Of a stretch of 64,000 bases of DNA, positions 1-64,000 are shown piece by piece; position 1 is the first letter of the stretch; every line of letters begins with the position of its first letter. This DNA is from Crossaster papposus (Eukaryota; Echinodermata; Asteroidea; Velatida; Solasteridae): positions 186,001-250,000 of the forward strand of contig JBAIAA010000774.1 in NCBI GenBank assembly GCA_037893245.1. Reading direction: 5' to 3'. A program made the position numbers and the translations under genes. The notes beneath the pieces were generated by a model, which was not told the origin of the DNA, did not search any database, and saw nothing but the letters and a program-made list of their open reading frames with translations.

Positions 1-1470
1 TTGTCCAGGATGTACATTTATATTGCTTTCACGTTGTTCGCTTGCACGATTCACTCCATCACTGCCTTTAGCTCCTAGTTCAACTGTAGGCCCTCCATCA
101 CTCAATGATTTATTGCAAAAACAACAGCACTCCATGGTGTAAATGCTTAACCCTAACTCCCTCACCATTGTTATTGAACAATACAATTCCTTCAAAATCC
201 TCCAACTTCCTTTGTTGTGTAAAGAGTTAGGGTTAATATAAGGCAAATGATATGACATCTAATATACAGTTAAGATCAATAAAACTTTAGCTGTGAATAC
301 TGCACACTTGGAAAAAGTCTATACTCCATTGTTGAACGGGGCTCTGGAGGAGGGTGCCTATTCTAAACTTGGCAGGTATCTATTCTACAGTTAGATGGTG
401 TATATTGTATTCATTTGGAGTAATTATGTTCATTCTATCTAGTTGAACGGTATATAATACTGCTCTGGTGGAAGCTTGACTTCTACATTTGAAGGGTGAC
501 TCCTATCCTGCATTTCTATTTGAAGGATGTCCCAAGTTGAAATGAGGGTTTCTATTATATATATATGTAACATGTCTATTCGACAGTGCGGACCTGCATA
601 CAATTGAAACAGATATTAACAAAATATATTGGTCATTTATGCAGAAACAAAAAAAATCACAAGAGCAATTCAGTGACACTAAATTATTTCTGACATTTGA
701 CTAGAATAATAGTATTCTTAAAATTATACACAAAACGTATGGGAGAGTGTATGGGAGGAACGATGCTCACATAATTGTTTTGGGGCTTGACCAACTGACA
801 CTGAAATATTAGTAAGGCAGCCTAGTCAAGACCCCCTGATCTAGATCTCAAATCCACCATACTTTTCTGTCAAACGCATTTGAAGGGCCCAACAGGGCTA
901 TCCAATGCCGCCGCTAAGACTAATAAGGCCATGAAGCTAGCGCCATCGCTAGCCGGCCGGCCAGCGCTAGCATTGGAGCAATCCTTAGTCCTTACATCTT
1001 CTATAGCTGGCCTAAATCTAATAAAATAGCTAAATGTACCTTTTATCAGACTCATAATGTGTTCCTCTGAAATGGTTTATGTCCATGTCAATCCCTGCTA
1101 CAGCAACTACAGCCCCCGTCATATTGCTGTAGGCACGTGTGTAGGCTTGCCTTTGTAGCTAGCACTGCATAGATCGGCTATCGAGAAAGTTTCTCACCTC
1201 TCTAAAGTAAACTGTTGCACTGTGAACAACTTCTTACCAATCCAACGACCATGCGGCTAGGTAAAGCCTCTCCCCTATACATACATGTAGCCCTACCAAC
1301 AGCTCTTGTGTTTGTCGGATACTCATAAGGGATAGTTTTCTGAATATTTTATTTTTGTTTTTATTTAATATAAAATGGCATGATATTTGTGTTGTTATAG
1401 TCTAGTGCATGCATAATGAAATAATATAATCTGCAAAGAGGATAAACTGAACATAAATTACATGTTAGAC

Positions 1471-1500
1471 TGTGTGGGTGTGGGTGTGGGTGTGGGTGTG
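1471..1500. repeat. (TGTGGG)n simple repeat
   Basis: About five copies of the hexamer TGTGGG are read directly. This is a simple-sequence tract with no visible function. Confidence 0.85.
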
Positions 1501-1659
1501 AGTGGTGCGAAGGGGTTTGTTTGAGGTGTGTGATGTACATGTAGCATATGGATATTTTAGTTGATTAAAAATGTACAGCAGATTACTTTTCCAACTCTAT
1601 TAGTGCCACAACAGCTCTACAAGTTGAAACATATGACAAAACCTATGTGTAAATCTTAG

Positions 1660-2060
1660 TATATTGGCGGCCATTTTGGATTTATGAATGCTGCGATGCA
1701 CAATTAAACAAGATGTACCTCTGTATATGATATATACACCATATTACATTCATATAAATGTGAAATGTGTGCTTTAAAGTGCCAAAACAATTACCTATGA
1801 TAAGAAATGCAACTCGATATCAGTGAAAATCTTCGAAAAAGCGGCCATTTTGGATTTATGCAAATTAGGCACACTTCCACTACTTGAATTTTTTGGGACT
1901 TTTAGTATGTCATTTTAGGGACCTTACTGAAATGCATTGCAGTGAAAAATATTTTATTGCAATTTGTTTGACGTTTACCTAAAAAATGACACAATATTCC
2001 TAGCCTAATAGACAATGGGCCGTGACCTATTATTGTGCCATTATTTGACCCACAAAAGCG
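1660..2060 (+). repeat. Dispersed repeat, copy 1
   Basis: This stretch is similar, in inverted orientation, to roughly 8,700-9,400. Shared words include TTTATGCAAATTAG, TTTTTAGTATGTCATT, GCAATTTGTTTGA and AGACAATGGGCCGTGA. By eye about three quarters of positions match. It also holds an internal repeat, GGCCATTTTGGATTTATG, at about 1,668 and 1,842. It is probably an old transposon copy; no coding capacity is visible. Confidence 0.55.
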
Positions 2061-2538
2061 GTGGGAAAAAAAATTACGGGAATTTGTTGAGAAAATTATG
2101 TAAGCCCTTCGATTACTTTTCACAAACGAGACTCGGGTACGTTAATTAGCAAGTTTAATTTTAATTAATTATTTAGAGGACCGAAATACGCTTTTAGCCT
2201 CGTACGAAAACCAGCGAATAGGAAAATTCGTTTTATCTTTTCTCGACAACGAGCCAATGAGAAGCGCCGTAACGGCACGGAAGGTTTATGAGACAATATG
2301 GCGGCGTGCAGTTCGTCTTCGACGAGTGACGAATCTACAGAAGAGAAAGTGTGTTTTATGTGCATTTTCCCGTCGAAGTTTCTCAAAATTGTGCCATTTT
2401 CTGCAAAAACGTGGTCTACTTTCTTGAGATTTGTTCCGCAACGGAAATCTTTGGACGGTCCTCAAGCAGAAATCGCGATAGAATTCGTTGTTAATTACTC
2501 CGAGTTCGACGAAGATGGCAGCCCAGCGATCTCAATAC

Positions 2539-3714
2539 GGTATCCGGTCACTTCGGCACCTAGCCAAGTCGGCACCCACCAACTCGGCACCTTGTCAACT
2601 CGGCACCTGACCAACTCGGCACCTAGTCGGCACCCAGCAACTCGGCACCTAGCCAACTCGGCACCCGAAAATTTACCTCCTGCTCACGACTTCCAACTCG
2701 GCACCTGACCGACTCGGCACCTAACCAACTCGGCACCTGACCTCGGCACCATGCCTCAACTACTATGGGCCGTGCCTGAACATTAAATCTACATTAGTTT
2801 TATACATTTCAAGAAAAACTATATTACAAAAAAAATATAAAACGAACATTTACAGCTCAGCTTGCCGGCCCGCACGACAGACGTCGGCGGGCGCGCGGCA
2901 GCGGTACATCCGCCGAGTTACCCATCCAGCATTTGGGGCCGGTACGCGGTGTAGGCCTATTATGACAAAAACGGACTCATTATATTGTGAGAGCATTGTA
3001 CATTCTGGAGATATGTGGAGATATTATTACCATTAGGAGCCGACAGGGTTAATAAACTAGGTAATAGAGTCCGATTTTAATAGCAGTCTGAAGTTCATGG
3101 CGAAGGTGTACCGCGTATGCGGGCAATGCACTGCACTGGTAACAGCGAACCCCGACGCACAGGGCTTCTTCCCGGCCCTATGCATGCGCGTTCACGGCAA
3201 CCCGCCAGGCCCAGGCCCCCGGGCCCGGCGACGGAGCCGAGCGTTTCTGGTCTTGCTGATTTGTTTGATACTTATGCCTACATAATTAATCTTGTTGTTT
3301 CGTAGGGTGTAGACCCCTACCGTCCACATCGGTATTTTGTGCTATAATGACGTAGGCCTATTATTATGTAAAGAACTAAAGGTCCGAGTCAGTTGTAAGT
3401 TGGTTTATGTATTTTTTTCCTTTATTTTTCTTTTGTTATTTTTTTCCACCTTCCCCCCTTTTTATGATAATTCATAATTTATATTATTAAATTAATGAGA
3501 AGAGTTAGTGCGGGTAGGTTCATGCGCCCGTACTAATATCGGAGGTGCCGAGTAGGTCAGGTGCCGAGTCGGTCAGGTGCCGAGTTGGTCAGGTGCCGAG
3601 TTGGTCAGGTGCCGAGTTGGTTTTTGTGCAGGTGCCGAGTTGGTGGGTGCCGAGTTGGCAAGGTGCCGAGTTGGTGGGTGCCGACTTGACCAGGTGCCGA
3701 AGTGACCGACATTC
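2539..3714. mobile_element. Foldback (TU-like) transposon with modular inverted repeats
   Basis: The element is bounded by an 8-bp direct repeat CTCAATAC (2,531-2,538 and 3,715-3,722). Its ends are inverted repeats, CGGTCACTTCGGCACC on the left and its complement on the right. Each arm (about 2,546-2,745 and 3,545-3,708) is built from 14-16 bp tandem modules containing ACTCGGCACC or its complement. The interior of about 800 bp has no transposase-sized frame. Modular arms plus an 8-bp target duplication match the sea-urchin TU foldback family. It lies inside a coding exon of the surrounding gene. Confidence 0.85.
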
Positions 3715-4123
3715 CTCAATACCACCACCCCATGCGGGTTTTCATCAGACGTGTTACACGCGGTTTACGGACTCGCAACGAGTTACTAGAGTTGCTGAAA
3801 ACATGAAGAAGAAAAAGGAAAAGGCTGGCTGCAGTGGTAAGTTATTTAGCCTAACATTAGGCCTATTTTTTTTTTTTTTTGGGGGGGGGGGGGCAGAGGC
3901 TTCTGAACTGACTTACCCCATCCATTGATTTTTTTGTTAGTCCAAATAATTTGGACCCTAGTTATCGCTTTTTGAACATTTGGACATGATCTGGCTATAC
4001 TTTACTAGGGTCCGAACGAATTGTTAACAAAATACTGGGCAAATAAAAAACTGGAAACAACTGAAGGCCCCAAAAATCTGCTAAAAATGAGAAAGAAATT
4101 ACCCAGGATAGTTTAGATCTAAA

Positions 4124-4387
4124 CATCATGGCATTCCCTAAGTCCACGTCAATTGTTCACAATAACCGTTAATTTTACCCCCCAAAATGACAAATGTTCT
4201 GACTAGCTTACCGCTGACATCTGCCAAGCACCGTTCGTCATTGAACTTTGGGTTGTTTGTATTCGATCACACTTACCTGACTCCGGCTGGGTGTGAAGTA
4301 AAGCTAGTCAGAACATTTGTAATTTTTGGGGTAAAATTACCGGTTATTGTGAACAATTGAAGTGGACTTAGGGAATGCCATGATGTA
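4124..4387. mobile_element. Short inverted-repeat element (MITE-like) in an intron
   Basis: Arms of about 90 bp, one starting CATCATGGCATTCCCTAAGT and the other ending in its complement, flank a loop of roughly 80 bp. The arms differ at only a few positions. It sits in the first intron of the decayed gene and has no coding capacity. No target duplication could be fixed. Confidence 0.75.
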
Positions 4388-6256
4388 TAGATAACTAGTT
4401 TCCATATTTATATTCGGACTAAATTTGTGTAAATCTGGTTTCGTTTCCACTCGGACCCACACCAACTCAGACCCATGCCAACTTGGACCCATTTCAAACA
4501 AACACGAACTCATCCTAAGGACTTTTTTTAAAAAACATTCATGGTATTCCCTCAGCTCAGCATCAATTTTGAAACTAAATCTCGAGAAACATTGTTTTAA
4601 TTTAATGTTAGAGTTTTGTATTTTATTTTATAGTTTATTTTTAGGGACCCTACATGTATTTTGTGCATATCATTATCATTTTACAATGTGTTGCACATCC
4701 TTATGTTGAACATCTTATGTTGAACATCCTTGACCAACTGTTATTTTGTATTTTTTAATTTGTATGGCCTTTTAAAAAGTTATATAAATCAGTAAACAAA
4801 GCTATTCATGCACTTTCACAGTTTCAGTTTGTGCATACATGTAAATGCAGTACAGTATTGTCTGTGGATGCTATTATTTCAACACAGTTACAATTTTTTG
4901 TTATTTATTTGCAGCAACAACTTCACAGGCACACAGTAGTGAAGAACTGCCAGATGAAAACCCCAGACCAGAGAAAAGACGGATGCTTCGTTCCAGCTTC
5001 AGTCGCTCTGCGGTGCAGTCCAGATCATCACATGTTTTACCAAGCATATGCATTCTCTGCCAGAAAGAGAAGACGATAACATGTCGATCAACCCGTAAAA
5101 GGGTGAAGGAACACCTCGTCAAGTGCTCCACTATAGATGCGGTTAGGTTAAAACAAGCTGCAAAGGACAACAATAACGTAGTGTTTCTATTGTGGATGGG
5201 ATGGCGTTGATTCAACAGGTAAATGTGACTAAGCTTCCAGGTCAACCAACATTCCTAAATCTTGCCCATATCATCCTGAAGCGGATAATCAACAGAGCAA
5301 AGGCAAGCAATTCTAAAACAGTACATTTTGTGACTGACACGTACCCAAAGGTCTCCAAAGGTCTTTCAAGGAAAGCTGAGATTGCCATGCCTCCCAACCG
5401 TGACTCCCTTGAACAACACATCAAGAGAGCAAACTACCAAGCAGGTATGTAGAAGATTTTCTTCTTTTAATCAGATTAATAATTGAGCAAACACTATGGG
5501 ACAACATACTGTGTTGGCTTCGTGTAGGGTGCAGCATCGAGACCTTGGGACACGATCGACTATACATGTATGCTGCTTATATAGTGTTTGTTGAATTATA
5601 AGTTTGATTATAATAAAATGGTTAATTTTAATGTATAGAGTGTCTATCATGAATTATGTAAATGAGCTATGTAATAAAAAATCATGTACAACATTTAAAT
5701 TGAATAATTAACATTCATGCCTGCATGAGTTGTTTACAAATTCTGAAATGAATTTACGTACAAAGCAAAGCAAATGGCAAAAAAGGGCCCCAAAATATTC
5801 TTTGGTCCGTGTGTGCTCTAGTTATCAGATTTGTTCAAAACAATTATTTTGCAGACCTGTGATTTCTTGAATACTTGGGAAACCGCATAATACTTGTTTA
5901 CCAATTGCGATTTATCGTTTAAATTTTCAGGTATATACAAGAGGAGCCTGCAAGCTACTCCAGAGATCCCACAACCTTCTCACCATGGATGGAAGATGGA
6001 GAATGGGAACCTTCTCATCGATTGGATGACCCTTCCGCCGGCACCAGATAGTGTCATAGAGTTAGCGAACTGTTCTGGGACTTGCAAGAAGAACAAATGC
6101 AGCGATACCAACATGTGTACATGTTTGCAGAATGATGTTCCATGCACAGATCTTTGTAAGTGTGCCAGAGAGAACTGTAACAACATAACTGGACGTGTTG
6201 AACTCGAAGATGATGATGAAGACGATGATGAGGTATCTGATCTCGATGAAGATTAG

Positions 6257-7573
6257 GGAAGTTCTTTTGTTGTCCATGATCTTAGTTGAGAGACTGGGAC
6301 ATGTGCTTGATAGCTAATATTTTGTTTCTTCGAAGCAGTGTTGTCATGGCCAATTTTTCATGTCCACAGTAGTACTAAATTGCGCAGACGACAAAAAAAT
6401 TTTAACCTTGTGTACAAAGACATGAATCAATACATTATGTCACTGCCTCCCCCCAAAAAAATACTTTAGATAGGTTATGATAGTGGGCATCATTTAAACC
6501 TTTACTTTGAGAGAAAAAACAGTTAAGCATGAAGCAGCTGGAGTCTGTTTTGTGGTGGGGTGTTTTGTAAAGTGTTTTCAATCATCCAACAATATTTACT
6601 TCATTTGCTGAATTACCTCAACAATAACAGATCAGCTACCAGGTGAAAGAGGTAAATCAGGAAATGGTGTATAAAGTATTAACTATTACTAGATGACACC
6701 CGATGTTACAATATTAATAAGGAACTTGTGCCAAGATTACCGCTACTATAAACCAGTATGGCAATTTGACGGTGCATGTAAAACTCAAAGTGAGGCAGTG
6801 TGACATAAAACCTTTAACTTTGATTGTAGCATGCAGAAACTGGTTCTGTGATGTCAATTCATCTATAAAACGCACCATTTGATTATGTTAACTGCATGTA
6901 TTATATAATTCCTATAACTACATGTATTCTGTTCATTTGATTGGTAAAATGATGTTCACTATTTTTCCAATTTCTTTCTTTTTCCTGGTGAATATAATTT
7001 GTATAATTAAGTCGAGGAAAAGTATATGAGTTATATAAACAATATATTTAATGATTTCATTTGTACAATGGAAAGTCTGTATTTCACCGGATAAACATTC
7101 AATATTTGTATAAAAACACATCGCAAATGAAAAAATACAACGTAACACTAGAATAATTTCTATTAGCCTTTGGATTTTAATCAATCATAAAATATGTTTA
7201 TGTTCCACACATTTACATATATTAGGATTAAAGAAGTACATAGTATTAATTTTCTTCAAGCAACAGTCTCGAAAAATGGAAGGCCTACGTTAACCTAAAA
7301 ACCTTTGGGAAATATTTTGCTGAATGTCCTTTATTATTACATACAATATTGGTATGCTGCCAGTTATTACATTATTTGTATTATATTTGTATTTCAGAGA
7401 AATATTTTTCTGATTTTGTTTTCTAAATTTCATTGTTCTTTGTGGTTTTTCATCAATATCAATAAACATTGTTATCAGAATGAAATCCCCACTCAAATAA
7501 TGAAGTCTTTATTATAATTAATCACCTAAAAGCATTCTTAAATTAGAACATACAGTTTGATTCTGAACTTACA
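6257..7573. other. No gene recognised
   Basis: AT-rich sequence downstream of the decayed gene. The frames present are short and overlap on both strands, as expected by chance in AT-rich DNA. Nothing further is supported. Confidence 0.4.
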
Positions 7574-8510
7574 ATGAATACCCACATCAATAAAGCTTGC
7601 TCTGCAGCCTTTTTCCATCTTCATAACATCAAACGAATTAGTCAATTTCTGACGCAAGACTCTCTTGTAAAACTAATTCATGCATTTGTGACCAGTCGTC
7701 TTGATTATTGTAATAGCCTTTTGTATGGTCTGCCAAAGTCACAGCTAGCTAAACTGCAAAGGGTTCAAAATGCTGCAGCCAGAATTGTTACTAACACACC
7801 CCGGTTTGAACACATTACACCTATAATTCGTCAATTACATTGGCTGCCTGTTTCGTACAGGATTAATTTTAAAATTCTTTTGTTGACCTTCAAAGCTCTT
7901 CATGGTCTTTCTCCAAAGTACTTACAGGATCTTGTTTCCATCCGGAAAGTATCTTCATATCAACTTAGGTCAGGGAATAATGGTATTTTCTTAGATTATC
8001 CCTCTGGTAAAATGTTGACTACATTTGGTGACAGGGCTTTTTCTGTGGCAGCCCCTAAGCTTTGGAATGCACTACCGTTTCATATACGTAGCGAACAGAA
8101 ACTCACCTCTTTTAAATGTAACATAAAAACCCATCTTTTTAAAGCCGCTTTTTAGTGTGTTTTTGGTGTTGTTATTTTTTGTCTTTTGTTTGTCTTTCTT
8201 CTATGGTCGCCTTGCCAGTTTGTTTAGATTTTTAGTATAGATAGGGTTTGAGGCGTCTGTCTCCTGAAAAGATCAAGACATTACCGATGCCAGCAGGGAT
8301 AGGCCTATGTAATTAGTAACTATTAGTTCTCTGTTGGCGGGACAGACGTATCCCCATACTTTTGTTTAGGCACTGGCCTGGTGATCAGTCTTTTTTCTTT
8401 GTCTTTTTCTTCCATTCTGTGCTTTTTTTTTTTGTGTTCTGCGCCTTTGATCATTTTGTATGTAAGGGGCGCAATATAAATTTTAAATATTATTATTATT
8501 TATTATTATT
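7574..8510 (+). mobile_element. 5'-truncated CR1/L2-type LINE (C-terminal reverse transcriptase end plus 3' tail)
   Basis: A 193-residue frame (7,574-8,155) has the sequence style of the C-terminal region after the reverse transcriptase core in CR1/L2-type LINEs, including LDYCNSLLYGLP, LQRVQNAAARIV, LHWLPVSYRI and a late FGDRAFSVAAPKLWNALP. The polymerase core with its YADD-type motif is missing, so the copy is 5'-truncated. About 350 bp of 3' untranslated sequence follows, ending near 8,468-8,510 in GGCGCAATATAAAT and an ATT-rich microsatellite tail typical of such elements. Confidence 0.9.
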
Positions 8511-8699
8511 GATGTCAATACATGCACAAGGGCTTTTATTATAACATACACTTGATGTCAACAAATACTTCAGGGAAGCGGTTCTCGGTAATGCGCAACA
8601 TTTGCGATTGTGAAAAAACAGGTGTTGCTTAGAAGGGTATTAGGCCCCATTTTATCAAATTTCACCCCCACCCCAGATGGTGGTCATTGAACTTGAAAA

Positions 8700-9400
8700 C
8701 TACAGGGATATTAACCTCACGGCCCATTGTCTATAATGGCCGTATGCGTAGTTATGCGGCGAGGCAATGGAGTGGTCTCCACCAAAATGTGCAAAATGTA
8801 AATCAGTTAGGACTGAACATCAGGACTGAACGTGGTTTGTAAAACTCCACAATAAGGAGCCCTGAAAATGTTAAATACAATAATAAAAACCCATCCTAGG
8901 ATTTTCAATCAAAAGATTACGAAATCAATGTCAATCCACCCAAAGGGGCGTGTCCTCGAATCAGATTTGCAATACATCAAAATGAAATTCATTGATCTCT
9001 AAAATGAAGTAATATAATTAAATTAATAAGAAAACCAATTAAACAAAACTTACAGTATATACTGGCTCCTACGACTTGAAAACACCGTCAAGGGGTGCAG
9101 ATACACTGACAATGCAGCTAACTAATATCTCCTCAGCTACCGCTGAAAATCAGGCTATCGCCAACTCAGGATTATTCAGATATACCAACAAAACTTAGCA
9201 AAATCACGCTAAGTACAGGAGCTATCGCTCGGTCATGTATACTAGTCCAGGAAAAATAAGTTTTCACCTCAAACAAATTGCAACAAATTGTTTTTCACCA
9301 CAGTGCACTTCTAAAAGGTTCCTAGAATGACATACTAAAAATCTACAAAAATCCAAGTGGTGGAAATATGTCTAATTTGCATAAATCGTTAATCCCTGCC
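8700..9400 (-). repeat. Dispersed repeat, copy 2 (inverted relative to 1,660-2,060)
   Basis: Read on the minus strand, this region reproduces the order of words seen at 1,660-2,060, including the TTTATGCAAATTAG and GTATGTCATT segments and, at 8,711-8,740, the AGACAATGGGCCGTGA segment. It is longer than the first copy. No gene is visible in it. Confidence 0.5.
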
Positions 9401-9728
9401 ATGTAATATTTTGTATTCCCATATTTGGGTATATATTTTATTTTTATTTTTTGAAAAGTTTATTTTGGTGATTCTACTTACATATCCTCACTTGAATAAC
9501 ATTTGCTGAAGCATATAAGTGACTGAATAATTATGAGAACACAGTAATTATCCAAAATGACAACTTTGTGACCCTATAAATGTGCGCACATTACACTGTC
9601 TCCAGATATCATCATGTAGTCAGTATTGGTGAGCTTCAAATTCACCAAGTTGCTTACTGGCACAGTTATCATATTAAAACCTTATGAAAAATCATATGAA
9701 CAATAATAACATTGTGATATTTAGCCCA

Positions 9729-9980
9729 GAAAACAAAAACTGGGGGAAAATGGTGTGTCTATAAATTGGGCTAAAAAGTAGTTAAAGGGTTGCCTAACAT
9801 GGAATACTTGAACAAGTTCAAGGAAATCCCCAAAATACATTTTAACGTAGATATGATTATTGTAAGCAACAAAAATCTTAAATTTGGGGGGTTTCCTTGA
9901 ACTTGTTCAAGTCACTCAACCCTTTACCTACTTGTTAGCCCAATTTAGGGACACGTCATTTTTTTCAAGTTTTTGTTTGC
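9729..9980. mobile_element. Imperfect inverted-repeat element (MITE-like)
   Basis: The left arm (about 9,729-9,840) contains AATTGGGCTAA, GTTAAAGGGTTG and CTTGAACAAGTTCAAGGAAA. The right arm (about 9,890-9,980) contains their complements in reverse order. The loop is about 50 bp. No coding capacity or clear target duplication is visible. Confidence 0.7.
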
Positions 9981-10342
9981 ATTTTTAATGGCCCCTTAGT
10001 TTGGTTAGTTTGGTTAGTTAGGTTAGTTGGGTTAGTTGAGTTAGTCTTGCATACGCACTGTGGACCTCCGAACAATATAGGTCCACACGATGCGGGAAGA
10101 GGTTACGTTTTGTGGACTTGCACACGTCCACAATCCGTTTTTCAGTTTCCGAAAAAGAGCGCTAGAGGAAAAACGGGTTAGGGTTATATATAGAAAAGAT
10201 AGAAGGGACAGCTGAGAGGCCCATAATCCAAATTTGAGGGTAAATTTGTTTTGGGGAAGCGAGAAAAATGAGTATTTAGTCAAAGTTTGTTAACTACACG
10301 AAGACAAAGGAATGTCCACAGTGCGTATGTAAGGTAAAGCAT

Positions 10343-10922
10343 GTTGGGTTAGTTGGGTTAGTTGGGTTAGTTGGGTTAGTTGGGTTAGTTGGGTTAGTTG
10401 GGTTAGTTGGGTTAGTTGGGTTAGTTGGGTTAGTTGGGTTAGTTGGGTTAGTTGGGTTAGTTGGGTTAGTTGGGTTAGTTGGGTTAGTTGGGTTAGTTGG
10501 GTTAGTTGGGTTAGTTGGGTTAGTTGGGTTAGTTGGGTTAGTTGGGTTAGTTGGGTTAGTTGGGTTAGTTGGGTTAGTTGGGTTAGTTGGGTTAGTTGGG
10601 TTAGTTGGGTTAGTTGGGTTAGTTGGGTTAGTTGGGTTAGTTGGGTTAGTTGGGTTAGTTGGGTTAGTTGGGTTAGTTGGGTTAGTTGGGTTAGTTGGGT
10701 TAGTTGGGTTAGTTGGGTTAGTTGGGTTAGTTGGGTTAGTTGGGTTAGTTGGGTTAGTTGGGTTAGTTGGGTTAGTTGGGTTAGTTGGGTTAGTTGGGTT
10801 AGTTGGGTTAGTTGGGTTAGTTGGGTTAGTTGGGTTAGTTGGGTTAGTTGGGTTAGTTGGGTTAGTTGGGTTAGTTGGGTTAGTTGGGTTAGTTGGGTTA
10901 GTTGGGTTAGTTGGGTTAGTTG
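10343..10922. repeat. 58-copy 10-bp minisatellite (GTTGGGTTAG)
   Basis: 580 bp of perfectly repeated GTTGGGTTAG is read directly. The unit resembles a telomere-like GGGTTAG word but is 10 bp long and internal to a satellite. It gives long artefactual frames on the minus strand (repeating LTQ and PTN) that should not be annotated as genes. One GGG run per 10 bases suggests G-quadruplex potential. Confidence 0.95.
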
Positions 10923-11874
10923 AGTTAGTCTTGCATACGAACAATATAGGTCCACACGATGCGGGAAGAGGTTACGGTTTGTGGACTTGCCCAGGTCCAC
11001 AATCCGTTTTTCAGTTTCCGAAAAAGAGCGCTAGAGGAAAAACGGGTTAGGGTTATATATAGAAAAGATAGAAGGGACAGCTGAGAGGCCCATAATCCAA
11101 ATTTGAGGGTAAATTTGTTTTGGGGAAGCGAGAAATAATGAGTATTTAGTCAAGGTTTTTTAACTACACGAAGACAAGGGAATGTCCACAGTACGTATGT
11201 AAGGTAAAGCAACGTGGGTTAGTTGGGTTAGTTGGGTTAGTTGAGTTAGTCTTGCCTACGCACTGTGGACCTCCGAACAATATAGGTCCACACGATGCGG
11301 GAAGAGGTTACGGTTTGTGGACTTGCCCAGGTCCACAATCCGTTTTTCAGTTTCCGAAAAAGAGCGCTAGAGGAAAAACGGGTTAGGGTTATATATAGAA
11401 AAGATAGAAGGGACAGCTGAGAGGCCCATAATCCAAATTTGAGGGTAAATTTGTTTTGGGGAAGCGAGAAATAATGAGTATTTAGTCAAGGTTTTTTAAC
11501 TACACGAAGACAAGGGAATGTCCACAGTACGTATGTAAGGTAAAGCAACGTGGGTTAGTTGGGTTAGTTGGGTTAGTTGAGTTAGTCTTGCCTACGCACT
11601 GTGGACCTCCGAACAATATAGGTCCACACGATGCGGGAAGAGGTTACGGTGTGTGGACTTGCACACGTCCACAATCCGTTTTTCAGTTTCCGAAAAAGAG
11701 CGCTAGAGGAAAAACGGGTTAGGGTTATATATAGAAAAGATAGAAGGGACAGCTGAGAGGCCCATAATCCTAATTTGAGGGTAAATTTGTTTTGGGGAAG
11801 CGAGAAAAATGAGTATTTAGTCAAAGTTTGTTAACTACACGAATACAAAGGAATGTCCACAGTGCGTATGTCAT

Positions 11875-12632
11875 GCTACAGTCACACGGCCATGTTACGG
11901 ACCTGCGGATGCCTGCGTATATTTGGATAATGAAAATGCGTAATTTTTAACCCCAATACGGAAATTTGAGCAAAAGTTACCTATATTCTGCGGACGATAC
12001 GGATTAGTTACGGATGTTACGTATGAATTACGGATGTTACGGGTAAAACCTGCGGATGAACCCATCCGCTGCCAACCCGCTGGCACATGTTACTGACGAC
12101 TTACGGATGACTTACGGATTTTACGGATGACTTACGGACGATACGGATGACTTACGGACGATACGGATAAGTTACGCTCGTGTCTGCGCATGTCGGCTTC
12201 CTCTGGCGTCCGCACCATCCGCAAATAAACCCACGTGGATCGGAGCTTGCTTCAGTCGCATTTCATCAAGTCTGAGATCTAGTTCCAGTTATTCAACAGT
12301 TTCTTCTCCATCTTTTTGATGTTTACGTACCCCTATGTATCCGCAGGCAACTGCACACCCGACAAAGTGTGCGGATCAGTTACGTATCTAACGTATCCTG
12401 CGGATGAGTTTACGTATCTTACGTATGAGTTACGGATGCTTACGTATATTTCATCCGCAGCAAAATTTTGAGATTTTCAAAATTCCGCTGCGGATCTGCG
12501 TATGTCTGCGGATCCTGCGGATTGAATTACGGATGGATACGGATGCTTACGGATGATACGGATCCTTGCGGATGCTTACGGACTTTTATCCGTAAGCATC
12601 CGCAGCTACCGTAAGTGGCCGTGTGACTGAGC
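11875..12632. mobile_element. Non-autonomous inverted-repeat element inserted in a satellite unit
   Basis: Ends read GCTACAGTCACACGGCCA on the left and, inverted, GGCTCAGTCACACGGCCA on the right. Both continue inward with TTACGG and TGCGGATGC. The flanking satellite is interrupted exactly between GTGCGTATGT and AAGGTAAAGC, so the insertion is well defined. A CAT on each side (11,872-11,874 and 12,633-12,635) may be a 3-bp target duplication. Most of the interior is a degenerate array of TACGGATG and TTACGGA words. No transposase frame is present. Confidence 0.8.
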
Positions 12633-12689
12633 CATAAGGTAAAGCTGAGTGGGTTAGTTGGGTTAGTTAGGTTAGTTAGACACCAGACT

Positions 12690-13620
12690 ATTCCGGTTGC
12701 TAGCGGTTGCTTGCACAAGGCCTGCCCATAATCACGTGATATAACAACAGTCTCTTTGGCCTGGAGAACTTGAAGTTAAAATGTACAAAACATGTTAAGC
12801 AAGTCAGTGTACCAGATGTTATTCAAATTTATATACCCAGAACGATATGTGGCAAAGGGGGACCCCCTCTTATCCATATACCATATACACACTCCAAGCT
12901 ATTGTTACCTAGCACCCCCTCCCCTCCCTTGAAACCTTAAAAGAATTCCTAAGATTCCAGGAACACAATGGTCAACACAAACAAGGGGGGGGGGGTGGGG
13001 GTTCTCTGCCACACTGTTCTCTGCGCTGACCGTATGTCCAGACGTCCTAATTATTGTTGGTTACGTAAGTAGTATATACGGAAGCCCACACACCCCGTGA
13101 ATGTAGGGCTGCGCATGCGCACCAAGGGGGGGGGGGGGGGTCGACTTTTTTTTAATTTTTTTTTTAAATTCTTTTTAATTTTAATTTAAATTTTTGTTTA
13201 CTTATTATTATTTTTTTTTTTTTTTTTTATGTAATGGTACGCGGGATGGGGAGGCCCGAAGGCGATCCACGCAGTGGTGAGCTGATTGGCTCACGGCAGT
13301 GTTCGGGAGGCCCGAAGGGCCGATAGCCCGAAGGGCGGAGAAGGGGATCGAAACATGATGAGTGCATCATGTTGTGCGGATGGGGGATTGTCCACGATAG
13401 TGGTAAAGAACATTGGAGTTGCGGGAGTGATTTTTTAAAATCACGAAGCGACGAGGCACCACGCAGCACAAACGAACGTATACGTCTCGTTTGTATTTTC
13501 ACAAAGTGAAAAACAAGTGTTTAATTCCACGAGGGCTGCGAAGCCCTCGTGGAAGACCGAAGAAAAGGGAAAAATGGGCTAAATATATTTATTTCGCCCT
13601 TTGTACCATCGGTGGTAGGT
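12690..13620. other. No gene recognised; low-complexity tracts and a stem-loop
   Basis: Contains G-runs at 12,985-12,999 and 13,127-13,140, a T-rich stretch 13,145-13,230, and short GAGGCCCGAAGG repeats at 13,250-13,340. A 91-residue minus-strand frame at 13,227-13,502 has no recognisable features and overlaps those repeats. Confidence 0.4.
13525..13554. other. Perfect 13-bp stem-loop with GCGA loop
   Basis: TTCCACGAGGGCT (13,525-13,537) and its exact complement (13,542-13,554) flank the tetraloop GCGA. In RNA this would be a stable hairpin with a GNRA-type loop. It lies just outside the presumed left end of the Polinton. Function is unknown. Confidence 0.7.
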
Positions 13621-13676
13621 ACGGGCGATCTGTTTTTAGCCTGACAGTATTTTGACCTCTGTATACCTTATACTAG

Positions 13677-14080
13677 TGTCGAGTCACGGTAGGCCAATGC
13701 TGTCATCGGTTATTTTTCTACACTCGCGCGATACAAGACAAAAACGAACCGCCCTTTTGACCCGAGTTGTTTGGCCGCCCGAGTTTGTTTAATCCGTTAT
13801 CTCCGCGCTCGTGCGATACAAGACAATAGAGATTGATATGAGATGGTCCTGCGACACACGATTTTAAAATTATACAATTGTTGTACCAAGCTTACATCAT
13901 GGCTTATATTAAGTACCTTTTTTTCGCCTCCTCATCGTTGTCGAGTCACGGTAGGCCAATGCTGTCATCGGTTATTTCTACACTCGCGCGATACAAGACA
14001 AAATCGAACCGCCCTTGTGACCCGAGGTTTTTTTTTAGGCCGACCGTATTTGTTTAATCCGTTATCTCCGCCTTTTGACC
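13677..14080. repeat. Two direct repeats of about 145 bp in the Polinton left region
   Basis: GTCGAGTCACGGTAGGCCAA begins near 13,677 and again near 13,938. Both are followed by ACACTCGCGCGATACAAGAC, CGAACCGCCCTT and GTTTAATCCGTTATCTCCGC. A third CGTGCGATACAAGACAA lies at about 13,809. The copies differ by small indels. They sit just upstream of the first gene and may be subterminal or promoter repeats. Confidence 0.8.
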
Positions 14081-14150
14081 AGAGTGCCTGTTGTAGGTCA
14101 TGTCATGTCCCCTTTGACCTGTTTGTGAAACAAAGCTAACAAAACACTCA

Positions 14151-14157
14151 TATAAAA
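14151..14157 (+). promoter_or_regulatory. TATA box of the first Polinton gene
   Basis: TATAAAA, 47 bases before ATG 14,204, with no ATG between. The spacing is similar to that of other TATA-ATG pairs in this element. Confidence 0.65.
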
Positions 14158-14203
14158 GGGCCCGCATATCTTTTACTCGCCCCTTTCGTAATATAAAATC
14201 AAA

Positions 14204-14461
14204 ATGGAGATGCATCCGGTAGATATGTATGAGGAATTGGTCAAGTTGAAGTATGACGTAAATATAGTGGCTCTGGAAGAGATAAGGTCCGCGATTAATG
14301 GGGATGAGGAGCTACGGGGTTGGTACGGGGGCGAGGACGCAATCAAACCACTGGACGCTCTGTTCATGACCGTGAAGTGGGCCAACTTTGAATACGCGCA
14401 GTGGATTATTACGAACTGGTCGTTTTTAATATGTCCAGCGCTGCTGGACATAGTCTTTTAG
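14204..14461 (+). CDS. Small Polinton protein of unknown function (85 aa)
   Basis: An acidic 85-residue protein that begins at the first ATG after a TATA box. It has a charged N-terminal two thirds and ends in a hydrophobic, tryptophan-containing stretch (about residues 60-85, including WIITNWSFLICPALL), perhaps a membrane or packing segment. I do not recognise the family. It is the first gene of the left block, where Polintons carry variable accessory genes. The stop codon TAG is followed at once by GTTAGT, so a splice donor there is possible and the true 3' end may differ. Confidence 0.5.
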   Translation: MEMHPVDMYEELVKLKYDVNIVALEEIRSAINGDEELRGWYGGEDAIKPLDALFMTVKWANFEYAQWIITNWSFLICPALLDIVF

Positions 14462-14590
14462 GTTAGTTTCCTTTTTTCTTTTCTTGGTTTCTTTTCTTTC
14501 TTTCTTCTCGGCAAATGAATCATCACTAACGGTGCACATATTGGAGGCGCGTCTCGACTTGTTTCGAAACACGAGCAGCCCGTTTCCTTG

Positions 14591-14597
14591 TATATAG
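14591..14597 (+). promoter_or_regulatory. TATA box before the 26-residue-repeat gene
   Basis: TATATAG lies 67 bases upstream of ATG 14,658. No intervening ATG is present. Confidence 0.55.
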
Positions 14598-14657
14598 CGG
14601 CGGTGTCGATCGGTAGACCGTTCACACATTGGTCGCGGTGTACGTAGATTCGGTATC

Positions 14658-14903
14658 ATGTCTCAGAAGAAAGTTGAATGGAGCCCGGATTTCACGGCCT
14701 CTCAAATGGAGAGCATAGATCGAGTGGAGACCGAAGCATCCCCGCTTAACGTGAAATGGAGCCCAGATTTTACGCCCTCCCAGATGGAGAGCATAGCCCT
14801 AATGGAGACGGAAGCAACCCTGCGTAATGTTGAATGGAGCCCGGATTTCACGGCCAGTCAAATTCTGAAGATAGACGAAATGGAAACCTTGGCGATCCAA
14901 GAG
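14658..14903 (+). CDS. Exon encoding three 26-residue repeats (unknown function)
   Basis: From ATG 14,658 the frame encodes a 26-residue unit three times, each beginning EWSPDFT or KWSPDFT followed by SQ and an amphipathic acidic helix-like stretch. Tryptophans fall at residues 8, 34 and 60. The frame is open to 14,936, but a strong donor (GAG then GTAAGT) at 14,904 ends the exon in phase 0 after 82 codons. Acceptors in matching phase lie at 15,018 and 15,330. The first leads to an in-frame TAG at 15,079; the second joins directly to the zinc-finger exon. It may therefore be the 5' part of the zinc-finger gene or a separate gene. I do not recognise the family. Confidence 0.55.
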
Positions 14904-15105
14904 GTAAGTCCAGACCAACCAAAAATAAATAAATAATAATAATAATTTGCTCAGGTAGAAAATGGCACACGTTGTATTTTAGAATTCTTACCGATATTAT
15001 TCGTTGCGTTTGTCACAGTGTCACCGGCAAAACGCCCCCATCGGCGGACCCGACCTGTCGTCTTGGTCAGATAGTTCCTAGGACACGCTGTCGGAGCCAC
15101 GCGAA

Positions 15106-15858
15106 ATGGATGCGTCCCCACAACCCGGCTGTTCGTTTTGGCAGAATGGTATCCCGAAAACCCCACCTCCCATGGAAGGCAAATCGTCTAAAATTACCAT
15201 AGACAACGACTCCATCGCCGATACGAGCTCGTTTAAGCGGGTAAGAAAATAACCAATCCGTTGTTAGAGTAAATCGGAGGTTACATTCAAATTTATTTTA
15301 TCGTATTGCTTTATGTTATTGTTATTACAGCCCCATATAGGAAAGGGTGCAGTTCTAACGAATCGGAAGAGACCAGCCTCCGTACAACCAAAGAGAAGCA
15401 GAACACCGGACGAGGAGCTGTCGACCCGGGGTGAGAAGAGAAAGTCGAATAGTACTAGGTCTTCTTTAAGTAAAACTAAAAAGAACAAGAGCAGTCTCGA
15501 TAATATTAGGGTTTCTTGTGATATCTGTGGAAAAACTTATGTCCGAAACTATCATTTGCAACGGCACAAAGAAGTTCATTCAGGGTACAAGGGCGACTGT
15601 CCCACGTGTGGAAAAACGTTTACTAGTTCAGCCGGTTTAAAACGACATATCAAAAGACACGACTCTCGCCCATCCAAGACAAATGACGATACCCCGCCTT
15701 CTAGACAACCCGCGCCCCCTCGAGTCGCCAGTCTATCTCCCGAAGACCCAATCGCGTTCCCCGCTGCCCCGAATGAAGACAATAGGGATAATGAGATGGT
15801 AGTATTAGGGAGATTGCAAAACTACTACGAATGGATACGTAGGTTACGTACCCGATAA
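15106..15858 (+). CDS. Polinton-borne C2H2 zinc-finger protein (spliced)
   Basis: Exons 15,106-15,240 and 15,331-15,858 are joined by a 90-bp GT-AG intron in phase 0, giving about 220 residues. The N-terminal exon is proline-rich. The second exon starts basic (a KRK/RGEKRK-rich stretch that may act as a nuclear signal) and encodes two adjacent C2H2 fingers. Finger 1 is CDICGKTY...HLQRHKEVH and finger 2 is CPTCGKTF...LKRHIKRH. A serine/proline-rich tail and an acidic segment follow. The protein is likely to bind nucleic acid, perhaps regulating the element's genes; that role is inferred. The frame is open upstream of ATG 15,106 as far as a TAG at 15,079, so the start may lie in an upstream exon. 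Confidence 0.7.
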
Positions 15859-16740
15859 GGTATCACAATGTGCATGCTGATTGGATGGCGCTTACTGGGC
15901 TCTAACAAAGGGTTTATATGATTGGGTGCGTGTGTGGGTGTGTCTTACTTGTTTAACGCCCTTTCCATTCCACAGCATTACAGACAACGTCCTCCGACAA
16001 TTAACCACTGCTGTTGACTGCATTTGTTGCAAAATGGACATGCTGCGAAAAGTTGCTGCTGTTTGTACGGCCGAAGTGAGTACTTTGCCGCCGCCATATT
16101 GTGGACAATTCGTAACTGAAATCGTTGAATTATACTCTTGGGAGTGGGCTTACCCATGGTGCCCATTGTACCGCCAAGGTTTAACGAACTGGTATTCACA
16201 CAGCCAACAATTGAATTTCGAGGAAGGGACGTTTTCAGCACTCTGCAGGACCATCCTAGATCTTTTTGGCGAGAGACTGGGGAGACCGTAGCCTCTTTTA
16301 GCCAGCTGTTAGAGTTCATACGAACTTAACTTCAGGAGGGGGAGGGCAATGGAAGGAACCCATTACTAGATGAACATAACCGACTACTAATGACATTAAT
16401 CTGGCTCCGTAAATATCCGGACTTTAATTCGCTTTCGGTTTTGTTTGATGTCAGTGAGAGCTAGACCACAGGGCATGGCCGATTATCTTGCACCTTCTTG
16501 ACGCATATCGTGAATCTATATAAATTTTACTTTAAACTACTTAGAAAGTTGTTTGGAAACTCACAAATAAAATCCCCAAACGGTCTGCGAACCAGTACTC
16601 GATAAAATCTCAATTTAAAATTCATGTTTTCCAACGACCAATCAACGAGGCCCTTCTGTCGTGGTGCGGCACGTTTGTGCGAATTGTGGGAAAATGGACC
16701 AATAGCGGGCGTTGTAAAATAGAGCGAGCGTAGGCGCTGT
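15859..16740 (+). other. Region without a firm gene; possible further exon
   Basis: An acceptor at 15,975 (TTCCATTCCACAG) is followed by a short open stretch, ITDNVLRQLTTAVDC on to CTAE, ending at a possible donor GTGAGT near 16,079. It looks helical and could be a 3' exon of the zinc-finger gene, but no partner donor is clear. The rest shows nothing recognisable. Confidence 0.3.
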
Positions 16741-16744
16741 TGAC

Positions 16745-17220
16745 ACGAGCTGCTCAGATGATAGCGATTTGAACAAGAAAAAGTATATTATGCACGGTTC
16801 AGATGCAGATTCCAGGGTTTTGTTGTTCTCTGAAAAGAGTTTAAAAAAATTCCACGCTTGTGCCGGTAGGTGGAAAAATGTATCCAAGCAAAAATCGCCG
16901 AAAAAGCGGAGATGATCATATTGGCATTCCAATCGTACACGCACTGGTTGATGTACCGCAGGAATCCGCATTGTCAACAGTACGTGATGTAGTTGAGTAT
17001 ATGCCGTTAAAAAAGAGAACAGAGGTGGAGTTTGGACAAAAAGACCCGAACAACTGTCCTTGACAAACATTCACAATGCCAGACGCTAACTGCAGGAAAG
17101 CTTCTGGAAGCAGCGAGGAAAAAAGAAGATCAGTGGCTGCTCTCACAGATCGAAGGGAAGGATCTTGTCACCACAGAAACATTGTATCACACAGTCTGCT
17201 TTCCATCTGACTCTCCCTAA
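16745..17220 (+). pseudogene. Fragment related to the gene at 2.3-6.3 kb
   Basis: Two frames read as pieces of the same kind of protein as the decayed gene at the left. An upstream piece before about 16,910 reads RVLLFSEKSLKKFHACAGRW. A piece at about 17,032-17,217 reads CQTLTAGKLLEAARKKED then IEGKDLV and YHTVC. They are in different frames, with poorly matching sequence between, so the copy is broken. Its position inside the left part of the Polinton suggests a separate insertion or capture. The family assignment is from general resemblance only. Confidence 0.45.
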
Positions 17221-17902
17221 TATAAATTCAGCTGGAAATGGGCAAAATGTTTGTTATAACAGAATTGTGTATTAAATGTAAATCGGTACGAGTTGTTGTT
17301 CACCCACTCACAAGTACATTGTTAAAGACATGGACAAATTTCAGTTTTACCGTCACGAATAAACATGTATCAAAGACTAAAGCTAAAAAAAAACTCTGGT
17401 CGTGTATATATTTTTTTCATACAATTTACATTTAAATTTTTAACCCCCCCCCCCCCCCCCCAAAAAAAAAAAAGATTAAACAATTATAATACAAAAATCA
17501 AACAATAACAATAAAAAAATGACACTATTAAAAAGTTCAAATTATGGCAATGAACAAAATTTGTATTAAGACATTAAAACACATCCTAATTCCTCTTTAA
17601 TCGAATTCTGTCTCTGTAGATTCCCTTTTGAGCAAGCAACTGCAATAAGCAATCTTTTTCCATTTCCAATCCTGGTCAATAGAGGGCGCCCGTTATACAC
17701 AGGTGATTAAAATGCAAATATTTAATTAACTGGTGAACATTTAATTGGGGATTTTGGTTTTTCGTGATCCACATGATCCCAGCTAACAGACTGCAGTGAT
17801 TTCACTTAGATTCAAGAGGTGCGCCAAGGAAAATGATTTCTGAGCACATTTTGCAGCCATGCCCTGTGGTCTAAGCACCGCGTTGAGGATAACAAAGTCT
17901 GT
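17221..17902. other. No gene recognised
   Basis: AT-rich spacer with a poly-C run then poly-A (17,443-17,473). Short frames only. No feature supported. Confidence 0.4.
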
Positions 17903-18317
17903 CCCTAACATAAGCCAACAAACGGACATAGTTATTTCTGTGTACCAGCCATCCTCTACGAATTACTCTCTTTTCTTGGTCACTCATTACAAAGCGACCC
18001 CTTGCAACTGCTCTGTCTGCCATCGTGGCGATACACTCAAAGCTTACTGTACTTACTGTATGGAAATTTCCAGGTGGCTAGCGAGAGTTGGGGGCCTCTG
18101 TATCTTTATTTTTTTCTTTTGTCTCATTATGGTAATTGCCAAGCGCTCCTACTTGTAAAAAGCGAAACCATCACCGACCAATTGCATACTCGGATACGCT
18201 ACCGATAGCCAATAATTATTCATTACAGTGATTTTGGGAGGATACGTAGTTCTGTAGGTCATTTACGTACCCGTCCGTAATAGTTTTGCAATCGCCCTAG
18301 TAGGGCTTATGTTAGGG
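17903..18317. mobile_element. MITE with CCCTAACATAAGCC terminal inverted repeats
   Basis: The left end CCCTAACATAAGCC (17,903) is matched by the exact complement at 18,304-18,317. The 415-bp body has no transposase frame. The right terminus and its flank (30 bp) are then tandemly duplicated at 18,301-18,360. A second, longer copy follows at 18,474. Confidence 0.75.
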
Positions 18318-18473
18318 AGCACATTTAAAGTAGGGCTTATGTTAGGGAGCACATTTAAAGCTTGTTTAGCTTTAAACGATGAAATCAAAATCTCAATTTT
18401 CATTTTTGCCTCAAAGTGTCTCATTTACTCGTGCTGGGTCACATAATGTGCTGCAGGTGCTGTGGTATGTGCT

Positions 18474-19010
18474 CCCTAACATAAGCCAACAAGCGGACAT
18501 AGTTATTTCTGTGTACCAGCCATCCTCTATGAATTACTCTCTTCTCTTGGTCATTCATTACAAAGCGACCCCTTGCAACTGCTCTGCATGTCTGCCATCG
18601 TGGCGATACAGTCAAAGTTTACTGTACTTGGCGATACTCAATCACATCTGGCTTGTAAAAGATTAAAAGGAATAGACGCGGTGAAAACCACTTCCAGGGA
18701 TAACAATGATGAAGTTATCCTTCCATACACTATCACAAGAGTATTATTATGGAAATTTTCAGAGAGCTAGCGAGACTTGGGGACCTCTCTATCTTTATTT
18801 CTTTTGTCGGGTAATTACGTGTGCCTCTCATTATTATGGTAATTGCCAAGCGCTCCTACTTGTAAAAAGCGAAACCATCACCGACCAATTGCATACTCGG
18901 ATACGCTACCGATAGCCAATAATTATTCATTACAGTGATTTTGGGAGGATACGTAGTTCTGTAGGTCATTTACGTACCCGTCCGTAATAGTTTTGCAATC
19001 GCCCTACTAG
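18474..19010. mobile_element. Second MITE copy, lacking its right terminus
   Basis: Starts with the same CCCTAACATAAGCC and shares most of the body of the first copy, including GCATACTCGGATACGCTACC and TTTGCAATCGCCCTA. It carries extra internal sequence (about 18,620-18,740). It stops at about 19,010 without the right inverted repeat, directly against polymerase-related sequence. Confidence 0.7.
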
Positions 19011-19011
19011 G

Positions 19012-19518
19012 ACCCATTACCTATACGGCCGACAGACGCAAGATGTGTACAATTTACGATTGGGTCCGACATCTCCGCCGGTAGGGTTAACCGGTGGCGT
19101 GTCACTGGACGAAGGGTTGAGGGGTACTTTTCCAACTTTTACCTGTAGAGTAAAACTGAACCTGTCGTTCGAGTTTGTTTTACGAAATATAGAGACGGGC
19201 GAATTGCGTTACTACCATTCTAGTTTTAACAACGCGCAATTTTTAACCCACCCCATCACTATAGCTTCGGAAGACGATTTTGAAATGTTCCTCCAAAAGA
19301 TACGCGACATGGACGTGCTGCAACACGCCGTGCACGCGCGTCCAGACACCAAGTGGGTCCTTGCCGATATCAGTAACGTCACCGTTTATGCAAATCGCCC
19401 TAGAAACGCGCACCAAGCACCTCGTCGATAAATATACGGAAGTAATGGAAAAACACCCGACGGAAGGTGTCTGTTTAGACGACCTGCATCACTTTGAGCG
19501 CATATTCGAAGTCTTGCA
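19012..19518 (+). pseudogene. N-terminal part of Polinton DNA polymerase B, disrupted
   Basis: The frame open from about 19,012 to 19,431 carries FVLRNIETGELRYYHSS and KWVLADISNVTVY, in the style of the N-terminal region of Polinton protein-primed polymerases. Another frame then continues with CLDDLHHFERIFEV up to about 19,518, where a LINE begins. The frame change near 19,400 and the short distance to the next block suggest loss of intervening sequence. The 5' end abuts a truncated MITE, so the true start is missing. The rest of the gene resumes at 23,653. Confidence 0.75.
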
Positions 19519-19597
19519 GCTAAACGGCCAGCCTGACACCGAGGAGCAGGGATCCTCCCCAACCCCAAACCATTTGCCCCATCCCTCAAAAACTAAA

Positions 19598-20503
19598 ATG
19601 TCCTTAGAATTTGACGAGCAGCTGAATCAATACCGGAAAAAGCACAAGAAGCTGACCACTGCAAAGGACAAACCGGCACCTACAGTAAAACAATCAGCAT
19701 CCACACCAACGGAACACCACTGTGCAGATGTGCTTCTAATCGGTGACTCGATGATAAAACGGCTTCAGCCCAGGAGATTGAGCAGGCAAAAGAAAGTGAT
19801 GTGCCACACCATGCGTGGAGCAAAAATCCAAGATCTTGCTCCCCACGCCATACAGCTGTCGACCAAGCACGACGTATCTCGGGTAATTCTCCATGTTGGG
19901 ACCAACAACACATCCGACAACCCGGAGACTATTGCCGCTCAGATCACCTCCCTCGGCGAGTCACTACAACCAAGATCAGTGACAATATCTTCGATCATAC
20001 ACCGTAAAAACCAAACGGTGCCACAGTGCAAGAGAGTAGATGATTCTAATAATTTGCTCAAGTCCATAGCAAAGCGAAATAACTGGGGCTTCATTGACAA
20101 CGGTAACATAAACTCAAACCACTTTGTGTCGGACGGTGTGCACCTCGACTCAGCAGGAGTGCGCCTACTTGCCACGAACATTATCCAACACATCAAAGGA
20201 CCACCAAAGACTTTTGATAGTCGCATTCCACATCAGAAAACCCCTTTCGGTCAGAGTTTGTACTCTGATGTCCTGACGAAGCGGACTACAGCGACCCGTG
20301 ATGTTCCGACGGGTTTTCTAATGGCCAATCAGTATTACCCGCATCCCCATCAGAAACGGCACCAAATCAACCTCAATCAACGACGGCAGCCAGTATCCCA
20401 GACCAGAGCACCCGCCCCGACACATTATCGAGGCCAGGAGTGGAACCAACATCTGAAAATGGTCAGGGAGCTGCTCAACCCACAAGGCAAGGTTCGAAAA
20501 TAG
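19598..20503 (+). CDS. LINE ORF1 with SGNH-hydrolase (esterase) domain
   Basis: 301 residues from ATG 19,598, the first ATG inside the LINE; the same frame runs further upstream but into polymerase-derived sequence. The central domain shows SGNH blocks: LLIGDSMIK (block I, nucleophile Ser), HVGTNN (block III) and SDGVHLDSAG (block V, Asp and His). The N-terminus is charged and the C-terminus basic with many Gln and His, suiting RNA binding. Esterase-bearing ORF1 proteins are known from CR1-type LINEs, where they are thought to help form the ribonucleoprotein. The last 64 bases overlap ORF2. Confidence 0.85.
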   Translation: MSLEFDEQLNQYRKKHKKLTTAKDKPAPTVKQSASTPTEHHCADVLLIGDSMIKRLQPRRLSRQKKVMCHTMRGAKIQDLAPHAIQLSTKHDVSRVILHVGTNNTSDNPETIAAQITSLGESLQPRSVTISSIIHRKNQTVPQCKRVDDSNNLLKSIAKRNNWGFIDNGNINSNHFVSDGVHLDSAGVRLLATNIIQHIKGPPKTFDSRIPHQKTPFGQSLYSDVLTKRTTATRDVPTGFLMANQYYPHPHQKRHQINLNQRRQPVSQTRAPAPTHYRGQEWNQHLKMVRELLNPQGKVRK

Positions 20504-23364
20504 ACATAACAGATGGTATTATCTGCAATCAAAGTTCCGAGGGTTTCTCATTCGCCCATCTTAATGTAAGAAGCCTCATAAACAAATTTGACCATTTTAA
20601 GATTGTAATGTCTAAAAATCCATTCGACATCATCTGTCTAAACGAAACCTTTTGCGACGCCTCAATCTCTGATGACGAAATAACTCTACCAAATTATTCT
20701 ATTGTCAGAAAAGACAGGAACCGACATGGTGGCGGTGTTGCAATTTACATTCGAGATACCCTAATGTTCTCTCGTCGTGAAGATCTCGAAATATATGATG
20801 TCGAGTGTATATGGGTTGAAATTAAGTGCAAACAAAGACAGCCTGTGCTTATCAGTTCTATTTATAGGCCTCCTTCAAGCTCTGTCGAATTTATGGGAAA
20901 ACTGAGTGATATCCTTAATAAGGCCTCGTGTGAATGTAAAGAAATTATTACAACTGGGGACTTTAATTGTGATGTTTCAGAGGAATACGATAGTATGCAA
21001 TCAAATACAATTATTTCTTGCTTTAGTTTGTTCCAAATGGCGCAACTCATACATGACCCAACACGTGTCACTGAATCTACTAAAACTACCATCGATCTCA
21101 TTTTTAGTTCCCACCCAGAGCTCATAAAGGACTGTGGTGTTTGACCAGTCCTAATCAGTGATCATTATCTTGTTTATGGGATACACAGTTGGAAAACACC
21201 AAAACTGAAAGGTCGTTCAATAAATTTTCGATGTCTAAAAAATATAGACAGTGATGCATTTACGGACGATCTCCGTAATGCACCATGGCAAGATGTTTTT
21301 GGTTGTTATGATGTGGATAATGCATGGTCTATATGGTACTCCATATTTATGAGTATTATTAACCTCCATGCGCCAGTCAAAACCAAACGCATTCGGGGTG
21401 CCTCAGTACCATGGCTCGATAGCGAAATTCTTAAACTTATGCGGCAGCGCGATCGTGTACACAAAATTGCAAAGCACACAGGCTTACAAATTCATTGGGA
21501 TTCATACAAAAACCTGCGGAACAATGTTACTAATAAAATCCGCAGTAAAAAGAGTAATTACTACACATCCGCCATAGAAGAAAATAAAAGCAACTCTTCT
21601 ATGCTGTGGAAAACTCTGAAGGAGGTACTCCCTAAGAAACAAAAAACTGTACCAAATTCGATTACTTCCCCAAATGGTGAAAATATTGACAATATCGCCG
21701 ACATTGCTGATACATTAAATGAACACTTTTCAACAATCGGCAAGCGTACTGCTGGAAATTACCCTTTGCGTGAACTTGAAATAGATGACAATACTGACGC
21801 CTCTATATTTGATTCTGTTGATGAAGATTGCGTAGTACCTAACATTACAGAAGAGTTTGTTCGAAAGCAAATATCATCCATGTCGGTTGGGAAAGCAACA
21901 GGTCCGGATGGAATTAGTGTTAAAATGATTAAAATTGCTTCACCTTATATCATTAAATCTTTAACTCATATTGTTAACCTGTCTATAAGATGTGAGCGAT
22001 ACCCTAAAGATTGGAAACATGCTTTAGTAACACCAATTCACAAGGGAGGAGATAAATGTAGTACAGGTAACTATCGTCCAATTTCTATACTGCCAATTAT
22101 CTCTAAGATTTTAGAAAGATGGGTGCACTCATCGGTATATAGATATCTTGATGAAAATAATCTGATTCCTAGTTGCCAGTCGGGATTTAGACCCCTGCAC
22201 TCAACTGAAAGCACCCTACATGACTTAACAAACAAGTGTTTTGCGGCCATGGAGAATGGACAAGTTACAGGCAGTGTGTTTATAGACCTCAGTAAAGCAT
22301 TTGATTGTGTTGATCATGAAATCTTACTAAAGAAACTAGAAAGGATGAACATGTCATCTTCTGTAATAAATTGGTTTAAGTCGTACCTAAGTGAACGTAG
22401 TCAGTCTGTGAATATTGGCGGCACCATATCAAAGGTCCTGTCCGTAAACACTGGTGTTCCACAGGGGTCGATACTAGGTCCACTTTTATTCATTGTTTAT
22501 ACAAGTGACCTTCCATTTTGTATTGCCCCAAACTGCAACTTATTTATGTATGCAGATGACTCCACATTAACGTGTAGCTCCTCCAACATTAATATAATAG
22601 AAAGTAGCTTAAATACAGCTCTTACTAGTTTTCACAACTGGTGCGGAAGAAACAAGCTAGCTTTAAATGCCACCAAAACCAAATGCATGCTTATTGGTAC
22701 TAGGCAGAAAATATCTAATGTTAATTTAAATGTATGCATTGCTGGTAGTCGTATTGAAAATGTGAAGTCTTATAAATGTTTGGGTGTAATTATTGATGAA
22801 GCATTAAGTTGGGGCCCACATGTCGAATACGTAAGAAAAAATGTGGTGTCTAAATTAGGTATACTAAGAAGAATCCGTGATTGTATTCCTCAGCTCAGCT
22901 TGCACACACTATTTGTAAGTCTAGTTATGCCAACATTAGAGTATTGTTGTACTGTGTGGGGAGGAAGGTACATATCTCACGATAATGTGTTAAACAAATG
23001 TCTCAAAAGAGCCGCGCGAATAATCCTTAAATGTACCTTCCTCACCCCTTCAGAGGATATGTTTGCTCGTCTTAATTGGACCCCTTTTTCAAAAAGAGTC
23101 AAGTCAAAAAAGGCTATCCTTGTCTTCAAAAGTATCAACAAAATGACTCCTTTGTACATGACAAATATTTTCAAACCACTTACAGTAATTCGCGAAACAA
23201 GGCAATCAACCCACACGGCACTGAAAGTTCCTTTCGCCAAAAAAGAATGCTACGCCACAAGTTTCGCTGTGAGTGGTGCAAATATTTGGAATAATCTGCC
23301 CGAACAATTGCGAACATTGGACTCATTAAGCACATTTAAATCAGAGCTCCGACATGCCATCTGA
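20440..23364 (+). pseudogene. LINE ORF2: APE endonuclease and reverse transcriptase, one nonsense codon
   Basis: One frame of 975 codons with a single TGA at 21,142-21,144 (codon 235). The N-terminal APE-type endonuclease shows FAHLNVRSL, ICLNETF, SIYRPPS and TTGDFNCD before the stop and ISDHYLVY just after it. The reverse transcriptase has KATGPDGIS, YRPISILPIISKILER, FIDLSKAFDCVDHE, GVPQGSILGPLLF and the catalytic MYADDSTL. The C-terminal region ends GANIWNNLP. It nicks target DNA and copies element RNA in the nucleus. The frame opens at a GTG (20,440), and a non-ATG or re-initiated start is possible because ORF1 overlaps. The stop falls inside the endonuclease, so this copy is probably inactive. 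Confidence 0.9.
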
Positions 23365-23652
23365 GTGTTAGATATTATGCCAATTGCGCTGATCTACGGA
23401 GTTAGAACTTGGTTGCCACTATAATGTGGAGCCGGATAGGAATTTCCCCTTCTTATTTTTCACCTAAAAGGTTTTTTATCTCGTAAATCAGAATTAGTAT
23501 TAATGTTTAGAATTCCTGTAATATCCTTGTATTTATAATATGTACTGTTATTTTATTTGATGATGTATGCAGGGCCCCAATGAAAACCAGTTTTAAACTG
23601 TTTGGGCACACCCTGGGTAAAGAAATGGAATAAATAAATAAATAAATAAATG

Positions 23653-26600
23653 TCAGAGTGTTCAGTCTCGCTCGCGAAGAGTACGAGCCCGGAGCGGGGG
23701 AGTACAGAGTAGTAGCCAGTCTGGTGCGGAGACCCCTGTGTAACCACAAAAAAAACATGAACGTTAACTTGTACGAAGCCCATTTTTCGTACATAAAGGA
23801 AATGAACAAGTACAGTCAAGTATATCCCTGCCCCAAATTCAAACAGGTGTTTAACAGATCTGCAAACCTAAGAAAGCACGTAGCGCACTGCGACCAGGGG
23901 GTAAGACATAAGTTCCCGGGTGGGTGCTACCGACTACCAGAATTCGTGTTCGACGAGTTGGTCGAAGCGGGTATAGAGATAGATGAGGGCATGAAGTATT
24001 ATCCTTACCGCGCCACCTATGATTTTGAAGTGTATTTCAAACCAATAGAGCAGAAGTACGAAAACATAAAGGGGCTTCAAGCTCAACACGAGTTACTGAG
24101 TGTAAGTTTCAACAGTAACGTTCCCGGTTACGACACACCAGTCTGTCTCGTAACCGACGGAGATCCGGCCAAACTAGTGTCCGATATGGTGGAATGGTTA
24201 CTCTTGATTGGGGAAGAAGCGTACTTAATTATGATGGAGAAGTTCGAATCTGTCTTCGAACAGCTCGATACACTGATACATCAACAAGAGGCCGAACTAG
24301 CGCACGAGCGATCCGAGCTTCCGAACCGAGACTCTGACGAGGAGGATCGTCCGACCCCCCGAACCAAGGCCGAAACAATTAAAGACAAACTAGAAGACTA
24401 TCTCCACAAGGTTCCCGTCCTGGGTTTCAATTCCGGAAAGTATGACGTGAACATCATCAAACGGTACCTCTACCAAAGATTTGACGGGAACGAACAACTG
24501 CACATCATACGAAAATCGGACTCGTACATGTCCATCAGCACTGACAGACTAATATTCCTCGACATTTCAAATTATTTGGCTCCCGGGTGCTCGTACCCAA
24601 ATTTCTGAAGGCGTACGAATGCTCTCAGACGAAGGCGTTTTCCCCCTACGAGTGGGTTGACAATCTCGACAAATTGGACTATCCCGAACTGCCCCCCCCC
24701 CCCCCCCCCCCCCCCACGAAGCTTTTTATAGCAATCTCCAGGGCGAAAATATTACCGACGACGAGTACGCGTATTGTCAACGGGTCTGGCGAGAGGAGGG
24801 TCACACGACTTTCAGAAATTTCCTAATGTGGTATAATAACCTAGACGTCGCACCCTTCCTTGAAGCCGTCGAGAAAATGTTTGTATTTTACAAACAGAAA
24901 CACATAGACATGTTTAAGTCGGTCATTTCCGTACCCGGGCTGTCCCTTCAGCATTTTTCTGACCAAACCGCGAGATGTATATTTTTCGCTGATAGACCAT
25001 GCGAATAAAGGCCTGTACCATAAAATAAAGGATAACATCGTGGGCGGGCCCTCCATTATTTTCCACAGGTATCACGAGACAGATAAAACTCGTATTAGGG
25101 GTGGTAAAATGTGTAAGAAGGTGGTGGGGTTCGATGCCAACGCGCTGTACTTGTGGTCGCGCATGCAACAAATGCCGGTGGGTACCTTTGTGAGGCGAAA
25201 AGAAGCAAATCAGTTCAGGCCCGTACGAAGTCACAGGTACGGTATCATGGCAACCGAGTGGTTAGATTGGGAAGCCAAAGCAAACAATGTCTGCATCCAA
25301 CACCAATTCAATCACAAAGAAAAATCTGTGGGGAGTAGGAACGTTAGGGTGGACGGTTATTGTCAAGAGACCCATATCAGTTTCAGGGTTGTTTTTGGCA
25401 CGGGCACGAGTGTCGACTCAATCCAAACGAGGCCAACACCGTCAATAAGAAACGGAGGGAGGTATTGAGGACAGAGACCCCAAAAACCTCTTCCTACATC
25501 CGGGCACTCGGGTATAATCTTGTCGAAATGTGGGAATGCGAATGGGAAGACATCCAGAAAAACGATCCAGACATGAGACGATTTTTGAACTCCGTACGAC
25601 TTCCACATTGTAATGCGTGGACAATGTCTACGGAGAAGATCTTAAAGGGGGTCAGGGACGGTTCCATATTTGGGTTGGTAGAATGCGACCTTCGGGTACC
25701 GCCCGAAAACAGAGATTATTTTGCCGAGATGCCACCCGTATTCAAAAATGTGGACATCTCCATGGCCGATATTGGGGATCATATGCGGCAGTACGCCGAA
25801 GAGATCAATATTATGAACAAACCAAGAAGAAGTCTGATCGGTAGCATGTTCGGGACAAAAGTACTACTCGCAACCCCACTGTTAGTTTGGTATTTAGAGC
25901 ACGGTTTGGAGGTCACAAGGGTTCACGAAGTGATTTAATACAAACCTAATTCTTGCTTCGAACAGTTTGGTAACCGGGTCAGTCAAGCCAGGAGGGATGG
26001 GGATAGTGACCCCAATAAAGCTATCATAGCGGACACTATGAAATTACTGGGTAATTCGGCCTATGGGAAAACCGTGACGGATCAGTTAAAACATGTAAAC
26101 GTTCACGTGTGTTCTGACGCAGGTGCCCCCACCAAGATCAACGACAAACGATTTAAGGCACTCCATTCGGTAGGCGAGGGGATGTACGAAGTAGACATGT
26201 ACAAAAAAGCGATCAGTTTGAATTTACCCATTCAGATTGGTTTCTTCGTCTACCAATACGCTAAATTGCGCATGGTTGAGTTTTACTTTGACTTCCTGAT
26301 GAAGTTTGTCGATCCACGCGATTTTCAGATGTGTGAAATGGACACCGATTCGGCTTACATGGCCATATCGGGCGACAGTCTTGGATGACGTAATCAAGGC
26401 CGGCATGAAAGACCAATATCACCGGGTCAAGCACCTCTAGTTTTCGCGTCAGAACACGCCCGAACAGTACAGTTATGATAAGAGGACTCCGGGGCTGTTT
26501 AAGGTAGAGTGGGAGGGCTCTGGTATCGTTGCACTGTGTAGCAAGACGTACCTTTGTTTCGGGGCAACCGAGAAGTTCAGTTGTAAGGGGTTAAACAGAC

Positions 26601-26797
26601 GAAACAACGAACTCACCAAGGAGAAATACTTGACCGTGTTAAACACAAGATCGTTGGGCGGGGGTGTCAACAAGGGTTTTATCATGAAACACGGCGTAAT
26701 GTTTACCTACGAACAGAGAAGGACGGCCCTGACCTATTTCTATCCCAAGCGAAATGTCCAAGACGATGGGGTTTCTACAACCTATTTAGATATATAA
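23653..26797 (+). pseudogene. Main part of Polinton protein-primed DNA polymerase B, multiply broken
   Basis: Exonuclease motifs include TYDFEVYF (Exo I) and LGFNSGKYDVNII (Exo II). Polymerase motifs are GFDANALYLW (A), KLLGNSAYGKT (B) and MDTDSAYMA (C). Breaks seen are a TGA at 24,606, a poly-C tract (about 24,690-24,714) with a frame change, frame changes near 25,005 and 25,370, a TAA at 25,936, a frame change near 26,384 and a TAG at 26,438. The frame then runs open to TAA 26,795. The final stop lies inside a TATATAAA word. In intact Polintons this enzyme replicates the element from a protein primer; here it cannot be made. The 5' portion lies beyond the LINE. Confidence 0.93.
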
Positions 26798-27641
26798 AGA
26801 GACGACCTTTCCCAATTTCCCGCGTCTTTATAAAGTCGGTTTTTAATATAGAGTCGCGGACCCAGATAATAAGAGGTGATGAAATAACTTAATTTATTTT
26901 AAATTCGTCGTAGTTCACTTAACTGTGTCAAATATTTTGTTCTGTTTATCTTCGTGTATAACTCTGTTTATGTTTCGGAACTGTAATCATATTATAAATC
27001 GGGTACTGTTTACTTTTGCTATCATAAATACACCCTCAATTGTAAATATACAGCGTAAATAACAGCGGTAAGTTGTTATAATACTTGATACCCTAAGTGC
27101 ACCGTAAATTGTAAATATTTGTTTAAATAAGACCGGTAAGTTGTAATAGTAGTTGGCGTTTACCCGTTATCGTTGTTTTCATTAATAAAATAATAAATAA
27201 TAATAAAATACTAATATAGTTTAATACCTAACCCAACTAGGAGTACTTACTTTATCGGTCTTTCACGAGTTACGTTTTATATAAGTTTATGAATATATCA
27301 GTTTAGGTAATTATGGGGTCTTTCAAAATGACGGGGTCACCATCGTGGGTGGCTCATTGGTCGAAAATTCGGGTTTTTCGGGGTTTTGAAAATGCGTTGA
27401 ATCGTTTAATGCGGACGTTGGGACAGAACTGGGCACCGGGTAGGGGCGCTCTTCCTTCCGTTCGGGGTCGAACAAAAGGCGGTGGTTCGGGTTTTATGTC
27501 GTTGGGGGCGCTCTTCAATCGTTTCGGTCCCGATCAAAATGCGGTTGTTTGGTTGTTTAATTTCGGTGGGGGCGCTCTTCATTAGGAACGGTGTTGGATA
27601 TATAAGAGGGTTGTGCCGACTTCGGTTCTTCATTATATGCC
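26798..27641. other. Gene-poor gap between polymerase and ATPase with ordered repeats
   Basis: A TATA-like word at 26,791-26,798 points into this gap, yet no convincing gene follows. An imperfect direct repeat is present at 27,036-27,088 and 27,106-27,155 (AATTGTAAATAT ... CGGTAAGTTGT). The word GGGCGCTCTTC occurs at 27,444, 27,506 and 27,570, about 63 bp apart. A 90-residue frame at 27,313-27,585 overlaps these repeats, is of odd composition and is not accepted as a gene. Confidence 0.5.
27599..27606 (+). promoter_or_regulatory. TATA box of the packaging ATPase gene
   Basis: TATATAAG, 36 bases before ATG 27,642, downstream of the three GGGCGCTCTTC repeats. Confidence 0.65.
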
Positions 27642-28286
27642 ATGAGTTCGATACTTAAACATCCGTTTACCTGCGTCATTGCGGGGCCTACCGGGTCGGG
27701 AAAAACACAATTTGTGACGCAGTTATTGAACCCTTCGGATGGCGATGTCATTCAACCGTCTCCGCAAAATATTGTGTGGTGTTTTGGGGCTTATCAGGAT
27801 GCTTATGACCGGTTGTCCGACACCGTCCCCGACATTCGTTTTGTGGAGGGGTTTCCCGACGATCTTCTCGCCTCCCTGGATCGAACGAAGAGAAACTTGG
27901 TTGTGATCGACGACCTCATGTCGGAATCTGGTAGTAATAAAAAGATTACCGAACTTTTCACCAAGGGAAGTCATCACCACAATCTGTCGGTTATACTCGT
28001 ACTGCAAAATCTGTTTGATCGAGGTAAAGAAATGCGCACAATCAGTCTGAACGCGCATTACATGGTGCTCTTTAAAAAAACCAGAGATGCTTCACAGATC
28101 ACGCACTTGGCACGACAGATGTATCCGAACAAACCCAAATTCATGGTCGAGGCCTATCGCGACGCGACGAGTTCCCCCTACTCTCATCTCTTCGTGGACT
28201 TGAAACCCGACACCGAGGAGCACATGTGTCTCAGATCTGACATCTTCAAGGGTGAATACCCCACGGTTTACGTTCCAAAAGTATAA
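27642..28286 (+). CDS. A32/FtsK-type genome-packaging ATPase
   Basis: 214 residues from ATG 27,642, placed after a TATA box, with an uninterrupted frame. Walker A is GPTGSGKT (residues 15-22) and Walker B is LVVIDDLM (about 86-93, acidic pair at 90-91). A conserved polar LQNLFDRG follows, as in the HerA/FtsK-type ATPases of Polintons and related double-jelly-roll viruses. It would drive DNA into the capsid. The length is normal for the family and no break is seen. The stop codon lies inside the TATA box of the next gene. Confidence 0.93.
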   Translation: MSSILKHPFTCVIAGPTGSGKTQFVTQLLNPSDGDVIQPSPQNIVWCFGAYQDAYDRLSDTVPDIRFVEGFPDDLLASLDRTKRNLVVIDDLMSESGSNKKITELFTKGSHHHNLSVILVLQNLFDRGKEMRTISLNAHYMVLFKKTRDASQITHLARQMYPNKPKFMVEAYRDATSSPYSHLFVDLKPDTEEHMCLRSDIFKGEYPTVYVPKV

Positions 28287-28288
28287 AA
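28282..28288 (+). promoter_or_regulatory. TATA box overlapping the ATPase stop codon
   Basis: TATAAAA covers the ATPase stop (TAA, 28,284-28,286) and precedes ATG 28,325 by 36 bases. Confidence 0.6.
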
Positions 28289-28324
28289 TAACGTCGCTCC
28301 CGCGTCGGTGTTTCATTCGTAAAT

Positions 28325-28657
28325 ATGTCTCGTCGCGTGCACAAGCACGCTCCATACCTGCACGTATTAGCAAAAGGTTCTAACAAACAGCGCCAGGGAG
28401 TGATTGACGGAGCCGACAACGACCTCGTCACCTGTCTCTGTGAGTGCGCCCTCAACGTTTTAAACGGTAACGTTTCCCTGACACCCGCCGAGAGAAACAG
28501 ACTGAGAAGACACAAGGGGCAATTGAGAGCGCTGACCCACGGGAGGACGAGCCTGCAGAAAAAGAAAAAAAGCTTTGAAACAGAAGGGAGGTTTTTTGGG
28601 TGCATTGCTGACGCCGGTGTTGAGCGCTGTGGGTGGTCTGCTATTCAAGTAAACGTC
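28325..28657 (+). pseudogene. Small basic Polinton protein, frameshifted near its C-terminus
   Basis: From ATG 28,325 the product is basic with a cysteine pair (TCLCECALNVL) and a helix RNRLRRHKGQLRAL, a pattern often seen in a conserved small gene of Polintons; its role is not known to me. After the lysine run near 28,558-28,570 the frame loses this character. Another frame there encodes a glycine- and leucine-rich hydrophobic end that stops at TAA 28,650-28,652. A small indel in the A-rich run probably moved the reading frame. The uninterrupted 215-codon frame is then an accidental fusion with the next gene. Confidence 0.65.
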
Positions 28658-29142
28658 ATGGAGCACGCGAAGAAAATGGTGCTGATACCGCAAGACACTG
28701 TCGCGAGAATGCAGGCGTCTAGACGATTGGAGCAAACGCCGATCACCCGCGTCGTGCACGGTTTGGACGCCGACATGAGAAAGTTGATCGAAAGACAGGA
28801 TCTGTCGGAGGGGGGAAAAATCAAGCTGTACCAACAGGCCCTTCAGAGGTATATCGCGTTAAACAGACAGAGGACGGCTCCCCTTTCTATGACCCTCAAG
28901 AACGAACATGCCACCGAGTTGGACGGACCTCCCCTGTTGATAAAGAGCCACCGATTGAAGCGACCGAGTTAAAAACCTCACTCAAAGTGGCCTTGAAGGA
29001 AGCGCTAGACGACGACGAAGACGTAAATTACGACCGCATCCCATCTTCCGGTCAAGAAAAAGAAACTCCCTTTGTTTGCGGCCAAGAAGAAGAAAATTAA
29101 ACGACTCTATTCCACCCGTAAACCAAAGTGGACGGCGTTATA
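28658..29142 (+). pseudogene. Second small conserved Polinton gene, C-terminus frameshifted
   Basis: ATG 28,658 begins a protein with MVLIPQDTVARMQ, VVHGLDADMRKLIERQDL and a YQQALQRYI helix, a recurrent arrangement in Polintons. It is predicted to be helical; its role is unknown to me. The frame ends at TAA 28,970. Acidic and then strongly basic protein-like sequence continues in other frames to a TAA at 29,140-29,142, ending with a Trp near the C-terminus. The 3' part has therefore lost frame at least twice. It appears fused to the preceding gene only because that gene is frameshifted. Confidence 0.6.
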
Positions 29143-29327
29143 AGTAAACCACTGCCCCCTCCCGTCCTTCATTAGAAGCCCCGCTTTCGCCATGGAGTGT
29201 TGTCCGCCAAAACCGGAGTGCACACCGTCAAATATACTTTAAAAACTCCGTTGTCTGTGGGTGTGTTGCAACAGCACGCTCGTCATCGAAGATTCAAATT
29301 TCATCGACGGAGGAGTATCTGAAGAAG

Positions 29328-30353
29328 GTGTATTACGACACAAACCATCCTTCTGGTTTCGGTGGTGTGGATGCTGTCTATCGCGCAATTAAAAAAGACG
29401 GAGTGGACATCAGCAGGAAGCGGGTGGTTAGATGGTTGCGTCAACAACCTACTTATACGCTACATAAACCCATCCGGAGACGGTTCAAACGAAATCGGGT
29501 CATCGTGGGTGGCATCGATCATCAGTGGCAGGCGGATCTGGTAGACCTGACCTCGTTATCTCGGCACAATGACGGTCGCAAATATTTACTTACGTGCATC
29601 GACATATTTTCCAAGTTCGCCTGGGTCGTCCCCCTCGAGGATAAAACGGGGGCGTCGCTAATAAAGGCTTTCGAACGAATTTTACGGGATGGGCGTAAGC
29701 CGCGCCTCCTCCAGACAGATAAAGGTACCGAGTTTACAAACCGCAAATTTCAGAATTTCTTGGCAAAGAAGAACATCGAATTCTTTACCACTCACAACGA
29801 AACAAAAGCCAGCGTGGTGGAGAGGTTTAACAGGACTCTTAAAACAAAAATGTGGAAATACTTCATGGCCCGAAACACCTACGCCTACGCGGCCGTATTA
29901 CCCGAGCTGGTGGCCGCCTACAACCACTCTTTTCACAGGAGTATAAAGAGGACGCCGACCTCCGTTACCCCCGCAAACTCCGAGGTCGTTTGGCGCACGC
30001 TGTATGGCGCCCCTAACGACGAACGGTCCGTCGTCACCGCCTTCAAGTTTAACGTGGGGGATACGGTCCGCATAAGTATTGCGGCGAGAACGTTCAGTAA
30101 GGGTTATCTCCCCAACTGGACCACCGAACTTTTTACAGTCGGCAAAAGAATTCCCCGGGACCCCCCGGTGTACAAGTTGACGGATTACGACGGCGAAGAA
30201 CTACTACAAAGAGTCGACAAAAGGGATGACATGTACGAAGTAGAGAAAGTGTTACGCACTAAAAAGCGTCGCGGTGTGACGGAATATTTTGTGAAGTGGC
30301 TCGGTTATCCCGACAAGTTCAATAGCTGGGTGAGGGGGCTAGTCCGTATATAA
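29328..30353 (+). CDS. Retroviral-type integrase with C-terminal chromodomain (Polinton)
   Basis: 341 residues counted from a GTG; the frame is open upstream without an ATG, so the true start is unclear or lost. Core catalytic residues are Asp70 (WQADLVDL), Asp131 (LLQTDKGTEF) and Glu165 (SVVERFNRTL). An N-terminal region with conserved RRRFKRNRVIVGGID precedes the core. The C-terminus carries a chromodomain-like motif (YEVEKVLRTKKRRG ... YFVKWLGYPDKFNSW), which in other integrases targets modified histones. The enzyme would insert element DNA into the chromosome. Its stop codon lies within the TATA box of the penton gene. Confidence 0.93.
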   Translation: MYYDTNHPSGFGGVDAVYRAIKKDGVDISRKRVVRWLRQQPTYTLHKPIRRRFKRNRVIVGGIDHQWQADLVDLTSLSRHNDGRKYLLTCIDIFSKFAWVVPLEDKTGASLIKAFERILRDGRKPRLLQTDKGTEFTNRKFQNFLAKKNIEFFTTHNETKASVVERFNRTLKTKMWKYFMARNTYAYAAVLPELVAAYNHSFHRSIKRTPTSVTPANSEVVWRTLYGAPNDERSVVTAFKFNVGDTVRISIAARTFSKGYLPNWTTELFTVGKRIPRDPPVYKLTDYDGEELLQRVDKRDDMYEVEKVLRTKKRRGVTEYFVKWLGYPDKFNSWVRGLVRI

Positions 30354-30354
30354 T
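30347..30354 (+). promoter_or_regulatory. TATA box overlapping the integrase stop codon
   Basis: TATATAAT covers the integrase TAA (30,351-30,353) and lies 51 bases before ATG 30,406. Confidence 0.65.
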
Positions 30355-30405
30355 ACGCGACCTACGGATCGCCGGGCGCCATTTGACGCGCGAGAGGGCC
30401 TCGAG

Positions 30406-31149
30406 ATGGATTCCTTTTACGTGACGCTCCCCAGCAACAGCAGCATGGATACCTACCCGGACAACGCGTTGAGTCACTACAGCGTAAATCTACCCACTGC
30501 TCTGTCGTTCGAGGGAAAATGGGAGGTGTGTCTCGCCGATATAAGTTATCCCCGCCGGTGGCTCAACATCGCAGAAGGTCACAATCACATCTACTGCAAC
30601 GCCGAAGAGATTGACGGAGGCGTACATCTTCACCACATTCCCGAAGGGTTTTACCAGACACCCGACGAATTAATCGCAAAGATTACGCCCTCTATCGAAC
30701 ACGGCGACAAAATACGCATCAAGTACAACAAATATCTTCAAAAAGTAGTTATCAGAACGGAGGACGGTATCAGCATTACTTTTGTCAAACGTCTGGCTCA
30801 CCTGCTGGGTTTTAACAAGGGTGTGACTATCACCGGTATAGCGAAGTCAGACAGCTCCGTGGATCTGAAGCAAATCCACAGCCTGTTCGTGTACACCAAC
30901 ATCATCGAATACAACATCGTCGGGGACACGAGAGCACCTCTTTTACGAAATGTGAGCGTGCAAGGCGAGTACGGTGATATCGTAACGATGACGTACGACA
31001 GTCCGCATTACGTTCCCCTCAAACAGAAATTCATCAACACCATCAACATAGATATAAGGGACGACGTGGGCCACTATATCCCATTCATCGGCGGGAAGGG
31101 CATAGCGAAACTACACTTTAGAAAGAGTCGCTCCACGTACTTCAACTAA
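30406..31149 (+). CDS. Penton-like minor capsid protein (Polinton)
   Basis: 247 residues from ATG 30,406, uninterrupted. The N-terminus (DSFYVTLPSNSSMDTYPDN then YSVNLP and WEVCLADISYP) is the typical opening of Polinton minor capsid proteins, single-jelly-roll pentons occupying capsid vertices. It follows the integrase by 52 bp with its own TATA box and is followed by the pX-like gene after 17 bp. No break is seen. Capsid function is inferred from family membership. Confidence 0.88.
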   Translation: MDSFYVTLPSNSSMDTYPDNALSHYSVNLPTALSFEGKWEVCLADISYPRRWLNIAEGHNHIYCNAEEIDGGVHLHHIPEGFYQTPDELIAKITPSIEHGDKIRIKYNKYLQKVVIRTEDGISITFVKRLAHLLGFNKGVTITGIAKSDSSVDLKQIHSLFVYTNIIEYNIVGDTRAPLLRNVSVQGEYGDIVTMTYDSPHYVPLKQKFINTINIDIRDDVGHYIPFIGGKGIAKLHFRKSRSTYFN

Positions 31150-31166
31150 TCGAACCGACCGACATC

Positions 31167-31580
31167 ATGAGAGGCCGTTTCTTATCCCACCCCGGACACT
31201 ATGTGGATCATTATACCCGACAAGTCGGGCGTGGCTACCCCGTCTTTCACGGCGCTCCCACTCAGAAAGGCTTCGGTCTCGGAAATATATTGGGTGGACT
31301 CTTCCGAACGGCCATGCCCCTGATCAAGCATGGGGCCAAGACACTGGGCCGTCAAGCCCTCCGCACCGGCTTGGGAGTCGCACAAGACGCTCTCGAAGCG
31401 AAGAACATAAAATCGAGATTCAAACAGACCGGACGTTTTATGGCTAGACGAGCAATTCAGAAGGCGGGTTCCCGACCGACCCGACCGGCTAGGCAGGGTA
31501 TAAAACGAAAAAACAGTCGGAAAAGAGCCACTTCCACATCTGGGAAGCGACCGAGACGATCACTCGACATCTTCGATTAG
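31167..31580 (+). CDS. Basic pX/pVI-like virion protein (Polinton)
   Basis: 137 residues, strongly basic. A Gly-rich hydrophobic segment GLGNILGGLFRTAMPLIK (about residues 37-54) and a helix with GLGVAQDALEAK precede an Arg/Lys-rich tail. Polinton and adintovirus proteins of this form are compared with adenovirus core pX or membrane-active pVI. It may condense DNA or perturb membranes; which one cannot be told here. It lies between penton and major capsid genes with 17- and 24-bp gaps. The frame is intact. Confidence 0.75.
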   Translation: MRGRFLSHPGHYVDHYTRQVGRGYPVFHGAPTQKGFGLGNILGGLFRTAMPLIKHGAKTLGRQALRTGLGVAQDALEAKNIKSRFKQTGRFMARRAIQKAGSRPTRPARQGIKRKNSRKRATSTSGKRPRRSLDIFD

Positions 31581-31604
31581 CCGCTCCGAGACTACCGCTC
31601 CATC

Positions 31605-32932
31605 ATGGCACTGCTACACGACCACTCAGAAGAGTGCACAAAGAGTGAACTCGATCTATTTACTCTACCACCCACCCAGACTAGCATAGAAAAGGGACAG
31701 TATGTGGAGTACCACCCCATCTCTAATATCGCCGACGGCGGTCCCATCCAGTTTGTTGTTCCCGGTTATTATTTATTTATTAACCACTTCCAACAGCGGA
31801 GGAACCGCCAATTCGACCCTTCCCAGACTCAACTCTACGTCAAGGTGAAGGTAACCAAAGGGGACGGCACCAATCTGGTCGACGCGGACGTGGTCGGTCC
31901 GTGCAACCTGTTTTTACAAACCCTCTTCACCCAAGTGGACGTGACCCTGAATGAGCGACTTATTTCTGCCTCCACTCCAACGTACCCGTACAGAGCCATG
32001 ATCGAAACGTTGCTCAGTTACGACAGAGGTGCCAAGACATCGCAGCTGACGGCTTCGGGTTGGAGTAAACACACCGCTGGCAAGATGGATAACGTCAACT
32101 GTACTGCGGGTGACGCAGAAACAAACGCGGGCTTGAAAAAGAGACGCAGACGCATCTGGAACAGTCGAACCGTAGACCTGATCGGGCCTATTTACGGAGA
32201 TTTGTTCTTCCAAGACAAACATTTGATTAACGGAGTTGATCTGAAAATAAAACTGATTCCCAGCAGCGACGCATTTTCTCTCATGGCTTCCGGGGAAAAC
32301 CCCGCCTACAAGATAAAGATTATGGACGCGTCTCTGTTTGTAAGAAGGGTCACGGTCAGCTCCGCGGTGATGCTCGGCCACATCAAAGCTCTGGAGAAAG
32401 GGACCGCCAAGTATCCCCTCCGACGCGTCGTCTGTAAAATGATGTCCGTACCGAGGGGAAACCTTACACTCACTCAAGATCACGTGTTCTTGGGACAGTT
32501 ACCCAACAGAATCGTGGTGGGTTGCGTATCCAACGTCGCCTTCAATGGGTCGTATGCTAAAAACCCGTTCAACTTCCAGCATTTCAACGTCAACTACGTG
32601 ACGGTGCACGTCAACGGCGATCAGATTCCCCACACCCCTCTGAAACCCCTCTGAAGAACTGCGTCAGAGCCTACCACACGCTGTTCTCCGGTATGGATAA
32701 AATGTACATGAACGAAGAAGGTAACGACATCAGTCTTGACCAATACCCCGACGGGTATACACTGTACGCTTTCGACCTGACCCCCGACTTGGCGTGCGGC
32801 GGAAACCTTCGTCTGGACATGCACTTTGCCGAGCCCCTCGCCGAGACCATCAACATCATCATCTATGCCGAGTTCAACAACATCTTAGAAATTGATCAAG
32901 CTCGTAACATCATCTTCGACTACAACAGCTAG
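31605..32932 (+). pseudogene. Hexon-like major capsid protein (double jelly roll), frameshifted
   Basis: From ATG 31,605 the frame runs 349 codons to TGA 32,652 with features of Polinton major capsid proteins: DLFTLPPTQTSIEKGQYVEY near the start, IDLIGPIYGD-like text (VDLIGPIYGDLFFQ) and GVDLKIKLIPSSD in the middle. The remaining C-terminal part (YPDGYTLYAFDLTPDL to the stop at 32,930) is in another frame. The switch coincides with a perfect 11-bp tandem duplication at 32,634-32,655. The C-terminal jelly roll would be incomplete. It was the main shell protein of the predicted virion; as it stands the gene is broken. Confidence 0.9.
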
Positions 32933-32943
32933 ACGATACGACC

Positions 32944-33459
32944 ATGGACACGGAGGAAATAACGTCGATCTTAAAGCGTGACCGCTTTACCCGTCAAGTC
33001 TTCAGGGGAGTGTTTGCTAGCGACCAATTACCGAGACATCATCTCCCGCATCCCAGCGCCATCGTCGTCAACACGGATCCCTCAACCAAGCCGGGACAGC
33101 ACTGGGTGGCCATTTACATCACCGGGGACGGCGTGGGAGAATATTTCGATTCTTACGGACAACCCCCGAGCCTGTCGTCTATCGAAACTTTCCTAAACAA
33201 AAACGCCCGTCGGACTGTACATAATCGCATTAATTTACAGGGCCCTCTGTCGGCTGTATGCGGTCAATATTCCCTGTTTTTCTTATTACACCGTTGCCGA
33301 GATATCGACATGGACACTCTCGTCGGTTTTTTTTCAACCGATAAAAGGGGAAATGATATTGCGGTCAACGAGTTTATCAAAACAAACTTTCCCGGCGTTA
33401 ACGCAAAAGTGTACGACGTGTCTTTCGTTACTCGACAGAGTTCAAAGTCTTTGGTATAA
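32944..33459 (+). CDS. Adenain-like cysteine protease (Polinton)
   Basis: 171 residues from ATG 32,944, intact. Catalytic residues line up with the adenovirus-protease family: His53 in GQHWVAI, Asp69 in EYFDSYG, Gln99, and Cys106 in AVCGQYSLFFL. The Gln-to-Cys spacing of 7 matches the family. It would mature the capsid proteins. It starts 12 bp after the major capsid stop codon, the last of the rightward late block. Its stop lies in a TATAATA word that is echoed in the repeats downstream. Confidence 0.92.
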   Translation: MDTEEITSILKRDRFTRQVFRGVFASDQLPRHHLPHPSAIVVNTDPSTKPGQHWVAIYITGDGVGEYFDSYGQPPSLSSIETFLNKNARRTVHNRINLQGPLSAVCGQYSLFFLLHRCRDIDMDTLVGFFSTDKRGNDIAVNEFIKTNFPGVNAKVYDVSFVTRQSSKSLV

Positions 33460-33760
33460 TAGGCAAAGAGCGTATACTCAGCTTCTGTATGTGGTTATCT
33501 ATAATTTTAAGTACTGTATTGATTAGTGGCGGATATGTCAACAGAGCGTTGTATACTCGGCTCTCGACAGAGTCCAGAGTCCTTGGTATAATATGGAAGG
33601 AGTGTGGTATACTCAGCTCGTGTATATTTTTAGACTACCGTTGTTTTGTCGGGAGAGGGGGGGGGGGGGGGGGGGGGCGGCGGGGTGTTTTTCCTCTAAT
33701 TTTAAGTACTGTAGTGATAAGTAGGGTATAATGTCAACAGATCGTTGTATACTTAATAAA
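33433..33760. repeat. Duplicated 3' end of the protease gene, with G-run and poly(A) signal
   Basis: CGACAGAGTTC...TTTGGTATAATA (33,433) recurs as CGACAGAGTCC...CTTGGTATAATA (33,566). TTTTAAGTACTGTA (about 33,504) recurs near 33,700, each followed by TCAACAGA.CGTTGTATACT. A G-run with one C (33,655-33,681) interrupts the second unit. AATAAA at 33,755-33,760 could be the polyadenylation signal of the rightward genes. Confidence 0.75.
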
Positions 33761-34023
33761 GTTTGTAACCCCGGCTATAAATGCATCTTTCGTGGTTTTT
33801 TATTACGCGTTGTTCATTGTCTCCGTCTAACCCCTTTTTCACAATCTTCAGATGATAAATCCGGCCCCGTTCTTTCGATTATAAGTACTTTTCAATTTTC
33901 TTTATAACTAATAAATAAATAAATATATATATATATTTACGCCCCCTTTAAAACATTATTATTAATAATGGCACACCTATAACAGAAACGGACGATAGAC
34001 ACAGTAGGTTCAATTCTTGTTTG

Positions 34024-34280
34024 AAAACTACTTTAATGACAACAACTATATGTTTTACCTTTCGTATTATTATTATTTGAACGCAGGTAATACAATTAAT
34101 AAACGAGGAAAGGCGTATTTGTTACACCGATCCTTTTACTCAAATTACAAAATCAACACCACTTTAACGACAACAACTACGTGTCTTACAATTCAGATTA
34201 TTATTTGAACGCAGGTAATACAATTCACGGACGAGGACAGGCGTATTAGTTACACCGATCCTTTTACTCACGCCATTACA
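34024..34280. repeat. Tandem duplication of about 130 bp at the 3' end of a minus-strand gene
   Basis: TTTGAACGCAGGTAATACAATT and CACCGATCCTTTTACTCA occur in the same order at about 34,075-34,145 and 34,204-34,272. The copies differ at scattered bases. The right copy contains the last codons of the 147-residue minus-strand gene. Confidence 0.75.
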
Positions 34281-34711
34281 AAATCAAGGAGTATTGTGAC
34301 GTTGGGGAATGAATACGAATTGAAAGTTTGCGCGATGTCTTTGGTTTCGTTTTCCCATCCCAGCAGGATTTCTTGAGTTATACCGTTCAGAGTTTCTTTG
34401 GTAAGGTCCGCGTAAGTAAAGCCCGAGACTACCAAAAGGTGACCCACGGCGTAGAATATATCGATGATCTCATTCGCGTCTAAGGATGACGCCACATGTT
34501 CATAATGTTTGGTAACAAAGTCCTCCACGTGATACTCTGGCGTGTCGCCGAAAAACAGACAGGCGTGGTCGTCTTGGCTGGCCCAGTGCTCCAGACAGCC
34601 TTTGCAGGGAAGTTGTCGTTGTATGCGGTGCACCCTCTGCACTATGCGCTCCTTGATTATTTTACCTAAAATCCTCTTGATGAGTAGTTTGACCCGTGCT
34701 CTACAAAGCAC
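34268..34711 (-). CDS. Polinton protein with Cys motif (unknown function)
   Basis: About 147 residues on the minus strand. The listed start is a GTG; the frame is open to about 34,746 without any ATG, so the true start is not known. The N-terminal third is basic and helical. A cysteine-rich motif, LPCKGCLEHWASQDDHACLF, may bind zinc, and the C-terminal half is helical and acidic. Similar Cys-motif proteins occur at the same place in other Polintons, but I know no function. It follows the WW-PC4 gene on the same strand with almost no gap. Confidence 0.6.
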   Translation of the reverse strand: MLCRARVKLLIKRILGKIIKERIVQRVHRIQRQLPCKGCLEHWASQDDHACLFFGDTPEYHVEDFVTKHYEHVASSLDANEIIDIFYAVGHLLVVSGFTYADLTKETLNGITQEILLGWENETKDIAQTFNSYSFPNVTILLDFVMA

Positions 34712-34748
34712 TACGTCACCTTCTGGATCATAAACAGAAAGATAACAG

Positions 34749-35381
34749 TTAAGAGTCAGTTATTTTATTCAGCGCGTCATTGATGTCGGTGGCGTGACTC
34801 ATCAACTCCAGCCACTGTTCTGCAGGGAGGTTCAGACCCTTATTCCCCGCCAGCATCTTGCGGTGAAATTCGTTCCAGTAGTATTCTCTGATATTGACGT
34901 AAGGACGGCCCTTGAAACGCTTCACGGTAACGTAACGCTCACCTCCGATGGGAAACTTGACGGCCTTTTTCTCGTTCTCCTCCTGGTCAGGATCGGGCTC
35001 GAATCGGCGTTTTCTGCTGGGCATTTTCCCCTTCAGGTCCTTCATCGGCACGGCTGGTGGTACCAATGCGTCGTCTTTAGCAGTACCCAGCTCGTTCATG
35101 GCGGCTACCAACACGTCGGACTTGGGTTTGTCGGGCACCATCTTCTGCTCACGCTGCTGGACATCTTGGAGGTTCCACACGCTGTGTCGCGTGTACATAT
35201 TGAAATAGTACACCCTGCCGTCCCCATTCGTGGCTTCACGCCAACCGGCAATGAACATGTTGTGAGAAATATTACGGGTGTTTTCGGTCTCAACTCCTTC
35301 ATCCGCCGACGGAGGAGGTGGATTCGGTGCCGGGCTGTAATTCTGGGTTGGGTCGGTTGAAACCTTCGGGAGAGCAGCCAT
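34749..35381 (-). CDS. WW domain plus PC4-like domain protein (Polinton)
   Basis: 210 residues from the first ATG (35,381); the frame also extends upstream to a GTG. A proline-rich stretch (residues 11-24) is followed by a WW-like domain (about 45-72) with Trp47, GRVYYFN and Trp69, 22 residues apart as in WW domains. A basic linker PSRKRRF may be a nuclear signal. The C-terminal domain (about 142-206: KFPIGGERYVTVKRFKGRP, INIREY-like NIREYYW, KGLNLPAEQWLELM) matches the fold pattern of PC4/SUB1 single-stranded-DNA-binding coactivators. It may regulate transcription or replication of the element; that is inference. A minus-strand TATA box lies upstream, and the frame is intact. Confidence 0.75.
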   Translation of the reverse strand: MAALPKVSTDPTQNYSPAPNPPPPSADEGVETENTRNISHNMFIAGWREATNGDGRVYYFNMYTRHSVWNLQDVQQREQKMVPDKPKSDVLVAAMNELGTAKDDALVPPAVPMKDLKGKMPSRKRRFEPDPDQEENEKKAVKFPIGGERYVTVKRFKGRPYVNIREYYWNEFHRKMLAGNKGLNLPAEQWLELMSHATDINDALNKITDS

Positions 35382-35458
35382 TGTATGGATGTATACGGGA
35401 TAATTAGCTCTTGCTTCAATATCTTGGTTGTCGGTGAATTCCACCTTCAGAAATCCAA

Positions 35459-35466
35459 CTTATATA
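35459..35466 (-). promoter_or_regulatory. Minus-strand TATA box of the WW-PC4 gene
   Basis: TATATAAG on the minus strand, 78 bases before ATG 35,381. It marks leftward transcription converging on the capsid block. Confidence 0.6.
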
Positions 35467-35474
35467 CGCGCCGG

Positions 35475-36530
35475 GTAATTATCAGCACCCAGACTCCAAG
35501 CGGTATTAAACAGAGTGATTAAAACCTTTCGAACACACATTTATTCCCTTAGTAATAACCGGGTTCCCGCACTGATTTATTATCTAATTAATAACCCAAC
35601 TTTCGAAAGGAAGAGAATAAATGTTCCCTGAACCTGCATTAATCAAGCGTCATGTAAGCCAATGATTGGCCAAATGCAACAGATACTGCGCGCTATAAAT
35701 GTACGCGTAGAACGTTTGTATATATACGCGCGGCATTTTTCAAAATGCGCGTGTCGTCTGTTAACGCTAGCGCGTTGCTATGCCTTCGGTTCGATCCATT
35801 ACCAGCGGTCATATCCCAACTCAGTCATTATCACCCAGTAATAACCGGGTCCTCGCACTGTTATTACCTTTAATAACTACCTTTTTAACGAGAACAATTG
35901 TGAAAATGCTTCAAATTTCGTAACTTGTCTTCGGCGATATTTCCACTGTTTTGTGTTCATGTTTAGGGGCCATGTTTTAGCTTATGCATGGTACCCTGTC
36001 TCTTCAATATGTGTTGTTATTATAACCCATACTTTGAGACCAGACTAGCTGACCACTGATGCCCACCGTACATAGCAACGCGCTAGCGTTAACAGACGAC
36101 ACGCGCATTTTGAAAAATGCCGCGCGTATAGATACAAACGTTCTACGCGGATAGCGCGCAGTATCAAGATTTGACGCGTCCTTGTTACAAGTTACCGTAG
36201 AACTGTTGCATTCGGCCAATCATTGGCTTACATGATGCTTGATCAATGCTGGTTCAGGGAACATTTATTCGCTTCTTCTTGAAAGCCCATGATATTACTA
36301 CCTGATACACTCCACGTGATCGAGTCTCGACCAATCAGAAGCCATCAACTCTCCTAGGTATTTATTACTAAGGGAATAAATGTGTGTTCGAGAGGTTTTA
36401 ATCACTCTGTTTAATACCGCTTGGAGTCTGGATGCTGATAATTACCCCAGCCGAAGGCGAGGGTAATTATCAGCACCCAGACTCCAAGCGGTATTAAACA
36501 GAGTGATTAATACAGACGGAACACACATTC
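35475..36530. mobile_element. Large inverted-repeat element with an extra terminus copy
   Basis: GTAATTATCAGCACCCAGAC...GTATTAAACAGAGTGATT at the left is found inverted, ending near 36,450. Inner arms also pair: AATGTTCCCTGAACC, GCCAATGATTGGCC and TAACGCTAGCGCGTTGCTAT (about 35,620-35,780) match the complement at about 36,070-36,265. A third copy of the terminus follows in direct orientation at 36,459-36,530, so GATAATTACC and GGTAATTATC face each other around 36,437-36,477. No coding frame. It lies immediately right of the last Polinton gene. Confidence 0.8.
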
Positions 36531-39500
36531 ATAAATACTTTTTTGTAAAATTCAGTTAAAAAAACCCCGAAAATCACGGAAATTTGTCGCAAGTAAATTT
36601 CGGTGTTTTGCCATTCTGTCTGTGTCAAATGACATGTTTCCGCCTCTGTCGCTCTACACAATACGTGCAATAAAGCGTATTTACTATGAACCAGACTGTT
36701 ACTGCCATTGGCAACCTCGTTCCCAAGGTGTCGAACTGTACGCGCCCAACACTACCCGCTCTTACTATTGGAGACGAGGTACGGTTCAGGGTTGGAAATA
36801 AAGTGAGCCCCGGGGACGGAATTTTGTTGCCAGCTGGTTTTAAACACTTCCAGCCATGTCTTTATCGTCCGTTTAATACCGGCCACGTGACGGGAACTCG
36901 ACTAATAGGAATGCCTAAACTGTCCCAGGTATTTATGAATAGGCCTACCTAAATAAAGAAGGTTTATCGTAAACTGTCGTGAATCTCGACGTGAGCGCGC
37001 GGTGTACAAAAAACACCTTTCTGGAGTTCGAAAAAAATTGCAATTGCAATTGAAAAACACATACAACAATAATCGCTGAAAATGCGTATACTGCTTAGAA
37101 TCAGGGAAATGTACCAAAAGAGGCGTGGTTTGTTAATTTAAAAACGACGCCCACAACTACATTATCGTTAAAATGATGTCAAATGTTTGCAAGTTCAAAC
37201 TGGTTTGCACCCAAACATGCGTACTACTTAGAATCAGGAAAACCCCTAAAAGGGGCGTGGCTTGTTAATTTTAAAGTGATATTATATACATCAAACATAA
37301 AAACAATATTAATTATCATTTGAAAACATTGTGGACATTTTCCTAGATTCAACTAACCGTTAGGGACTAAAAAAAACAATTGGTGTTCATTGTTGCGTGA
37401 ATATATAGCGGTTTTCACTTTTTGCCCTTTTTTTTTCTAAAAATAGCCACAGAAAATGACCTAGAGGGTCCATGTTTTGGGAGTCTGGTACGTGTAGTGC
37501 AGCGGTCTTTTCGTCTGTCGTAACCCATTTTGTACTCTATGAACTCAACGTGTTCATTTGGCATCATTTTCTTAGTGGTACCTCGCTCGACAATTTAGTA
37601 CCCATTTTGTTACCCTTTTGGGGGGTCCCCCGGTGGTACATGCAGCTGGTGGTGCCCGGCAGACTCTCATTTCAGGTGACCCCTACACACTCCCATAGTC
37701 AGATATTGGTACCTAGTTCATCTTACCACTATTTGCATCGCGGCGACGTTGCGGGCGGAGGATCCACATTCACTTGGTAAATCTTTGCACTACGAGCATG
37801 ACGTATATTGCTTGCGCTGTTTTTTCGGGTATCCACGTATGTTCCTATCCGTGCCCACCCATACCCGGCTGGTTGACCAGCCAATTATTAAGTTGGATTG
37901 CCATAACGGGTGCCGGAAGGGAAGAGCTCGATTCTAATGGTTGGAAATTGGGCCAGGTTTGCGATTCCGATGGAGGTACTATAGAGCCTGGATTGGTGTT
38001 CGTTTTAGGAAACGAGGTAGGAGATATCTAAATTCTTGCCGGTGGTCCAATGTGGCACTGGTAAGGAGGTACAATTTTATAGGGCAGCCATGTCATTTTG
38101 TCAATGTGAAATTTGCTAATGGTTATTAGGCTGCGAAAGTGTCGTAATAATAATTTTAGCAAGTTCGAAATTCGTTCTTTTAATACCATTTTGTGTGTTT
38201 TCACATACCATGTTATGTAGGAATTCCTCTATGCGTGTACGTGCGTTGATGCAATGACAGGGTCATCAGCGCGACGGGCGTGGCACATTAAGTAGGGTAC
38301 GCAGTCTTTGTATTGTACAAAGCTATTGTACAAAGCTATTGTGCTTTGGATAATAGCACGCGCTCAAGCATGCACGGCGCGAAATTTAACTGCTAGTAGA
38401 AGATGGCATCGCATTCCTGCGGGATTTTCATGAAGGCGTGGGTATTGTCAAAAATATATGTGGATATGGATAATTTATTTATTTATTATCAGTAGGCCTG
38501 TATCGGACCGGGTTTTATCATGGTTCATATAGTAGCACTCATTAGTAATGCAAAATACCGGTCCAGTTATCAGAGTACCTAATAATATGCCTAATGTAAA
38601 GATGGTCTAAAACGAAGAGGATATAAGGTGGCTTTCAAAATGCAAAGTATGGTACGGCTAGGCTACGCATGTTCGGCGTTCCTGAAAAATCTGAGATTTA
38701 AGGAAGTAAGGCCTATGGCAGTTAAAGCCAGCAGTCTCAGTAAACCCTTCCGGGTTATGAGTATAGTGTCAAATGGTTGTTATCCTTTGTTTCACAATTA
38801 TTAATTTGTTCTTTACAAAATATGATTTACGTTCATCTTCGTGACAATTGTGCATAAACAAAAAGAAAACTTAATCCCCAATCGGGCTGATCGAAATAAT
38901 TAATTTGGTAAACTTTTAGGTAGATTTTTGGAGAATAGCTGTGGAAAGGCCTATATCAAAGAAATGTTAAAGCTCTTAGACCACTGTAGCGCCAGCTTAT
39001 GCAATTAGGTTAGTGAATCACCATGGGCACTAGGGGATGTTTCATATCAGATGCGGCAAGTGAGTCCGTAGGTATAGCCAAGTGACTACCAGATGTGTGG
39101 TTGTTTTCCAGACCTTGTCTAAATTTAGATCGAGTTGTTTATCTCAGAGAGAAACTTGTAGTCCTATAAAAGGACATGTCATACCTTTTCTGAGTTAAAA
39201 TATTATCACTGGTGACTGCAATGGCAATACGCCATAAACATACGTGTAACTGCACGTGCTGGTAGCAAGGGGTAGGGTTGACAAGGTTACATAGATGGAT
39301 CTACCTCTTTGTGATTTGACGGACGCAGCACCGTTGAAGTATCTCACGTTTCCTGTTGATTTAATCCCATATGCACAGGACATGTGACGGCTATGGTGTG
39401 GCAGGGGTCATAGTGAAGCAGAAGCTTCATCATCAGAGGCACTAACAAGATGGAGGAGGTCCTTGGAGCAATAGAGGGGTCAAGCTTTGCCCTGGCTTCA

Positions 39501-42500
39501 GAGTGAATATAGGCCTAAAAAGGAGCATCTATAGTTAGCCCCTGAAATTGTTTTATGTTTGGCACAGCCCAGGCGATCAGACCTTGATTGGTATGGGAAA
39601 GTGTATTTGGAACATTTTGGACGGTGGTCTGTGCGGTGGGTTTGGCCAAGAGGTGGATGTTGGTCGGGGATTGGACGCAAGGGTGGTGTTTTCGTGGGGG
39701 TGTACATGTATACGATGGGAAAATGTACAGTAAACGCAACTGTATAGGCCTAAGAAGATTATATCAATTTATTTTCAGTTGTGGTTCCACTTGCAGGATT
39801 TGGTTGCTCTAGATGACTATAGTCTTGGCAGAGTGTAACAATGAGCAACAGAAGGTACAGGTCAGGCTCAAGCATAGTTTCTTGGCGGGGTCGGGCCTCG
39901 AGGTTTGCAAATATTACCTAGAAAACGGTGTCTGGGAAAGGCCTATAGTTGGCAAATGCCTTAACCCTTTAAAGATTTTGTACATGTTGCTAGTTTGTAT
40001 ATACAAATATCATTTACAGTGTACAAATCCCATATAATTATGTATCATTGGAAAGCTTAAAAATAGGGCTATAGTTTGGGAGAATATTTGGAACCCCAGC
40101 AGCTTTTAAGGGACTTATAAGTCAGATGTAGCGCGGGGCTGAGGTAAAATTATAATAAGGAATGTAACGCTTGGTTCACAAATAAATATGTGAAAGTGAT
40201 GCCTGTGAAAGTTATGCTCGGCTGGGATAACGTCTGATCTGCCAAATGATTAACCAAGTATCCGCGAAATCTATGGGGGTGTAGCCCGGCGGGTGAACCT
40301 ATGTTGTGGGAACGATTTGCTATTCACAAATTGTATGTGCATGTCAGACAAGCCAATTTTCGGGGTCTGGCGATTTATATCACATTGTGGTAAAATCCTT
40401 GGAAGAGTATGACTATATGTATACAATTTATGCTGTCTAATAAACGCCAGCATCGCAGCAATTGACAACTGAGCGTCACAATCGAAAAGGATTTTAGATC
40501 ATTCGTTTGAGTACGTTCTGCGCCTATGGACAATAGTTTTGTAATGCTTGGAGAAAACAAATGCAGGCCCCGCATACAGATGTTTTTGCTAAAAGGAGGT
40601 CTTCGGGAAAACTATTCATCTTCTATAACAAATAGTTATTTCGATTACCTATTTTCTGGCTGTTGAACCTTTGCTAGGCAAAATGTAGCGTGAGTTATAC
40701 CTTTACAAAAGTTGCCACCACGGTATGTTTGGGTCCAAAACCGGAAATGGATTTTCCAATTATCTTAATAAAAGGATTATATTGCGGCATAACACTTTTA
40801 TCAACTAAATTTTGTAAAGTACTAAAATGAGTTGGTTTTAGCCAAACAAATTGTAAACGAAGGTTACCGGTGATAAACATTTACATAAATAATGGGGGTA
40901 CGCCAGTGTGAACGAAGTAGTTCATTTTTTTTTATTAAAGGTTTAAGGTCAAGTGTTGATCATAAAAGCACTGTACATCAGGAACCCACGAGTGCAAAGA
41001 ATATAATGTATACATGTAAACTGTCGATAGAAAGCGCTCAGAATGTAACATGCGCGCGATGGCGCAGTGCCGTTGCAGAGGGGCGCGCCCTCTGAATTTG
41101 ATCTATTCTCTCTATAACCCAAGATTTTTGTACTTTCAATCGATCTGGTCAGCTGGAATGTCAATTGGTGGACTAGGCTTAGACTGAGCTCTAACTTTAC
41201 TATGAAGGCGGCAAGACAAGGTACTTTATAGTGGCGAGTCTGAGCCGCTATGGAGTGGTAGGGAAATCCCTGGCAACAGGGCGCTACATGTGCGAGGGGA
41301 AAACCCCGTTTACACGGCGGGAAACGTTTTTGCAATATGGGGTGTGTAGTTATGCGTTAGTTCGTTTTTGATTGAAATAGGGGACGTATAACATTAGAGG
41401 GCTATAGGGTACCCTATTTCGAAAAGGTCCTTGATTCCGATTCATAAGAAAAACCTAGGGCCTTCCGAATCATTTAAAGCACGAACAAAAGAGGGATAAT
41501 AGGAGGTCCATCAATTCGTTTCGTATATTACGTTATGAAGACTCTCGATGGGGGGTTCGTGGGCTGAGGAAAATCTCTCTGAACTAAAACTCAGAAAGTT
41601 CTGTCGACCTAAAAGGTTCATGTATACACGCGTTTGTTTAGGGTGTAAGTGGACGACACGAAGGTGAATTGGGGTTAGGGTTAGAATCGAGGACGTCCTC
41701 GATTGAGGTTCGTGTACAAAACCAACGAGAGCCGTTCGAAAAAGTTAGTGCAAACAAAGGAAATCATCGAGAGGAACAAAATAAAGTGTACATGTCAATA
41801 CCGCAAATGGAGGGCTTTTATGTAAGTACACACTCACATACTGAGGACACCTTGCAAACCGAGGGCGTCCTCGGTATGAAATATTGTGAAAAAAATGGCA
41901 CTTTCGTGGCCGTTTTTGACTGTTGGTTAAATATCAAAGCGTTTGGGAGGAGTCCTCGGTTCACGCATAAGACCTGACGTGGGGCAGTATGCACATTTTT
42001 TACCCCGTCAAATAAAACGCAAACAGTATTACCCTGAATGGCATAGCGCCCTCCGTTGGTTTCCATAAGTGGCGCGTGTGACAACGAAGTAAATACATAC
42101 ATGTCTCTAACTATAAACTAGTCTAGACATGTCTTAACTATTATAACATTGTTTTGGCCTGAGTGTAGTGAGGCATATTGTAGTTTATGCGAAGACTTGG
42201 TCATTTGCAGCTAGCTAGGTGTACCATGGAACTGGAATAAATTCGTGGATATATGGTAAGTAGAGCAATTGTATTTGGAAGCTTGCATGTTACTCGCTAT
42301 GAATGTAGCTCACTCTATGACATATATGACAATGCTAATTTACGTTGTAATGTAATTTGTAGTCATGGCCTCTCTCACTCTAGTCTTAGGATGATGTAGG
42401 AAGTGAATATGTCTAATTTCAGAATAATATAGAAGTTATAACCCAATTTAACTGCTTTATTTTGCCAACCCAAGCATGAGTTGTTGAGCACCGTGCGAAC

Positions 42501-42664
42501 AAGAAATAGTTAATTGTAGTTATTGTATAAATAATAAAAAAAATAAGTAGCCACAATTATTAATATTTACTTGTATTATCAGTTTAATGGTATATTGTTG
42601 TTGTATTGTTGTCTTGTTACAGCTAGCTAGTCTAGGTGTGGCTGACAGAACTACCATAACAAAC
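36531..42664. other. Six-kilobase region with no recognised gene
   Basis: Many short overlapping frames on both strands, none with recognisable motifs. A 56-bp segment at 37,729-37,784 recurs near 49.3 kb. Several TAGGCCTA palindromes occur. A frame at 36,686-36,952 is compositionally plausible but unrecognised. Nothing else is supported. Confidence 0.4.
37729..37784 (+). repeat. 56-bp segment shared with 49,253-49,308
   Basis: CTATTTGCATCGCGGCGACG through TTCACTTGGTAAATCT is identical at the two sites except for one base. Sequence outside it is unrelated at a glance. It is probably a fragment of a dispersed repeat. Confidence 0.8.
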
Positions 42665-45600
42665 ATGAAACGGAGTAGTCGTCTTGATGGAACCTTGACA
42701 AATCACCAGCATCATGAAGGGGAGAACGTAATCGCACTGTGGCCTCCAGATTCATCATGGTATCCTGCCGTAATAATCTCTTTCACCAAAGGTAAGTGCG
42801 GAGCCTCTGAAAGGACATATGACGAAAACAAATGGAATGCCCTCGTAATTTGTGGGTTCACGTTAACCTTGCGTCAAGACCGTGCTGTAAAACATATTTA
42901 CTTAACCGATTTCTAACAATTGCACAAAATGATTTTGAGCGCAGGAAATTATTTCAAGCGCCCAAAAAATAAAGTATTTCGAGCGCACAAAATTATTTCG
43001 AGCTCACGAAATTATTTTTTTCGAGCGCACGAAATCATTTCTTAGGCACGAAATGATTTCGAGCTCACAAAATAAGTCATTTCGTGGGCACGAAATGATT
43101 TCGTGGGCAAGAAATACAAAACTAAATTTATTTTGTCACGGTGATTACTATTCGTCATATGTCCCATTAGGGGTTCCGTAGGTAAGAAATGTAATCCATA
43201 ATTTAGAATCCCATTTGTCACACATAAATTAAGACAGCTTTATCATCATCATCCTTCGGCTGCGGAGCAGGCGACTACAATCTTTCTCCATTTACTGCGA
43301 TCTTGGGCAATAGTTGTGATTTGGTGTGGTTGTAGCATGCCGTCGCTATCTCCAAGCAAGCGTCGAATATATGTAAGGAATGATGTGCGTTGTCTATCTG
43401 GCCTCTTTTCCCCGTAAGGTGGTGTATAGAGGGCATATAATTTAGCAGGTTCATCGTCTGGCATGCGGAGAATGTGCCCAAGGAACTTGAGCTGCCGAGT
43501 TCTTACACGCTCAACAAGAGGGCTTGTGTTAGTCATAGCATATATAGATGCATTTGTGACATGGTCAATACGCTTAATGCTCAGCATAATGCGGTAGCAC
43601 GAGGTGGCAAAAGCGTTGAGTTTACTTTCCATGTCCCTGGAGATGACCCATGACTCGCATCCATAGAGGAGAACAGTGATGCAAGTTGTGTTGAACAACA
43701 TCATTTTGGTGGAAATTGGAAAAGAAGAGCTTCTCCAAAAGGCAGCCCAAGCCAGTGCCTTGCGTCGTTTAAGGTCGGTTGCACAGGATGCCACCATGGA
43801 TCCAAGATATTTAAAATCGGTCACATGCTTGATCGGGCTGCCGTGGACTTGCAGTGTGGGGGAAGGCTCACAATATGACGTGATGTACTCAGTCTTGGGT
43901 ACACTGATAATGAGACCGACACCTTCAGCTGCTAAGGCAGTGCTGGATAACTGTGCTTGGGCCCTTGGTAGGGAAGACTCCAGAAGGGCAATATCATCTG
44001 CAAAGTTAAGGTCATTTAGCAACTTTGCAGGATATCTCCTAGAACGACATGGGTGTGTTACGACTCCAGAATCCAAGCTAGTGGTGGCTTCCTTTAGGAG
44101 GAAGTCAACAACTATAACGAACACGAAAGGAGCAAGTACATCCCCTTGCAAAACTCCAGTGGATACGGGAAAAGGCTCAGAGATGTTTCCGCCCACCATA
44201 ACACCACTTTGAGAATTTACATACATGGCTTTGATGGCGCTGACCACTGGTTCGGGAATGCCATAGTGGCGTAGTATAGAAAACATGGCAGATCTGTTGA
44301 TGGAGTCAAATGCTTTCCTGAAGTCGATAAAGGATACCGTAAGAGGAAGTTGGTGGTCTTTAAAGCCCTCCATTATCCTTCGAAGGATGTGAATCTGTTG
44401 TGTACAACTGCGACCCGGACGGAAACCAGCTTGGTTGTTCCTTAGCATTGGATCAACAAAAGGGCGGATTCTGTTGAGCAAAATTTTATTGAAAACTTTT
44501 GCAGCTATTGACATGAGAGAGATCCCTCGGTAATTTGTCATGAGAGAGAGATCTCCTTTCTTGGGTACGGGAACGATAATATTCGTAGTCCACTGATGTG
44601 GTGGAGACAAGGTCGTATACACCTCAACACAGAAACCATGAATGACATCTATCATCTGATCACCACCACTCTGCAGAGCTTCCGCTGTTATTGCACAGTC
44701 AAGACCCGCTGCCTTGTTGGTTTTTAAGGATTTAATGGCCTTGACTGTCTCATACCGTGAAGGAGAGTCAGTGAAGATGGAGAGTCACTGACAGCAGGGG
44801 GAGGTAGTTCAGGTGACTGACCATTTTCATTGTTGAGTAAGGTGCTGAAGTATTTACTCCACTCTGAAAGCAGCTCTGAGTCGCTAACGGGGATTGATCC
44901 ATCTCTCATCTTGACTTTGACACTCCTCCTTTTGTCTTTCCCAGAGAGATTATGGATAATTTTCCAGGTAGTGGAGTAGTCTCCTATTTCATCAGCTACC
45001 TTAAGATTATCTATCTGTTTGTTGAGATCGGTGATTTCATCTCTCTTGTAAGATTCGTTAAGACAGGAATTTAGTTTCCTCCAATTCTCCCTGGATTGGC
45101 GTGATCTTGATATTAAGTACCTCTTTTTGGCATAATCCCTTTCATCTTTAAGTTTCATGGTCTTCTCAGACACCCAGCTTGGCATCCCACAAGGTCTGCA
45201 TCTCCCAACCACCCTCTCAACCACTTCCTTTACGGCGGTTTCAAAGTTGTCATACCGATCGGTAATCGTTGAGGTAGTGTCATTTTGAAGTATTTCGAAC
45301 CTATTGGATAGCTCGAGCTGAAACTTCTCCTTGATGGTAGGATCATGAAGCCTTTTCCAGTTAAACTTGGGTCGTCGGGATGGCTTACCCTTGCTGGTTC
45401 TGAGACTGGTTACTAGAGTGATACTGACAATGCGATGGTCAGAATCTAGTTCCACAGAGTTGTATGCACGGCAATTATGTAGAGAGTTTACCCACTTGCT
45501 ATTTATCAAGATGTGATCCAGCTGATGGAGGGAGCCGGAGTGATGAGCCCATGTCCAGAGCCTAGATCTAGGTTGGGGGAATCTCATTTGGACAGGGCGC

Positions 45601-48600
45601 AGGTTGTTTTCTTCACACATAGTGATAAGACGCTCACCATTGTCATTGGTGGTCTCATAAAAGCAGTGCCGTCCTACAACTGTCGGAAGGTGGGAGTGAC
45701 TGTCTAGACCAACTCTAGCATTGAAATCGCCTAGGACTAGGTGGATGTTGTGCCTCTTGACATGGTCTAGGTGATCAGTCATGGATGTTTAAAATGAATC
45801 CTTTTCAGTGATGGAGGAGCTCTCTGTAGGGGCATATACAGTTGTGATAGTTAGCTGAGGGTTTCCATAGAATGTAGCAGTCAGAATTCTGTCGGAGATG
45901 ACTTCAACACCCTGCAAACATTTGTAGATGTGTTTAGACATAAGTATACCAACGCCCCCCAGTCTCCTATTAGAAGCTGAATTGTAGACAAGTACCCAGT
46001 GCTTGTCATCAGACCATAACTCGTCAGTGGTGTTTGAAGTAATTAGTCGATGCTCTTGTATGCCAACTATGTCAATTCCAGCATCGTTACAACCCGTACA
46101 TAGTTGATGAGATTTTCCTTGTCTAAAAAGGGTGCGAACGTTGTATGTGAACACAACGAGGGGTTTGAAGGTAGGCAGACGGCACTTATCAGGACCAACA
46201 GTCCGGGCTGACTTTCCGGTTTCCCGCTGGTCCGTCATGGAGTCATTGACAGACAACCGCCCAGCTGCCTTCGGTGCAGTAATACGGTTCTTTCTTGTAG
46301 TTTTCGTAATCAGGGTTCTAGCCAGACTTATTTTAGTCCGGGTCTGGCAGACTGAACGGGTGATTGACCCTGAACAGCCGGCGTCCGGACGCAACAGCGG
46401 CCGAAGTCTACGAAATATAATGTAGTTCGCCCCTGGCCCGGAACACGTAGATGCGGTGATAAGACCTAAAGTGACGTGTTCAACACTTTGGTGGGCTGTC
46501 AGCCAAGACTACGAGCCCCACCTGCCCGAGTTTGGAATCAGAGTATCACTCTCCTAGGTAGGCAACCTCCCATGGCTGACGAGACCCACCTTCCCGGAGC
46601 AGTCTGGTTTTAAGGCGCCAGAGATCCGCCTACACACCCCTGCCCTCAGTTAGTAACAGGGGTCGGCACGTGAAGCCGGACAGAAGGAGTTTGAATAGGA
46701 GAGGCTATTTGAGACGCAGACCATTTGGGACATTTCATGGATATGGGGAGGCTCAATTCCCCATACCGCCCCAGTCATTCCTTTTGACCCCCTTACATCC
46801 CCCATGACATGTACCACATGTAAATAAACAATGCCATTTTTCCTAAACTTGCTTCCTCCCCCCCCCCCCCTTCAGAACCAAAAATATATATGATCTGTAA
46901 ACAACAAATACTTTTCCCCATTCCTCTCCCACTACTCCCAATTGCATGTAATCCTTTTAAAGTTGAATTTGTGGCTTTCTTATCAGGAAAGTACTGCGTC
47001 CGGTACACTGATGGTGTGACACGCTGCCTATTTGAGCACCAGGTGAGAAAATTACCATAGAATGCATTAATTAACAACAGACAGGTTAGGAAGAATACAA
47101 ATGAAATGCGTAATTCTTCCAAATAGGCACTTGGGGAGACAAATTAGCGTAAGTTTTTAGGTAATAAGGAGACAGTGGCACTTAGGGAGACATTTCAGTG
47201 TCTCCCTAAGTGTCTACCTACCCTAAAAAACGATATTTGGGAGTTATTTTTGTCTTAGAACGACAGATTTTGGTCTAAATAGCAAATTTTGAAGATCTTA
47301 GACAAAAGGGTTAGGGTAAACAAGTTAGGACTGTTTTAAGTTTGTGTACATCTCTATGGGATTGTCTCCCCAAGTACCTATTTGGAGGTATAATAATAAT
47401 AATTACCATTATTATTATTATTAATATGAACAACGCCTGTATTGTACGCTGACTACAAGTATTTAATTAGTGAACTGCTCAGTCTTAGAAGTCATATAAT
47501 GAATGCACATGACACCAATTCTCATTTGAATTACATATCTTTTTATGAAGAGGATAACTACCGGTATGTCGTCAGTTAAGTTGCACATCAAGGGCGAATG
47601 TGGGTGGGGTGGTTGCTTGTGATGGTGTTAAAATGGATAGTATATTTTAGAGATAACCCAAATAAATTGTTATTTGTTTAAAATTAAATGTGATTTTGAT
47701 TTGATTTCTATGCCAGGTGGCCCATCCGCTGTTCTCGAGTCCGCACTTAAATGGTTCAGACAGTCCACAAAGCAGTTCCAGTTGGGATGATGGCCCACAG
47801 GCTGATTCTGGTACAGGACCTGCCGTTTGTCCTCCTCCATATGAAGCCTCAAGTGCCGAGTCACAGCGATCATCAACCGAGGCTACTGAGACCTGTCACA
47901 TAACAGTCATGGAGACCAGCAATGAAAGTGGGCACAGGAAATGGGACAAGAAACACTTCTGCTTTTACTGTGAAGTACCTCAATCTAAGTTGCCCCGTCA
48001 TCTCCAGTCATGTCACAAAGAAGAGAGCGAAGTTGTAGAGATTGCGTCTGAGACCAACCCAAGTGCCCGTAAGATACTTCTGTGGAAAATCCGCAATGTT
48101 GGTAATCATAGGCACAATTGCCAAGTCCTTCGGGAAGGCCGGGGTGCACTTATTGTAGGATATAGGCCTAATCATAAGGTAGCTCCACATGCATACGGAC
48201 CGTGCATATATTGTTATGGCTATTATGTGCGAAGTGATCTCTGGCGTCACCAGTGCCCACTGAAACCTGCGCTCCCTGCACACTCGCATGGTAGCAGTAC
48301 CACGACTCCTCTGCGTAGACGTGTTGCTCACAAGAGTGATTTGTTAAAGCCTCCACCTGTCGGTGTGTCTTTCCAGTTGAACCAGGTTCTTATTCCGATG
48401 AAGAGAGATGAGGTGACTCTGCTGGCCAAGAATGACACTTTGATTGTGGAAGTAGCCAAGCGGGAATACGCGAAACTCGGGCACGATGTAGATCAACATG
48501 GCTACATCCGAAACAAGATACGAGAATTGGGTCGTCTTGTCATACAACTCCGCAAGAATACACACCAGCCAAATGCATCACTTGAATTATTTGTGCACCC

Positions 48601-48865
48601 CCACTACGTGAATGATATCATCAAGGCTGTTCATGGTCTAGCTGGCTTTAATGAAGACAAGCAGTTGTATGATGTTCCGTCTCTAGCTTTAAAGATTGGA
48701 CATTCCATCAAGAAGTGTGCACTCATACTTAAAGGAAATGCTCTAGAGTCTGGCCAAAAGCAAAAAGCGCAACACGCTGAAGAATTTCTGCAGTTGTGCG
48801 AACTGTTGGCAAGATGGGTCGAACTGTTCCTGTGCTTCTCAGCAATGAGGTGGTGGCGTGGTTGA
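42665..48865 (+). CDS. Tudor-like and zinc-finger protein gene (three exons seen; probably truncated)
   Basis: Exons 42,665-42,791, 46,987-47,042 and 47,717-48,865 join in consistent phases (1, then 0) at GT-AG sites. The first two exons together form a Tudor-like motif (VIALWPPDSSWYPAVIISF then YCVRYTDGVTRCLFEH), suggesting binding of methylated peptides. The long exon has two CxxC...H zinc-finger-like segments (CFYCEVPQSKLPRHLQSCH and CIYCYGYY...LWRHQC). A helical region with IRNKIRELGRLVIQLRK and SLALKIGHSIKKCA follows. This resembles uncharacterised metazoan proteins that normally continue into a recombinase-like C-terminus. The frame stops at 48,863, while NEVVAWLSALIAKRNEAGV follows in another frame to 49,033. 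An upstream exon is possible. Intron 1 holds a LINE. Confidence 0.65.
42925..43115. repeat. Minisatellite of about 20 bp (CACGAAAT...ATTTCG)
   Basis: Variants of GAGCGCACGAAATTATTTC and GGGCACGAAATGATTTC repeat about nine times with changes. The units are partly palindromic (ATTTCG/CGAAAT). It lies in intron 1 of the Tudor-like gene. Confidence 0.8.
43236..46700 (-). mobile_element. RTE-like LINE, minus strand, in an intron
   Basis: Endonuclease and reverse transcriptase are encoded leftward. The 3' end finishes in a GAT microsatellite (43,236-43,250 on the minus strand), and about 300 bp of 5' untranslated sequence reaches roughly 46,700. The coding region carries one nonsense codon and at least one frame change. 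Clade assignment (RTE-like) is from the style of the motifs only. Confidence 0.85.
43249..46394 (-). pseudogene. RTE-like LINE polyprotein: endonuclease and reverse transcriptase, broken
   Basis: The N-terminal part (46,394 to 45,789) has TYNVRTLFRQGK and IVGIQEHRL of an APE endonuclease, then an in-frame TAA at 45,789-45,791. The same frame resumes (45,782 to 44,724) with LGDFNARVG and DSDHRIVSI. Near 44,760 the frame changes. The last block (44,655 to 43,249) is the reverse transcriptase with NYRGISLMSIAAKV, GFRPGRSCTQQ, FIDFRKAFDSINR, GVLQGDVLAPF and the catalytic FADDIALL, ending KWRKIVVACSAAEG. Two breaks make this copy inactive. It is antisense to the gene whose intron it occupies. Confidence 0.9.
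47117..47388. mobile_element. Small inverted-repeat element in intron 2
   Basis: CCAAATAGGCACTTGGGGAG at the left is matched by the complement of CTCCCCAAGTACCTATTTGG at the right. An inner hairpin uses CACTTAGGGAGACA and TGTCTCCCTAAGTG. About 270 bp, no coding capacity. Confidence 0.75.
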
Positions 48866-49035
48866 GTGCTCTGATTGCAAAGAGAAATGAAGCTGGAGTC
48901 GCCCACGGTCCTGCATTTCTGCAGGCACTCGGAGGCCACAAAAAAACTCTTATTTTTAAGAGGAAACGTGGTTGCATCCTAGGACACCGATCGAGGGTGC
49001 ACTCCCTGTTCCCCGTGGTTAGTTATTATTATTAA

Positions 49036-51390
49036 TACCGTTAATACTATTAATTATGGGCTTAAGTCGGGCGGGAGGGAGGGCAAGCGAGGTTTGAATG
49101 CTTAGACCGAGAAGAAAGGCATTGAATGCAATGCCCGCTTTTATAAGCTAAGAGCATTGGGGCGTAACGAAAACGTTATGTAACGGCTCTATTGAGCCCA
49201 CCTGTCGTTCGATACCGAAAAGAAATGGCATATCTCTATACAAATATGGCAGCTATTTGCATCGCGGCGACGTTGCGGGCGGAGGATCTACATTCACTTG
49301 GTAAATCTGGTCACTACAAGAGAGGACGGTAAGGCGAAGAAGCCTTTGGTTTGTTTGCTCCAAGGACAGGTAAAGTCTCAAACATCTTTCCCATCCACCC
49401 GCCCGATAGAAGGTCCAGCTGTTCGGATTCTAGTCACTACGGTCGAATCTTTCCACCCATTTATAAGATCAAATGTGGACTCTGGAGTCCGAACAAAGCA
49501 GCGATGCAAATACTTTACAAGTCTCTGGGCTGCCGGTCTATAGCTCCGCTTATCCACTAAGAACGCGCACCGCGTGCAGAAGATCTGAATTCCCCTTCGG
49601 ACACGCATGCGCAACCGACAAGTGGACAGCGCAAAACGCACCGCGCAAAACGCACCCCGCAAACGGACATATTGATTTCCCACCGCTGGGTCTATATATT
49701 TTTTTTTTGCCAAACTCTTTGTCTAAAATACTAAATAAAAAGTAAATATCAATGAATTTTGTCAATATTGATAGTTTAGTGAAAATTGTTATCACGACTT
49801 CCATGCGTTATGGCGACCAGTATATTATAGTGGCGCGAAAAACAAATCGGAAATTGTATATTAATTCTGGGCGAAAGAGATACTTTAATACATACTTTTT
49901 GACTGCCTATTATATTGGCTCGGGTGATTGACAGAGCCTTATGAAGACATTTGCTGTGTGGCATTGTCATTGGTGGCTATTTTATATGTATTTATTTCTT
50001 AATTTAAATATTAAGATTGACACCAGTATCTGTAATTTAGTCGTACTATACAGAAATCACTAACAACCCACCTAGTCAGAGACGAATTAATTAAAATTGC
50101 CATCTCTTCTAAATAAAAGAACAGAGAACAATCGAAGCCATTGTCCAAGACAAATTTTCTTCAACCTCACTACATTTGAGTGTCCGATGTTTGAGTTACC
50201 AACAGAATGAAAAACGAAACCCCTTAAAAAAACCGCCGGGCTGGTCGGACGTTACTCGACGGCGCTAATGATAGAGGGAGAACGTGCGTTTATCGTCGAT
50301 TATAAAGCATTTTGAATTAAGACTAAATAATTGATAGGCGTTGGATACAGCCGACTTCATTAATCTTATGGGGCCCATAAAAACAAAGAGCATATCCAGA
50401 TTGACACGAAATGTGTCAAACATGTTAAACAAACTTCCCTTTTGCCGCCATTTTGAAAACGTAGATTTTAAAATATCGTTCCACTTCGACTGGCGCCAAC
50501 TCAAAACGTAGGCGAACGTTCGCGCAAACACTGTTCGCGCAAACAGTTCGCGTAAGTGGAACACACCCCAGGCGTGCTTCGCACACTCAAATGACGTCAC
50601 GACTTTAGGGTCATTGAATAAAATGGTAGAGTACATGTATATGTACGTACATACTTGAATATTTCTGCACGTTGCAGTTCGACTAAAAAAAAGATGCCAA
50701 AAATTCTCAAAAATTGGAGGTAAGATTAAGCATTAAATTAATCCAGATAGTAAGAGCTGAGAGATTATAAAATGCATCCGGTGTAATTGCGACTGCACAA
50801 TTCCTCGGACGGAATGCGCACGGCAAAGCAAGATTTTAAACTAATTTTATCGTGTACCGATGTGTCACCCTATAATGTATAGCGCAGCCTAGCCCAGGTT
50901 GGACGACGTTCTTCATTGCATTACGACTGACGTCCAGGGTATCAATGTCTCCTGCCATAGCGAAACATTTTACAACAACATTTTTTTCATAGTTTTACCT
51001 GATGAAGGAAGCCAAAATCTCGCTTATGTCTTCCTTGTGTTTGGAACTACAGATCGTGAAGGGTTATTACAAGTTAATGTGTCTTTAGGCAACTTATTTA
51101 CACAAAATTAATTGCAAATCTACGTAAACATGACTTCCTACGTGCGCGTGAAGCCTAGCCATTCTTACGCACGTACGTACGCGTTCGCGTGCGCATGCGT
51201 GAAATACTTAGCAACGGTGTCGCTTCTACGCATGCGCGGTGGCTGTGTGGCGTGTACGTTTCACTTCAAGCGTCGAGTCACGTACACACAGCTAGCAGTG
51301 CAGTGAAGTTCGGCCAGGCAATTTAACTGTTTTGTTTACTGAATATCCTCAATTTCCGAATTTATACGTCGCAGACTTAGCTTTATTGAG
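49036..51390. other. No gene recognised
   Basis: Contains the second copy of a 56-bp repeat (49,253-49,308), CGCAAAACGCACC repeats near 49,630-49,665, a cluster of GTTCGCGCAAACA words at 50,515-50,550, and a CpG-rich palindromic stretch at 51,140-51,240 (ACGCACGTACGTACGCG). A 123-residue minus-strand frame at 50,265-50,636 overlaps the repeats and is not supported. Confidence 0.4.
49253..49308 (+). repeat. 56-bp segment shared with 37,729-37,784
   Basis: Same length and sequence as the first copy apart from one base, in the same orientation. Confidence 0.8.
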
Positions 51391-52892
51391 ATGGAAGATG
51401 TCATTAATAGTGTGATGACAGAATACGGCGTCCCCTATAAGCTTAAACTGCAGCAAACCCAAGTAATATAACTGCCGTTTTGCAGAAGAGCAATAATGTT
51501 TTTGGCCTTTTACCGACTGGGTTCGGCAAGAGTGATTGTTACGGATGGTCGTCAGCAATAATGGACAGAGTAAGTATCTTTTCAAGTTCTTTAAGAGATG
51601 TTCAGTAGGCCTAAATTTAACGAATTTAACGATAGGCCTACCAACATGTTTTTTTGATTTGCAAATGTGAGTTTAGTATTATAGTAAATACAAGTAAATG
51701 ACATTTTACTCATCCTTTTTCAAAGGGTCACGTCAGTAAAGTCAAGAAAAGAATTCACTGCATACATTTCGTAATTCAGTTACCAAATTACACTTAGGCA
51801 TAACAATTTTGTTTGGTGATAGATGGAGCATAAGTATAAACTACACATTAAAATGTCTGACCTAGAAGAAATAGATTACAATTAGGCCTAGGCTTATTTT
51901 AGTACTAGGCAAACCTAAATCGATTTCTTCCCCACAGATAAGACCTGGTGTTCAACACACCACGCTTGTAATATCGCCGCTAAGGTCTCAAATGCAGTAT
52001 CAAGTACAGATATGGAACTTCATAGGAGTCAAGTGTGCCGCAATATTAATGCAAGCCGATGAAATGGACGATGCTACCAAGGAAGGTTGGAAAACATTTA
52101 ATCCGATCATGACTATTACGCCTAATCCCCTCTTCTACCCAGTTGACATCCAGTTTCCCTAACAGTAGGCCATGTTATTTATGTTTGCAGGAATCACAAA
52201 GGGAAATTTCAGTTTAATATTGTCATCTCCCCAGGCCATACTTCGGCAACAGTGGTGGTCAGCAGTAAGACGATGGGGGAACCGCCTGACTGCTCTGGTC
52301 ATAGATGAAATGCACTGCATGACAAAGTGGTAGGATTTTGTTATGGTCATTTATACTACATTGTAGTTGGAATAATATAACAACATGCAGTACAGTAGGT
52401 GTGGCGGAAAAAACCCACTTTAACAGTCTGCTTCGGAGTCATGTCAATAAACAGAAGATGAAAAGATATTTTCAATACAGGGACTTTTGCCAACCATCTT
52501 CACAGAGAAAAATACATTAACTAAAAACTATTCCCACTCAGAGGGAAGTGACTACAATATTTTCCCACAATACGTCCCTCAGCATTTTCATCACATATTA
52601 ACCAGACATTGTGTTTTGCTCGTGATTTGATTTCGTTAGTCTTCAATTTATATCAAACACAACAAACTGCATGTTTCTTTTTAGGGGGTCGTTTCGAGAA
52701 AGTTACAACAACATTTCAAAATTACGATCCATCTTGTCAAAGCAACCTGTAATGTGCCTAACGGCCACTGCAACCCAGAGCATGGTTGAAGAAATATGGA
52801 GGTATCATCTTATGACATCAGATCCATGCCATGGCCAGCATATAACACAGTCCCAGCCAGGGTGGCCCACAACAAAATCTGATATTTTATGA
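51391..52892 (+). pseudogene. RecQ-like DNA helicase fragment with frameshift
   Basis: Four exons read in phase: about 51,391-51,569, 51,938-52,085, 52,191 to about 52,329, and 52,685 onward. Motif I is LLPTGFGKSD, Ia is TLVISPLRSQMQYQV, II is LVIDEMHCM (a DEAH variant) and III is MCLTATAT. The order and spacing match superfamily 2 RecQ-type helicases. The first exon is broken: ATG 51,391 starts a frame that ends at TAA after 26 codons, and motif I lies in the next frame. Motifs IV-VI are not visible before a stop at about 52,890. It is therefore a decayed partial copy of a helicase of the kind amplified in some invertebrates. Confidence 0.75.
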
Positions 52893-54541
52893 CTAGTGTG
52901 ACAAGCGCACATCCATGATCCAAGTCAAAACTACAAAGGGAGAAAGAAAGTTGATAGGCCTACCGCGGGAATCTTGTTATCTTTTTCTTTCACCAGAAAG
53001 ACTCCCCATCCATTTATGGTACCGTACGACCTCAGTCTGTGCAGCAAAAGCACGGTTTGTTAGTTTTTTGTTATGGGCCACCCTGCATAGGCATATATGC
53101 CCGACAAACAATGCCGAAGGTCATGACGGTGAACTTTACCGATTGTGTACAGAGACAAATGGAGTCATGAAATGTTCCCAAATATTTACATTGTGTGTGT
53201 GCTTACAACATTCTAAATGTTTATTAGTCCATGGAGGATTAAGAACTCCATGCTTAGTCTTAGCCCTAGAGTCATGTATTTTCAACATTTTTACAATAAC
53301 GGACCTTTATTCAGATGATACATATGAAGGCAAAAGTGGCGTCAACATTTTTTCAACTGTTTATTCCGGTTATGATATTTCAGCAGTTTAACAATAATTT
53401 CATTATTTTGTCTTCCAAATTTACATAATTGGTATGGACTTATCGAAAGCACAAGCAAACAGCATTACAGACAGTGTAACAGACGAAATGAGAACCAAAC
53501 AGTCGCAAAGAGTAGCAAGCAACATTGGGAAAGAAGAAGACAGAAATGAAAAGGAGCTGCGACGAAGATCTTGGATGGCAGAAGAAAGGACACCGCGCTC
53601 AGCAAAGATGAGGAAATTGATGAGGATAATGACACTTTTTGTATAAAGTTTGCCTTGAATGAACTATGGCATTGGAGTCTTGTAGAACTTTAGTCACAGT
53701 GATGACTGTACATGTAGTATCATAATATGAACTTGTTTTTGTTCACTGATTGATAGTGACCAGCCTAATTTGATTTTTGGAAAGTAAAGTAGTGAATTTG
53801 TACCGTAAACAGCAAATTGTTCCGGTTGTGCTATTGAGCACAAACATAGTGTCAACAAGCACCAACAACCTCCAAATGCTTCACTTGACTGAAAAAGCTA
53901 TCTTTGTATTCAGCAAACTCTTACATGTCATAGTAAGAAATTAGGAAAATTCACATTCACAATCCATACAAACAATTTTTGTAGGTGACAAAATGGGAGC
54001 TGGCAATGGGAGCTGCAATTTTTGCATTTTTCTTGTGCGTGATTGTACTTGGTCCCCCTCAAAAAGATGGTGGCCAGTTTTGCTAGAACAATGCATCGTT
54101 GATGTTATACTTCTTACCTTGCAAATTACACATTTTAACCAGTTCGCGCCGGGATTATTTTAATAATTTTCGAGACGAGGTGCAGGATTATTTTTAAAAC
54201 TTTGCGTGTATATACGTCCTCCGGCGCGAATTGGTTAAAATTCTTTTTAATATTGATACATTTAAAGTAATCTTGTTGACACAACTCAATTAGTTTAACA
54301 GTAAGATTATTTTTGCAAATGATAAGCATTTGTGTTTCATTGAAACTAATTCAAATAACTTGACATTTATAGTACATGTAAACATTTGGGTGTATCCAAG
54401 ATATTCAGTTTGTTTTTTCTTTTTTTTCTTTAGTGTTTACTATGTTAATTTTCACACTTTGATGATAAATATTAGAATTTGAAACTTATGCTTTTAGATT
54501 ATTTTTCATTCATTTAATGTTCATAAATGTAACGTGATTGA
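52893..54541. other. No firm gene; AT-rich DNA
   Basis: A charged 70-residue frame at 53,434-53,646 and a 158-residue frame at 52,915-53,391 are open, but neither shows a recognisable domain or splice context. A short inverted repeat lies at 54,133-54,240. Confidence 0.35.
54133..54240. mobile_element. 108-bp inverted-repeat element
   Basis: TTTTAACCAGTTCGCGCCGG at the left and its complement (one mismatch) at the right flank an AT-rich loop. Probably a tiny MITE remnant. Confidence 0.6.
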
Positions 54542-56864
54542 TTTCAATCTTTGCAATAAACGGACATGTGCTTTGTACATGTAATAAACATAGTTTTTTT
54601 TCAGATCTTTTTATATTGTTAGAATTGCAAGTGTGTTTAAGTACCTCCTTCCTCTATAACTTGACAACAGTGATACACAGAATGGGTATGCAGAAAAAGA
54701 AACTTTAACACTGCACTGGTATATCAAAAGTATTGTTAAATAATACCATTACTTCAGGAATATAATTAAAAATATTTGTCTGGATTGAAGTCAATCAAAA
54801 TAATACAATTCGACTACTAGAAATGTATCCATCTCCCATCCAATGCATGCGCAAGGTCAAACTGTTATTTAAAAAATAAATATTCATTTGGCGTGACCGA
54901 TTCGATGTGGAAATTTTAAAACACAATCGGGAAAATGGCAGACTTTAAATGTTCATGATCTATCCAAAAAAACCTGACCAATCACAACATAATAATACCT
55001 TGCTGTTAGATGAAGATAATTTAAATAAGTTCAAAAATCCTACTCGGTCTAGCATGAAAGTCAGTTTTAAGCTGAACAAAATGACACAATATGAAGCTTG
55101 ATGTGCTGAATAATGACGAATTTTATTTACAAACAATTGCTGAAAACGTATAGTTTGATTTCAAAAATATGGAATGTATACAACTATCAAGTGTGCTTGT
55201 CATAGTTATATGTGGGTATACTCTCTGAAATGCACTTAAAGCAACATTGGACAAATGTACAGAATAAATAAATGAATAAATAATTTGACACATTTTAAAT
55301 AGTGAAAAATAGATTTAATAGATCATTTCACACTCATGAATCAATTACTTTGGTAATTGGAGAAACGGATGTTAATTATGAGAGGAGGAAGTAGGGAGTG
55401 TGGGAACATCTTAAAAGCCCCATTCCAAGATCACATCCATGTCAGTACTGTCCACAGGAAATCTGGGAACAGACTACCCTGGTATATGTTATTGATATTT
55501 AGTTTTTGTTTTTGGAAATCAGGGTTCCCAAATGTTATCGGAGCTGTGGATGGTACCCATGTACCTGTACAGCCACCAGCAGAAGTCAGAAATGACTACC
55601 GGTACGTCAACAGAAAAGGATATACATCCCTGAACTGTCAGGTAAAAGCCATTTACAATGTCATTGTGGCTAGAATATATTATTTATTTATTTATTCATC
55701 GTTTTGTTTCAATCTTTGCAATAAACGGACATGTGCTTTGTACATGTAATAAACATAGTTTTTTTTCAGATCTTTTTATATTGTTAGAATTGCAAGTGTG
55801 TTTAAGTAACTCCTTCCTCTATAACTTGACAACAGTGATACACAGAATGGGTATGCAGAAAAAGAAACTTTAACACTGCACTGGTATATCAAAAGTATTG
55901 TTAAATAATACCATTACTTCAGGAATATAATTAAAAATATTTGTCTGGATTGAAGTCAATCAAAATAATACAATTCGACTACTAGAAATGTATCCATCTC
56001 CCATCCAATGCATGCGCAAGGTCAAACTGTTATTTAAAAAATAAATATTCATTTGGCGTGACCGATTCGATGTGGAAATTTTAAAACACAATCGGGAAAA
56101 TGGCAGACTTTAAATGTTCATGATCTATCCAAAAAAACCTGACCAATCACAACATAATAATACCTTGCTGTTAGATGAAGATAATTTAAATAAGTTCAAA
56201 AATCCTACTCGGTCTAGCATGAAAGTCAGTTTTAAGCTGAACAAAATGACACAATATGAAGCTTGATGTGCTGAATAATGACGAATTTTATTTACAAACA
56301 ATTGCTGAAAACGTATAGTTTGATTTCAAAAATATGGAATGTATACAACTATCAAGTGTGCTTGTCATAGTTATATGTGGGTATACTCTCTGAAATGCAC
56401 TTAAAGCAACATTGGACAAATGTACAGAATAAATAAATGAATAAATAATTTGACACATTTTAAATAGTGAAAAATAGATTTAATAGATCATTTCACACTC
56501 ATGAATCAATTACTTTGGTAATTGGAGAAACGGATGTTAATTATGAGAGGAGGAAGTAGGGAGTGTGGGAACATCTTAAAAGCCCCATTCCAAGATCACA
56601 TCCATGTCCGTACTGTCCACAGGAAATCTGGGAACAGACTACCCTGGTATATGTTATTGATATTTAGTTTTTGTTTTTGGAAATCAGGGTTCCCAAATGT
56701 TATCGGAGCTGTGGATGGTACCCATGTACCTGTACAGCCACCAGCAGAAGTCAGAAATGACTACGTCAACAGAAAAGGATATACATCCCTTAACTGTCAG
56801 GTAAAAGCCATTTAAAATGTCATTGTGGCTAGAATATATTATTTATTTATTCATCGTTTTGTTT
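54542..56864. repeat. Tandem duplication, two units of about 1,160 bp
   Basis: Unit 1 is 54,542-55,706 and unit 2 is 55,707-56,864, offset 1,165 bp. Differences seen are few: a C/A near 54,646, an A/C in GTCAGTACTG, a 6-bp deletion after GACTAC, a G/T in the TGAACTGTC segment, a C/A near the end and a 4-bp deletion in the ATTT run. Each unit holds one Harbinger transposase exon, so the duplication is recent. Confidence 0.93.
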
Positions 56865-57600
56865 AATAATTTTAAATCATTGCATTTTGTCTTTACTTGA
56901 AGAGAGATACATCAGAAAACCTACCCGTGACATTTTTGTCAAGATGATCACACTTCAGATAAAAATTAGTACAATAAACATTATAGTTATACAGGCAACT
57001 TTATACCAAGTACACATTTGTATAAAGTTTTAATTTCATCCCTAAATATCCCAATTGGCTTTACTAGATCACTCTTATAATGGAGTGCCGTGGAGTGACG
57101 TGGCCTCGTGGTCTGGAGCATTGAATTTGTAATCTGTAGGTAAAGCTACAGGTTGTGGGTTCGAGTCCTGCCTGGGACTATGGTGCGTGTGCCCTTGGGC
57201 AAGGCACTTTGTCAGTCATTGCTTCGCTCCACCCAGGAGTAAATGGGTACCTGTGAGGGCAGAGATGGTTATTGTGGTTGATTTAGCTGCTTTGCACCGA
57301 ATTGGCAGCATCGAGATGTATACTCCCCAGAGAGCTGAGATGATATTTAGAATGTTTCATGGGCCCAATGACCTGGGTAATAATGTTCAGCGCTTTGAGA
57401 CTTGTGATAAAGCGCTATATAAGCACTGTACATTATTAAGGTAATATAACTGATTCCATGCCTTGTTTTGTATACAGATGGTATGTGACCACAGGAAACG
57501 ATTCCTTGATCTGGCCATCCGATTTCCCGGTTCTGCGCATGACTCTCGGATTTGGCGAGAGTCTCTTCTAGGAATAGCCATTGAAACGAATGAATACCTC
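55523..57600 (+). pseudogene. Harbinger (HARBI1-like) transposase exons, one duplicated
   Basis: Exon 55,523-55,641 has VIGAVDGTHVPVQPP and VNRKGYTSLNCQ, the first catalytic-Asp region of PIF/Harbinger nucleases. It ends at CAG/GTAAAA in phase 0. Its duplicate at 56,688-56,800 lacks two residues (in frame). An exon from 57,478 (MVCDHRKRFLDLAIRFPGSAHDSRIW) carries the second catalytic block and joins in phase 0. The rest of the nuclease, with the last acidic residue, is not visible, and the upstream DNA-binding part is uncertain (frames at 55,357 and 56,522 extend upstream past the acceptor). The locus is thus partial. Functional transposases of this type need an intact DDE core and a Myb-like partner protein. 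Confidence 0.8.
57085..57441 (+). mobile_element. tRNA-derived SINE
   Basis: The head has a pol III A-box (TGGCCTCGTGGTCTGG) and B-box (GGTTCGAGTCC) about 50 bases apart. A central body follows with GGGCAAGGCACTTTGTC and CACCCAGGAGTAAATGGGTACC, typical of SINEs in marine invertebrates. The 3' end GCGCTATATAAGCAC resembles CR1/L2-type LINE tails, which would supply reverse transcriptase. It lies in an intron of the Harbinger locus. Confidence 0.8.
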
Positions 57601-58278
57601 ATGTTTTTATTTTACTTTACAACTTCATACTTTGATACTGTTTATTGCCAACTATTAACCCTGCTACTATTATAACTATCACAACCTGTAAACAAGAGCC
57701 CCTCTCTTCATAGTGTATGAGTTATGTTAGGTTTTGATAGAATTGGGATGGCTTTATTTTGGCACAAACCTTAAAATCTTAGAGGTAATACCTTTAATTT
57801 TTCATTATACTTTGACTCAAAAAAACCACAAATGAGACAAGTTATTGAGTGATACCACAGCCTCGAAAATGGCAGTATGTTTTATTCCGGATACCAGTGA
57901 AAGAGCATACCGGTAGCAAAAAGGAAACAATTCAACAAATAAACAATTTCACAATGTGGGCAACACCAGGCCCGACCATTATGATGGGCAACCAAATGTC
58001 CATTGCCAAAGAGGCAACCACATGCAACCACAAAGTTGCTTCCATCTACCGATGTTAAATTCGGTCAGGAAAATCTAGCCTCGTGAAATTCGCGAGCGCT
58101 ATGACAACAAAGCAATTTGCCTAAAATATAATTTACTGCCGTATTTGATTATTAGATCGCTAAATGTGAGGACTTGTGTTACTGGATGTCTGAATCCGTA
58201 ATAAATTGTCACACGCGCCTGCGCGCCCACCAGGAGAAGACGGACAGGAACCCTCCAAAATAAAAACAAAACAGGGAT

Positions 58279-59688
58279 CTATGGGGAAATGTGGGACTTG
58301 ATAAATTGAAGCAGAGAACCATTCGACCAAACAAATTGAGGATGTTGAATAAAAAGGGCTTGAGCCATCTTGGCACATTGTGCTCTCGCCCACCTATTGA
58401 TTGTGCGACGTTTGCGCTCTAATGCAAGTTGAGAGTGAGCCCCAGCATAGAAAACGCGCGGGAGAATGTCAGAGAATATTCTGACAAATTTATTTTCCTT
58501 GATGGCTAAGAATAAGTCAGACACATTTTTATGTTGTGCCACTAGCTTGATTTCTGCATTAATTTAATTTTTCAAAAGCAACTAAATCTACCTTTATTTT
58601 TCAACACAATCTAGCTAGCTACCTTCATTCAGTTGCTGCTGCCTCCTCTTTACCTCCTGCGAAGCACACTCCCAGGAACTGTACACTGTAAATGAAAAGA
58701 ATTCTAGAGGTGAATTAATCTTAACTTGACTCATTTTAGAATAAGATTCTTATTGAAGTCTTTGAACCTTAAGTCCATTATTAAAAATTTATAATTGAAG
58801 TCATGAAATCAGCAAATGACTATATACTTTTGCTCAAACTGTTTCAAATCATCACATTAGCATGCTGTTATTACTGTTTTGATTTGTATGTAGTTTTGAT
58901 AAACCCTTACAACTTGAACTCTTGCTTTTGTTTATCCTCCAACACACTTCAACATGCACCCCAATACAAACAACCTGTGTAGATGTATAATCTTTCAGTG
59001 CACACAGCTGGAGTGAATTATAGCATGTGCCACCGCTATGCAGTGATCCGCTGTCGATGATCATAGAGGAAGAGCTAATTGACGTTAATGTTTGAGAATT
59101 CAGTTTATATTTACCTGAATTTCCAACAACAAACTGCATTTCACTTGCATCTGAAGGACCTGAAACAATAGTCAATGATAAACGAATTGAAAGTAGAAGG
59201 GAGTTCAATAAATAGGCTCCTATGTAGTAATATATGTATGTAAATGCGAGCCCTACAATAACATTCACTTCTGGCTATCGCTTGAATAAGTTAAAAAAAT
59301 CATACCAGCTTCTTCAAATTGCTCCAGGTCCAGGGGGTTGTCAAATGCAGTGCTGCACGACTCACTGATCAAGGATCCTAATAATAAATTAAAGGGAAAT
59401 GTGCACACAAGCAAGGTTTAAAAACATGTTATTCATTTTATTTTGTTTTAAAATGTATTTGTTTTACTGGTGAAGAGCTAATTCCACAGCATTATTAAAT
59501 AAATTATTAGTTGGCCTTGAATGTTTGATCAATATCAAGATTTGATATTCCTTTAGCTTAAACACTGAAGAAGACCGAGAGAAGCAATTCATAATTTTAC
59601 GCGTTTCATTTAAATTATTATTAATTATCTAGAGAACTTTGACTTTACCATGTTCCATGTTTATGCGTTAACGTTTACCTGTTGCCAT
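58279..59688 (-). CDS. Five-exon gene, 154-residue protein of unknown function
   Basis: Minus-strand exons are 59,688-59,679, 59,377-59,306, 59,159-59,115, 58,685-58,623 and 58,553-58,279. All four introns are GT-AG and every phase agrees. The start ATG has a good Kozak context (AAAATGG). The N-terminal half is acidic and serine-rich (LDLEQFEEAG); a short helix EVKRRQQQLNE follows. The last exon encodes a compact helical domain with VSDLFLAIKENKFVRIF, a basic KRRTINRWARAQ stretch, and aromatic FVWSNGSLLQF near the end. I do not recognise the family. It could be a host gene or the partner gene of a nearby transposon such as Harbinger. No break is seen. Confidence 0.75.
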
Positions 59689-59712
59689 TTTCTTGTTTCA
59701 TATTTGTTTCAG

Positions 59713-59792
59713 ACGTTGTCGTCATTGCTTGAAGACGAATAAACTACCATAGAAAGCAAATAGTGTCATATACTTATTTATGACGACAACGT
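59713..59792. promoter_or_regulatory. Perfect 13-bp inverted repeat between divergent genes
   Basis: ACGTTGTCGTCAT (59,713-59,725) and ATGACGACAACGT (59,780-59,792) flank about 54 bp. The pair lies between the ATG of the leftward 154-residue gene (59,688) and the rightward gag-pol ATG (59,804). It may be a shared promoter element or an inverted-repeat remnant. Confidence 0.45.
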
Positions 59793-59803
59793 AAATAGAA
59801 ACA

Positions 59804-62800
59804 ATGAGCACCATACCTTGCCCGGCACCTGATTGCGAAACAACCTGGCCTACTGCCACACCCCCTGAGGTTCTGCTCCGCTTGATCGATCTGCATGAGA
59901 AGACTGCTCATCCATCTGACCACGCCTACGCGCCAGCATCTGCATCCAGCACGCCAAGGGCAGAGAAAGTAAAGCGGCCCGTGATATCAGCAGCTGGCAC
60001 GAGCGCAGAATGGGCATACTTCACGCAGAGATGGTCCGATTACAAAGCCGCCACACACCTTACCGGGTCCGACAGAGTCTTTCAGCTACTTGAGTGCTGT
60101 GATGAGGCACTCCGGAAGGACCTCACACGAACCTTTGGCGCCCTCGCCTACAGTGATGAACAGACCATTCTTTGCAACATCAAGACACTTGCCGTGCGTC
60201 AAGAAAACATCATGGTTGCCCGAGTGCAGCTACAGCAAATGCGCCAGGACCGTGACGAGCCAGTGCGGGCCTTCTCCGCTCGCCTCCGAGGCCAAGCCGG
60301 GGTATGCAGTTTCAGGGTCGAGTGCACATGCGCAACTCAGGTTGACTACAGCGACATCGTGATACGAGATACCCTTATCCGGGGGCTCGAGGACGAGGAG
60401 ATTCGACTGGACATCCTCGGTGAATCAAAACAGGACATGTCACTCGAGGAGGTACTCAAATACATCGAAGCGAAGGAGTCTGGAAAACGGTCGGCCGGTC
60501 GCCTCCTCCATTGTGGCACCACCACAGCTGCAGCTGCCGCCAGCTCCTACAGGCGCCAGGAGAAGGGACACCTGCGGGGCACGTCAGGTGATGCCAGACC
60601 CGCAACCTCACTTTGCGGCCACTGTGGCAGATCGGGCCACGGGCGAAGCAGACAGGAGCGTGTACGGAAATGCACAGCCTACAACCACACGTGTACCAAG
60701 TGTGGCATCCTACACCACCACGAGAACGTGTGTCGCCAGCCACAGCGCATGCGGCAAACTGCCCCACCTACTGCACCGACACCACGAGACAATGCCACTG
60801 CCATATTTGAAGCCCTGTGCTCTGTAGATGACGCGTCGGTGACTAGTGCCCACGCAATTGCACTTGAGCACCACATCTACAGTGAGTTCTGTAATGTGTG
60901 GGAGAAGCGGGCATCTGACCCCCAACCATTCGTCGATGTCTCTATACGGGCCATCCCATCAGACGCCCGAGCCCTTGGATTCCCCACACCCCTCCTTAGC
61001 CCTACCCCTCCTATCTCCTACCCAGCCATGGCCGACACTGGATGCCAGTCGTGCCTCGCTGGCACGAGACTCCTGTCCAAGCTGGGCCTGGGGAGGCGCC
61101 ATCTCATCCCCGTCACCATGAAGATGACTGCTGCCAATGACCACGGCATCGGAATTGCGGGTGCCTCCGTCCTACGAATTTCCGGAACTTCCACCACCGG
61201 AGAGACGCTCGAGACTCGTCAAATAGTCTACTTCACTGACTCCTCTGATATACTATTCTTATCACGACAGGCTTGTGTCGCCCTTGGCTTGATATCTGAT
61301 ATGTTTCCCACAATTGGGGAGACACACAAGCCCGGCAACACCAGAATCTCATCTGCAGCAACCACACCAATGCCTGCTCCTGATTCCTGTATCACTCACA
61401 CCTGCAAATGCCCTCCACGCCAGGTACCGCCACCTCCCCCCACATCTCTTCCATTTCCGGCAACGGAGGAGAACCGCGAGAGGCTCGAGCAATGGCTGCT
61501 TGAGCGCTACAAATCTAGCACTTTCAATGTGTGCGAGCATCAGCTACTCCCCATGATGTCTGGACCCCCGATGCAACTCATGGTGGACCCTGCCGCTCGA
61601 CCGGTCGCTCACCACACACCGATTCCCGTCCCTGTGCACTGGCGAGACGACGTGAAAGCAGGCCTCGACCAAGACGTGCGCCTCGGGGTCATTGAACCGG
61701 TACCCATTGGCACACCTGTTACTTGGTGCCACAAGATGGTGATTTGCGCCAAGAGGTCAGGCAAACCCAGACGGACAGTTGACCTCCAGTCACTCAATCG
61801 CCATGCTGTTCGTGAAACTCACCACACACAGTCACCCTTCCACCAGGCACGCACAGTCCCATCCCACACACGCAAGACCGTCTTTGACGCGTGGAACGGA
61901 TATCACAGCATTGCCCTCGATGAACGGGACCGCCACCTCACAACATTCATCACTCCATGGGGTCGCTATCGGTACCGTGTTGCCCCGCAAGGGTACATTG
62001 CCTCAGGAGATGGCTACAGCCGCCGCTTTGACGAGATCGTCGCCGACATCCCACAAAAAACAAAGTGTGTGGATGACACTCTGATGTGGGCTGACACAAT
62101 TGAGGAGGCATTTTTTCAGGCAGTTGAGTGGCTCGACGTCTGCGGCCGCAATGGAGTCACACTGAACCCCTCTAAATTTTCATTTGCCAAGACATCTGTC
62201 GAGTTCGCTGGCTTTGAGATCACTCCAACCTCTGTACGCCCCTGCCCTCGCTACCTCGAGGCCATACAGAACTTTCCCACACCACGCAACATTACAGATG
62301 TCCGAAGCTGGTTCGGTCTGGTTAACCAGGTCTCCTATGCCTTTGCCTCGGCGAAAAGGATGCTGCCCTTCCGCGAACTCCTCAAACCTGGAACACGTTT
62401 CATGTGGTCAGACCAACTGAACCACCTCTTTGAGGAGTCCAAATCCCTGATCATCGGCGAGATCTACCAGGGGGTGGAAATCTTCGACAAGACCAAGCCA
62501 ACCTGCCTGGCTACCGACTGGAGCAAGGAGGGCATTGGATTCTGGCTCCTCCAGAAGCACTGTGGCTGCCCCTCCTCCAAGCCCTTTTGCTGTAAGACTG
62601 GCTGGAAAATCACTCTCGTCGGGAGTCGCTTTACCTCGGGGGCAGAGTCCCGCTATGCTCCAGTAGAGGGGGAGGCGCTTGCAGTCATTGACGCACTCGA
62701 CAAGGCGCGCCACTTTGTCCTCGGCTGTTCTGACCTCATCGTTGCTGTGGATCACAAGCCCCTCCTGAAAATACTTGGTGACCGTTCTCTCGACGACATC

Positions 62801-64000
62801 CCTAATCCTCGCCTTCGCAACCTCAAGGAGAAGTCTCTGCGCTACCGCTTCCGGATCATTCACATACCAGGCGTACGGCACGCTGCAGCCGACGCGGTCT
62901 CCCGCCACCCAGCTGGCAAGCCCGTGCCACTGGGCCTCCCAGATGACGTCGCAACTGTGCTCAATCCCCCCAGTCTGATCACTCTGCCCGGGCTGCCACA
63001 CGACTTTCTTGCCACCATCCGCACTCACAGTCAGGACACCACTCAGAACACCACTCGGTTTTGCACCCCTGCAGCCCCACGGCCCACTGAGGTGATCACA
63101 TCAATAACATGGAATGATGTACGCCTCGCTACAACCAGTGACCCCTCAATGTCGAGATTGTCCGAGGCCATCGTGGATGGCTTCCCCGAGCTCCGAGGCG
63201 ACCTTCCCCCTGAACTCCGCCAGTATCACCAGTTTCGTGATGGCCTAACCACTTTCGACGGGGTAGTCCTCTACAATGACCGCGTAGTCATCCCCCCCTC
63301 CCTCCGCGGCAAAGTGCTTCAGGCCTTGCACTCGGCCCACCAGGGCACTTCACAGATGTGCTCACGGGCAGAATCTTCATTCTTTTGGCCAGGCATGACA
63401 CCAGCCATCACTGAGATGCGAGCGCGTTGTTCGCCCTGCAATCGCATGGCACCCTCACAGCCCAGTGCACCACCTACACCTCCCATCCAACCGGCCTACC
63501 CATTCCAGTGCCTAGTGTCTGACTACTTCCACTACCGAGGTCGGACCTACTTGGTGGCTGTTGACCGTTACAGTAACTGGCCAATCGTGGAGGAGGCAGC
63601 CAATGGCGCTGCCGGGCTCATTGCAGCCCTGCGCCGTATTTTTGTGACTTACGGCATCAGTGACGAGTTGACATCAGATGGCGGCCCTGAGTTCAAGTCT
63701 AGCCAGACGGCAACATTCCTCCAGAGTTGGGGTGTGAACCACCGCACGTCGTCGGTCGCCTTTCCCCACAGCAATTGCCGTGCAGAGGTGGGGGTCAAAA
63801 CCGTAAAACGTCTCCTCACAGACAACACTGATGCTGCCGGCACATTGAACACCGACAAGTTCCAGCGGGCCATGCTCCAGTACCGCAATACCCCTGACCG
63901 TGACACACACCTTTCCCCTGCCATGTGCATATTTGGACGGCCCATAAGGGACTTCATCCCCATCCACCCCGGCAAGTACCAGCCTCACACAACATGGCGG
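59804..64000 (+). CDS. Ty3-type gag-pol polyprotein, single frame, runs off the window
   Basis: 1,399 codons are open from ATG 59,804 to the last base. Gag begins with a C2H2-like segment (CPAPDC ... LHEKTAH) and has a capsid-like helical region and Cys/His knuckle-type motifs from about residue 271 ([24 protein letters not shown]). The protease has Asp411 in MADTGCQS. In the reverse transcriptase the catalytic pair is Asp757-Asp758 in CVDDTLMW. RNase H has Asp905 (TDWSKEG) and VAVDHKPLL. Integrase has an HHCC region (HSAHQG ... CSPC) and catalytic Asp1240, Asp1292 and Glu1328, the D-D-35-E spacing. Gag and pol share one frame, so no frameshift is needed. No 5' LTR or primer-binding site was found. 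No stop is seen, so the copy may be young; the 3' end is outside the window. Confidence 0.92.

Follow-up and report, generated by a model that had tools for sequence, protein, structure and literature searches.

A conserved WW–PC4 gene of starfish Polintons that looks alternatively spliced

What does a mobile element make from a gene that joins a WW domain to a PC4-type domain, and for what would it use the product? The window examined here, a stretch of 64,000 nucleotides from the starfish Crossaster papposus (contig JBAIAA010000774.1), contains such a gene among genes of the Polinton type. The first-pass annotation had described it as a WW–PC4 fusion in a Polinton gene. The fusion is real and conserved, but this description is incomplete, because the splice signals of the gene are also conserved and the protein is probably only one of two isoforms. 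The features of the gene region are as follows (in the splice sites, a slash marks the exon–intron boundary).

34749..35381, minus strand: WW–linker–PC4 ORF of 210 amino acids, the predicted unspliced isoform (ORF, Pfam, genome copies, and profile search)
35172..35246, minus strand: WW domain, residues 46–70 (Pfam PF00397 and profile search)
34965..35033, minus strand: basic linker, residues 117–139, common to both predicted isoforms (sequence)
34797..34955, minus strand: PC4 domain, residues 143–195, with its 3' part from 34942 inside the predicted intron (Pfam PF02229)
34723..34942, minus strand: predicted alternative intron of 220 nt, GAG/GTGAGC ... GATCCAG/AA, phase 1 at both ends (donor and acceptor conservation)
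34268..34722, minus strand: predicted second exon, encoding the N147 domain (CxxC ... SQxxHxC, modelled as helical), with no in-frame ATG ahead
35459..35466, minus strand: TATATAAG, 85 nt upstream of the WW–PC4 ATG, a candidate promoter signal (pattern match)

The ORF coordinates given earlier were right, and the strand, which had not been stated, is minus. Trp47, Trp69, and the GRVYYFN motif (residues 55–61), on which the WW domain had been proposed, were all present, and profile searches placed both domains above their Pfam cut-offs (WW, 28.9 bits against 26.9, E = 1.1e-6, residues 46–70; PC4, 52.8 bits against 25, E = 2.8e-14, residues 143–195). The linker is indeed basic, particularly around residues 117–126 (KGKMPSRKRR). 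At the level of sequence, the front half was shown to consist of a proline-rich tail, a WW domain of the PCIF1/Prp40/TCERG1 type, and the basic linker, and the unspliced back half to be of the PC4 type.

Among the solved WW domains, that of PCIF1 was the best by single-domain score (41.9 bits), and the better WW domain of Prp40 scored 35.3 bits; the yeast Prp40 WW pair matched the protein at 2.4e-9 in a search of PDB sequences. In the AlphaFold2 model, the two Trp residues (47 and 69) lie in a three-stranded sheet (strands 47–51, 57–61, and 67–68, with pLDDT of about 75–78). The Prp40 WW domain matched the window model in Foldseek with E = 0.05 and an rmsd of 1.1 Å over 30 columns, and the PCIF1 WW domain was the best Foldseek match of the starfish gene model P0029 (E = 0.04). 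PCIF1, Prp40/PRPF40A, and TCERG1 are the best solved relatives, with which the domain has in common an aromatic triplet before the conserved Asn. It differs from them in lying within a 210-residue mobile-element protein, and we know of no PC4 domain in PCIF1, Prp40, or TCERG1. Because the WW domain resembles those of these three proteins, docking on RNA polymerase II is likely. The PCIF1 WW domain is described in PMC10544176 as binding the Ser5-phosphorylated CTD.

The back half matched human PC4 as a solved relative at about 1e-11 among the PDB sequences. The ssDNA contacts R70, F77, R86, and K101 are kept as R149, F156, R165, and K181, whereas the R100 place is taken by Asn180. The W89 place falls on Y168 or W169 in two differing alignments; the invariant Tyr168 is the better reading and agrees with MoSub1. 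The likeness to PC4/Sub1 proteins (human p15 and MoSub1) lies in the domain and in the retained equivalents of R70, R86, K101, and F77, and the differences in the fusion to a WW domain, the encoding by an element, the Asn at R100, and the predicted removal of the domain by splicing. The AlphaFold2 model, based on a 13-sequence alignment, had a mean pLDDT of only 60.4, with values of about 75–80 across most of both domains, and contained PC4-like strands at 141–177 and helices at 187–209. With Foldseek, the window model had no match at E ≤ 0.001; the best, together with the Prp40 WW domain, was human PC4 at E = 2.2e-3, but with an rmsd of about 10.5 Å. Of the structures anticipated in the first-pass annotation, the WW fold is thus backed by the model, in which its strands appear, whereas the PC4 call comes mainly from sequence. 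The window PC4 domain is 39% identical to a likely host SUB1 exon (33 residues).

The gene lies beside the following element genes.

27642..28286, plus strand: packaging-type (A32-like) ATPase (Pfam Pox_A32, 3e-7)
29328..30353, plus strand: integrase with chromodomain (Pfam rve, 2e-14; Chromo, 9e-9)
30406..31149, plus strand: ORF in what we take to be the minor capsid gene place (position only)
31605..32654, plus strand: ORF in what we take to be the major capsid gene place (position only)
32944..33459, plus strand: adenain-like protease ORF (Pfam Peptidase_C5, E = 0.004, 17.3 bits, below the cut-off of 21.3)
23646..26794, with an N-terminal piece at 19009–19398, plus strand: PolB fragments, not all in one frame (found by tblastn with the PolB ORF of lineage B)

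The two capsid-place ORFs had no match among the PDB sequences and nothing above the Pfam cut-offs. The roughly 4 kb between the PolB pieces (19400–23600) contain reverse-transcriptase-like ORFs, by eye those of a non-LTR retrotransposon. With its PolB in pieces parted by this stretch, beside Polinton-type genes, the window element is a damaged Polinton, in which the rve integrase, PolB (broken here), and the packaging-type ATPase occur together. In a lineage-B copy (L012, 4861–9504), PolB runs unbroken through 1547 codons (Pfam DNA_pol_B_2, 2e-17), with C2H2 zinc fingers preceding the polymerase part. The element is like Polintons/Mavericks and adintoviruses in its rve chromodomain integrase, PolB, A32-like ATPase, and adenain-like ORF. 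PMC11071296 describes adintoviruses with a chromodomain integrase and PolB and includes an OTU-like part of PolB in their definition; PC4, a WW domain, and a splice, by which the present element differs, are not mentioned in its main text. In IMG/VR, neither the WW–PC4 protein, its profile, nor the capsid-place ORF had a relative.

No long inverted pair framing the element was found within 18000–45000, nor was its right end. The lineage-A homology of the window copy ends at 35473, and the window and the near-identical L002 have only about 92–98 bp upstream of the ATG in common with the other lineage-A copies compared (83–92 bp with L004), whereas those copies have 153 to 1,300 bp in common among themselves (at least 1,286 bp at 98–100% in L003 and L005–L008). 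Nested inverted repeats occupy 35473–36532 (35473–35782 against 36071–36447, 72%), beginning exactly where the homology to most lineage-A copies ends, which is consistent with either an insertion next to the gene or a truncation there. A long repeat array was also seen on the minus strand at 10290–11000, with LTQ and NPT in two overlapping frames.

The gene is repeated across the host genome (1.02 Gb), with 99 matches at E ≤ 0.001, 31 of which span residues 1–210 without a stop. The sequence comparison set comprised 68 sequences, the window plus 67 loci, among which L003 and L009 denote a single place, as do L004 and L010. The WW-bearing copies fell into lineage A, including the window, at 93–100% identity, and lineages B–E, whose representatives are about 42–49% identical; the PC4 domain of the window copy alone is 55–62% identical to those of lineages B–E and 27–31% to those of the PC4-only lineages. 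Among the copies checked, the TATA signal was restricted to lineages A and B and the PC4-only locus L024. Nine of the 20 retrieved stretches (L009, L010, L011, L014, L015, L016, L017, L019, and L020) combine a WW–PC4 match with all or part of the capsid-place ORF, and eight carry the match without that ORF, of which L012, L013, L023, and L027 carry PolB; in lineage B, the gene is near an unbroken PolB ORF. In the other four of these eight (L018, L021, L022, and L028), none of the eight genes searched was found except N147 in L018 and L022, and PolB was not found in L018, the one of the four searched for it. The remaining three stretches (L024–L026) are PC4-only. A domesticated host gene was rejected on the grounds of the dispersed copies, the element neighbours, and the several lineages.

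Some copies form head-to-head inverted Polinton derivatives (L010, 678–3934; L025, 2760–9901; and L017, 3304–5832 against 7373–9901), with arm identities of 97.6%, 99.65%, and 100%, respectively; the 64 mismatches between the L010 arms argue against a read artefact. WW–PC4 matches in inverted pairs also occur on contigs C53, C326, C354, C428, C556, C566, and C678.

Nei–Gojobori omega values were 0.04–0.13 for the WW domain (the five B–E pairs with finite dS) and 0.15–0.29 for PC4 (six pairs among B–E), although these are rough, as dS was often near or above 1 and comparisons of A with B–E were saturated or nearly so. On these sequence comparisons, purifying selection acts on both domains. Some lineage-A pairs that differ little had high ratios, the highest being 0.71 over the entire gene (window against L011); decaying or very young copies would be expected to show this.

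The predicted intron begins after the first base of the second Gly codon in the IGG at the PC4 start, ends just before the N147 ORF, and contains most of PC4 plus its stop. The codons GGA GGT GAG, which spell a consensus donor (GGAG/GTGAG), were present in all 59 sequences with IGGER, whereas the adjacent codons vary; the other nine of the 68 lack IGGER, seven being PC4-only and two damaged. When the five lineage representatives were compared, only 17 of 69 invariant degenerate positions kept one codon, and the three donor codons are consecutive among these. AGGTRAG occurs once in the WW–PC4 gene and nowhere in 4,395 nt of six other element genes. Before N147, all five lineages have an in-phase AG acceptor (picked by eye before the phase check), giving introns of 220 nt in A, 326–328 nt in B, 245 nt in C, 233 nt in D, and 261 nt in E, and second exons of 151–158 codons. 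Donor and acceptor were both kept in 32 of 32 lineage-A sequences from 30 places, which are recent relatives with many duplicates and not independent events. Furthermore, four starfish gene models use the junction. In P0029 and P0031 of Patiria and P0047 of Acanthaster, the WW domain and linker are followed by a switch to the N147-encoded protein at the first PC4 residues, and P0017 of Asterias makes the same switch without a WW domain. These models may be computed predictions that were led by the same strong donor. A conserved intron that would swap PC4 for N147 behind the tail, WW domain, and linker is therefore well supported, and the window protein is probably the unspliced form. In addition, P0006 and P0017 have the common start MCSHDTASTHQREQ and both lack a WW domain, one ending in PC4 and the other in N147, which could reflect another alternative event or one damaged copy common to both.

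The same arrangement could also arise without splicing, with WW–PC4 and N147 as ordinary neighbours, translation of N147 beginning by reinitiation or from a codon other than AUG, and chance or codon preference behind the constant GGA GGT GAG. Such an arrangement would suit three observations: the N147 ORF of the window begins with GTG, an ATG in frame with N147 lies upstream of it within the PC4 region of lineages C and D, and the annotation of the relatives P0043–P0046 makes them separate proteins with a Met start. We nevertheless regard it as unlikely, given the run of three constant codons, the only AGGTRAG of the gene, the in-phase acceptors of five lineages, and the junction that recurs in four gene models. 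N147 itself is under selection, as judged from omega values of about 0.11–0.25 (six B–E pairs, from dN and dS), although in lineages A, B, and E no ATG in frame precedes its conserved part. Pfam gave nothing above cut-off for N147, and the Foldseek matches listed for P0029 were to WW domains or at chance level, with no fold for N147 among them. An ORF with CEGC...PSQxQHxC downstream of the WW-less PC4 gene of L024 (6475–6858, minus strand) resembles the N147 motif (hhalign probability 30, E = 6e-4, over 45 columns around CxxC...SQxxHxC); this is a resemblance, and no homology is claimed.

Not every Polinton PC4 gene is built in this way. The host genome contained 111 PC4-family matches, and the seven PC4-only loci read in detail (L024–L026 and L069–L072) had no WW domain. 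Because the WW-less PC4 genes of L024 and L025 adjoin integrase and capsid-place ORFs, the WW domain is a feature of some Polinton lineages only. L070–L072 have a GAG/GTGAGT donor after PC4, and a CAG acceptor in phase 0 leads into at least 80 open codons in L071 and L072; an acceptor sequence is present in L070, but none passed the filter of at least 80 phase-0 codons. The predicted splicing would thus add a domain to PC4 in loci of the L071/L072 type and replace PC4 in the WW lineages. A large PC4 gene family (genome G000, contigs C433, C381, C287, and others) has frames of about 170 codons, without a WW domain in the one read (L069).

Outside this genome, a single-sequence search of a large protein database yielded 20 relatives of 88 candidates, and a profile search yielded 41 of 6,489, of which 19 carry both Pfam domains (precomputed); the named sources were Asterias rubens, Patiria miniata, and Acanthaster planci. 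No description of the fusion had been known to the first-pass annotation, and our searches of the literature on Polintons, Mavericks, or adintoviruses with a PC4 or WW domain, founding Polinton papers aside, likewise returned no description. What is new here is that the gene seems to be alternatively spliced, with the WW–PC4 protein as its unspliced product.

We favor, with a probability of about 0.6, the reading that the gene encodes a Polinton (adintovirus-like) regulator with one common front half and two alternative back halves. The WW domain would dock on the RNA polymerase II machinery, at its phosphorylated CTD or at another of its proline motifs, and the PC4 isoform, presumably a dimer as in other PC4 proteins, would hold opened element DNA and raise its transcription. 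In the spliced isoform, PC4 would be gone and the tail, WW domain, and linker would continue into the helical CxxC/HxC domain of N147, so that another effector would be brought to the docking site used by the PC4 isoform. With two effectors for one docking site, the splice ratio would set the programme. The control of host or element transcription proposed in the first-pass annotation is plausible, as the WW domain is of the PCIF1/Prp40/TCERG1 type and most PC4 DNA-contact residues are kept. By analogy with Prp40, TCERG1, and PCIF1, the WW half might even dock on the elongating polymerase or early spliceosome and control its own intron, making a self-regulating switch between PC4 activator and N147 effector that would time early and late element phases, but we consider this a long shot.

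Other uses of the protein can be weighed against this regulator. The PC4 isoform may be mainly an ssDNA-binding protein for element replication or repair, for which the WW domain recruits a host factor, with transcription secondary. The element carries PolB, close to which the lineage-B gene lies, and the title of PDB entry 4bg7 ties a phage T5 PC4 homologue to recombination-dependent replication; such a role is possible, although we lean against it, as the closest WW domains are those of proteins linked to the polymerase or to splicing, not those of replication proteins. It is distinctly unlikely that the protein damps host transcription as a competitor occupying the CTD. PCIF1 is reported, in PMC10544176, as an inhibitor of trans-activation and of the CTD phosphatase SCP1, which would be in line with such damping, but the selection on the PC4 half points to a DNA-binding use that a pure competitor would not need. 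Binding of a Nedd4/YAP-type WW domain to PPxY motifs of element or host proteins is extremely improbable, even though the integrase contains a PPxY, the sole one among the nine element products scanned. His after the conserved WW Asn is the mark of group I domains, the PPxY binders, and in 12 sequences this residue was Met, Ile, Val, or Phe and never His, so that group I was rejected; moreover, the Nedd4L WW domain scored far below those of PCIF1 or Prp40 (5.8e-4).

The early genes of animal DNA tumour viruses encode proteins with a common front part that are made by splicing. The regulator proposed here is like them in its working, in that one start is followed by alternative back parts, and differs in that PC4 would be exchanged for a CxxC/HxC domain. 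It bears on how Polintons are transcribed and on whether they follow a virus-like ordered gene programme. With a docking module of the polymerase type and an ssDNA binder in one conserved element protein, and splice signals by which the effector would be exchanged, the Polinton transcription programme becomes directly testable and, if the proposed reading is true, a virus-like transposon would draw two regulators from one promoter by splicing.
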